Shown here piece after piece: positions 1-64,000 of a DNA stretch of 64,000 nucleotides (within the stretch, counting starts at the first letter, position 1; every line of letters begins with the position of its first letter). The DNA comes from Apostichopus japonicus (taxonomy: Eukaryota > Echinodermata > Holothuroidea > Aspidochirotida > Stichopodidae). The stretch is from positions 6,304,001 to 6,368,000 of the forward strand of contig NC_092576.1 in the NCBI RefSeq assembly GCF_037975245.1, written 5' to 3'. A model generated the notes under the pieces. That model made no database searches and had not been told where the DNA came from. It saw only the letters and a program-made list of their open reading frames with translations. The position numbers and the translations under genes were made by a program.

Positions 1-313
1 GATACAGTGTCTTGGAGATTTTCACATTTTCCCTCTATATAGGAATAGGTGACTTGGCCAAATATGGCAAGGAACCAATAAAGAATTAAATTTATTAATA
101 TTCCACATAAATTATATCATCTTCGGCTATTGAACTGATTGAAAAGAAATTTACTTTGTTGTTATATATTAATACATGGAAAACAATCTAATAGTCAAGT
201 GATGAATAGGAAAAAGTGTCTCATCCATATTTCATAATTGATTTTATCAATTGGTTTGTTGTTCTAAGTGGGATCCTTAACTATAATTTGTCTCACTCTT
301 ATTTACATTTCAG

Positions 314-636
314 CTGATTACGGCAGATTAATGGTTAATGTTGCCGATGATCTTACTCTAGACAGTTGTCTGAAATTAGCAACTCTGTTTCGTCTACCAC
401 CGGCAGAAACTGATATGCTACGCCGCGTTTCTCAGACAGAGACGTCAGGAATCACTCTGCTTAACTTCCTGCAATCACGAAACATCATCAGCATGTATGA
501 TGTCACTAACCTACAAGAGGCTTTGCTCTATATTCAGCTACACCGAACAAATGAAAATCTCTTAGCTCCATATCAGTCTAAACTCTTAGCTTCATATCAT
601 TCTAAAGTTGAACCCTTTCGGTTTGATGGATACTAG
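314..636 (+). CDS. 3' exon of a death-effector-domain (DED-like) protein, C-terminus cut by a transposon
   Basis: The exon follows a good acceptor (pyrimidine-rich tract ending TTACATTTCAG at 313) and enters in phase 1, so the first codon is shared with an exon upstream of the window. About 107 residues are encoded. They read as a six-helix DED-like fold: DYGRLMVNVADDLT, then LKLATLFRL in the place of the usual helix-2 LKFLCR segment, a middle part containing SGITLLNFLQSRN, and a final helix with RTNENLL close to the DED RxDL motif. DEDs are adaptor domains that self-associate in caspase-8/FADD-type signalling. The reading frame ends at TAG (634-636), but those three bases are the first bases of the transposon that follows, so the stop is not the original one. 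The family call rests on pattern similarity; a related death-fold domain is possible. Confidence 0.62.
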
Positions 637-2518
637 TGTTCAAACGATAATCTGAATCCGAATCGGGCCGATTATTGCATAATCGGAACATAATCGGAAT
701 CGGTAAAAATTACGTGGAATACCAGTTATGGCATACCGATTATTCGAAAATATATGGAAGTTGAAAATATCATTATGCAAAAACATATGGAAGGTGAAAA
801 TATCAACTGATGTTCTACTGTAGGTTCGTTCTTTTACTACGAAACATTAAAATAAAGACACCCTCTATACGTCTTTCACAATGTAATTTCATCAAATTAG
901 GCTGCCAGGGTCGCCGATTTTGCTTCCCTCGTGGTTAATGACTTCATATTTCTCGGCACAGTAAGCATGGTAACAATACCAATTTCGCGAATTAACGAAT
1001 GTGCTGGATATATAAGGCTTATGTTGACTAGCTGAGTATAGGTTATAATGTTTTAGGCATGAAAAGCTCCGTAGTGCAGTATTTTATGCACTAATTTGTA
1101 ATTTTGATGTTTCTTATTCTCAAAATGTGCAAGGGGCCATACTTCCCTGCCCATCTATAGTGTTTAGTTGTTATGAATAAAGACACGATGTTCTTGATTC
1201 ATGAAGATAGATTGCCTGTTTATTTCTTACTCGTAAGTGCGTAGCACTGCCATCTTTGAGAGGGCGTACTTCAAGAATACATATCATAAATACATAAAGA
1301 ATGTCATTACAATAACTGAACACAACACCATCACCTCCCTTTTACCGTGGACCCTCTTATCTCCATTTTTATCAGGCGCGTAGCGAAGGGGGAGACCGCT
1401 CCCCCATCCCCCTTGAGCATATTTTTTGTATTTTTTCGCTAGTAATTTCAAGCTTAGATGCAACTTACAAGGCCTGGGAAGTGCCATTTTCAGCGATCTG
1501 GGAGGCATTTTCGGCCAAAATTTTCTTGTAAGCTTCGCGCCAAATTATGGTGGCGCTACGCTTAGATAGTTTTCAATGCAGAATCTACGGCTCTGATAGA
1601 TTGCCTACATGTTCGCCCTTCCCTTGGCAAATTCTTGGCTATGCGCCTGATTTTTATCAACCTTTGGATGTTTGCCGCAATGACCTCAAAATAATTTAAT
1701 TTCGGCAGAAATGCTTATATGCTTCGAATCCATAGCCGTCGCATTAGGCCTAACACTAGGTTGTTTAATAGTTAAACAGGTCTCGGAATGCGGTCTAGAA
1801 TTTTGCTCAAATCAGTTATGCACAAGTAAATTGTTCATGTGAAATAACAATATTGGAGTAGTTTCTAGTTGTTATGAATGCTTTACATCAATCTGGTAAC
1901 ATTTTACAGTAATTATAAACAAGTTACATTTGCTGCTCAGTTTGATTGGCCTAAGCTTACATCTTCTAATTGAACTTGAATGGAGTTAAATAGGTAACGA
2001 GTGCTGATGTTTAACTTCAAGTTCGTAACATTTATATTTCTTAAGTACAAAATAATGTCGGAATTTAAGAAATATGTATTTAAAATTTACACTTTTGTAA
2101 AGATTGAAGATGAATGGCTTGTCTGAGATACTTTTTGAGATGGATATTTTGATTTCAGGCCATTAACAGGTGACATACATGTCGAGGTGGTTAGGCCATT
2201 CGCTTAGCACAGTGCCAACTCGGTAGGATGTCATATTTTCGTAATTTTGGAAATTTGTAATAAAAAACTATTTCTTTCTTTCTGCGAAACTCCAGAGGTG
2301 ATTTGGTACATACAAAGGATTAATAAGAGCATTTTTTTTACAATGAAAGCAACAGAAAACAGAGGAAAATCGCAACAGTAATTGTTTCTATCACATACTT
2401 TATTGCCGATTTCGTAAAAACGGGATATTTTCTCTTTTTCAAATAATCGGAATCGGCCCGATTATGAACAAAATCGGTAATCGGTAGTTTCTTTTTAAGC
2501 ATAATCGTTTGAACACTA
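634..2518. mobile_element. hAT-type non-autonomous DNA transposon inserted in the DED gene
   Basis: The two ends are inverted copies: TAGTGTTCAAACGAT at 634 and its complement ending CACTA at 2518, with one mismatch in the next few bases. Both subterminal regions carry copies of ATCGGGCCGATT-like and AATCGGAATCGG-like motifs. The flanking octamers ATGGATAC (626-633) and AAGAAAAC (2519-2526) match at 5 of 8 positions, which fits a decayed 8-bp target duplication. No transposase frame is present inside. The TAGTG...CACTA termini and 8-bp duplication are typical of hAT elements. A second element is nested inside (1373-1649). Confidence 0.7.
1373..1649. mobile_element. 277-bp hAT-like MITE nested in the larger element
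   Basis: Terminal inverted repeats are CAGGCGCGTAGCGAAG at the left and the complement of CAGGCGCATAGCCAAG at the right. The element is flanked by a perfect 8-bp duplication, ATTTTTAT (1365-1372 and 1650-1657). It has no coding capacity. It lies wholly inside the 634-2518 element, so it arrived later. Confidence 0.85.
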
Positions 2519-2526
2519 AAGAAAAC

Positions 2527-2568
2527 CAATCACCACAAGTACTTGACTGGCCTGTTAAGAATGAATAA
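2527..2568 (+). pseudogene. Severed C-terminal tail of the DED gene
   Basis: If the transposon and one copy of the octamer are ignored, the frame of the upstream exon runs directly into this stretch and encodes QSPQVLDWPVKNE before a TAA at 2566-2568. An AATAAA signal overlaps the stop at 2564-2569. Frame, stop and polyadenylation signal coincide as expected for the original 3' end of the gene. The join is inference from the insertion geometry. Confidence 0.5.
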
Positions 2569-2569
2569 A

Positions 2570-5500
2570 ATGATGTAACCAGAATACATCAAACAAAAAT
2601 AGTACAGTACAGTAAAAACTTTAGAAAATGTGTGTGAGTCAGAGGTGATAATGTTCGTCTTTCAGGCAATTTTGTTATTCAAACTATTAATTATCATTAA
2701 TTATTATTATATGTATATATATGGTGAAAGTAATTAAAAGTGGATCTTTTAACCAATTTTGTGTGGCCATTTGGTCCCTTTCTTTATAACAAAAGATTGA
2801 AAACAGAAGTACTCTGCACAATGCTCCCACCCCCCCCCCCACCCCAACTCCACCACCTGCACTGTCCAGCTTACCTCTTGGTAATATCAACTCATAAATG
2901 TACATTACAACAGCATATACACAGTAAATAGACCTATAGTCACTAGTCATCAAGGTTGTGACAGTGAAATATAAAATATCCAACCCGTTCTAACCCTACT
3001 TGTCTCCCCTCCCTTTCTTCTCTGTGGTGGTGGTGGGGGCCCTACTGCTACCGGGGCCTTCGAAGGTCGTTGTTCACCAGCAGTACCAACATTTGCTACG
3101 AGGGGGGGGAGGGGGCAGTGGAGGAATGGGCAGGTCTTCCTCTTCTTCTACAGTTATATTCTACAACCATAAATAAAGGTACAAGAAAGGTAAGCTACAA
3201 CACACATATTTACTATTCAAGGGGGAGATTAGTTGGCTTTTAGAACACGATATCTCAAGAAGGTGGAGGTCAAATGTCATTTGGGGAAACAAGGATTCAA
3301 AGTGTGAATACTTCCGCGACTTCTAACAACGGCGTTACTGTATCATTTGATCCGTCATTCGCATGTTTTTCATTACCGATGCATTCAATGTCCAACCTGC
3401 ATGGGGACAAAAACTATCATCCTAATACACTGTAGCATCCGCATATTGGAGCCTATACCGCAATTTTCTCTGGATATTCATAACCTTCCCAACAATATTG
3501 CAATGGTATTTTCTTAAGTTTCCCATGATTTTGAAATATTTTATTTTAAATAGAGTAGGGACAACAGGAGAAGTGTAGAGCTGTAGCTGCTGAAAATTAT
3601 TCCAGATTAAAAATGACCATTGTGTACAACTTATGACCAGTAACTTTTTAATTATGGGTTGCCATGATTGAAAGAATCAAGTAGGGTTATATCCAGGGCC
3701 CGGTGAATAACAATACAGCAGCTGTACCAGACGACACTAGTAAAGTAAATAGATTCCTGTGTAATTGCTTCTACTCTCGCTTCCTAAGAATTACCTGTGA
3801 AACTGCAGTCACCGGCCACATGTTTGACGATTTTGGCACCCAAATTCCGCACACGATATCACCATTGCGAGTGATTTACGTCAACGTTATCATTTTAGTT
3901 ATGTCAAAGACGTAGTGTTTGTATTACGCGCGGTTACTTTCTTGCCGTACAAGCAAAACGCCATCAGTTAGATAGATGGCCTCAGTATATGTCATATGAC
4001 GTCATTCGCTCGATGTGAATGACCTTTGAAGAAAAAAACTCTGATCGGACAGGTTATTCCATATACTGCTTTAAGATTATTTTGACTATTCAAATAATCT
4101 TTTGCAAATTGTTTTGTTTATACATCATCCACTAGCAATATTATTGCCGGCGCGCAAAATCGTAATTTCCCCCTAGTTTTGACCGTTGAGAGGCCACTCC
4201 CCCTCCTTCCCCCCCCCCCCCCCCCTCTAATATCGACCTGTTGTGTTACCCTAGATCCAGGAGCTTTAAAAGATTACGTTGGCCCTGGGAACTTTGAAGT
4301 CGAACCCCAAACAACGAATCATTGGGTCCTTCCCTAGATCAAAAACATTAAAAGTTACGACATCAAATGATGCATTGACATGGCCATGTAGACTTTGAAT
4401 AAAATCAATAATTAGTTCTAATCGCGAGGTTTTGCTAATCAATACATTTTAATCTTCGTGTTAGGCTGAACGAGGGCGTGCACCCCACTGAACGTAGGCT
4501 ACAAATCCCCCGGTAGAACGTTTTTTCGCCGCAGATCGAAAACGAAGATCCCAGAGACTGATGTGTTTGTTAGACCTGTTTAGGGTAAATTCCCCCTTGC
4601 CTATACGTTCCAAGTCCATACATCCCCTCCTTCCCTCCCCCCCCCCCCCCACGCACACTCCCTTACCTATGATTGTTCTCCTCTGTGAACAGTGCTCGCG
4701 TGTCTATCCAGAGGGAACAGCGACAACTCTTCTAAGCCTTGTAGGAAGGTCGTTGAAATTTGAATAACAGGGTCCAGTGGAGCATGGATGTGTGATACCC
4801 CTGCTGGGACACAGATGGGCAACGTGAGGTCCACAAACAAATGTTTCCAAAATTCTATCAATTAATGGGCCAACGAAACCTTATGGCAAGAAAACTCATC
4901 TAATAATAGACTCAGGGACTTTGTAGAAGGCCTAGGGCCTATTTGTGCTAGGATACTTCAGCGTAACAGATGGACAACGCAAATGTATAGGGGAGTTCTG
5001 ATCTCTTATTTAATCTCATTTTATCTCATGTCGCAAGAGTAAATATATTCATAAGTGTTGTGGCTCACGGATTGGGTATAAAGTTTCATTTTTGCCAACA
5101 AGATCCATTTCCTGCCCGCATATGTCGTAGAAGACGTAGAGTATGCTGACTACTACCGCAAACTTTGCTTATACTTTAGAATAACGTATTGGCTTAGGTT
5201 TTCTCATCAATGCAAATTTTGCCCAGGTTTTCAATTTCTTGTTTTGCGTATATAACGGTAGCCTTCGAGATAGTCACCCCATCTCACTATTTCATCTAAT
5301 ATCGTTTTAGCAATTGGGAACAATTTGGAAGTCTTTACGTTAAATTTCACAAATGACACATATTCGTATAGAAACAGAGGATTGGAATAGTGAGAACATA
5401 TGTTTATGCAGCCTTATTCTTACATCAAATGACTGCTGTTGGAATCACTCACTTAATTTAAACATGGCTTTTTGTTTTACAGTTCCTGTGTTAAAGAGTT

Positions 5501-5763
5501 TGTAATACTTAAAGCAACATATAAAAATAACTCAGAAGCAGTTGATACTTGATACTTCCGTGTTTTTTCTCATTTAACATGTACTGCCGTTTAGATAATA
5601 CGGAATAGGATATTCACATTATCATATTCATTATTTTGATTGTGAGTCCTATATAGTTTACCGGGAGAATGGGAGCATATCATGCCACCCCCCCCCCCTC
5701 AGATTCAGTAACACCGCTTCCCTCTAAGATCGCCTCTCCTGGTTTGTTTGTCAGTTACGAAAC
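2570..5763. other. Intergenic, no gene recognised
   Basis: Only short, unrelated frames are present. Poly-C or C-rich runs occur near 2827, 4209, 4638 and 5688. No terminal-repeat pair or splice-bounded exon could be supported. Confidence 0.5.
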
Positions 5764-5839
5764 CTAAGGGCTGTTGGTGTTAAAGATATCAATGTATACT
5801 AACAACTTCCCGTTGACTCGTTTCCACAGCTTCACAAGT
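5764..5839 (-). CDS. SL1 terminal exon 4
   Basis: The acceptor CTTCCTGCAG is followed by one base that completes a lysine codon, then LVKLWKRVNGKLLVYIDIFNTNSP in two parts (LVKLWKRVNG and KLLVYIDIFNTNSP) and TAG. It is too short to show up as an open frame but matches SL3 exon 4 closely. Confidence 0.85.
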
Positions 5840-8800
5840 CTGCAGGAAGGAAAGAAAAGGCAAATTCACTGGCGCTCAAAACGAACTCTTTGAACTAGAT
5901 CTCTCGTATATCATTTGATTACAGTAATAATAATATGAAGAATCATAATGATAATAATCATAATAATAATGGCTCGGTCCTTATGGTAGATCCTGGGTCA
6001 TTATAATAAAAGCTTGCAGACTGCTGGACTAAAGATATAATTATTAGTATGTTCTATTAAAGTATTAAATTATTTTAACATCATAAAAAGAAATATGATA
6101 TTATTCAGGGCTTTATTGGCTATCATGGGTCCCGCTACCCTTAATTTATAGTTGTAATATGGAGTTCTTCTGGTTGAACAATTGATACGACATTTATAGT
6201 GATTGTGATTAAGGACACCCCCTCTCCTTAGACCCCTCCTCCTTATCAGTCGGGGAAATCACAAGTCCCCTCCCCGTACCTCCGAAATCCTACGCACGCC
6301 ACTGACCACCGGGTACTCATGCAACCAACATCCAATCCTTCAGCTGTTTAAATGAATAAATATGTTACTCTATAGGAAAATGTAACCAAACCTTTAAATT
6401 AATTTACTTGCAAGTATAGCTATCATACAGGCAGTGTCTTAAACTTCGTCCTGTGTAACAATGTTTTGTTTGCGACCTATACATAACTAACCTAAACGAC
6501 GGATGCTAGGTGGGAGGTGGGATGAGGGAGGTCGGAAGTGGGAGGTGCTGTAGTATACCTTTGCATCACCATATAACCAGTGATCACATCCCTGTTCCAC
6601 TGGAAGCAATTTCTAGAGCAACAACAGAGATTTCAAGAAGAACTATGTGTCCGTAATGTATAACATTTATGAAGTAAAAAAGAGCGACAGACTGACTATA
6701 TAGGGGAATATAAACAAATACAGAAAAGAGCAAGAATGTTTTGCTCTTTAAATTAATAAAGCTAGCACTCACTTTCCATCTTGCGCTACTTTTCCATCGG
6801 CCAAAAAGAACTTGTAGAAAGATATGGAATAGGTCACGTCACCACCGGCTGCACCTATCTCTACAGTTTCACTCTGTAAGGTTGTAAAACCAGAGTCGTA
6901 CAGGCCCTGAAATATCTTGGCGATCACTATCATTATTGATAAAGAAAAAAGTTTAACCAAGTGAACGCGTAAGGTATCATATCCCAGTATTTTTTGGTGT
7001 TTTTTTTTTTTTTTTTTGGGGGGGGGGGGTATAACGGTATAAGGTTTTATAGTGACCCATCAATTTCATTGATGTAATAGTCCTTATTTGGTGGTGATTT
7101 ATGTACTAGGCTGACCACAGCATACGGTTGACATGATGGGGTGTCATGCTATAATTTTTTAGGATTACCGACCCATTTCGTTAATGAAATGGAATAATTA
7201 TATCTAAAGCTTTTATAATCAAAATGTCACGTTATGATCAATTTCAGTTTTTACGATTGTATGGCATATCACATTGGTCCAAATGTAAACATAGAGGTTG
7301 AAAGTAAGAAATAAGATGAATATATTGATAACTTGATTTTATTGGTAGATTGCATTAAAAGTGTCGATAAAACCATGCAGTATACCTACCTTCACGTCCT
7401 TCTACCATGGGAGATCCAAACGGAAGCAGTTTACAATCTTCTGTGAAGAGGTTACTCAGACCAATGAAGTCTTTGTCTGCGTACAGCTTCACAAATCTGC
7501 TAGAGGTAGCCAATATTTCTTCTTTCATACCTTTAGGAGAAACAGAATCATCGAGAGACAGGTTCAAGATATAATTATTTATATGTATATGTATATATAT
7601 CAGGCGCGGCGGAACGGAAAAATTATTGGGGGGGCTAATGTGTGGACACTATCTAAGCGGAGCGCCACCATCGGTTGGCGCGGATCGTACAAGAAAATTT
7701 TGGTTTTTTTCAAACCTCCAGATGGCCGGAAACGGCACTTACCGAGTGTTTTATGCTGCGAATACCTAGCCCTAGAATATGGGTCTCAAGCCTGCAATTT
7801 CTCAGATTGCACGAAAGTCTGTAAAAACATTGTAATTTGTATATTCGATGGTGTTTTAAGAGAGTCTATTACTCGTAGTGTACTCGCAAAGACGTTTTTG
7901 AATGTAGTAAGGGCAGTGGCGGAGCTAGGGGTATTGGTCACGGGGGGGGGGGCAAGAATATATTCTGTAGGGGCGCTTTCGACACTATCTAAGCGGAGCG
8001 CCACCACAGGTTGGCGCGGAGCGGTCAGAAAATTTTTTAGTAAAGACACTCCCTAGATTGCAGGAAATCACCCTTTCCGGGCCTTACTAATTTGCAGATA
8101 AACGGAGAATAAATAGGTGTCGTCGCCATTTTGTCGGAAAATTACACCAACAGAATATGACAAATGTCAATAGGTATATAAGAGCGCAATAAAATAGTCA
8201 ATAATCGCGAATAAGTAAAAAGTAGTGAAAAGCTGAAAAGGGCGCCAGCAGTCCATTTGAGTCCGTCAGGGGCGGATCCGCCCCTGACTGTATATATGGA
8301 CGCTCCGCCACTAAGTAAGGGGATGTTGGAAAACTGGCTGAAATGAGGCAAGTCACTGGCCTAAGACGAAGTTGTGTTACGCTTACCGATACTCACACTA
8401 ACTTCTTCCACTTTTCACGGGGCGTGAAGACGCGGTTGGGGTGACAATGTGGTCTATAGCCAGGGGACGGGCCGAGGGTCCCCCAGCAATTACTAAAATT
8501 ATTAAACCTATATAGTATACATGTGCATCGGACAGATCGACAAGTATGCATTGAAAAATGGGCAGATGCACGTTTGGAGCCTTTGTAAATATTGGGGGGC
8601 TTATCATGCATTTGCCCCCTCAACTTTTTCATTGGGGGGCTGAGCCCCCCAAGCCCCCCCCCCGGTTCCGCCGCCACTGATATATATATATTTACATTAT
8701 ATGATATATCATATTTTCCAACTCACTATAATTTCAATTATATACAAATATATATAAATATATATATATATCCTTTCATTCATTCGTTTATTTGTTTCTT

Positions 8801-9081
8801 CACAATATCAATACAGAGAAGTTAACTAAGTGACAAACCATATCAACAACAGGGAAAACTGTTAAAAGGAAGCACTCCAAACAATCCAGAGGGCTTGTTT
8901 AGTAGAGCGCTCACATTAAGTAAATAGAGAACAATACAAGAAAAAGTAACACTTATATCCACCCACACACCTACCCAATACGTATAACCCACCCACCCCA
9001 CCCCCGCCCCCACCACCCACAATACATAAATATACACATATGCATACATACACCATTGAATACAAATACACACACGCATAA

Positions 9082-9126
<45 letters not shown>

Positions 9127-9470
9127 TGGTTGGTTGGCGTCTATCTTGGCCCAGAGTGCTCTATGTTCGGTGGACAGAGCGAAATATATGTTGAGACTAG
9201 TTGAGACTAGTGGAACACTAGTTGTTGTAACTCAGAGTTTCACGCTTTGAGCGATCATCAGACAAATACCAGTTTCTTAAGCAAAAAGTAAACCTATTCT
9301 ATGCATGTTTTCATGTTACTTATGCCTTTCGCATAACGGTAATCTTTGGACCGTAGGTCAGCCGAAAGTACCAACACGGTATATAGATTGATGTATATAC
9401 TTATCACTGAAAATGCAGGTTAACGCGAGATATTTTACTTACCTTATTTATTCGTGTACTCACCTGACAT
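5764..9470 (-). CDS. SL1: SnoaL-like/DUF4440 (NTF2-fold) small protein, four exons, 125 aa
   Basis: Coding exons on the minus strand are 9464-9470, 7390-7530, 6773-6926 and 5764-5839 (378 nt including stop). Every junction has GT-AG and the phases are 1, 1, 2, identical to SL3. The protein begins MSGMKEEILATSSRF, has LFTEDCKLLPFG (the ED-C and P core near residues 31-42 typical of DUF4440 proteins), AAGGDVTYS near 80, FFLADGKVAQDGK near 90-102, and ends in KLWKRVNGKLLVYIDIFN, the terminal beta hairpin of this fold, then NTNSP and TAG. No signal peptide or membrane segment is seen, so a soluble cytosolic protein is likely. SnoaL-like proteins bind or isomerise small hydrophobic ligands, or form dimers without catalysis; the substrate here is unknown. 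Introns hold hAT MITEs and a Penelope fragment. The start is supported by the same 7-nt coding first exon in all three paralogs. Confidence 0.85.
6773..6926 (-). CDS. SL1 exon 3
   Basis: A 154-nt exon. The acceptor (AATAATGATAG) has a weak pyrimidine tract; the donor is GGAAA|GTGAGT. It encodes the central beta sheet, including AAGGDVTYS and FFLADGK. Confidence 0.88.
6996..7031. repeat. T-run followed by G-run in SL1 intron 2
   Basis: An uninterrupted run of T is followed directly by a run of G. It is simple sequence within the intron between SL1 exons 2 and 3. Confidence 0.8.
7390..7530 (-). CDS. SL1 exon 2
   Basis: A 141-nt exon with acceptor ...TCTCCTAAAG and donor GAAG|GTAGGT. It carries the KLYADKDFIGLSNLFTED segment and the end of helix 2. 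Length is identical in SL2 and SL3. Confidence 0.88.
7601..8679. mobile_element. 1.08-kb hAT-like non-autonomous element in SL1 intron 1
   Basis: The ends are CAGGCGCGGCGGAAC at the left and the complement of CAGTGGCGGCGGAAC at the right. Both flanks are ATATATAT, which fits an 8-bp duplication but lies in TA-rich sequence and so is weak evidence by itself. G-rich tracts sit inside the left end and the matching C-rich tract inside the right end. No transposase frame is seen. A younger MITE is nested at 7914-8313. Confidence 0.7.
7914..8313. mobile_element. 400-bp hAT-like MITE nested in the 7601-8679 element
   Basis: Terminal repeats are CAGTGGCGGAGC and, at the right, GCTCCGCCACTA. The perfect 8-bp duplication AGTAAGGG lies at 7906-7913 and 8314-8321. 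Its internal sequence shares AGCGGAGCGCCACCA with the host element at about 7660, so the two are related families. Confidence 0.85.
9080..9122. repeat. (TA)n microsatellite
   Basis: Near-pure TA run that abuts the Penelope-type fragment. TA tracts next to retroelement ends recur at 20.8 and 21.25 kb in this window. Confidence 0.9.
9123..9270 (-). mobile_element. Penelope-like retroelement terminal fragment
   Basis: The short stretch in SL1 intron 1 has the CTGATGATCGC...GTGAAACTC...GAGTT pattern on the minus strand, which is characteristic of Penelope-like element long terminal regions carrying hammerhead motifs. A short direct duplication (GTTGAGACTA twice) lies at 9191-9210. No reverse-transcriptase frame is nearby, so this is a truncated end only. 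Confidence 0.5.
9221..9266 (-). ncRNA. Hammerhead ribozyme motif of Penelope type
   Basis: Reading the minus strand: stem I strand UUGU, core CUGAUGA (9255-9261), stem II CGCU-CAA-AGCG, core GAAA (9238-9241), a very short stem III CUC/GAG, then GUU as the NUH cleavage triplet and ACAA, which pairs back to UUGU. Every conserved core base is present. A U-U apposition at the base of stem II and a one-base stem III loop suggest activity only as a dimer, as described for Penelope hammerheads. Activity is untested. Confidence 0.55.
9464..9470 (-). CDS. SL1 exon 1 (ATG TCA G)
   Basis: Seven coding bases, then GTGAGT. The matching first exons of SL2 and SL3 are also seven bases and end in phase 1. 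The 5' untranslated sequence resembles that of SL2 (shared AACGACTA...TTGTGT stretch). Confidence 0.75.
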
Positions 9471-9769
9471 GTTTGTTCGTATCTTCTCCTGAGATATAGA
9501 CCCAACAACGACTAGCTTGTGTTTGCTTATGGCTTCTATCAATTTTTGTGTATCTGTTTTTGCGGGTTTAAGAAGATCAATTTCACGCAGGAACGATTAC
9601 TTTATTGAAATATTTCTGGTCAAAATAAACCGGGGTTCAAATGAACCCTGGACAACAGACCTGGCTGAATACTCCATTAGTCTGTTATTATTATATCTAT
9701 CATTATTGTGCCTTATAATGCCCCGTGTTAAACAAGCCCTTCGCATATGGAGACCAAATCTTTCATATT

Positions 9770-9985
9770 TCATAAGTGATCACGCGTACTGTAATGAATG
9801 AATGGATGGATGATAACAGACTGACAATCAATCAAATATGGCTGGACCATTCTCAAAGAAGTCACATCTCGTAATTGGATTTCCGTCCATATATTGGTGG
9901 TCATTTCCTCTGTCAAGTTTCGAACGCGCAGATCTCTGACGCCGACATGCTCTTTTGTAGTTAGCTTATGTATTCCTGTTTATCA
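9770..9985 (-). promoter_or_regulatory. Conserved upstream region of SL1
   Basis: This block lies 300-500 bp upstream of SL1 exon 1 and is shared with the block upstream of SL2. Shared words in order are TTCATAAG-GATCACGCGTACT, AGTCACATCTC, CTGTCAA..TCGAA.GCG and CGCCGACA. Intervening sequence has diverged, so the words may mark regulatory sites or simply recent duplication. Confidence 0.45.
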
Positions 9986-13407
<3,422 letters not shown>

Positions 13408-13636
13408 TCAAAAATGGTCAAATCCTAAACTGAAATAGGGCCCTCGATATGGAAATAGCAACTTCACACTGTAGCCAGACTCTACCATGCCATGGTCAGT
13501 TGGAACCCCAATATCTACACTATGTCCCGAGCCGCCTCCCCCAAGAGCAGCAGATGCATAAAAACCCCAACCACATTTTTTGTAACAATAAATTAGGTCT
13601 TCGAAAGCCGAATATCCTTCAAAGCACTTTGTTGAT
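13408..13636 (-). CDS. Possible alternative terminal exon of SL2, or unrelated coding remnant
   Basis: An open stretch begins after a TTCATTTGAG acceptor-like site and runs 75 codons to a stop at 13408. Spliced from SL2 exon 3 it would keep phase (AA plus A gives lysine), across an intron of only 234 bp. The encoded tail includes KCFEGYSAFEDLIYCYKKCG, ASAALGGGGSGHSVDIGV and ESGYSVKLLFPYRGP, with cysteines and a glycine run. It does not resemble the usual DUF4440 last strand and was not recognised as another family. The phase match has a one-in-three chance of being accidental, and the pyrimidine tract is weak. Confidence 0.25.
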
Positions 13637-13870
13637 CTCAAATGAATGAACATTCATTGCACATTTTTCAGAGCCATCTGCTTGTCGAGTTTATTCTTTG
13701 CCTTTTTTTGTGTGCAATTTATGAAACTGCAATAGAATGACTTACAGTTAAGCCCAGAAGTTGTCTCTTTTTTCTTTTCTTTTTTTTTACATCCTTACAG
13801 CTCTATGACAGATTTTCTTTTTCCTCTTTGACAAAGTTAACTCGTTAAATTAAGATTATTAAATACTCAC

Positions 13871-14024
13871 TTCCCTTCTTGTGCTACCTTTCCATCCGCA
13901 AGAAAGAATTTGAAGTTTGCAACTGAGTAGACTACGTCACCACCTGCGGTACCAGTCTCTGTGGTTGTAGTGAGTAGATCTGTAAAACCAGATGCATGTA
14001 GGCTCTGAAACACCTTACCGATCG
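13871..14024 (-). CDS. SL2 exon 3
   Basis: 154 nt, acceptor CTTTAATTTCAG, donor GGGAA|GTGAGT. Residues align with SL1 through AGGDV, FKFFLADGKVAQ. Confidence 0.87.
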
Positions 14025-17000
14025 CTGAAATTAAAGTTTAAAATCAAAAATATGATCTTTTTAGTTTTTCTTGAACCAGTTAAGCTATTTCCCGCCTTAC
14101 AGGTATGCTCCTGGTTCTGTTGGTCTTGAACCAGTTTAGCTATTCCCGCCTTACGCTTATACTCTTGGTTTCTGTTAATAATCTTGCATAGTTTACCTAT
14201 TTCCCAACTTACGGTTCTACTCATGGCTTACTGTTGGTCTTGAAGCATACAAGCAATGTCAGATCATATGTTCATTTAACACATACTTGGATGGTATATA
14301 TTGGCGCCATGTACAATGAGGTTGAAGGTAAGAAATAATGTTAACCGTAATTGATCAATTGGTTTTATTGATAGATTGATTAGACGGATCGATAAAACCA
14401 TGTAGTATAGGCCATATAGGCAGTATAGGCCGATGTAGTATAGGCCATAAACCATGTAGTATAGGCTTACCTTCACGTCCTTGTAGCATAGGAGCGCCAA
14501 ATGGAAGTAGTTTACAGTCTTCTGTGTAGAGGTTACTCAGAGCTACGAAGTCCCCTTCAGTGTAGAGTTTCCTAAAGTTGCAATAAGCAGCAATTATTTC
14601 ATTTTGAAGGGCTTTAGAACAAAAGAGAAGAGGAGTATATTTAATCGGCATTACTTTGAGGGAGGCGAAATCCAACCCAGGAACTCATCATACCCAAAAC
14701 TTCATAAAATAAAGGAGCATATTTTGTTTGAGTCGTTAGTATTTAGTAAACAATCGCTTTACATTGTCATTTAGGCCTTCGTACATTGCAGAGCCGAAGC
14801 TCATCATCAGTATAATTATAATAGAATATTCCAGAAATTTACCATATAGCATAAGATAACCGGAATAGCCATGGAATCATTAGTTAGAACTCAATTATAT
14901 TGAATTATATCTTGTCAAGATTCATATTTTGCCAATAACTCCCCCGTTCTTATTAAGGGCTCTATAGAAGGCAACACCTTAGTGGCGACACAACTCGCAC
15001 AAACTCTCTTATATTTTTCACTGTTTTTGGAACTTTTGTACATTAATGCTACCCCTTGTACATATGATTGGAAATTCAGCTAAACGTGTAACTGGTGATG
15101 GATTTAAGCTGTTACGAGGCAATTGGATTCCGGCTCCTGGGAAAGGGAAGAAGGGTGCAGCATGGAGCTATAAATAGAGCTCCATGGGTGGAGGGGTGGC
15201 GTTTGCATATATACGTTAATGATAAGTGGTGTCATCCAACCATGCCTTTATTAAATATTATTCATGATCAGTGAATATCGAGATGTTCACAGTCAGTATG
15301 AGGCCATACACTGAAAAAATAAACTAGTCAATATTGCCACGGACTAACGTTAAATTAGTCTGTAACGTTAGTTAATGCACACGGACTAGCAAAAATCTTC
15401 GTTTCATCGCTGCTTCTTAGTCAGTTTACACTGACTAAGGAAAATATAATCGCAGCTTGGTCGGTGGCGACGGACTAAGGTATTTTAACCCATGGACTAA
15501 GAACGATACGGACACCCGATTTACGCCATAATCGTAGCTTAGTCGGTGTCGACGGACTAATGTATTTTAACCCAATTCGATTCACTTCAATTTGGAAACC
15601 GAGAGGCAACGGCAGCTTGCTGGACTTAGTTTCATACGATCACTCTAAGCAACTTTCAACCGTAAATCACCCAAGAAGGTCTTTAGAAGAATGGAGGTAT
15701 TAACTGCCATCATCGGCCTACCTGTTATTCCTTTAACTTGAAGGTAAAATTAAAGTTAATTGTTAGGCCACTGGCACTAGTATTGTATTATGGTTAGTGT
15801 AACGCTACCGTTGCCACGCTGGCGTTTCGCAATACACAAGTGCAATGACAGTGAGTAGCCTATAGGCTTCTACTGGGTACTGCAGTGCATTCTCAACACT
15901 AAAGTGTGCATTCTAAACACCAATTAACAATGTGTTATGTGTGTATTGGGCTAGATTGAACAGTGGCACATAATCTTCTAATTTATTCCCAAACAAATGC
16001 TGGAACTATAAGTCTCAATAGTTTATTTGAAGTCTACACTCATTTGGTAAAGATTTCCTGTAATTTCCCATGTGAATCTAAATGGGTAGGCTTTGTGATA
16101 TTGAATAAGCAAGGCTAGACCTTCAAACGTACAGTCACAGTAGGCTGAACAAATTATGTTGGCTAGTCAACGGTATTATATGTTGCGAGCAGTCAGGATG
16201 CACGCTTCAGTTCTATTTAACCTTTTCATTTATCATTTTTTAGTATTTTATTTCCGGTCACGCCATGAAACAATTGCGACATTCCTTCACGGTCGACTTG
16301 TTTACTGTAAGAAGTATTAACCGTTTTTTTCTCAGGAAAGCTTGATAGTCTGAAGTTATTATAAACATGTGCTTTTAGTATACTGCCAAAGAGTAAGTTG
16401 TTGTATTTGTATTGATATTTTATGTAGAAGTAACGGAAAATTTAGTATGTTTAGTTTGGTCTAAGTGCACGTTTTTTTCTGTCCAATGTAGTGCAGGGTT
16501 CACTTGCGCGAATTCAAATTATTCTGTTTATGTATATGTATATGCATCGATTCGTAGATTATGATGTTTTTTTTGACATTTATTTGTAATTCAAGCATAT
16601 CTGTTTAGTAGCAAAGTTTATAGGTTAAGATTAATTAGTTTTTTCTTTTTGATCCTAGATTGAATGAAACTCATTGACGTAAATAATAGATCAGATGATA
16701 CAGTTTAACGCAGTTGCTAAAACTCTGGGTATTCTCTAGTCTTCGCCGGTCCATTATATACTTTAGTACTACTAGTAAGACTAAATCAAACGACCTAAAG
16801 ACAAACTTAGTGTAACAACGTACTGATTCTCCTCTAGCCCAGGTCTAAACAGGCTTGTTATGTGAGCAAGCAAAATAACAACTAAAAACGATTAGGCCTA
16901 TAAATAAGTTGGCTCAGTGCATTTCTGTTTCTAAAATTTTATATTTTTAAAGACCATAAAAACAAACAAAGATTTAGCCCATGTTTTATTATCTCTGTAT

Positions 17001-19574
17001 TCTGGGCATTTGACACTCTCGTTCAAATTTTCAGCTTTATACAGTCTGCTTCAAACTTTGGGATTGTTTTTTGAGACTATAGTGTAAGCAAATCTCACAT
17101 AACTTTATGGTGACAACTTTATTTAATTTTTTTTTCAAATGATGAATACTTTGCTGTTTCTTTTTTCCAGCAGGAATTGAAAAGCCAAATATCTAAGTCA
17201 AGGGTGAGGTTTCCTGTGATGTACGACACCAGTGTGGAGGCAACAACAGAAGAGGAGAACTGTGTTATATATGGCTTAAAGACATGTTTTAAGATGATAT
17301 ATTGGTACCCTTCACAGAACAAAAGAGTTTATCCAAGAGTCCAAAAAGCAAAGGAACAAGTACCGTAGAGAAAAAAGATGGAAGAGTGAGTTTAACTATT
17401 GTACCCAACTGTTTAATGATATTAAAGATACTTTTCATAACCTGTTTTAAAAAAAAAAACAGTCTAGTATATCATTTACGTGCAAGCTTCATAAGTTTGG
17501 TCAAATTTTCACTGATCTGTAAAGCTGGAGTCCAGAGGGTTTGGTTAGCTGGGAAGGTAACCAATTGCCTGGTACATCACAATGTTCACAATGCATTTTG
17601 GGGGTCTACTGGCAGGGGTACCCCACCAATAAAAATTACTGGCAATGCCCATCAGTTGTATCTGAAGTCCTAACCAACATTTTCCAGTAGGTTTCAAGTG
17701 GTTACCTCATGAGCTGACCTAGGTTAGCTATTAGGTGACTTTAAAATTGCTCTCCCAGCCACACCCACCACAGTCGGTTTGCCAGTCGTCTGGTTTCATA
17801 TACAGGAATGCACTGTGAACATTGTGATGTACAAGGCAATTGGTTACCTTCCCAGCTAACCAGCCCTCTGGGCTCCCGGTCTATTGGGATCATTATTAAC
17901 ATGATTAACATAATTATTAAGCTTTGAAAAATAACTTGGTGTTATGCTGTGCAAAGCTAATAATTATTTGGTAAAGCTGCTATTCCTGGCTTATAATTTG
18001 AGAGACCTAGATTTAAATGTATACCTCCCAACATGTTATAAAATTTTAATGTAAATGTATGTTTATGATAATGTGAGTTATCATGTGCTATATCTGTATC
18101 TGTGCTTACACGTATATCATATTTTCTGTTCACAGGTCAATAATGGTGCAGATTTTGGCTTCCTGAAGACAAGTGGGAGGCCATTTGTAGTAAAGAGAAA
18201 CACTCTTTGTTCGTGAAGACTTAACTGGTGTCGATTTGGGGTACCACTTTAAAACGAAAGTCATGAGGAACCCTTGCCCACGATTCAACTTTGCATTATT
18301 GTGCAGTGCTATACTTTTGTGATTCATGTTTGATCCATTAACTTGTCTTAACTTTGTTGGAATAAAATCATTATTTTCAGATTTTTGTTTACAGTGATGT
18401 CTTCTCTATCTGTCGAAAGTCAGCCTTTGTAGACATCAGAAGTTTTATCAGAAATAAATACTGCCAACGTACACATTATTTGTGTTTCTTCTGCTCTCTT
18501 TTCTTTCAGTGATGCTAGTCAGTGAAACTAGTCGGGTTTAATTCTTTCAGTGATTCTAGTCAGTGCAACTAGTCAGTCGATACCGACTAAGAAAGGTTAG
18601 TCGGAAGAGGCACCATCCTGACTAATGTAAAACCTGCTATAAACTAGTCGGTGGCTCATATAAATTAGTCGGTGAAGACCGACTAATGTCACCAACCAAT
18701 GTAACTGACTAATATACATTTACCGACTAAGAAATTGTTGATCGACTAAGCTGACGGACTAAGATGACCGACTAAGAAATCCAACTGACTAAGGAATAAA
18801 TTAGTCGGTATAGCAATTGACTAAGGCTATGTTAGTCGGGAGAGGCACCAGATGGACTAACGTTATGTTAGTCGGTGAACCAATTTAAGTTTTCAGTGTA
18901 CTATTAACAGAGACAAGCCGACAACCATGACCGTCGACCATTGGAACGAAGATAGCTTAAAACACTATAGCTAAGAGCTGAACTCTAGACGCTACCAAAT
19001 GGAATGCGTTTATAGACATTACTGGAATAATTGACAGAAACAGTATAAACTCTGTGAGTTGCCAATAGAGTCTTATCAAAACTATGTTTTTCTAATGTCA
19101 CTCCTAAATGAATGTAAAGTAAATTTTCGAGCATATACGCATCTTCTTGGTCGCTTGCCTATCCGCTGAATTAAACAGAAATTCTTTTTTCCTATTTGGC
19201 TTCCGAATTCGGACTTTAGAACTCATAACTGACTCAGGTCAAGTTTGGAAATCACCGGTGGACACTGGAAGGGTCTCCCCCTCCCAACTGATTCAACTGG
19301 TACAGATAGGCTTACATAGATACACACGAGTCAGAAAGAACTTAGTCTTTCAAGTAGCATATATACCATATCCACCATAGCCGATAGTTTGGCCTGCCTT
19401 AACTCTTGCAAATTGCCATACTATATGACTTTGTAAAATTCGATCTAGGAGAGGAGAAAGTTTAGTAACCTACACAGTGTGAAAATGAGGTAATTTAAAA
19501 GTCCTTTCAGAAATTTGCTGCAGAATTTACATACTTTACGATCTTAGCTTTATGCTTACTCACTTACCTGCCAT
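13871..19574 (-). CDS. SL2: SnoaL-like/DUF4440 small protein, three exons found, 3' end unresolved
   Basis: Minus-strand exons are 19568-19574 (ATG GCA G), 14471-14611 and 13871-14024, with the same lengths (7, 141, 154) and phases as SL1 and SL3. The product starts MAALQNEIIAAYCNF and continues RKLYTEGDFVALSNLYTED, CKLLPFGAPM, FQSLHASGFTDLL, TAGGDVVYS, FKFFLADGKVAQEG. It is closest to SL1, and intron 2 of both genes shares sequence next to exon 2 (GAGGTTGAA-GTAAGAAATAA, CGATAAAACCATG). The conserved LWKR...DIFN exon was not found before SL1 begins. Either it is lost, was overlooked, or is replaced by the 13408-13636 frame. Intron 1 is 5 kb because of the 15309-18898 element. Function is as for SL1; the substrate is unknown. 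Confidence 0.72.
14065..14240. repeat. Imperfect tandem repeat in SL2 intron 2
   Basis: Three diverged copies of about 60 bp share TTGAACCAGTT-AGCTAT, TCCCGCCTTAC and CT-GGTT-CTGTT. There is no equivalent in SL1. Confidence 0.6.
14471..14611 (-). CDS. SL2 exon 2
   Basis: 141 nt, acceptor TTTGTTCTAAAG, donor GAAG|GTAAGC. It contains the LYTEDCKLLPFGAPM core. Four short copies of an ACCATGTAGTATAGGCC-like word just inside the following intron (about 14397-14466) are absent from SL1. Confidence 0.87.
15161..15186. promoter_or_regulatory. TATA-like box inside a 9-bp-arm palindrome
   Basis: CATGGAGCT and AGCTCCATG flank ATAAATAG, giving a TATAAATAG-type core in the middle of a short inverted repeat in SL2 intron 1. 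It could be a cryptic promoter or chance; no transcript is evident. Confidence 0.2.
17171..17368 (+). CDS. Possible exon inside the 15309-18898 element
   Basis: A good acceptor (TTTCTTTTTTCCAG) precedes about 65 open codons including SKSRVRFPVMYDTSVEATTE and YGLKTCFKMIYWYPSQNK. A second frame stays open to a donor-like AAGA|GTGAGT at about 17386. No family was recognised. It may be a remnant of the element's own protein. Confidence 0.25.
   Translation, partial: QELKSQISKSRVRFPVMYDTSVEATTEEENCVIYGLKTCFKMIYWYPSQNKRVYPRVQKAKEQVP
17527..17877. mobile_element. Foldback (long inverted-repeat) MITE
   Basis: Arms at about 17527-17597 and 17807-17877 are inverted copies sharing GGTTAGCTGGGAAGG, TAACCAATTGCCT, GTACATCACAATGTTCACA and TGCATT, with few mismatches. 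The spacer is about 210 bp and non-coding. It lies inside the 3.6-kb element, so it is a nested insertion or a structural part of it. Confidence 0.65.
19568..19574 (-). CDS. SL2 exon 1 (ATG GCA G)
   Basis: Seven coding bases, then GTAAGT. It is assigned to SL2 because its 5' untranslated and upstream sequence matches that of SL1 exon 1, although exon 2 lies 5 kb away. Confidence 0.65.
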
Positions 19575-19884
19575 TTTTGGTCAGTTACAACGATGATATC
19601 TCTGATAATCTTTAGTTCTTCCAGTGATAGGCCTAAAGATCTAACGACTACTACTAGGTTGTGTCTCACCAATGATCCAAAACGAATGGAAATGGTTATT
19701 TAAAGGCTATTTCGAATTGTGGATCTTGTTTACAGATCAATCCAGGGTTCAAAATCACCCAAGCATGAAAATTCGTCCAGACTGGTTTTGTTATAATTTG
19801 TTCCAACGTATAGAAAAATATCAGTTGTCATAACAGAGCAAAAAGTTTGTCCGCGGGATTGTATCTTTATAATTATTCCATAAG

Positions 19885-20065
19885 CGATCACGCGTACTAA
19901 ATGAAATGAACGGGCGGATATGGAGAGGCAGATGATCAATAAAACAGTCACATCTCATTAGTTTATTTCCTTTCCCGTATGAATTACCATCTCTGTCAAT
20001 GATCGAATGCGGACGGACTGTCGCCGACACGTATTGCACTTTAGAGTCTTAGTTTGCAAGTTAGA
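19885..20065 (-). promoter_or_regulatory. Conserved upstream region of SL2
   Basis: Counterpart of the block upstream of SL1: CATAAGCGATCACGCGTACT, CAGTCACATCTC, CTGTCAATGATCGAATGCGG and CGCCGACA occur in the same order and at a similar distance from exon 1. Confidence 0.45.
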
Positions 20066-20366
20066 CTTGGTGAAGTCTTATTGTGAGACCCCCCCCCCCA
20101 CCTTTTTAATTTACTAGGATTTCAATTATATATATTTTCATTTGCTTTAGTCGTTTACCTCCATTTCATTAACAAACTCTGTTCAAAGTATCTATTTCGA
20201 GATCCGGCGTTAGGAATTACAAATGCTTTCGAGTTGGATAGCATCATGTTTGATCTCTAGAGTGAGGTAAATATGTCACCAAAACAGAACTAGTATTGTT
20301 CGATACAGGTGGCAAACGCCTACAGTGGAATTACGATCTTCCTTGCCGGTTTCCGTTTTCCGTACC

Positions 20367-20477
<111 letters not shown>

Positions 20478-20488
20478 ACTATGGATCC

Positions 20489-20696
20489 TACCTTAGGTCG
20501 ACAGTTACATTGACTTACACACTAAATTTAATCTAACCCTAACCCTTTTTTCTAACCCTAACCCTGAACCGACCCTAACCAAAACTTTTAAATGAACGTT
20601 TTAGAGGACGGAGAACATTATAAAGCTATTTGCGACAATAAAAAAGTGTCTTAAAATGGTACTGAAAACATTAGGTCGACACTGAAATGTCGACCT

Positions 20697-20700
<4 letters not shown>
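20489..20700. mobile_element. Small inverted-repeat element between two TA tracts
   Basis: CCTTAGGTCGAC at 20490 is inverted as GTCGACCTAAGG ending at 20700, and a third copy (TTAGGTCGAC at 20671) forms a hairpin with the right end. The unit is flanked on both sides by TA runs, so it may have inserted in one long run with a TA duplication. It contains telomere-like CTAACCCTAACCC words at 20532-20580. Confidence 0.45.
20532..20580. repeat. Short telomere-like (CTAACC)n stretch
   Basis: Three short blocks of CTAACCCTAACCC-type sequence separated by T-rich or degenerate bases. They complement the animal TTAGGG repeat but are interstitial and far too short for a telomere. Confidence 0.7.
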
Positions 20701-20782
<82 letters not shown>

Positions 20783-20840
20783 AAAATATATATATATATA
20801 TCCAAATATATATATATACAAATATATATATATATATATA
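20701..20840. repeat. Interrupted (TA)n microsatellite
   Basis: TA run with CAAAAATA and CCAAATA interruptions, ending directly at the truncated SINE copy. Confidence 0.93.
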
Positions 20841-20920
20841 TCCAAAAAAAGGACGAAACCGGTCGTGAAGTGGAATTTTTCTGGTGTGTTTTTTTTTAAA
20901 TTTATTTACTTTGTATCTGT
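20841..20920 (+). mobile_element. 5'-truncated SINE copy with the 3' half of a hammerhead
   Basis: TCC-AAAAAAA-GGAC-GAAACC-GGTC-GTGAAGTGG matches the 3' half of a hammerhead: stem II, the GAAA core, a two-pair stem III and the GUC cleavage triplet. The sequence then shares GTGGAATTTTT-TGGTGTGTT and TTTATTTAC with the copy at 21104. The 5' part, including CTGATGA, is missing and replaced by TA repeat. Confidence 0.5.
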
Positions 20921-21103
20921 CATACCACTTGCTACACATTCATTTCTTATTTTCGGCTTGGCTTGCCTATAAAGAGTGTTTATTCTGTGTTCAATTGTCA
21001 GATTCAAAGCACCGGGGGTGCGCTCTGTACAATCATAACACTTGGGTAATACGCCCTCAATACCAGTTATACAAAGCCAATTTATACGCATTCACACACC
21101 AGT

Positions 21104-21242
21104 AGAATCACTGTGGTCGAGTGGTACGGACTTCGGTCCGTGACACAAGATCCGGGGGTTCGATTCCTACCTTCGCCTGATGAGCCCCAATAAAAGAACG
21201 GTCGTGAGGTGGAAATTTTTGGTGTGTTCTTCTTTATTTATT

Positions 21243-21245
<3 letters not shown>
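21104..21245 (+). mobile_element. tRNA-derived SINE with degenerate hammerhead body
   Basis: The head is tRNA-like, with a box A (TGGTCGAGTGGT at 21114) and a box B (GGTTCGATTCC at 21157-21167), the internal pol III promoter. The body has CTGATGA (21177-21183), a decayed stem II, GAAC in place of GAAAC, and CGGTC|GTGAGGTGG, which can pair with CCTTCGC upstream as stem I. The tail ends TTTATTTATTTAC before a TA run. The head lacks a full cloverleaf, so it is not a tRNA gene. Confidence 0.6.

Positions 21246-21288
<43 letters not shown>
21246..21288. repeat. (TA)n microsatellite at SINE 3' end
   Basis: TA run directly after the SINE tail, probably grown from it. Confidence 0.93.
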
Positions 21289-21289
<1 letters not shown>

Positions 21290-21291
<2 letters not shown>

Positions 21292-23960
21292 TATATAGTT
21301 CCGATGTTTAAGTAAATGTATATATGAAGAAGTTTTATTGCAGATTTTGATCTATTTATAGCTGTCGCCATGGCGATAGACGTTTCATTAGAAAAATGTA
21401 ATCGAAGTGAAGAAGTAATCAATTACTATTGGCTTTACAGTTTGCAAAGAAAGCTAAATAAATAAAGTTGTTGTGTACACCCTCATTTGCGCAATTTAAA
21501 GGTATAGTCTACACTTGTTTTGATTTGTTTGTTCCTATATCTATTTCTAGTTTGGGTTTTCGTTTTCAATTTCTTATTTTGGAGGTGGTTTCCTTCACCC
21601 AACTAATGAAGACTCTGTACGGGTCTTTATATGTTATTACATTAGAGGACGTTATAATTGATTTGGGCCAGTCGATTTTTTTCATATAACTTTCTTCTGT
21701 CCATTCTGATTACAGAGGTTACCGGAGATCGATTTTAACATGATCACCAATTTATTACGGTACGTTGCCTTCATTGCGTAAGAACTTGACGTTACGTTAG
21801 GTAATGTTCAATGACGTTTTCCGATGAACAATACAGTACAGCAATATTGTAATTTTAGAATAAGAGAAATGAAATTTATCTTTTCAAATATCGTACCCTT
21901 ATCATACATAATGTGTAGACCTATAAGTAATACGATTGATGCAGACCTTTCATATGAGCCACTAAATTAATTATAAAACTAAAATAATTCAAAACAAGAT
22001 TGCTGCATTTGTAACTTTAACATTTTCGGCACGTAAATAATAAAGCCTAATCTATTTTGTTAGATTCTTGCATTTTAATATCTCGAGAAAGTCGTTGACT
22101 ATTGGGTTAAAGGATCACTCTTTTTCAAATGAAACAAGCCCTGGTAGGTTCGATGATTTATTTCACAGTAATTGGTCACAGCTTCCTATTGTCTTTTTCA
22201 GACAGGCTCTATAGAGGGTCCGAAATGTATGATTTCTAGCAATGCTGAGGTTAGAGTTGAAGTTGTCTCTCTATGACATAACAATAATATATATTTGTCT
22301 TTCTATGATAAATGTAGCTGTTACCTAATTAGAACAAACGTTCCGTCCTTCTATCCAATAGACCACATATGCTTGCCCCATCCACCGCTTTTGGCAGGCA
22401 CAAATACAAACTGGGAACTCGGTATATCTTGTTGAGTATTATTCACGAAGAACCCTAAAGGACCTATGGGGCCATTTGACCTTGAGACAATTAGCCTTGG
22501 AACTCCAGTCGCTTTGGTCCTCGCGCCATCTTCATATCGGGTAATCCGGCACTGCTAATAAGCCTGTAATACTTTCACGGCACACACACACACACGCATA
22601 GAGGAATGACCACCATTAGCACAAATATTATTATTATGAATCCTGGCAGTCATCAGGACTGTTGAGATCATCAATAAATTATTACAACTGATAATTACAA
22701 ACCTTTAGGACAAAGAAACAGTCAAATTAATATGTTATTTCTTTTATGGTACAGACTAGTAAACTGCAGTCTATTAGAATATTTGCATGAATGACAACGA
22801 AAATGCAAATTTGATATGAAGAAGGCTATTCCAGATTTGTTCAAATGATAAATCTCAACAGTTCTTTTTTAAATGGAAGAATCCACATATAAAAACATAA
22901 GCCAATATGGTGCAAGGTATGAATTATGAGACTATACACGATTCACATAAATACGTAAATGACTAAAGCGTCACTTTGTGTAAGATAGTCCATACGGTGC
23001 ACCCGTTTATGCTTATGACGTCATTGTGACGAAATCCGAAATTTCTTCGTCTTCCAATTTTTTTTGTGTTTCGTGCATCATGCCGGTGCATGTATGCATA
23101 TTCATCCTTATAATTCAGTTGCAGTTTGTCGTCTGCATCGCAAACATAACCTAGTAGCCACCAAAATGTCTTCGGAAATCCTTTTCCATGAAAGGAGGAA
23201 ACAAAAAATGTACATACGGAAATTAATCCATTCTAGTTCAACCGCATCCGTATAAGTTTAAAACTAAAACATCTTGGGGTTTTTTTTTTTTTTTGGTGGG
23301 GGGTTGTCCTCTTTTTCTTGGCGGCGAAACTTGGGTATTCGTTCAGTCAGTTGCATGATGCTTTCATCCGAACTGTTGTAAAAGTCTTTACTCTTTGTGT
23401 TTCTGTTTTTCAGTGATCGGGTTAATCGCATCAAGGTTAGATCAGGCAGGGTAAGTATACCTTGATCCAGATAATCACGAATGTCGTTACCAGCTTGTGC
23501 GTTCATCAGCTATTCATCAAAGTATGCAGGAATTTAACTCCTATATTGTTATTTAAATTAACAGCCATACTCCTATACGGAAAGTATAAAAGACTGATTT
23601 TAGCCGATCTATCGAGGCACCGTATTATAGGCCTTCACATGCAGGCCTGTGTGTGTACACTGTGCGTGGGCTTTCAGTATATAGCCTTTATAAGCAGACG
23701 TTAACTTCACCACTATACCTTCAATGGGACTGGGGTTGAGAGTGGAACAAGTTGTTTGTTACACAGGCTCTATTTTGAGTCACCTTTCTTAAACAGTAAC
23801 TTCATTTGCACACTTCGGAATGGATTATCTTCTCCACGGTTCCAACAATATTTATGGACAAACGTTCGTTATCACGGTTTCCAGTAGAACAATATTATAT
23901 ATCTTATCATTGACAGAAAATATTACCGGAAAAAACTCGCGTTTATTCCACTGGAACTAA
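21290..23960. other. No recognised gene
   Basis: AT-rich single-copy sequence with a short CA repeat at about 22579 and a T-run then G-run at 23279. A candidate 37-nt microexon is listed separately. No inverted terminal repeats were recognised. Confidence 0.45.
23414..23450 (+). CDS. Candidate 37-nt microexon
   Basis: A strong acceptor (TTTCTGTTTTTCAG) and a strong donor (CAGG|GTAAGTAT) bracket 37 bases. One frame is open and reads DRVNRIKVRSGR. No partner exon was identified, so it could be chance. Confidence 0.2.
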
Positions 23961-23964
23961 AAAT

Positions 23965-24180
23965 AAGATTTTCGGAACTATAAATACATGATGTTTTTAA
24001 CTAAATTCAGGATTTTCGGAACTACATACAGGATTTTTGGAACTACATTCAGGATTTTCGGAACTTAATACAGGATTTTCGGAACTAAAATTCAGGATTT
24101 TTGGAACTAAATTCAGGATTTTCGGAACTTAATACAGGATTTTCGGAACTAAATTCAGGATTTTTGGAACAAAGTTCAGG
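23965..24180. repeat. About 21-bp tandem repeat (CAGGATTTTCGGAACTAAATT type)
   Basis: Roughly ten imperfect units of CAGGATTTT-GGAACT plus a variable AAATT or ACATA. Isolated relatives reappear at 25091-25200, on the far side of the satellite monomers and MITE. Confidence 0.85.
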
Positions 24181-24284
24181 CTATCTGCCCATTTTGTGAG
24201 TATATTTTTCTTACAAGTTTGATATGGCCTAGTCTGTTTCGTATATGTATTCTACAAATGATAAATCTAGTATAAGTAAGTGAT

Positions 24285-25090
24285 TTTAATTTTTAAGCCA
24301 CAGATATTTATAATAAGTGCACTCTAAAAGTATTCTAACCACATATATTCCTAGGTAAAACTATTACGTAAGTGATATAACACACACATTCATCAATAGA
24401 CTAGCTATATCACTTGTCTCAGCCACAGATATTCAAATACAGTGGCGTAGCTAGATGTTTTGGCGCCCGGGTGCAAGAGTAGAAAATTGCGCCCTCCCCC
24501 TCACACTACTGAAAGAAAACTAAATTGCGCGCGAAGCGCACGGAAATTGTTGGTTATAGTTTTTCGGGCAAGTCGTTACAGCCCCCCCCCCCCCCCAAAT
24601 CAAATTGTGCTCCTACGTCTATGATATTTCCACCTTTAGAAATCTACTGCCTTGGAACTGTGTAATAAAATACCCGAATTTTCTTGACATGTAGTCATTA
24701 CAGAATACAGAACAGCATAAAGAAGAAATGAGAAAACAGTCGAAATGGACTGAAAAGAAATCACAATCTATAAATTTGCTAATAAAAACAACTACATTCA
24801 GTTCAGATTCTTATTAGTAACTGGAAAATATTCATGTCTGACGACGTATATCAATTTCGTCATGTTTTTCTGAAAAGTGCTTACACTTTTTACTCTCATA
24901 ATCCCATTTCAGCGCCCCTCTAAACCCGGCGCCTGGGGCACGTGCCCTCCCTTGACCCCCTAGCTACGCCTCTGTTCAAAGATAAGCTAAATTTACATGT
25001 TTCGTATGTATAGAAGCCACTGATATTCATAGACACATCTGTTATGTAAGCCACAGATATTCATACACAAATGTGTTTCGTATGTATTTG
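24285..25090. repeat. Old, scattered satellite monomers
   Basis: Diverged AAGCCACAGATATTCATA-type words at about 24295, 24420, 25015 and 25048 belong to the same family as the array that starts at 26.8 kb. They are interrupted by the 535-bp MITE. Confidence 0.6.
24440..24974. mobile_element. 535-bp hAT-like MITE
   Basis: Termini CAGTGGCGTAGCTAG and, inverted, CAGAGGCGTAGCTAG. The flanking octamers TTCAAATA (24432-24439) and TTCAAAGA (24975-24982) match at 7 of 8 positions. The left copy of the octamer follows a satellite monomer. Confidence 0.8.
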
Positions 25091-25214
25091 CAGGATTTTC
25101 GGAACGAAACACAGGATTTTCTTGCGTTCTCGGAAGCTGATTGGATTCATATAGGAAACTAGCTACAGGATTTTCTTGCCTTCTCTGAGTGATTGGATTC
25201 ATAAAGGAACCTGC

Positions 25215-26790
25215 GTATATCAATGAACTGCTTAGGGCAACCCTCGATAAGGAGGCTCTCTGACCATGTGCCGTACCAAACACAAACAATCAAACGGCGC
25301 CATTTTGAATTCCCTTGCCCTGGATACATGCAAGGGATATCTTTTTTTCCACTCTTAAGTTGTGTCGGATTCTGTTTGTCAATCGTGGTGATCGACTGAG
25401 CTTTTACTTCGCTGGTCCGTGGTAAGTATCTAGGGACAGTAAGGGGACCAAGGGGAAGGAAGGGAACAGATGAGGAAGAAAAACCGTGAGTACACTTTGT
25501 CTATACTAAATGTTCCGGATGGTCTTACTAACACTGCAAGATGTCGCACTCAAACAATTTTATTGACGTACATTGAGACCCCATTTGAAACCGATTTGAA
25601 TCATTTATTCAACAGATACGAGAGAAAGCTTAATGAATTACAAATCCAAAGGTAATTATAAATAATTATTGTAATTCCAAGTAACTACGTATGGGCATTA
25701 TTTTATCGATTAAAAAAAAGCTGTGCTTAAAGCTCGAACTTACTTTTAAATATTGTTTACATTTTTTTCAACTAATTACAAATGTGGAATTAAACAAATT
25801 TAATCATTGCAAAACGTGCTTAATTTACTGACTTCTATTCCCATTACAAATCCCCATAACTTATCTTGCGGATAAGTGGATCAACTGTAACCAGCGATTG
25901 TAAGACATCTGACATTTTGTTCTCCTTTAAGAGAGAACAACTATTAACGGATGCATCTATACTTTGATTTCAATCTCTGTACGTTCTTCAAGTTCGAAGA
26001 CCACGAAAGTATTCATCATTTCCTTTGCCTCGTAGCTCACTTGGCGAAAAGAATAAATTGCTGTACACACTTTTCATTTTTTTTTTTTTACTGTAAAGAA
26101 TTTGTTTGGGAGGAACATTGTTATGTAGCTGAGGGCGCTACTATGACATATCACTTACATTTTAAGTTCAGTATAAATTTTGTTTTTAAATATCTATTTC
26201 ATTAAAAGACCAATAGTTTTCAGCGAAACGGTACATAATGTTGCTTTCATGGAAGTATGTCGCTTGAGTACAGGCGTTTTACCCAATTATCCACACGGTG
26301 TGCCTCGCTAGGAAATATCTCAAAGAAATGTTCTAGACATTAGCTCGTTTGGTCTTACTTTTCCAACCACAAACATTACCTTGGCATTCCACCACACCTT
26401 ATATTCGCTTCCCGAAAAATTAGATGTAACTTATGCACTTGTGCAAAATAATTGCGAACGGAAGATCACGAAAGGGGTAATACAACAAGTGTATTTATAT
26501 GTACAAACGCACTACCGAACGGCATTTCAATACCTGCCGATATCGATTCCATTCTCGATGCGGTATTCACGGTATCGCCAAAGAGAGGCCATACGAAGTC
26601 ATTCTGGAACCGGTTACATCAGCTACAACCGATCCTGAAAATAAATCCGTGTCAAGGTCAACTTGATATGTGCACTTTACGGTGATGTCAGTATACAGTG
26701 ATCTATTTATCACAACATTGTTTTATTCTTGTCACTAGTTGTTTGTATTTATGTAAAAAAATGTAGGCTTATTTAATGCTCTATTGTTGT
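25215..26790. other. Single-copy stretch with two weak open frames
   Basis: Frames at 25470-25655 (61 codons, MRKKNREYTLSILNVPDG...) and 26452-26685 (77 codons, including NALPNGISIPADIDSILDAV and KRGHTKSFWNRL) are not extreme for length. The second has a protein-like composition but no recognised family. A donor-like CCGTG|GTAAGTAT lies at about 25422. None is supported as a gene. Confidence 0.3.
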
Positions 26791-28650
26791 AGTATATATA
26801 TTTATAGATACAACTGTTTTGATAGTGTTGGAGGCCACATATATTCATAGATACATCTATCATGTTAGTGATGCAGGCTGTTATTGTTGTAGGCCACAGA
26901 TATTCATAAATACAGCTGTTATGTTAATGTTGTAGGCCACACATTCATAGATCTATTATATTAGTGTTGAATGTCACATATATATTCATAGATATATCTA
27001 ATATGTTAGAGTTGCATGCCACATATATTCATTGATACAGCTTTTATGTTAATTTTCTCGGCCACATATATTTATAGATACATCTATTATGTTAGTGATG
27101 CAGGCCACAGATATTCATAGATACAACTGTTATGTTAATGTTGTAGGCCACAGATATTCATAGATAGGGGCCTACATATATCGTATGTTAGTATCGTAGG
27201 CCACATAAATTCATAGATACATCTACTTTATTAGTGTTGTAGGTCACATATATTCATAGGTATATCTAGTATGTTAGGGTTGTAGGCTACATATATTCAT
27301 AGATACAGCTGTTATATTAGTGTTGTAGGCCACAGATATTCATAGATACAGCTGTTTTGTTAGTGTTTTAGGCCACATATATTCATAGATACAGCTGTTA
27401 TGGTAATGTTGTAGGCCACAGATATTCATAGATACATCTATTATGTTAGTGATGCAGACCACATATATTCATAGATACAGCTGTTATGGTAATGTTGTAG
27501 GCCACAGATATTCATAGATACATCTATTATATTAGTGTTGTAGGCCACATATATTCATAGATACAGCTGTTATGGTAATGTTGTAGGCCACATATATGCA
27601 TAGATGCCGCGTATCTGTTAGTGATGTAGGCCACAGCAATTCATTGATACAGCTGTTATGTTAGTGTTGTAGGCCACAGATATTCATAGATACAGCTGTT
27701 TTGTTAGTGTTGTAGGCCACATATATTCATAGATACATCTATTATGTTAGTGATGCAGGCCACATATATTCATAGATACAGCTGTTATGGTAATGTTGTA
27801 GGCCACAGATATTCATAGATACAGCTGTTATGGTAATGTTGTAGGCCACATATATTCATAGATAGGGGCCTACATATATCGTATGTTAGTATCGAAGGCC
27901 ACATAAATTCATAGATACATCTACTTTATTAGTGTTGTAGGTCACATATGTTCATAGATATATATAGTATGTTAGGGTTGTGGGCTGCATATATTCATAG
28001 ATACAGCTGTTATATTAGTGTTGTAGGCCACATATATTAATAGATACAGCTGTTTTGTTAGTGTTGTAGGCCACATATATTCATAGATACATATATTATG
28101 TTAGTGATGCAGGCCACATATATTCATAGATACAGCTGTTATGGTAATGTTGTAGGCCACAGATATTCAGAGATACATCTATTATATTAGTGTTGTAGGC
28201 CACAGATATTCATTGATACAGCTGTTATGTTATAGTTATGTAGGCCACAGATATTCATAGATACCTCTATTTTTTTAGTGATGCAGGCCACATATATTCA
28301 TAGATACAGCTGTTTTGTTAGTGTTGTAGGCCACATAGATACATCTATTATGTTAGTGATGCAGGCCACATATATTCATAGATACAGCTGTTATGGTAAT
28401 GTTGTAGGCCACAGATATTCATAGATACATCTATTATATTAGTGTTGTAGGCCACATATATTCATAGATACAGCTGTTATGGTAATGTTGTAGGCCACAT
28501 ATATGCATAGATGCCGCGTATCTGTTAGTGATGTAGGCCACAGCAATTCATTGATACAGCTGTTACGTTAGTGTTGTAGGCCACAGATATTCATAGATAC
28601 AGCTGGTATGTTAGTGGTGTAGGCCTCATATTCATAGATACATTTACAAT
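26790..28650. repeat. Satellite subfamily A, 43-bp unit
   Basis: Tandem units of the form TAGGCCACAGATATTCATAG followed by ATACAGCTGTTATGTTAGTG and TTG. Variants alternate CAGATATTC with CATATATTC, and AGCTGTTATG with ATCTATTATG. Some blocks recur, such as TAGGGGCCTACATATATCG at about 27165 and 27864. The left edge is the most diverged. Confidence 0.95.
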
Positions 28651-31600
28651 GTAGGTCTTGTAAGCCAGTGGTATCCATAGATACAAATGTATAAGTGAAT
28701 TAAGCAAATAAGCAATTATGTTCATAAGTTAGATAAGTAATAGTTGTAAGCAAAATATCTCAATAAATTAATATATTCGTTAGATCTCTAAGCCACATAT
28801 ATTCATAGTTTAATCATATTCGTTAAATTTTTAAGCCACATATATTAATATTTTAATATAAGTCACAGATATTCATAGATAAACCCCCTGTGTAAGTATT
28901 CAAAGCCACAGATATTCATAGATTAACCCCCTGTGTAAGTATTCTAAGCCACAGATATTCATAGAATAACCCCCTGTGTAAGTATTCTAAGCCACAGATA
29001 TTCATAGATTAACCCATGTGTAAGTATTCTAAGCCACAGATATTCATAGTTTAATCCTATTGATAAGTATTATAAGCCACAGATATTCATAGATTAACCC
29101 CCTGTGTGAGTATTCTAAGCCACATATATTCATAGATTAACCCCCTGTGTAAGTATTCTAAGCCACAGATATTCATAGATTAACCCCTTTGTAAGTATAA
29201 TAAGCCACAGATATTCATAGTTTAATCCTATTCGCAAGTATTCTAAGCCGAAGGTGTTCATAGTTTAATCCTATTCGCAAGTATTCTAAGCCGAAGATGT
29301 TCATAGTTTAATCCTATTCGTAACTATTCTAAGCCACAGATATTCATAGATTAACCCCCTGTGTAAGTATTCTAAGCCACAGATATTCATAGATTAACCC
29401 CTTTGTAAGTATAATAAGCCACAGATATTCATAGTTTAATCCTATTCGCAAGTATTCTAAGCCGAAGGTGTTCATAGTTTAATCCTATTCGCAAGTATTC
29501 TAAGCCGAAGATGTTCATAGTTTAATCCTATTCGTAAATATTCTAAGCCACAGATATCCATAGCTTAATCTCATTTGTATGTATTCTAAGACACAGATAT
29601 TCATAGATTAACCCCCTGTGTAAGTATTCTAAGCCACAGATATTCATAGATAAACCCCCTGTGTAAGTATTCAAAGCCACAGATATTCATAGATTAACCC
29701 CCTGTGTAAGTATTCTAAGCCACAGATATTCATAGATTAACCCCCTTTGTAAGTATAATAAGCCACAGATATTCATAGTTCAATCCTATTCGCAAGTATT
29801 CTAAGCCGAAGATGTTCATAGTTTAATCCTATTCGTAAATATTCTAAGCCACATATATCCATAGCTTAATCTCATTTGTATGTATTCTAAGCCACAGATA
29901 TTCATAGATTAACCCCCTGTGTATGTATTCTAAGCCACAGATATTCATAGATTAACCCCCTGTGTAAGTATTCTAAGCCACAGATATTCATAGATTAACC
30001 CCCTGTGTAAGAATTCTAAGCCACAGATATTCATAGATTACCCACTGTGTAAGTAATCTAAGCCACAGATATTCATAGATAAACCCCTTTGTAAGTATAA
30101 TAAGCCACAGATATTCATAGTTTAATCCTATTCGCAAGTATTCTAAGCCGAAGGTGTTCATAGTTTAATCCTATTCGCAAGTATTCTAAGCCGAAGATGT
30201 TCATAGTTTAATCCTATTCGTAAATATTCTAAGCCACAGATATCCATAGCTTAATCTCATTTGTATGTATTCTAAGACACAGATATTCATAGATTAACCC
30301 CCTGTGTAAGTATTCTAAGCCACAGATATTCATAGATAAACCCCCTGTGTAAGTATTCAAAGCCACAGATATTCATAGATTAACCCCCTGTGTAAGTATT
30401 CTAAGCCACAGATATTCATAGAATAACCCCCTGTGTAAGTATTCTAAGCCACAGATATTCATAGATTAACCCATGTGTAAGTATTCTAAGCCACAGATAT
30501 TCATAGTTTAATCCTATTGATAAGTATTATAAGCCACAGATATTCATAGATTAACCCCCTGTGTGAGTATTCTAAGCCACATATATTCATAGATTAACCC
30601 CCTGTGTAAGTATTCTAAGCCACAGATATTCATAGATTAACCCCTTTGTAAGTATAATAAGCCACAGATATTCATAGTTTAATCCTATTCGCAAGTATTC
30701 TAAGCCGAAGGTGTTCATAGTTTAATCCTATTCGCAAGTATTCTAAGCCGAAGATGTTCATAGTTTAATCCTATTCGTAAATATTCTAAGCCACATATAT
30801 TCATAGATTAACCCCCTGTGTAAGTATTCAAAGCCACAGATATTCATAGATTAACCCCCTGTGTAAGTATTCTAAGCCACAGATATTCATAGAATAACCC
30901 CCTGTGTAAGTATTCTAAGCCACAGATATTCATAGATTAACCCATGTGTAAGTATTCTAAGCCACAGATATTCATAGTTTAATCCTATTGATAAGTATTA
31001 TAAGCCACAGATATTCATAGATTAACCCCCTGTGTGAGTATTCTAAGCCACATATATTCATAGATTAACCCCCTGTGTAAGTATTCTAAGCCACAGATAT
31101 TCATAGATTAACCCCTTTGTAAGTAAAATAAGCCACAGATATTCATAGTTTAATCCTATTCGCAAGTATTCTAAGCCGAAGGTGTTCATAGTTTAATCCT
31201 ATTCGCAAGTATTCTAAGCCGAAGATGTTCATAGTTTAATCCTATTCGTAACTATTCTAAGCCACAGATATTCATAGATTAACCCCCTGTGTAAGTATTC
31301 TAAGCCACAGATATTCATAGATTAACCCCTTTGTAAGTATAATAAGCCACAGATATTCATAGTTTAATCCTATTCGCAAGTATTCTAAGCCGAAGGTGTT
31401 CATAGTTTAATCCTGATCGCAAGTATTCTAAGCCGAAGATGTTCATAGTTTAATCCTATTCGTAAATATTCTAAGCCACAGATATCCATAGCTTAATCTC
31501 ATTTGTATGTATTCTAAGACACAGATATTCATAGATTAACCCCCTGTGTAAGTATTCTAAGCCACAGATATTCATAGATTAACCCCCTGTGTAAGCATTC

Positions 31601-34600
31601 TAAGCCACAGATATTCATAGAATAACCCCCTGTGTAAGTATTCTAAGCCACAGATATTCATAGATTAACCCATGTGTAAGTATTCTAAGCCACAGATATT
31701 CATAGTTTAATCCTATTGATAAGTATTATAAGCCACAGATATTCATAGATTAACCCCCTGTGTGAGTATTCTAAGCCACATATATTCATAGATTAACCCC
31801 CTGTGTAAGTATTCTAAGCCACAGATATTCATAGATTAACCCCTTTGTAAGTATAATAAGCCACAGATATTCATAGTTTAATCCTATTCGCAAGTATTCT
31901 AAGCCGAAGGTGTTCATAGTTTAATCCTATTCGCAAGTATTCTAAGCCGAAGATGTTCATAGTTTAATCCTATTCGTAAATATTCTAAGCCACATATATT
32001 CATAGATTAACCCCCTGTGTAAGTATTCAAAGCCACAGATATTCATAGATTAACCCCCTGTGTAAGTATTCTAAGCCACAGATATTCATAGAATAACCCC
32101 CTGTGTAAGTATTCTAAGCCACAGATATTCATAGATTAACCCATGTGTAAGTATTCTAAGCCACAGATATTCATAGTTTAATCCTATTGATAAGTATTAT
32201 AAGCCACAGATATTCATAGATTAACCCCCTGTGTGAGTATTCTAAGCCACATATATTCATAGATTAACCCCCTGTGTAAGTATTCTAAGCCACAGATATT
32301 CATAGATTAACCCCTTTGTAAGTAAAATAAGCCACAGATATTCATAGTTTAATCCTATTCGCAAGTATTCTAAGCCGAAGGTGTTCATAGTTTAATCCTA
32401 TTCGCAAGTATTCTAAGCCGAAGATGTTCATAGTTTAATCCTATTCGTAACTATTCTAAGCCACAGATATTCATAGATTAACCCCCTGTGTAAGTATTCT
32501 AAGCCACAGATATTCATAGATTAACCCCTTTGTAAGTATAATAAGCCACAGATATTCATAGTTTAATCCTATTCGCAAGTATTCTAAGCCGAAGGTGTTC
32601 ATAGTTTAATCCTGATCGCAAGTATTCTAAGCCGAAGATGTTCATAGTTTAATCCTATTCGTAAATATTCTAAGCCACAGATATCCATAGCTTAATCTCA
32701 TTTGTATGTATTCTAAGACACAGATATTCATAGATTAACCCCCTGTGTAAGTATTCTAAGCCACAGATATTCATAGATTAACCCCCTGTGTAAGCATTCT
32801 AAGCCACAGATATTCATAGAATAACCCCCTGTGTAAGTATTCTAAGCCACAGATATTCATAGATTAACCCATGTGTAAGTATTCTAAGCCACAGATATTC
32901 ATAGTTTAATCCTATTGATAAGTATTATAAGCCACAGATATTCATAGATTAACCCCCTGTGTGAGTATTCTAAGCCACATATATTCATAGATTAACCCCC
33001 TGTGTAAGTATTCTAAGCCACAGATATTCATAGATTAACCCCTTTGTAAGTATAATAAGCCACAGATATTCATAGTTTAATCCTATTCGCAAGTATTCTA
33101 AGCCGAAGGTGTTCATAGTTTAATCCTATTCGCAAGTATTCTAAGCCGAAGATGTTCATAGTTCAATCCTATTCGTAAATATTCTAAGCCACATATATTC
33201 ATAGATTAACCCCCTGTGTAAGTATTCTAAGCCACAGATATTCATAGATTACCCCCTGTGTAAGTAATCTAAGCCACAGATATTCATAGATTAACCCCTT
33301 TGTAAGTATAATAAGCCACAGATATTCATAGTTTAATCCTATTCGCAAGTATTCTAAGCCGAAGGTGTTCATAGTTTAATCTTATTCGTAACTATTCTAA
33401 GCCACAGATATCCATAGCTTAATCTTATTTATATGTATTCTAAGCCACAGATATTCATAGATTAACCCCCTTTGTAAGTATAATAAGCCACAGATATTCA
33501 TAGTTTAATCCTATTCGTGAGTATTCTAAGCCGAAGATGTTCATAGTTTAATCCTATTCGTAAATATTCTAAGCCACAGATATCCATAGCTTAATCTCAT
33601 TTGTATGTATTCTAAGCCACAGATATTCATAGATTAACCCCCTTTGTAAGTATAATAAGCCACAGATATTCATAGTTCAATCCTATTCGCAAGTATTCTA
33701 AGCCGAAGATGTTCATAGTTTAATCCTATTCGTAAATATTCTAAGCCACATATATCCATAGCTTAATCTCATTTGTATGTATTCTAAGCCACAGATATTC
33801 ATAGATTAACCCCCTGTGTATGTATTCTAAGCCACAGATATTCATAGATTAACCCCCTGTGTAAGTATTCTAAGCCACAGATATTCATAGATTAACCCCC
33901 TGTGTAAGAATTCTAAGCCACAGATATTCATAGATTACCCACTGTGTAAGTAATCTAAGCCACAGATATTCATAGATAAACCCCTTTGTAAGTATAATAA
34001 GCCACAGATATTCATAGTTTAATCCTATTCGCAAGTATTCTAAGCCGAAGGTGTTCATAGTTTAATCATATTCGTAACTATTCTAAGCCACAGATATCCA
34101 TAGCTCAATCTTATTCGTATGTATTCTAAGCCACAGATATTCATAGATTAACCCCCTTTGTAAGTATAATAAGCCACAGATATTCATAGTTTAATCCTAT
34201 TCGCAAGTATTCTAAGCCGAAGATGTTCATAGTTTAATCCTATTCGTAAATATTCTAAGCCACATATATCCATAGCTTAATCTCATTTGTATGTATTCTA
34301 AGCCACAGATATTCATAGATTAACCCCCTGTGTAAGTATTCTAAGCCACAGATATTCATAGATTAACCCCCTGTGTAAGTATTCTAAGCCACAGATATTC
34401 ATAGATTAACCCCCTGTGTAAGTATTCTAAGCCACAGATATTCATAGATTACCCCCTGTGTAAGTATAATAAGCCACAGATATTCATAGATAAACCCCTT
34501 TGTAAGTATAATAAGCCACAGATATTCATAGATTAATCCTATTCGCAAGTATTCTAAGCCGAAGGTGTTCATAGTTTAATCCTATTCGTAACTATTCTAA

Positions 34601-37600
34601 GCCACAGATATCCATAGCTTAATCTTATTTGTATGTATTCTAAGCCACAGATATTCATAGATTAACCCCCTTTGTAAGTATAATAAGCCACAGATATTCA
34701 TAGTTTAATCCTATTCGCAAGTATTCTAAGCCGAAGATGTTCATAGTTTAATCCTATTCGTAAATATTCTAAGCCACAGATATCCATAGCTTAATCTCAT
34801 TTGTATGTATTCTAAGCCACAGATATTCATAGATTAACCCCCTGTGTAAGTATTCTAAGCCACAGATATTCATAGATTAACCCCCTGTGTAAGTATTCTA
34901 AGCAACAGATATTCATAGATTACTCCCTGTGTAAGTAATCTAAGCCACAGATATTCATAGATAAACCCCTTTGTAAGTATAATAAGCCACAGATATTCAT
35001 AGTTTAATCCTATTCGCAAGTATTCTAAGCCGAAGGTGTTCATAGTTTAATCCTATTCGTAACTATTCTAAGCCACAGATATCCATAGCTTAATCTTATT
35101 TGTATGTATTCTAAGCCACAGATATTCATAGATTAACCCCCTTTGTAAGTATAATAAGCCACAGATATTCATAGTTTAATCCTATTCGCAAGTATTCTAA
35201 GCCGAAGATGTTCATAGTTTAATCCTATTCGTAAATATTCTAAGCCACATATATCCATAGCTTAATCTCATTTGTATGTATTCTAAGCCACAGATATTCA
35301 TAGATTAACCCCCTGTGTATGTATTCTAAGCCACAGATATTCATAGATTAACCCCCTGTGTAAGTATTCTAAGCCACAGATATTCATAGATTAACCCCCT
35401 GTGTAAGAATTCTAAGCCACAGATATTCATAGATTACCCCCTGTGTAAGTAATCTAAGCCACAGATATTCATAGATAAACCCCTTTGTAAGTATAATAAG
35501 CCACAGATATTCATAGTTTAATCCTATTCGCAAGTATTCTAAGCCGAAGGTGTTCATAGTTTAATCCTATTCATAACTATTCTAAGCCACAGATATCCAT
35601 AGCTTAATCTTATTTGTATGTATTCTAAGCCACAGATATTCATAGATTAACCCCCTTTGTAAGTATAATAAGCCACAGATATTCATAGTTTAATCCTATT
35701 CGCAAGTGTTCTAAGCCGCAGATGTTCATAGTTTAATCCTATTCGTAAATTTTCTAAGCCACAGATATCCATAGCTTAATCTCATTTGTATATATTCTAA
35801 GCCACAGATATTCATAGATTAACCCCCTGTGTAAGTATTCTAAGCCACAGATATTCATGGATTAACCCCCTGTGTAAGTATTCTAAGCCACAGATATTCA
35901 TAGATTAGCCCCTGTGTAAGTATTCTAAGCAACAGATATTCATAGATTACCCCCTGTGTAAGTATTCTAAGCCACAGATATTCATAGATAAACCCCTTTG
36001 TAAGTATAATAAGCCACAGATATTCATAGTTTAATCCTATTCGCAAGTATTCTAAGCCGAAGGTGTTCATAGTTTAATCCTATTCGTAAATATTCTAAGC
36101 CACAGATATCCATAGCTTAATCTTATTTATATGTATTCTAAGCCACAGATATTCATAGATTAACCCCCTGTGTAAGTATTCTAAGCCACAGATATTCATA
36201 GATTAACCCCTTTGTAAGTATTCTAAGCCACAGATATTCATAGATTAACCCCCTGTGTAAGTATTCTAAGCCACAGATATTCATAGATTAACCCCCTGTG
36301 TAAGTATTCAAAGCCACAGATATTCATAGATTAACCCATGTGTAAGTATTCTGAGCCACAGATATTCATAGTTTAATCCTATTGATAAGTATTCTAAGCC
36401 ACAGATATTCATAGATTAACCCCCTGTGTAAGTATTCTAAGCCACAGATATTCATAGATTAACCCCTTTGTAAGTATAATAAGCCACAGATATTCATAGT
36501 TTAATCCTATTGATAAGTATTCTAAGCCACAGATATTCATAGATTACCCCCTGTGTAAGTAATTTAAGCCACAGATATTCATAGATAAACCCCTTTGTAA
36601 GTATAATAAGCCACAGATATTCATAGATTAATCCTATTTGCAAGTATTCTAAGCCGAAGGTGTTCATAGTTTAATCCTATTCGTAAATATTCTAAGCCAC
36701 ATATATCCATAGCTTAATCTCATTTGTATGTATTCTAAGCCACAGATATTCATAGATTAACCCCCTGTGTAAGTATTCTAAGCCACAGATATTCATAGAT
36801 TAACCCCCTGTGTAAGTATTCTAAGCCACAGATATTCATAGATTAACCCCCTGTGTAAGTATTCTAAGCCACAGATATTCATAGATTACCCCCTGTGTAA
36901 GTATAATAAGCCACAGATATTCATAGATAAACCCCTTTGTAAGTATAATAAGCCACAGATATTCATAGATTAATCCTATTCGCAAGTATTCTAAGCCGAA
37001 GGTGTTCATAGTTTAATCCTATTCGTAAATATTCTAAGCCACAGATATCCATAGCTTAATCTTATTTGTATGTATTCTAAGCCACAGATATTCAAAGATT
37101 AACCCCCTTTGTAAGTATAATAAGCCACAGATATTCATAGTTTAATCCTATTCGCAAGTATTCTAAGCCGAAGATGTTCATAGTTTAATCCTATTCGTAA
37201 ATATTCTAAGCCACAGATATCCATAGCTTAATCTCATTTGTATGTATTCTAAGCCACAGATATTCATAGATTAACCCCCTGTGTAAGTATTCTAAGCCAC
37301 AGATATTCATAGATTAACCCCCTGTGTAAGTATTCTAAGCAACAGATATTCATAGATTACTCCCTGTGTAAGTAATCTAAGCCACAGATATTCATAGATA
37401 AACCCCTTTGTAAGTATAATAAGCCACAGATATTCATAGTTTAATCCTATTCGCAAGTATTCTAAGCCGAAGGTGTTCATAGTTTAATCCTATTCGTAAC
37501 TATTCTAAGCCACAGATATCCATAGCTTAATCTTATTTGTATGTATTCTAAGCCACAGATATTCATAGATTAACCCCCTTTGTAAGTATAATAAGCCACA

Positions 37601-40600
37601 GATATTCATAGTTTAATCCTATTCGCAAGTATTCTAAGCCGAAGATGTTCATAGTTTAATCCTATTCGTAAATATTCTAAGCCACATATATCCATAGCTT
37701 AATCTCATTTGTATGTATTCTAAGCCACAGATATTCATAGATTAACCCCCTGTGTATGTATTCTAAGCCACAGATATTCATAGATTAACCCCCTGTGTAA
37801 GTATTCTAAGCCACAGATATTCATAGATTAACCCCCTGTGTAAGAATTCTAAGCCACAGATATTCATAGATTACCCCCTGTGTAAGTAATCTAAGCCACA
37901 GATATTCATAGATAAACCCTTTGTAAGTATAATAAGCCACAGATATTCATAGTTTAATCCTATTCGCAAGTATTCTAAGCCGAAGGTGTTCATAGTTTAA
38001 TCCTATTCATAACTATTCTAAGCCACAGATATCCATAGCTTAATCTTATTTGTATGTATTCTAAGCCACAGATATTCATAGATTAACCCCCTTTGTAAGT
38101 ATAATAAGCCACAGATATTCATAGTTTAATCCTATTCGCAAGTGTTCTAAGCCGCAGATATTCATAGTTTAATCCTATTCGTAAATTTTCTAAGCCACAG
38201 ATATCCATAGCTTAATCTCATTTGTATATATTCTAAGCCACAGATATTCATAGATTAACCCCCTGTGTAAGTATTCTAAGCCACAGATATTCATGGATTA
38301 ACCCCCTGTGTAAGTATTCTAAGCCACAGATATTCATAGATTAGCCCCTGTGTAAGTATTCTAAGCAACAGATATTCATAGATTACCCCCTGTGTAAGTA
38401 TTCTAAGCCACAGATATTCATAGATAAACCCCTTTGTAAGTATAATAAGCCACAGATATTCATAGTTTAATCCTATTCGCAAGTATTCTAAGCCGAAGGT
38501 GTTCATAGTTTAATCCTATTCGTAACTATTCTAAGCCACAGATATCCATAGCTTAATCTTATTTATATGTATTCTAAGCCACAGATATTCATAGATTAAC
38601 CCCCTTTGTAAGTATAATAAGCCACAGATATTCATAGTTTAATCCTATTCGCAAGTATTCTAAGCCGAAGATGTTCATAGTTTAATCCTATTCGTAAATA
38701 TTCTAAGCCACAGATATCCATAGCTTAACGCTCAATTGTACGTATTCTAAGCCACAGATATTCATAGATTAACCCCCTGTGTAAGTATTCTAAGCCACAG
38801 ATATTCATAGATTAACCCCTTTGTAAGTATTCTAAGCCACAGATATTCATAGATTAACCCCCTGTGTAAGTAGTTTAAGCCACAGATATTCATAGATTAA
38901 CCCCCTGTGTAAGTATTCAAAGCCACAGATATTCATAGATTAACCCATGTGTAAGTATTCTGAGCCACAGATATTCATAGTTTAATCCTATTGATAAGTA
39001 TTCTAAGCCACAGATATTCATAGATTAACCCCCTGTGTAAGTATTCTAAGCCACAGATATTCATAGATTAACCCCTTTGTAAGTATAATAAGCCACAGAT
39101 ATTCATAGTTTAATCCTATTGATAAGTATTCTAAGCCACAGATATTCATAGATTACCCCCTGTGTAAGTAATTTAAGCCACAGATATTCATAGATAAACC
39201 CCTTTGTAAGTATAATAAGCCACAGATATTCATAGTTTAATCCTATTTGCAAGTATTCTAAGCCGAAGGTGTTCATAGTTTAATCCTATTCGTAAATATT
39301 CTAAGCCACAGATATCCATAGCATAATCTTATTTGTATGTATTCTAAGCCACAGATATTCATAGATTAACCCCCTTTGTAAGTATAATAAGCCACAGATA
39401 TTCATAGTTTAATCCTATTCGCAAGTATTCTAAGAAGAAGATGTTCATAGTTTAATCCTATTCGTAAATATTCTAAGCCACAGATATCCATAGCTTAATC
39501 TCATTTGTATGTATTCTAAGCCACAGATATTCATAGATTAAACCCCTGTGTAAGTATTCTAAGCCACAGATATTCATAGATTAACCCCCTGTGTAAGTAT
39601 TCTAAGCCACAGATATTCATAGATTAACCCCCTGTGTAAGTAATCTAAGTCACAGATATTCATAGATTAACCCCTTTGTAAGTATAATAAGCCACAGATA
39701 TTCATAGTTTAATCATATTCGCAAGTATTCTTAGCCGAAGGTGTTCATAGTTTAATCCTATTCGTAACTATACTAAGCCACAGATATCCATAGCTTAATC
39801 TTATTTGTATGTATTCTAAGCCACAGATATTCATAGATTAAACCCCTGTGTAAGTATTCTAAGCCACAGATATTCATAGATTACCCCCTTTGTAAGTAAT
39901 CTAAGCCACAGATATTCATAGATTAACCCCTTTGTAAGTATTCTAAGCCGAAGATGTTCATAGTTTAATCCTATTCGTAAATATTCTAAGCCACAGATAT
40001 CCATAGCTTAATCTCATTTGTATGTATTCTAAGCCACAGATATTCCTAGATTAACCCCCTTTGTAAGTATTCTAAGCCACAGATATTCATATATTATTCC
40101 CCTGTGTAAGTATTCTAAGCCACAGATATTCATAGATTAACCCCCTGTGTAAGTATTCTAAGCCACAGAATTTCATAGATAAACCCCTTTGTAAGTATAA
40201 TAAGCCACAGATATTCATAGTTTAATCCTATTCGCAAGTATTCTAAGCCGAAGGTGTTCATAGTTTAATCCTATTCGTAACTATTCTAAGCCACAGATAT
40301 CCATAGCTTAATCTTATTTATATGTATTCTAAGCCACAGATATTCATAGATTAACCCCCTTTGTCAGTATAATAAGCCACAGATATTCATAGTTTAATCC
40401 TATTCGCAAGTATTCTAAGCCGAAGATGTTCATAGTTTAATCCTATTCGTAAATATTCTAAGCCACAGATATCCATAGCTTAACGCTCAATTGTACGTAT
40501 TCTAAGCCACAGATATTCATAGATTAACCCCCTGTGTAAGTATTCTAAGCCACAGATATTCATAGATTAACCCCTTTGTAAGTATTCTAAGCCACAGATA

Positions 40601-43600
40601 TTCATAGATTAACCCCCTGTGTAAGTAGTTTAAGCCACAGATATTCATAGATTAACCCCCTGTGTAAGTATTCAAAGCCACAGATATTCATAGATTAACC
40701 CATGTGTAAGTATTCTGAGCCACAGATATTCATAGTTTAATCCTATTGATAAGTATTCTAAGCCACAGATATTCATAGATTAACCCCCTGTGTAAGTATT
40801 CTAAGCCACAGATATTCATAGATTAACCCCTTTGTAAGTATAATAAGCCACAGATATTCATAGTTTAATCCTATTGATAAGTATTCTAAGCCACAGATAT
40901 TCATAGATTACCCCCTGTGTAAGTAATTTAAGCCACAGATATTCATAGATAAACCCCTTTGTAAGTATAATAAGCCACAGATATTCATAGTTTAATCCTA
41001 TTTGCAAGTATTCTAAGCCGAAGGTGTTCATAGTTTAATCCTATTCGTAAATATTCTAAGCCACAGATATCCATAGCATAATCTTATTTGTATGTATTCT
41101 AAGCCACAGATATTCATAGATTAACCCCCTTTGTAAGTATAATAAGCCACAGATATTCATAGTTTAATCCTATTCGCAAGTATTCTAAGAAGAAGATGTT
41201 CATAGTTTAATCCTATTCGTAAATATTCTAAGCCACAGATATCCATAGCTTAATCTCATTTGTATGTATTCTAAGCCACAGATATTCATAGATTAAACCC
41301 CTGTGTAAGTATTCTAAGCCACAGATATTCATAGATTAACCCCCTGTGTAAGTATTCTAAGCCACAGATATTCATAGATTAACCCCCTGTGTAAGTAATC
41401 TAAGTCACAGATATTCATAGATTAACCCCTTTGTAAGTATAATAAGCCACAGATATTCATAGTTTAATCATATTCGCAAGTATTCTTAGCCGAAGGTGTT
41501 CATAGTTTAATCCTATTCGTAACTATACTAAGCCACAGATATCCATAGCTTAATCTTATTTGTATGTATTCTAAGCCACAGATATTCATAGATTAAACCC
41601 CTGTGTAAGTATTCTAAGCCACAGATATTCATAGATTACCCCCTTTGTAAGTAATCTAAGCCACAGATATTCATAGATTAACCCCTTTGTAAGTATTCTA
41701 AGCCGAAGATGTTCATAGTTTAATCCTATTCGTAAATATTCTAAGCCACAGATATCCATAGCTTAATCTCATTTGTATGTATTCTAAGCCACAGATATTC
41801 CTAGATTAACCCCCTTTGTAAGTATTCTAAGCCACAGATATTCATATATTATTCCCCTGTGTAAGTATTCTAAGCCACAGATATTCATAGATTAACCCCC
41901 TGTGTAAGTATTCTAAGCCACAGAATTTCATAGATTAACCTTCATGTGTAAGTATTCTAAGCCACAGATATTCATAGATTAACCCCCTGTGTAAGTATTC
42001 TAAGCCACAGATATTCATAGATTAACCCCCTGTGTAAGTATAATAAGACACAGATATTCATAGATTAACCCCCTGTGTAAGTATTCTAAGCCACAGATAT
42101 TCATAGCTTAATCCTATTGATAAGTATTCTAAGCCACAGATATTCATAGATTAACCCCCTGTGTAAGTATTCTAAGCCACAGATATTCATAGATTACCCA
42201 CTGTGTAAGTAATCTAAGCCACAGATATTCATAGATTAACCCCTTTGTAAGTATAATAAGCCACATATATTCATAGTTTAATTCTATTCGCAAGTATTCT
42301 AAGCCGAAGTTGTTCATAGTTTAATCCTATTCGTAACTATTCTAAGCCACAGATATCCATAGCTTAATCTTATTTGTATGTATTCTAAGCCAAAGATATT
42401 CATAGATTAACCCCCTGTGTAAGTATTCTAAGCCACAGATATTCATAGATTAACCCCTGTGTAAGTATTCTAAGCCACAGATATTCATAGATTAACCCCC
42501 TGTGTAAGTATTCTAAGCCACAGATATTCATAGATTAACCCCTTTGTAAGTATTCTAAGCCACAGATATTCATAGATTAACCCCCTGTGTAAGTATTCTA
42601 AGCCACAGATATTCATAGATTAACCCCCTGTGTAAGTAATCTAAGCCACAGATATCCATAGCTTAATCTTATTTGTATGTATTCTAAGCCACAGATATTC
42701 ATAGATTAACCCCCTTTGTAAGTATAATAAGCCACAGATATTCATAGTTTAATCCTATTCGCAAGTATTCTAAGCCGAAGATGTTCATAGTTTAATCCTA
42801 TTCGTAAATATTCTAAGCCACAGATATCCATAGCTTAATCTCATTTGTATGTATTCTAAGCCACAGATATTCATAGATTAACCCCCTGTGTAAGTATTCT
42901 AAGCCACAGATATTCATAGATTAACCCCCTGTGTAAGTATTCTAAGCCACAGATATTCATAGATTAACCCCCTGTGTAAGTAATCTAAGTCACAGATATT
43001 CATAGATTAACCCCTTTGTAAGTATAATAAGCCACAGATATTCATAGTTTAATCCTATTCGCAAGTATTCTAAGCCGAAGTTGTTCATAGTTTAATCCAA
43101 TTTGTAACTATTCTAAGCCACAGATATCCATAGCATAATCTTATTTGTATGCATTCTAAGCCACAGATATTCATAGATTACCCCCTTTGTAAGTAATCTA
43201 AGCCACAGATATTCATAGATTAACCCCTTTGTAAGTATAATAAGCCACAGATATTCATAGTTTAATCCTTTTCGCAAGTATTCTAAGCCGAAGTTGTTCA
43301 TAGTTTAATCCAATTCGTAACTATTCTAAGCCACAGATATCCATAGCATAATCTTATTTGTATGCATTCTTAGCCACAGATATTCATAGATTACCCCCTT
43401 TGTAAGTAATCTAAGCCACAGATATTCATAGATTAACCCCCTTTGTAAGTATTCTAAGCCGAAGATGTTCATAGTTTAATCCTATTCGTAAATATTCTAA
43501 GCCACAGATATCCATAGCTTAATCTCATTTGTATGTATTCTAAGCCACAGATATCCATAGCTTAATCTTATTAGTATGTATTCTAAGCCACAGATATTCA

Positions 43601-46600
43601 TAGATTAACCCCCTTTGTAAGTATAATAAGCCACAGATATTCATAGTTTAATCCTATTCGTAAATATTCTAAGCCACAGATATCCATAGCTTAATCTCAT
43701 TTGTATGTATTCTAAGCCACAGATATTCATAGATTACCCCCTTTTTAAGTAATCTAAGCCACAGATATCCATAGATTAACCCCTTTGTAAGTATAATAAG
43801 CCACAGATATTCATAGTTCAATCCTATTCGCAAGTATTCTAAGCCGAAGTTGTTCATAGTTTAATCCAATTCGTAACTATTCTAAGCCACAGATATCCAT
43901 AGCATAATCTTATTTGTATGCATTCTAAGCCACAGATATTCATAGATTACCCACTTTGTAAGTAATCTAAGCCACAGATATTCATAGATTAACCCCCTTT
44001 GTAAGTATTCTAAGCCGAAGATGTTCATAGTTTAATCCTATTCGTAAATATTCTAAGCCACAGATATCCATAGCTTAATCTCATTTGTATGTATTCTAAG
44101 CCACAGATATCCATAGCTTAATCTTATTAGTATGTATTCTAAGCCACAGATATTCATAGATTAACCCCCTTTGTAAGTATAATAAGCCACAGATATTCAT
44201 AGTTTAATCCTATTCGCAAGTATTCTAAGCCGAAGGTGTTCATAGTTTAATCCTATTCGTAAATATTCTAAGCCACAGATATCCATAGCTTAATCTCATT
44301 TGTATGTATTCCAAGCCACAGATATTCATAGATTAACCCCCTGTGAAAGTATTCTAAGCCACAGATATTCATAGATTAACCCCCTGTGTAAGTATTCTAA
44401 GCCACAGATATTCATAGATTAACCCCCTGTGTAAGTATTCTAAGCCACAGAATTTCATAGATTAACCCCCATGTGTAAGTATTCTAAGCCACAGATATTC
44501 ATAGATTATCCCCTGTATAAGTAATCTTAGCCACAGATATTCATAGATTAACCCCCTGTGTAAGTATAATAAGCCACAGATATTCATAGTTTAATCCTAT
44601 TTGCAAGTATTCTAAGCCGAAGATGTTCATAGTTTAATCCTATTCGTAAATATTCTAAGCCACAGATATCCATAGATTAATCTCATTTGTATGTATTCTA
44701 AGCCACAGATATCCATAGATTAACCCCCTTTGTAAGTATAATAAGCCACAGATATTCATAGTTTAATCCTATTCGCAAGTATTCTAAGCCGAAGATGTTC
44801 ATAGTTTAATCCTATTCGTAAATATTCTAAGCCACAGATATCCATAGCTTAATCTCATTTGTATGTATTCTAAGCCACAGATATTCATAGATTAACCCCC
44901 TTTGTAAGTATTCTAAGCCACAGATATTCATAGATTATTCCCCTGTGTAAGTATTCTAAGCCACAGATATTCATAGATTAACCCCCTGTGTAAGTATTCT
45001 AAGCCACAGAATTTCATAGATTAACCCCCATGTGTAAGTATTCTAAGCCACAGATATTCATAGATTAAGCAAATGTGTAAGTATTCTAAGCCACAGATAT
45101 TCATAGATTAACTCCCTGTATAAGTATTCTAAGCCACAGATATTCATAGATTAACCCCTGTGTAAGTATAATAAGCCACAGATATTCATAGTTTAATCCT
45201 ATTCGCAAGTATTCTAAGCCGAAGGTGTTCATAGTTTAATCCTATTCGTAAATATTCTAAGCCACAGATATCCATAGCATAATCTTATTTGTATGCATTC
45301 TAAGCCACATATATTTCATAGATTTACCCCCTTTGTAAGTATAATAAGCCACAGATATTCATAGTTTAATCCTATTCGCAAGTATTCTAAGCCGAAGATG
45401 TTCATAGTTTAATCCTATTCGTAAATATTCTAAGCCACAGATATCCATAGCTTAATCTCATTTGTATATATTCTAAGCCACAGATATTCATAGATTAACC
45501 CCCTTTGTAAGTATTCTAAGCCACAGATATTCATATATTATTCCCCTGTGTAAGTATTCTAAGCCACAGATATTCATAGATTAACCCCCTGTGTAAGTAT
45601 TCTAAGCCACAGAATTTCATAGATTAACCTTCATGTGTAAGTATTCTAAGCCACAGATATTCATAGATTAAGCAAATGTGTAAGTATTCTAAGCCACAGA
45701 TATTCATAGATTAACTCCCTGTATAAGTATTCTAAGCCACAGATATTCATAGATTAACCCCTGTGTAAGTATGATAAGCCACGGATATTCATAGTTTAAT
45801 CCTATTCGCAAGTATTCTAAGCCGAAGGTGTTCATAGTTTAATCCTATTCGTAACTATTCTAAGCCACAGATATCCATAGCATAATCTTATTTGTATGCA
45901 TTCTAAGCCACAGATATTCATAGATTAACCCCCTTTGTAAGTATAATAAGCCACAGATATTCATAGTTTAATCCTATTCCCAAGTATTCTAAGCCGAAGA
46001 TGTTCATAGTTTAATCCTATTCGTAAATATTCTAAGCCACTGATATTCATAGATTAATCTTTTTTGTAAGTATTCTAAGCCACAGATATTCATAGATTAA
46101 CCCCTGTGTAAGTATTCTAAGCCACAGATATTCATAGATTAACTCCCTGTGTAAGTAGTCTAAGCCACAGATATTCATAGATTAACCCCGTGTGTAAGTA
46201 TTCTAAGCCACAGATATTCATAGATTAACCCTTGTGTAAGTAGTCTAAGCCACAGATATTCATAGATTAACCCCCTTTGTAAGTATTCTAAGCCACAGAT
46301 ATTCATAGATTAACCCCATGTGTGAGTATTCTAAGCCACAGATATTCATAGTTTAATCTTATTTGTAAGTATTCTAAGCCACAGATATTCATAGATTAAC
46401 CCCTGTGTAAGTAATCTAAGCCACAGATATTCATAGATTAACCCATGTGTAAGTATTCTAAGCCATAGATATTCATAGATTAACCCCATGTGTAAGTATT
46501 CTAAGCCACAGATATTCATAGATTAACCCATGTGTAAGTATTCTAAGCCACAGATATTCATAGTTTAATCCTATTGATAAGTATTCTAAGACACAGACAT

Positions 46601-48128
46601 TCATAGATTAACCCCTTTGTAAGTATAATAAGCCACAGATATTCATAGTTTAATCCTATTCGCAAGTATTCTAAGCCGAAGGTGTTCATAGTTTAATCCT
46701 ATTCGCAACTATTCTAAGCCACAGATATTCATAGATTAACCCATGTGTAAGTATTCTAAGCCACAGATATTCATAGTTTAATCCTATTGATAAGTATTCT
46801 AAGCCACAGATATTCATAGATTAACCCCCTTGTGTAAGTAATCTAAGCCACAAATATTCATAGTTTAATCCTATTGATAAGTATTCTAAGCCACAGATAT
46901 TCATAGCTTAATCTTATTTGTAAGTATTCTAAGCCACAGATATTCATAGATTAACCCCCTTGTGTAAGTATTCTAAGCCACAGATATTCATAGATTAACC
47001 CCCTGTGTAAGTATTCTAAGCCACAGATATTCATAGATTAACCTCCTGTGTAAGTATTCTAAGCCACAGATATTCATAGATTAACCCCCTGTGTTATTAT
47101 TCTAAGCCACAGATATTCATAGATTAACCCCTTGTGTTAGTATTCTAAGCCACAGATATTCATAGATTAACCCCCTGTGTTAGTATTCTAAGCCACAGAT
47201 ATTCATAGATTAACCCCCTGTGTAAGTATTGTAAGCCACAGATATTTATAGATTAACCCCCTGTGTAAGTATTCTAAGCCACAGATATTCATAGAATAAC
47301 CCCCTGAGTTTGTATTCTAAGCCACAGATATTCATAGATTAACCCCCTGTGTAAGTATTCTAAGCCACAGATATTCCGTGTAAGTATTCTAAGCCACAGA
47401 TATTCATAGTTTAATCCTATTGATAAGTATTCTAAGCCACAGATATTCATAAATTAACCCCATGTGTAAGTATTCTAAGCCACAGATATTCATAGTTTAA
47501 CCCACTGTGTAAGTATTCTAAGCCACAGATATTCATAGATTAATCCTATTAATAAGTATTCTAACCCACATATATTCATAGTTTAATCCTTTTCTTAAGT
47601 TTTCTAAGCCACAAATATTCATAGTTTAATTTTAATCATAAGTATTCTAAGCCACAGATATTCATAGTTTGATCATATTCGTAATTATTTTATGCCACGT
47701 TATTCATAGTTTATTCTTATTCGTAAGTATTCTAAGCCTCAGATATTAATAGTTTTATACTATTGATGAGTATTCTAACCTGTGATATTCATAGTTTAAT
47801 CCTATATGTCAGTTTTCTTAGTCACAGATATTCATAGTTTAAGTAAATTCGTAAGTATTCTAAGTCACAGATATTCTTAGTTCAAGTATATTCGTAAGTA
47901 TTCTAAGCCACATAGCCTATATTTATAGTTTAATCATATTTATAAGTATTTTAAGCCACAGATATTCATAGTTTAATCCTATTCGTAAGTTTTCTAACCC
48001 ACAAATAATCATAGTTTAATTTTAATCATAAGTATTCTATGCCACAGCTATTCTTAGTTTAATCCTATTCGTAAGCATTCTTAGCCACATATATTCATAT
48101 CGTTTAATCCTATTCGTAAGTATTCTGA
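28650..48128. repeat. Satellite subfamily B, 42-43-bp unit, higher-order arranged
   Basis: Units have the core AAGCCACAGATATTCATAG with second halves ATTAACCCCCTGTGTAAG, TTTAATCCTATTCGCAAG or CTTAATCTCATTTGTATG, then TATTCT. A sister unit has GCCGAAGGTGTTCATAG. Long blocks are repeated nearly exactly: offset 1199 bp (30.5-33.1 kb), 2436 bp (34.3-38.5 kb) and 1755 bp (38.7-42 kb). The last 500 bp decay into loosely related units. No gene lies inside. Minus-strand frames with period 14 residues are satellite artefacts. Confidence 0.97.
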
Positions 48129-48250
48129 GCGTCTGAGCGCGTCTGCGGTTGTCTGCGATTGTATGCGACTGTCTCATTGGCTGATAGGCCACGTGCCTGA
48201 TAGGCTGCGCACCTGATTGTCTGCGTGTATGATTGTCTGCGCGTCTGCTT
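48127..48250. repeat. GC-richer short repeats at the satellite edge
   Basis: Irregular copies of GTCTGCG-TTG and GCCTGATAGGC sit at the right border of the array, a sharp change from its AT-rich composition. Confidence 0.6.
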
Positions 48251-50120
48251 TATCCGATTGATAATTTAAAGCAGCTTATTAACAAGAATAAATTGTTACT
48301 TGTGTATGAGGTCCGTATGTGTGTATACAGTGTTGCATTGCGAATCAAGCTTCCTACTGCAAAACTAGGTTCACAAATCCATATACAGGCTAGACTGTCT
48401 AGGACTCTAGGTGCTGAGATGGGTACGAGACCGGAACCAGACCAAACGAAAATACTGCTGAGGGCTGTTTTCCAACTATTTGAAACACCCGATGTGTAAC
48501 CTATTAAGAAGGTATCAATGGAACTAACTCCTCGCCAGGTCCTACGGGACGAAAAGAGGGCATGGGCAGGGCCTAGGGGGGCAGTTCCTCAGGCGCTCAA
48601 CCATGATATCGTTTTTTTTCTTTGCCATTATTAATCAACCTTGTGGGAATGGAACTAACTATACACGTGTGCAATTTGGCGGTAACAATGTATGCATCAA
48701 CATATTAAAATCAACGGCGTAGTGTCATTTTCTGAACGTCACCGGTAGAGTCCCATCGAATACAATAGCGTTATAATTAAATTAATAATACTAATTCATT
48801 AACTTTGTTAAGGGAGGAAACAAAGCATAAAAAGATATTTCACTGAACAACTGTGATAACAATAAATGTTTGTTTGAAATTCCTTTGATGGGTTCCTTTT
48901 ATTTCCAAAATCGACAGTTTGGGAATTGAAAATACATTTCAAGAAGATAACTACATTCCTCTGTTTCCATGCAAAATAAGACAGATTTAACACTTTACTG
49001 TCCTTTTTTCAATAAAGGGAACATTAGGAAATGAATATCAGGTATGTAAAGCAAGAAAATAATAAAAATTATCATCAATAATTTCTTTCAGGAATCTGCG
49101 AGATCATTGAGGTCAAACGAAGACCTATACACTGAGTATCGATAAACTGTATAATATCTGATACTAAACGTAAGTAGGATGGTGAGTATAGAAATTTCGG
49201 AAAGCTAGGAGTACAAATGTATGTTTATTTTTAATGCTGAGTTTGTATACTGTGGTTTAGTTCGGTTCTTCAACTAAGTGTGGTCCAGATTCGGTCAGGC
49301 TGGGATAAATGAGAGGTGTAAAGGCCTCGAGTCAAAACGCAGTCGAAAGTGAAGATAGTTTTAACCTCATGGCAGTGTAAATAGATGTTTAAAGATTACT
49401 GTATAATTCCGGGAAAATCTGTGAAAAATTCTTGCAAAGAGCCTCATAATAACATGTTTTCTCTTTTTACTGTATCAATGTTAGCTGTCTTCGTTGAAGC
49501 CTGTGTAAGTTAAAACTGCCGTTGCTAAATTCTGACTTTGAAACGCGGAAGCTATAAGTGCAGTTATACATATTGAGAACATAGTTCGTGAAGCTATAGG
49601 GGAGCCGTGGAGTTATATTATACCACAATACAAAACATATACAGTGGTTTCGTGGTAAGGAAAGAAGCCATTACTGGTAAAAAATTTAGGCTATGTGAGT
49701 CAATGATTTTGTATTCTCACAACCAAAACGATTCCTTAAAACATATGATATTTGAAACCAATTCGAAAAACATTAGCTTATCAATGAACACCAGTTACAC
49801 CTTCCCTTGTAATGACAAGACTGGTGATAGATTTTTGCCGTTTTTCTATTGTTTTATGAGAATTACGCTGAAGAAAAGAAACAATTTTCATCCGGAAATG
49901 AAGAAGTAAAAACTTGCTTTCCCGAAAGAGTCTCTTCTTCGAGTATTTCAAACAGACTATAGGCTATGACGTCACGTCACAAAGTCGCCGAATGACACGG
50001 ATAGGTTACGCGATATTGAGGGATATCAAATGAAAATAATAGGATAAGAAAGGTTAAAGGCTAAAGGCTAAAGGAGACACAAACTGAAATAGCATTATTG
50101 TGAAAACCCGATAAAGTTTG
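48250..50120. other. No recognised gene
   Basis: AT-rich single-copy DNA. A 100-codon plus-strand frame at 49607-49909 starts MELYYTTIQNIYSGF; it has no splice support and no recognised family. Confidence 0.4.
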
Positions 50121-50123
50121 TTG

Positions 50124-50150
50124 AACCCTTCGCCAAAACAGCGAAGGGTT
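50124..50150. other. 10-bp stem hairpin downstream of SL3
   Basis: AACCCTTCGC-CAAAACA-GCGAAGGGTT is a perfect 10-bp stem with a 7-nt loop, 126 bases after the SL3 stop. If it lies in the 3' untranslated region it could be a structural element. It does not match the histone stem-loop. Confidence 0.35.
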
Positions 50151-50275
50151 TGTGTCCTACAGTATAGATGCTACAAATTGAATAAAACGTGTGCTTCGGA
50201 CATGCTAAATACTCCATTAGTGAGAGATCTCCGTCGATGTGTCCACACAGAGGTGCTCCAGGGGAACTCGGCGAT

Positions 50276-50354
50276 TTAAGAATGGGAGTCGGAATTAAAT
50301 ATATCCATGTACATGTACATCTGACCGTTGATCCGTTTCCACAGGGCAATAAAT
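50276..50354 (-). CDS. SL3 terminal exon 4
   Basis: Acceptor TTTCCCTACAG; one base completes lysine, then FIALWKRINGQMYMYMDIF, NSDSHS and TAA. Its match to SL1 exon 4 (LWKR-NG---Y-DIFN) confirms both terminal exons. Confidence 0.88.
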
Positions 50355-53300
50355 CTGTAGGGAAATATGAGATAAATTAACAGGGACAATTATAATGGTG
50401 AATCTTACGAGGACTTGCTGTCCTAACTAGATAAAAAATAAAGCCCTCATGCAGTGTCATGTGACGAGTTGACCATACCGTTCCATTGGTCGTGAGACTT
50501 TTCACCAATCGAAATGCAACCAACATATTATGTCAATGACAAGCCTAAAGTATCTTACTGCCTGCCTCAAACTCAGCCACAATACTACTTCATGTACTGT
50601 CAGGCTGAAGGTAAGCTTCAATACATCAAGTATTATTATTCTCATACTGAACCAAAATACCTCAAATACTGCCCCCAACTTGCTAAACCACAATATGGAA
50701 CGCACAGTCACCATCTAGCTAAACCGCAATACCCCAGATACTGCCACCAACAAGCTTAACCACAATATGGAACGCACAGCCACCATCTAGCTAAACCTCA
50801 AAACCTCAAATACTGCCACCAACAAGTTTAACCACAATACGGAACGCACAACCACCATCTAGCTAAAACCTCAATACCTCAAATACTGCCATCAACTAGC
50901 TAAACCACAACATGGAACGCACAGCCACCATCTAGCTAAACCTGAATACCTTTAATACTGCCTACCTCCAAATAGACTTCCACACTCTTCTTAATATTAT
51001 CATTAAGCGACTACCCACTCCTTGCGTTCTGTCACTCTCAAACTAAACCACGTACCTCCAGTACAGTCACGCAATAACCGTAGCTCAAACCTCAAATACT
51101 GCAACCCTTTAAAATAGACCCCCGGTCGTACCCCTGGTACTATCCTCATCAAGTGAAGCCCATATTTCTCAAATACTTCCACCCTGTACTCTACTTAATG
51201 TACTCTACTTAATGTACTCTAATGTACTCTATTTAATGCAATATAACTCTTCGGATTTACAGCTACACTACACAGACTGTAAGTTTCGTTACAAACACTA
51301 ATCTAGAATGCGGTGCCTGCAAACCTTATGTAGACATAACACTCCACTGTACTCTGTACTATATGATGCTGCCCCTGAGTAGAAAAACATGAATACATCA
51401 TACAATGTCACCATCAAGATTAACATTTGTACCTATTAAGCTGACGAACGCAAAGTAAAAATTTTCAAAACAAACATAATATATGTTTTGGACACCAATT
51501 AGGAGCTTTCTTCGTGAATTAATAATAAACAGAGAGGAATAGATAGTTCCCTATAACGTAGTGATAAAGCAACGTAACTAATTGTCTGGCAGGCTTACTT
51601 TCTCTGAACTATTACATCAACATTGTCAAATAAAGGCCATTAAGCAAGAAAGGGATACTTAAGTCAACAGAACTAGTTATAAAGTGACTTTCTGCCGTCT
51701 ATTTTTGACAGCACCCAAGGTGATGTCATGAGTATCTCAGAACTAGCTATGAAATGATTTACGTCCCTTTAGTTTCGAAAGCACCCGGGGCATATCAGAA
51801 AGATGTACATCAGTCAACAGAGCTAGTTATGCAGAGGAGTTATCACGTCAACAGAAGTGGTTGTAAAAATGACTTACTCAACCTTATCTCTGATATTATC
51901 CGAAGCCATTGCAGGGAAGGTATACCTAAGTCAACAGAACTATTTATAAAGTGACTTATATACTCTTATTTTCGACAGCACTCGAGACAATAGCAAGAAC
52001 TCGATCCCTAGATCAATAGAACTAGCTATGAAGTGATTTACGTCCCTTTAGTTTCGAAAGCAACCGGGGCATATCAGAAAGATGTACATCAGTCAACAGA
52101 GCTTGTAATACAGGGAGATACCTACGTCAACAGAAGTGGTTGTAAAAATGACTTACTCAACCTTATCTCTGACATTATCCGAGGCCATTGCATGGAAGGT
52201 ATACCTAAGTCAACAGAACTATTTATAAAGTGACTTATATACTCTTATATTCGACAGCACTCGAGACAATAGCAAGAACGCGACCCCTATATTTCGACAG
52301 CACCCAATGTGACGGTAGGAGTATCTCAGTCAACAGAACTAGCTATGAAGTGATTTGCTTCCCTATATTTCGACAGCACCCAATGTGACGGTAGGAGTAT
52401 CTCAGTCAACAGAACTAGCTATGAAGTGATTTGCTTCCCTATATTTCGACAGCACCCAATGTGACGGTAGGAGTATCTCAGTCAACAGAACTAGCTATGA
52501 AGTGATTTGCTTCCCTATATTTCGACAGCACCCAATGTGACGGTAGGAGTATCTCAGTCAACAGAACTAGCTATGAAGTGATTTACTTCCCCTATTTTCG
52601 ACAGCACCCAATGTGACGGTAGGAGTATCTCAGTCAACAGAACTAGCTATGAAGTGATTTGCTTCCCTATATTTCGACAGCACCCAATGTGACGGTAGGA
52701 GTATCTCAGTCAACAGAACTAGCTATGAAGTGATTTGCTTCCCTATATTTCGACAGCACCCAATGTGACGGTAGGAGTATCTCAGTCAACAGAACTAGCT
52801 ATGAAGTGATTTGCTTCCCTATATTTCGACAGCACCCAATGTGACGGTAGGAGTATCTCAGTCAACAGAACTAGCTATGAAGTGATTTGCTTCCCTATAT
52901 TTCGACAGCACCCAATGTGACGGTAGGAGTATCTCAGTCAACAGAACTAGCTATGAAGTGATTTACTTCCCCTATTTTCGACAGCACCCAATGTGACGGT
53001 AGGAGTATCTCAGTCAACAGAACTAGCTATGAAGTGATTTGCTTCCCTATATTTCGACAGCACCCAATGTGACGGTAGGAGTATCTCAGTCAACAGAACT
53101 AGCTATGAAGTGATTTACTTCCCCTATTTTCGACAGCACCCAATGTGACGGTAGGAGTATCTCAGTCAACAGAACTAGCTATGAAGTGATTTGCTTCCCT
53201 ATATTTCGACAGCACCCAATGTGACGGTAGGAGTATCTCAGTCAACAGAACTAGCTATGAAGTGATTTGCTTCCCTATATTTCGACAGCACCCAATGTGA

Positions 53301-56300
53301 CGGTAGGAGTATCTCAGTCAACAGAACTAGCTATGAAGTGATTTGCTTCCCTATATTTCGACAGCACCCAATGTGACGGTAGGAGTATCTCAGTCAACAG
53401 AACTAGCTATGAAGTGATTTACTTCCCCTATTTTCGACAGCACCCAATGTGACGGTAGGAGTATCTCAGTCAACAGAACTAGCTATGAAGTGATTTGCTT
53501 CCCTATATTTCGACAGCACCCAATGTGACGGTAGGAGTATCTCAGTCAACAGAACTAGCTATGAAGTGATTTGCTTCCCTATATTTCGACAGCACCCAAT
53601 GTGACGGTAGGAGTATCTCAGTCAACAGAACTAGCTATGAAGTGATTTGCTTCCCTATATTTCGACAGCACCCAATGTGACGGTAGGAGTATCTCAGTCA
53701 ACAGAACTAGCTATGAAGTGATTTGCTTCCCTATATTTCGACAGCACCCAATGTGACGGTAGGAGTATCTCAGTCAACAGAACTAGCTATGAAGTGATTT
53801 GCTTCCCTATATTTCGACAGCACCCAATGTGACGGTAGGAGTATCTCAGTCAGCAGAACTAGCTATGAAGTGATTTACTTCCCCTATTTTTGACAGCACC
53901 CAATGTGACGGTAGGAGTATCTCAGTCAACAGAACTAGCTATGAAGTGATTTGCTTCCCTATATTTCGACAGCACCCAATGTGACGGTAGGAGTATCTCA
54001 GTCAACAGAACTAGCTATGAAGTGATTTGCTTCCCTATATTTCGACAGCACCCAATGTGACGGTAGGAGTATATCAGTCAACAGAACTAGCTATGAAGTG
54101 ATTTGCTTCCCTATATTTCGACAGCACCCAATGTGACGGTAGGAGTATCTCAGTCAACAGAACTAGCTATGAAGTGATTTGCTTCCCTATATTTCGACAG
54201 CACCCAGTGTGACGGTAGGAGTATCTCAGTCAACAGAACTAGCTATGAAGTGATTTGCTTCCCTATATTTCGACAGCACCCAATGTGACGGTAGGAGTAT
54301 CTCAGTCAACAGAACTAGCTATGAAGTGATTTGCTTCCCTATATTTCGACAGCACCCAATGTGACGGTAGGAGTATCTCAGTCAACAGAACTAGCTATGA
54401 AGTGATTTGCTTCCCCTATTTTCGACAGCACCCAATGTGACGGTAGGAGTATCTCAGTCAACAGAACTAGCTATGAAGTGATTTGCTTCCCTATATTTCG
54501 ACAGCACCCAATGTGACGGTAGGAGTATCTCAGTCAACAGAACTAGCTATGAAGTGATTTGCTTCCCTATATTTCGACAGCACCCAATGTGACGGTAGGA
54601 GTATCTCAGTCAACAGAACTAGCTATGAAGTGATTTGCTTCCCTATATTTCGACAGCACCCAATGTGACGGTAGGAGTATCTCAGTCAACAGAACTAGCT
54701 ATGAAGTGATTTGCTTCCCCTATTTTCGACAGCACCCAATGTGACGGTAGGAGTATCTCAGTCAACAGAACTAGCTATGAAGTGATTTGCTTCCCTATAT
54801 TTCGACAGCACCCAATGTGACGGTAGGAGTATCTCAGTCAACAGAACTAGCTATGAAGTGATTTGCTTCCCTATATTTCGACAGCACCCAATGTGACGGT
54901 AGGAGTATCTCAGTCAACAGAACTAGCTATGAAGTGATTTACTTCCCCTATTTTCGACAGCACCCAATGTGACGGTAGGAGTATCTCAGTCAACAGAACT
55001 AGCTATGAAGTGATTTGCTTCCCTATATTTCGACAGCACCCAATGTGACGGTAGGAGTATCTCAGTCAACAGAACTAGCTATGAAGTGATTTGCTTCCCT
55101 ATATTATCGACAGCCCCCGAGACCACATCAGAAAGGGATTCCATCAGTCAACAGAACTAGTTATGCATTAAAGAGTTACCTAAGTCAAATAACTATAGCT
55201 GTGAGGTGACTTACTTCCCCTTATCCCCGACAGTGCCATCGTCACGGAAGAGGGTGTAGACTCCTCTAGAGTAGACCAGATCACCACCAGCTGGGCCGAT
55301 CTCCTCTTCTACGATTTTGACTTTCTTCATACCTTTATCATAAACATGCTGGAAAGCCTTAGCTGCTCCTGAAAGGTATTAAACCGAAAAAGGAAAATAA
55401 ACTTGTTAGTATTACCTAAAGATTGAAAACAAATGCACAATATTACAAACATATTTTTTGAGACACACATACAAGCCTGACTCAAGGTTTGTTGCACAGC
55501 GAAGCCGAGGACCTAATAAAATTTAATAAACAGAAACATGGGCAAAGAAACATAATTGTCTAGCTGTGTTTTCGTAGCTTGTTCGTTATTGAGACTCTCT
55601 TAAGACGCTCTTTTCTTTTCTAAGTTTCTCAAAATTCAATGAAGATTATTTTAAAAAATTGAATAAGTGCTTAATTTTACTTGACGTAAGCATATAATTA
55701 TATGTAACGGTGCTTACGTAATCATAACAGTTTACAAACAAAGCATTTGCTGTTTCTAGGAACTGAAATTGTTTCTTGCATCACTTGAACCGTTCAACGA
55801 TTCCGTTTCTTGGTTTTCATATACTATAACGACGGAAAAGCCCTGCTCCCACAACCCCCTCCCTCAACCACCTACAAGAAAAATTCATGCCATCCTCACC
55901 TTCACGTCCTTGTCCCATGGGATGCCCAGCTGGGAGAGTCTTACAGTCTTCAGTGTAGAGTTGACTCATGGCACGGAGGTCTCCGTTTCCGAACAGTTCT
56001 TCAATTTTACGGTCAGTAGCCTCTATTCCGTCTCGGAGACCTTCACGTTACAGAAAAATAAAAACAAATGTGTAGTCTCCCAGATTATGGTGACGCTTCA
56101 GAAGTTCAGAGATAATTGGCGATATATGACGTATGTGACATCTATAAAAGATATAGCAATGATGATGATGATGATGATGACGAGGATGAAGATGACGATA
56201 ATGATAACAATGATGAGTACGATGGCGATAACAATGACGTATGAGATGCGATAACAATGACGTATGACGGTGAGAATGACCGTTACGGTGACGAAGACGA

Positions 56301-57719
56301 TGGCGATGACGATAGAGGAAACAATGACGAGTACGATGACGAAAACAATGACGAATGAGATGACGGTGAGAATGACAGTTACGGTGACGGTGACGATGAC
56401 GATGACGAAGACGATGGCGATGACGATAGATATAACAATGACGAGTACGATGGCGATAACAATGACGTATGAGATGAAGATGAAGATGACCGTTACGGTG
56501 ACGGTATCGAACGACGATGTCGATGTCGATGACGATGAAAATTACGCTGACGATGACGATGTCGAAAACGATGACGATGACAATGACTATGACGATAATA
56601 TACGATGACGATGACACTTGCGAGTGAATAATCTCAACAGTTGTTATCTAGGCATATGCTTACTTTTAACCGTGATGAATATTCAGAGCGACGCTTTGTG
56701 AAAACTACTCATTTTTGTGACCTGGGTTATTAATAGTCTGTAAATGCTCCAAAGTATACAAACTCAGTACTAAGATGTTTGTACACAGTTTGGTCTACAT
56801 TATTCGACGTTACTGTAGTTTGCTTGCATCCATAAGCTGTATCAATTAAACCAATAAAATTATGAAAATTATTCCTCAACTCAAGTGGGTGTTTAAGCAG
56901 ACTATTAATAAAGGTCTCGGTAAGCTTGTTTTTCTTCTTTCGTCTTTTTATATTATCTTTTTTGTGGTCTTTCTTTTTATAATTTTAACAGGTGTGGCAA
57001 GTATTTGACATTCGGAAATACTTGTTCTGGGGTGGTGGGGGGGGGGGGCTAGAGTTAACATGAATAGTCTAGGGGCAATCTTCATTTGTAACTAATCAAA
57101 AAGACCCACTTATTCTAAGCCTCTTGGTGAAAGTTGCATGTAAATCCTACATAACGTTTAAGATAATTATTGCTAGTTGAAATTGTCAAGGTTTGCACAG
57201 AACGTGAACTTCAAACAAATGTATGTGACGTCACTGTTGCATAATGGCAGCAAAAAGGTTTTGTTTGGCCTAATTTTTTTTGACCTGGTATTTGGATTAG
57301 AGTTCTAATCTATCACAATAAGGTAGCGTTAACAAACGATAAAACAAATGCTTGGAGTAAAATGATATTGATAGCATCCAAAAATTGAAGTAAATATTTG
57401 TTGTATATTAATTGGAGACAAAACGGGAAAAAAATTGTCAGTGTATATCTTTTACATCACACACCTCTTTGCTTCAAGTTCACTATTATAATATATACGA
57501 AACGTGTAAAGATCAAATGCTGACACTTCTAAAAAGATATATAGGAATTCAATTGTCACTGCGGAGTGCTGGAGAATATGTTTCTCTCCCACCGTTAATA
57601 GAAAATTTACACCTGAAATAGGCCTATATCCGTACATTAATAGCGATGACATAATTTCAAACTTAATGGTATTCTAATAAAATGTTGAAATAGCTTACGA
57701 TAAATAACTTACTAGTCAT
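50276..57719 (-). CDS. SL3: SnoaL-like/DUF4440 (NTF2-fold) small protein, four exons, 126 aa
   Basis: Minus-strand coding exons are 57713-57719, 55900-56040, 55215-55368 and 50276-50354 (381 nt with stop), all GT-AG, phases 1, 1, 2. The protein begins MTSLRDGIEATDRKIEELFG, continues with LYTEDCKTLPAGHPM (residues about 30-44), FQHVYDKGMKKVKIVEEEIG, PAGGDLVYSRGVYTLF, and ends KFIALWKRINGQMYMYMDIF followed by NSDSHS and TAA. It is more diverged from SL1 and SL2 than they are from each other. The fold is a soluble alpha+beta barrel with no visible targeting signal; the ligand is unknown. Intron 1 holds a GATGAC microsatellite and intron 3 (4.9 kb) holds a 76-bp minisatellite derived from the exon-3 boundary. 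It lies 30 kb from SL2 beyond the satellite array, in the same orientation. Confidence 0.87.
50570..50960. repeat. 72-bp tandem repeat in SL3 intron 3
   Basis: Four to five units. The CCATCTAGCT word recurs at 50711, 50783, 50855 and 50928. Units share ACTGCCACCAACAAG and GGAACGCACAGCC. Unrelated to the 76-bp array farther on. Confidence 0.88.
51180..51242. repeat. 14-bp tandem repeat
   Basis: Short direct repeats of TGTACTCTACTTAA with one shortened copy. Confidence 0.75.
51600..52300. repeat. Diverged left edge of the SL3 minisatellite, including a 279-bp duplication
   Basis: Units keep AGTCAACAGAACTA, GAAGTGATTTAC and TTTCGACAGCAC but are much more diverged than the core. Two nearly identical 279-bp blocks (from about 51745 and 52024) are made of about four diverged units each. 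Confidence 0.85.
52300..55150. repeat. 76-bp minisatellite in SL3 intron 3, about 37 units
   Basis: Units are nearly identical: TTCGACAGCACCCAATGTGA, CGGTAGGAGTATCTCAGTCA, ACAGAACTAGCTATGAAGTG, ATTTGCTTCCCTATA. On the minus strand each unit resembles the end of SL3 exon 3 with its splice donor. Six units (at 52585, 52965, 53117, 53421, 53877, 54941) have ACTTCCCC, so their complement reads GGGGAAGTAAAT with an intact GT; the rest have GC at that place. Confidence 0.95.
55215..55368 (-). CDS. SL3 exon 3
   Basis: 154 nt; acceptor ACCTTTCAG, donor GGGGAA|GTAAGT. The last 40 bases and the donor resemble the minisatellite unit that begins within about 100 bp. Confidence 0.9.
55900..56040 (-). CDS. 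SL3 exon 2
   Basis: 141 nt; acceptor CTGTAACGTGAAG, donor GAAG|GTGAGG. It carries LYTEDCKTLPAGHPMGQGRE. Confidence 0.9.
56157..56612. repeat. GATGAC-type microsatellite in SL3 intron 1
   Basis: Interrupted run of GAT, GAC, GATGAC and AACAATGAC units. Both strands stay open over long stretches (Met/Thr-rich forward, His/Arg-rich reverse), but these are repeat artefacts. Confidence 0.93.
57713..57719 (-). CDS. SL3 exon 1 (ATG ACT A)
   Basis: Seven coding bases followed by GTAAGT. The split codon A|GT gives serine 3. The upstream region does not show the GATCACGCGTACT block seen at SL1 and SL2. Confidence 0.75.
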
Positions 57720-60700
57720 TGTTGTTAATTTTCTGTTTTTCCGTCACTTAGTAAATGAGATCATACACCATACACACTTCCTGTAGTCTCTGCACACCTG
57801 TTCAACTAGGAAAAATGCTTCCCAATACACCCACCCAAGTTACTTATATATTGGCATAGTGACATTTCTTACAGTTTTATGAACACGTACATTATATGTA
57901 TTATACACATTGTGTTTTGAACAGCGAATCAAATTCGTTTTCACACCGATCTAGGGTAGCAAAGAGAACCTACAAGGGTATCATGTATAATAGACTGACA
58001 CAGGGGTCGGTCCCCCCTTGACTGCGTGGGTACATTGTCCAGGGCAGCAAATACAACGACTTTACAAAGATCGAGGGTAGCAAATATGTAGGGAGGGTGA
58101 CAGGGTCGAGGGTCGGTACCATTTTGACCCCTTTTATCGAGTCAGTCAAGTGACCACAAATAAATGGAAAAGGACAGAGCATCCGTCTCGACTCTATACA
58201 CGGTTCTGAAAGAGAGTGTTCTGTTACGCATGCGCATCAAGAGATTCAATCTCAACCACCCAGTTCAGTTTTTTTTTACTATACTGCAGTGACATGTCCC
58301 GCTTCATTGCACTCATATTGTCAGTACGAGCAGTATGAATATCAAGTTTCTATCAGATCAAGGTTAGAAACTGTTTGTACTGACAATACCAGTGCTTTGA
58401 GAGCATAGTATTGGTGTGCAGTTTTGAGAGGTGTTAGCATTAGGAAATTGTCCCGACTGGCTGTCTCAACCAATTAAGGGATGGTAGAATCAGAGGCGGC
58501 CGGAAAGGGGTTCATTCCGAAGAAATGGGGGAGGAGGGGAAAAAACGTCGAGTGGCTCGGATGTCATGTGACTTCGATTTGATGGGAAGTCTAAACAAAA
58601 CGAGAAAACACCAAAGCTTCCCAATAAAATGGATCGTCTATGCACGCTGTGCACTAGTTCTAGTACAAATATGAATGATGGGTTTTTGTTTACATGAACA
58701 CGGCAACTTTTTATTACAACTTTTTCTCATTTTTTGTTTTCAACAAAAGCGCAACTTTTAGCGACTCTTGTCTTTGATTTCTCGACATCGTGGCCCCTTT
58801 TTTCACATAATCAAATTAAGGAAAGTTTGTAGATCCTTTAAGAAATTCTTGAAATGGAAAAGGGGTAACGGACTTTTCATCGTCAAAGAAGAAGGGAGAA
58901 CTTGCAATGTTTGAAGAGGAGCATTTATGAAGATTTTCACAACCTTTCCCGGTTCCACTTTTCCTGGGTTGTAATATTAGCTTACAATCACGATAAGGGT
59001 GCCATCGACAGGTGAGAATGTTTTAGTATGTCAGCAATTCTATGCAAAGTTCAAGTTGAACTGCGCTCGATTTCAACGAAAGTTCGACAACGTCAAAAAT
59101 TGATTACGTGTTGAACAGAAAAATGTTTAATAAAATGAATTTTCTGTGCCTTTCGTGCCACAAATTGCATTGTTCCTATAATTTTCAACAAAACTAGATT
59201 TTTAACGATTTTTAACTTTTCAGCAAACGGTAATGCTTTTTTATTTATTTATTTTTTTGACAAAACGGAATAAGGTTACGTTTCACTTAAAAGAGAGGCA
59301 CCAGTAATATATACAAAATAGGGGCACTTTTCAAGTTTTTCTGAAAATGTGCCCTCCTTCAGTACAAATTAATCCACTCATGTCCCCCTAAATCCCCTAC
59401 CCTCGGGCAAGCCCCCCCCCCCGACCCCTCCTCCCTTTCAAATTATCTCTCAAACGTCAACCTCGTGTTGTTTTCGTTTCATTTCTTTGCAGAGAGAAAG
59501 TCTGTCAAAATAAGAGCGATCTGTTCTATAGTGGACGTGTCTCCCTGCAGTGTGCCTAAATACGTCATATATCGGGGTATATTGTATAAGAATTATATTA
59601 GGCTGTCAATACCCATGAAAAACAAAACACTCGAAAATAGATTCCAAACAATCACCTAATAATTGACCTTTCACTGCTTCACTAGTTTCTGGATCCTGTT
59701 GTTGTAAAATAAGTTATATTTTTGTCTTCTTTTCTTTTTTTTGGTTCAAATCAAGCAAAGAAAACTGGTATTTATCACGTACAGAACTACCGAAGCGCTA
59801 AATATCTCAAATGAGTGAAAGATGTAGAAATAAATAAGTGGGCATAATTAAAATACCTACTTTGATAATTATCTAAGTATACAAATACCTTATACTTCAT
59901 TGGTTTTCCAGACCGTCTATAGTTTGATCGTAGTAGACAGTGTATACAACTTAGAATGCAGTACTGATTTGCTTACAATTATATCTGGACCTCATAAAAG
60001 TATTCACCCTTAGGTAAAACAACGTTTATTTTCCACAACTCAGGACTGAATGAGTTGGGTGAAATGGAGAATTTAGTTTAGCTGGCGGACAGGGATTTCT
60101 TCAAGTTCTTATTTCTCACATAAACTCTATTATCAGTTTCATCGAACAAAAATTCTTGCCTACCATAGTAAAGGTGTGAAGTATACGTAGCCTACACAAG
60201 GCGATTTTACAAGTGACGTGCACTATTCTGGAAATACACAACAACGAGAAAGACATGACGGTAAGTTATCATCTACATATCATAATTCATGACAGCCCAA
60301 GAACTGTTTCCAAAAATCAACTCTCTTCCAGCTCAGTTGGAGAATTATCATACGTGACAAGCTGTAGGGTATTTAAATTAACATAAACTTCATCCAATTG
60401 CATGGTCCCTCTTGTCGCACCCCTACCCCCCACCCCTCACCCCTCCAACCCTCGTTTTATATTCTTACCTTACCAGTCCATGCCGTGTTTTGTTCTGTTG
60501 ATCTTAATAAAAAATTAAAAAATTGAAGAGAAAAACTGACCGACTTAGCTAACGTTATCATACAAAATTAATGTGACATGGTTCTATACGACTTCCACAA
60601 TAAGTTCTCGGTATAAAATTCGCGGATAAAATTAATCCAAAACTCTTGTTAAAATATTGTGTTAAAAATGCTGAGTTGTGAGGAAATGTTGGTGTCAATC

Positions 60701-60904
60701 CAATATCAGTTTGTGATCAGCTGCTAAGGTGATATAGACTAATAGTGTGTATATATGCGGCATATACCCTCATACAGGGTATTAATGACAAGCCGTTTAT
60801 ACCCATCACAAAGTTTTCGATGACAACTTGATGGAAAATAGGCATGTTTAAAGGGAACGTGTCACTGTATAAAACTGAAAGGAAAGGCATTTGTCAGAAC
60901 CAAC

Positions 60905-61105
60905 GCAATTTGTAATTAACTGATGCATGCATTGTTGTAATATAATGTTACATTATTGGTAACAACTGACGCACTGAAAGTTGTCGTCTTTGTAGTAACT
61001 GGCGCATTACTGATGAATTGATGTTGCGGCATTTTCTAATAACTGATTCATTTTGTAACAAATTTGCAAATAACTGAAGCATTGGTAATAACGGTTGGGG
61101 GCATT
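60905..61105. repeat. Degenerate repeat of TAATAACTGA-GCATT type
   Basis: Five or six loosely spaced copies of TAACTGA-GCA(TT) at irregular 25-40-bp intervals. Confidence 0.4.
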
Positions 61106-61157
61106 TCATTGAATGACAGATGGGGTGGGTGCTATTCGCGCTTTAAATTGCTTAGAA

Positions 61158-61183
61158 CAGGGAGTTGTTATAACAACTCCCTG
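61158..61183. mobile_element. 26-bp perfect palindrome with flanking duplication (minimal transposon scar)
   Basis: Arm CAGGGAGTTGTTA is followed directly by its exact complement. CTTAGAA occurs immediately on both sides (61151-61157 and 61184-61190); counting one shared base the duplication can be read as GCTTAGAA. This looks like two transposon ends fused with no interior. Confidence 0.5.
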
Positions 61184-62529
61184 CTTAGAATATCTAAAAG
61201 GCAGAACACAGTCCTTCCAAGCATAGGTTTCACCCTGGGGGAGGGGGGTGGGCTGGCTTGGGCCGTAAGTTTCACAGCACTGCTTTTCACGTGAGCGTGT
61301 TGTCGCCACTGGCGGTAATTTTCAAAACCAGTGAACCTTAATCTAACTTCTCCCCTTACCCCGGCCCCCATACCCCTTTCCCATCTGAAACCTTTGCCAG
61401 GGTCCCAACACGCCCCCTCCCCCATCTCAATCCTATGCCCCAGGGGTCCCAGCATAGCCTACTACCTCCAGGCATTGGGGGATTGTAAGTTTTGATAATT
61501 ATATGCATCATTGAAGGAACCTGCCATGAGAGTTTTTGTAAAATTGGCAAAAATTAAAAGTTTAAAACATGGGTGACCATAAATTTACTATCTAGCATAT
61601 TTAGATCAGGACAGTACAGAACTCTCTCGATATCACTGTTATCAATCTCCTTCTATCTTTCTCTCAGTACGTATTTCCGTTCAACTTCAGTTTGTCTGTG
61701 TGTACGTGTATATTCAATCGTGATATCTTAATTGCAAAACAAACATATCACTAAAAGACAAAGGTCTGCATAATATCAACAGACAATCCACCGCAAGTAA
61801 TGATTATCTCTATTCATCACAAAAACATGCAGTTACCCTTTAAACTTGAAACCAAAAATAACTCGATTGCTATATCGGAAACTAACCATTGAGGCTATTT
61901 CCTATCGGGCTGAGCATATACTGACAGTAACGTAATGACTATATCGCTCTATAGGACGGTTAAATCTAGTGCGCTTTTATCGTATACGTGAAGGCTGACT
62001 AAAGGCTGATTCGTAAAGCTTGTGAATGGCCTGCATGGACTCTGTTTAGTAATGGGATCTGTTGATATTATTCATTGTATAGAAAAAGGTTTTTGATTAA
62101 TTACCTTTTTGGGATAATAGGTATGTAAATAGTGTTTTGTTTTTATATACTCTGTTTAGTTATTAACATTATAAGTAGTATAGTAGTAGTAGTACCATTC
62201 AAGTAAGAACTGGCGTTTTGTTAAACTCCTTTTCCTTCTCCTCCTCTTTATATAAATTACGTTGTTTCTATTCTATTAGTATTTGAGTACACAGAAGGGA
62301 TTAAAATAATTAAAAGAAGGCCACAATTACCTTGTCATAGAGAATGTGTACTAGCTCTTTCATGATACTTCGCATTTTGAATGACCAGGAATGTATGCTT
62401 TTCCACATGAATAGAGTACAACTTGTTGATCAAACTATTTCATTTACATATTATCATGTATAGGCCTACTGTTATTTATTTATTTATAAATATTAAATTC
62501 CTCTCTAATTCTACCATGAATTAGCTGTA

Positions 62530-63058
62530 CCTCCCCTTCCCCCAACACCTCCCCCCTCTCCAACACCCCACCCCCCTCCTCTTCCCGTTTTGATATATAT
62601 CGACGACGGGAATAATCCTCTTTCCATTAAGACATTAGCTTTTGTTTCAGATGACCACTTATTGACCCATTACTATGTACCCTTGTCAACTCAAATACTA
62701 ACATATGCCTTAACATATCGCTGTTTTCTTTCTTGTGACCAAGATGACCCAATGTGACGTTATTTATGCGTAACGGTTGCTCACGTGTGGTTACAGTGTA
62801 CAGGGATATATGCTAAACAGTCTTACGTTACTGATCACATTTGCAATTCTTTTGATCTGTTAACAGTCGACACATACACTTATGGTTTTACGCCTTGAAT
62901 AATGATATATTTCAATATACTTTAATACGAAGGACGTACACTTACCATCAACAGCCTCTTCTTCCCTACACCCTAACCCCCCCCCCTTCTCCCTCCACTC
63001 TTAAACCCCCTCCCTCCACACAACAACCCCCCCGACCTCGCCCCCCCCCCTCCCTTGG
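62530..63058. repeat. C-rich polypyrimidine tracts
   Basis: Two clusters of CCCTCC/CCCCCAC-type sequence (62530-62590 and 62965-63055) upstream of the TRIM-like exon. Low-complexity; no specific site is recognised. Confidence 0.6.
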
Positions 63059-63406
63059 CTGATTTACCCAATAGGTCTATAAGGCAAGTGCAGGACCGAC
63101 GATTCCCCGAGCTGTTACAGATCGCAATTTAAATATCAATGTTACTACGCACACACGTAATCAAACGTCCGTTGTGATGGAGGGGTTAGGACTATAAATA
63201 TGCACCAGGTTTACCCAAGGTAAACACTATACCAGGCAAGACATACCAACCTGATATGTTCAGGTTATACCTTTAGGGGCCCAAGGGTGTTAATCAGACC
63301 CTTCCTCCACCCAAAATATCCCTGTACTTATTACACTGCCTATTTCATGATTCTCATTAAACATATTTCTAATATCTTTCTTTGTTTTTATTCTACAGGT
63401 CAAATC

Positions 63407-64000
63407 ATGGCCGCGCGTCTGGTGGATTTTATCGAGGACCTAGAAGGTAAATTCTTCCATTGTAATATATGTTTAGATGTTTTGCAAGATCCAAAACAGC
63501 TACCCTGTTTCCATAGATTCTGTCAAAATTGCCTGAATCGCGTGTGCAATGTTACTGCTACTGACGTCATCAAATGTCCAGCGTGTAGGAGGAGCGTTAG
63601 CACTACATCGGTCAAGAATTTGAAAATTGATTATTTGCTGAAACAATTGATCGACCATTGTAAGGAAAAGAAATCTACTGAGACGAAGAATGGCTTGAGA
63701 CAATGTTATGGATGTATCAGCGATAAATGGGTTCACCTATACTGCTTTGCGTGTTATGCATTCTACTGTCAACATTGCGCACGATCGCATTCTGATGAGG
63801 GCGTGGCTAAAGATCATAATGAGTTTGTATTACATATTCATAACTTTCCAGAGCTGTCTGCTCAGGGACTTGACAACCTTGAAAGCTTAAGAAGCGCTAG
63901 GAGATGTCCGAACCATCCCGAGCTTTTGATTCAATCAGTCTGTACGACTTGTCAAAATGTCGGTCTGTGTGTCGTATGTATGTCTGTCAGTCACAAAGGG
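63407..64000 (+). CDS. TRIM-like RING/B-box protein, N-terminal 198 aa (runs off the window)
   Basis: The exon starts after TTTTATTCTACAG (63398) and the first ATG follows eight bases later, so the upstream exon is probably 5' untranslated. The frame is open to the window end. Residues 19-60 form a C3HC4 RING finger: CNIC, CFHRFCQNC and CPAC, with the usual leucine and proline (LPC). Residues 100-137 form a first B-box (CYGC, CFAC, CQHC, H128, H137), and 167-196 a second (CPNH, CTTC, C188, CVVC, H196). RING-BBox-BBox order is the TRIM family signature; such proteins are E3 ubiquitin ligases that position an E2 enzyme on substrates bound by a C-terminal domain. Coiled coil and C-terminal domain lie beyond the window, so NHL, filamin or other subclass cannot be told. 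Confidence 0.9.
   Translation, partial: MAARLVDFIEDLEGKFFHCNICLDVLQDPKQLPCFHRFCQNCLNRVCNVTATDVIKCPACRRSVSTTSVKNLKIDYLLKQLIDHCKEKKSTETKNGLRQCYGCISDKWVHLYCFACYAFYCQHCARSHSDEGVAKDHNEFVLHIHNFPELSAQGLDNLESLRSARRCPNHPELLIQSVCTTCQNVGLCVVCMSVSHKG

What the first reader, a model, noticed from the sequence alone, without database searches (positions are those of the whole stretch)
51600..55368. Intronic minisatellite built from the gene's own exon end and splice donor
The 76-bp unit in SL3 intron 3, read on the minus strand, aligns with the last part of SL3 exon 3 and the start of the intron: CCGT.AC..TGG..CTGTCG, ATA.GGGGAAGTAA.TCAC and TCA.AGCTA.GTT.T.TTGACT are shared in order. The exon encodes conserved family residues, so the exon is the likely source and the array the derivative. 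About 37 copies now sit 3' of the true donor. Six retain a GT in donor context (GGGGAAGTAAAT); the others carry GC. The intron thus contains a ladder of decoy donors, most of them disarmed, which could affect splicing of this gene.
Basis: partly seen in the sequence, partly recalled or inferred. Interest (0 to 1): 0.72.

Follow-up and report, generated by a model that had tools for sequence, protein, structure and literature searches.

The report
Intron repeats copied from exon end
In an echinoderm gene, the end of one exon and its splice signal were copied into the following intron and multiplied into a tandem repeat; this kind of structure is already described in lancelets, and here it is probably harmless.

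Summary
A 76-bp minisatellite (52285-55118, minus strand) fills most of intron 3 of a SnoaL-like gene. Its unit aligns across the exon 3/intron 3 boundary (57 of 80 columns; 0 of 2000 shuffles as good). The stronger proof is an older, decayed layer next to the core array: 52198-52013 matches 55250-55066 in order over 195 columns, 140 of 176 paired positions identical, 27 of 35 in the exon part. Genome searches find the unit only at this locus. The closest paralog found lacks the array, so the exon is the likely source. 'Disarmed' does not follow, because the GC copies descend from few founders. By U1 pairing the GT copies are weaker than the real donor, and 18 other GT sites in the intron pair at least as well as it. 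This is the 'mirage' kind of minisatellite known from lancelet Adh3, globin, TnC and PGBD5 genes. Mitochondrial code and gene order show an echinoderm host. New member of a known kind; an effect on splicing is untested.

The parts
55900..56044 (-). SL3 exon 2 (SnoaL-like), upstream limit approximate
   Evidence: tblastn/tblastx with paralogs; donor AAG|GTGAGG, intron from 55899
55215..55368 (-). SL3 exon 3; its last 36 or so nt are the exonic source of the repeat
   Evidence: tblastn 46% and 39% to SL1 and SL2; exon 2+3 translation matches PF12680 at E 4.9e-5, 24.3 bits, below the curated cut-off of 27; boundaries
55207..55217 (-). true 5' splice site GAA|GTAAGTCA; reading on past it gives TAA at once
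55119..55214 (-). intron 3 start: the source's intronic half, a short degenerate unit and the beginning of the first edge unit (55136 downwards)
52285..55118 (-). core minisatellite, 76 bp x 37.3, 98% matches; 6 GT and 31 GC at the donor-homologous site (the GC count includes edge unit 55136)
52586..54942 (-). span of the six GT copies of the donor, G of GT at 54942, 53878, 53422, 53118, 52966, 52586; U1 pairing -3.3 against -5.6 kcal/mol for the true donor
51640..52284 (-). older, decayed layer, including a 279-bp period x 2.0 (94% matches, 51739-52289)
52013..52198 (-). best old copy of the boundary: collinear with 55250-55066 over 195 columns, 140/176 identical (exon part 27/35)
51740..51931 (-). 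second old copy of the same segment (D5)
50276..50354 (-). SL3 terminal exon 4, acceptor CCCTACAG|ATTTATTG
   Evidence: tblastx with SL1; sequence; acceptor

Best explanation
A mirage-type minisatellite. Shown by sequence: a segment of about 190 nt, made of the last 36 or so nt of exon 3, the 5' splice site and the first 150 or so nt of the intron, was duplicated downstream within intron 3, and related 76-bp units now form a tandem array whose middle is almost homogeneous and whose edges are decayed. Inferred: the first copies arose by slippage or unequal exchange; later unequal exchange or conversion amplified and homogenised a founder unit with GGGAAGCAAAT, with a linked GGGGAAGTAAAT variant kept in six copies. 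Inferred: the array is normally spliced out with intron 3 and has no function of its own. The real donor lies next to the exon and pairs better with U1 than the GT sites of the core array, and any extension of exon 3 meets TAA immediately, so use of a copy would give a truncated product that surveillance probably removes.
For: Cross-boundary alignment 57/80, 0 of 2000 shuffles. Old copy collinear over 195 columns, score 153 against at most 40 in 1000 shuffles; exon part 27/35, intron part 113/141. Anchored exon test: 0 of 3000 controls reach the sum over 7 unit types, also without the last 6 nt. Among 9 SL1-SL3 boundaries tested, only the SL3 exon 3 donor has a nearby copy that no control reaches (0 of 300; next is the SL2 exon 2 donor, intron part only, 9 of 300). 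SL1, SL2 and the C13 paralog keep the exon end but not the array. Genome-wide the unit core is found only here, 37 matches with up to 3 mismatches, backward control 0. Homogeneous centre, decayed edges. Immediate TAA past the donor and U1 pairing ranks. The closest paralog carries two pieces of its own exon 3 in its intron 3 (37 nt 97%, 32 nt 91%); 30 nt of the first are found nowhere else in the genome.
Against: The exon part of the core unit alone is not significant in a free local alignment (668 of 2000). The free local match of the intron start alone (0 of 2000) falls on the short degenerate unit, not on the boundary register. For the old copy's exon part alone, without the splice-site bases, 12 of 3025 real control positions do as well. 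Unit type d8, and d3 without donor-side bases, show no exon match. No RNA data: splicing, silence of the array and length variation were not tested. The core unit holds another GT (TGG|GTGCTGTC) that pairs at -5.0, close to the true donor's -5.6. U1 duplex energy is a crude donor score.
Confidence: 0.87

Rival explanations
1. The repeat is purely intron-derived (or an unrelated satellite that landed in the intron), and the match to the exon end is chance.
For: Exon part of the core unit alone is not above chance in a free local alignment (668 of 2000); unit type d8, and d3 without donor-side bases, show no exon match.
Against: Anchored test 0 of 3000 for the sum of 7 unit types, also without the splice-site bases; one gapped alignment runs through the boundary with 27/35 exonic and 113/141 intronic positions identical; the satellite was not found elsewhere.
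Confidence: 0.08
2. The direction is reversed: the exon 3 end was copied or converted from the satellite.
For: SL3's exon end (DDGTVGDKGK) differs from SL1/SL2 (ADGKVAQ.GK) at several residues.
Against: The C13 paralog, without the array, has an exon end that aligns to SL3's without gaps, and the DG.V...GK pattern is shared by SL1, SL2, SL3 and the C13 paralog.
Confidence: 0.03
3. The array works as a splicing decoy or tuner: its many donor-like sites titrate U1 or compete with the weak true donor, so array length changes the amount of SL3 protein.
For: The true donor is the weakest of the six SL1-SL3 exon 2 and exon 3 donors by U1 pairing (-5.6 against -6.8 to -12.2); two old donor copies equal it and TGG|GTGCTGTC in 37 core units reaches -5.0; any use gives an immediate stop.
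Against: Donor-derived GT copies of the core pair at only -3.3; 18 other GT sites pair at least as well as the true donor, none in the 76-bp array. In lancelets such arrays are reported not to disturb splicing (PMC3087553 and PMC3902484, passages read).
Confidence: 0.07

Closest known systems
'Mirage' minisatellites of lancelets: globins BflGb6 and BflGb9, Adh3, TnC, PGBD5 (PMC3087553 and PMC3902484: passages read, for the first including part of the abstract; the original Adh paper, PMC117041, not held, known only through these)
   Same: Tandem, minisatellite-like duplication of a gene's own exon-intron boundary; many but not all copies carry splice signals; units at the cluster edge escape homogenisation; both 5' and 3' boundaries are known to duplicate.
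   Different: Echinoderm host, not lancelet; a SnoaL-like gene; about 37 near-identical units plus an older layer, against 3 or 6 units of 150-160 bp in BflGb6; most copies here have GC instead of GT. Length instability and normal splicing are reported there, not tested here.
Internal tandem repeats at exon-intron boundaries of human paralogs (PMC2812944, passages read)
   Same: Minisatellites that may create novel introns through cryptic splice sites when they lie at an exon-intron boundary.
   Different: There units of about 30 bp repeated about 4 times, half of them in coding sequence, in recent duplicates; here a long array wholly inside an intron that already existed.
Ordinary intronic minisatellite (for example the 27-bp unit in abalone TSSK1-like intron 3, PMC6905558, passages read)
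   Same: Intronic minisatellite in a marine invertebrate gene.
   Different: The passages seen report no exon origin; here the unit comes from the host gene's exon end and donor.

Membership tests
mirage minisatellite (tandem repeats of an exon-intron boundary) | repeat unit contains the end of the adjoining exon and the start of the intron | tested here: met
   weaker for the core unit's exon part taken alone
mirage minisatellite (tandem repeats of an exon-intron boundary) | tandem, minisatellite-like arrangement next to the true boundary | tested here: met
   the TRF array begins 97 nt from the donor
mirage minisatellite (tandem repeats of an exon-intron boundary) | concerted evolution inside the array, diverged units at its edges | tested here: met
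mirage minisatellite (tandem repeats of an exon-intron boundary) | splice signals present in many but not all copies | tested here: met
   GT in 6 of 37 core copies, GC in 31; two old copies with GAGTAAGT
mirage minisatellite (tandem repeats of an exon-intron boundary) | length polymorphism or instability | not testable with these tools
   one assembly only, no second allele
mirage minisatellite (tandem repeats of an exon-intron boundary) | normal splicing despite the copies | not testable with these tools
   no RNA data
mirage minisatellite (tandem repeats of an exon-intron boundary) | host lancelet, as in the passages read (a matter of range, not of structure) | tested here: not met
   host is an echinoderm by mitochondrial code and gene order
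dispersed satellite or transposon-derived repeat | copies at many unrelated loci | tested here: not met
   only this locus (the DNA search skips very common words, so not a full proof)

The most novel reading that the evidence does not exclude
Short pieces of an exon are repeatedly copied into the following intron in this gene family (SL3: boundary array; C13 paralog: two exon 3 pieces in intron 3). Echinoderm introns would then be fed by their own exons, and mirage formation would be a general animal process that adds cryptic splice sites and, at SL3, a length-variable weak brake on expression.
Probability: 0.12. Interest if true: 0.6.

Novelty: new member of a known kind. Interest (0 to 1): 0.42.

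Why it matters
Mirage arrays were described in a handful of lancelet genes and proposed there as raw material for new introns. A clear case in an echinoderm, with old and young layers preserved side by side, suggests that the process is not peculiar to lancelets and shows likely steps: a boundary duplication, a smaller tandem unit, then homogenisation with loss of the splice signal in most copies. It also warns annotators that donor-like copies lie downstream of a true donor.

Tried and rejected
blastn of boundary, unit and old layer against the window with the array masked: at E up to 0.01 the unit and the old layer match only the SL3 exon 3 end and intron start. tblastn for exon 4 of the paralogs found nothing; tblastx found it between SL1 and SL3, not for SL2. 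The anchored test was one base off; redone. Host from assembly span in papers: Alitta virens (671.2 Mb, 14 chromosomes, 24 scaffolds; passages seen) rejected because C16 (46.04 Mb) and C13 (26.78 Mb) fit none of the chromosomes in its table; the phylum was settled by the mitochondrial contig. Prevalence: 30 P450 exon loci (of 96 matches listed) were tested and 0 of 30 have an exon piece repeated in the flank, but the same test misses SL3 itself in its 3.2-kb locus L008 (which does not reach the old layer), so it is blind to old events; it does find the C13 paralog. The 70-bp array in intron 2 of the C13 paralog shows no convincing exon match (best scores 10-20, no control run). Three other arrays of the window (58, 72 and 43 bp) match no SL exon (blastn E up to 0.5; the longer output had been cut). 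Viral contigs: no exact match to 30 nt of the unit; genome contigs was not scanned. Paper searches: 8, 15, 16, 23, 28, 29, 57 for the phenomenon and 46, 48, 52 for the host; most results were seen as listings only (20 of 311 listed: 15 of 1028), and they show nothing called a mirage outside lancelets. A C. elegans paper on intronic minisatellites and splicing (PMC4039745, passages) was not relevant to origin.
Full report
What is there. The window lies on contig C16 of a 671.6-Mb, 35-contig assembly. Three SnoaL-like genes lie on the minus strand. Their exon 2+3 translations match Pfam SnoaL_2 at E 4.9e-5 (SL3), 1.9e-5 (SL1) and 5.3e-6 (SL2); only SL2 is above the curated cut-off, the other two are just below it. 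SL3 has exon 2 (ending 55900), exon 3 (55368-55215) and terminal exon 4 (50354-50276); intron 3 runs from 55214 to 50355. Its stretch from about 55165 to 51640 is repetitive: a homogeneous core of 76-bp units at 52285-55118 and decayed units at both edges.

Is it more than chance? The core unit aligns across the boundary with 57 identities in 80 columns, score 53; the best of 2000 dinucleotide shuffles is 39. Split at the boundary, the exon part alone is not significant in a free local alignment (668 of 2000 as good); the intron start alone is (0 of 2000), but its best match falls on a short degenerate unit a little downstream, not on the boundary register. I therefore asked whether homology really crosses into the exon. 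Anchored at the donor, seven unit types together score 107 against at most 56 at 3000 real control positions, and 75 against at most 68 without the last six exon bases. Single types range from 0 or 1 of 3000 to none (d8; d3 without the donor-side bases). The clearest evidence is an old copy at 52198-52013. It follows 55250-55066 in order over 195 alignment columns, 140 of 176 paired positions identical, 27 of 35 in the exon part and 113 of 141 in the intron part; 1000 shuffles reach at most 40 against 153. The exon part of that copy alone, without splice-site bases, is matched by 12 of 3025 control positions. A second old copy lies at 51931-51740.

Direction and uniqueness. SL1 and SL2 have the exon but a different intron start and no such array. 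The nearest paralog found, on C13, has an exon 3 end that aligns to SL3 without gaps and no tandem array in intron 3; the intron starts are no more alike than shuffles (score 19, mean 18.8 of 500). Searching the genome with 1001 bp of array and old layer finds only this locus, 7 matches; the unit core with up to three mismatches gives 37 matches, all in this array, and none for the backward control. The exon boundary itself (259 bp) is matched only by itself.

History of the array. Of 38 units, 26 are identical; 31 have GC and 6 GT at the donor-homologous site, one is truncated. All six GT units carry a linked GGGG variant; two GGGG units have GC. At that site the exon and the old units d1, d3, d5 and d7 have GT, d0 and d4 have AT, d8 neither, and the edge unit next to the exon has GC, so GC is probably derived. 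It is spread by amplification, so the number of GC copies says nothing about selection.

Splicing. Past the true donor the reading frame hits TAA at once, so any extended exon 3 would be truncated. Pairing with the first bases of U1 (sequence recalled) is -5.6 kcal/mol for the true donor, -3.3 for GT copies and -0.6 for GC copies. In intron 3, 18 other GT sites pair at least as well as the true donor: none in the core array; nine lie in the old layer, two of these being donor copies (52156, 51877; listed). The best GT of the core unit is a different one, TGG|GTGCTGTC, -5.0 in 37 copies. By this crude measure the donor-derived copies of the core are poor decoys. This is not proof of silence.

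Relatives of the event. The C13 paralog has two pieces of its own exon 3 in intron 3 (37 nt at 97%, 32 nt at 91%). Thirty nt of that exon, searched with up to three mismatches, occur in the genome only in the exon and in this intron. Eight loci of six further C13 paralogs, and SL1 and SL2, show no exon-overlapping repeat at E up to 1e-3; 0 of 30 P450 loci do, but those tests miss old events and some loci hold little of intron 3.

Host. Contig C35 is a 16099-bp mitochondrial genome. COX1 begins with the expected STNHKDIGTLY under code 9 (AAA as Asn) and with STKHKDIGTLY under code 5 (the expected motif is recalled; only these two codes were tried). The order cox1-nad4L-cox2-atp6-cox3-nad3-nad4-nad6(-), with nad1 and nad2 on the plus strand, was checked with Pfam for ten reading frames. 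By recalled knowledge that is an echinoderm, of the sea-urchin/sea-cucumber arrangement; P450 hits lie on contigs numbered up to C23, which would fit a sea cucumber with 23 chromosomes (inference). The species is unknown.

Comparison. Minisatellite-like tandem duplications of exon-intron boundaries are known as 'mirages' in lancelet Adh3 and globins (PMC3087553, passages and part of the abstract) and are reported for TnC and PGBD5 (PMC3902484, passages). Those passages say that splicing seems not to be disturbed and that arrays vary in length. The present array meets the structural features; instability and splicing could not be tested here. In searches, mostly seen as listings and in a library that lacks most subscription journals, I saw nothing called a mirage outside lancelets; the nearest outside is a study of tandem repeats in human paralogs (PMC2812944, passages).

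Noticed in passing
L010 (C13:26390113-26393283): Closest SL3 paralog found: two pieces of its own exon 3 (37 and 32 nt) lie in its intron 3, and its intron 2 is almost filled by a 70-bp tandem array (317-1473) ending about 30 nt before exon 3.
   Followed up: partly
28859-47376: 18.5-kb array of a 43-bp unit (432 copies) whose unit contains TTTGTAAGTATTC, a donor-like string on the plus strand; related sequence at 26879-28642 and in single copies near 24300 and 25030. Host gene, if any, not found.
   Followed up: partly
14400-14466: Repeats of GGCCTATACTACAT start a few bases after the SL2 exon 2 donor (9 of 300 controls as good): perhaps a small intron-only relative of the same process.
   Followed up: partly
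14069-14244: 58-bp array in SL2 intron 2 just before exon 3; its units contain GTAAG; no match to SL exons.
   Followed up: partly
50650-50962: A second, 72-bp minisatellite in the same SL3 intron 3, near exon 4; no match to SL exons.
   Followed up: partly
G000:C13:7685715-7939746: Six SL paralogs within about 250 kb (loci L016-L018, L020-L024), three of them nearly identical at the exon 3 donor: a young expansion of the SnoaL-like family.
   Followed up: no
G000:C29:14745-31219: Pieces of mitochondrial COX1 on a second contig, with TGA codons inside: a nuclear mitochondrial insert or misassembled mitochondrial DNA.
   Followed up: no
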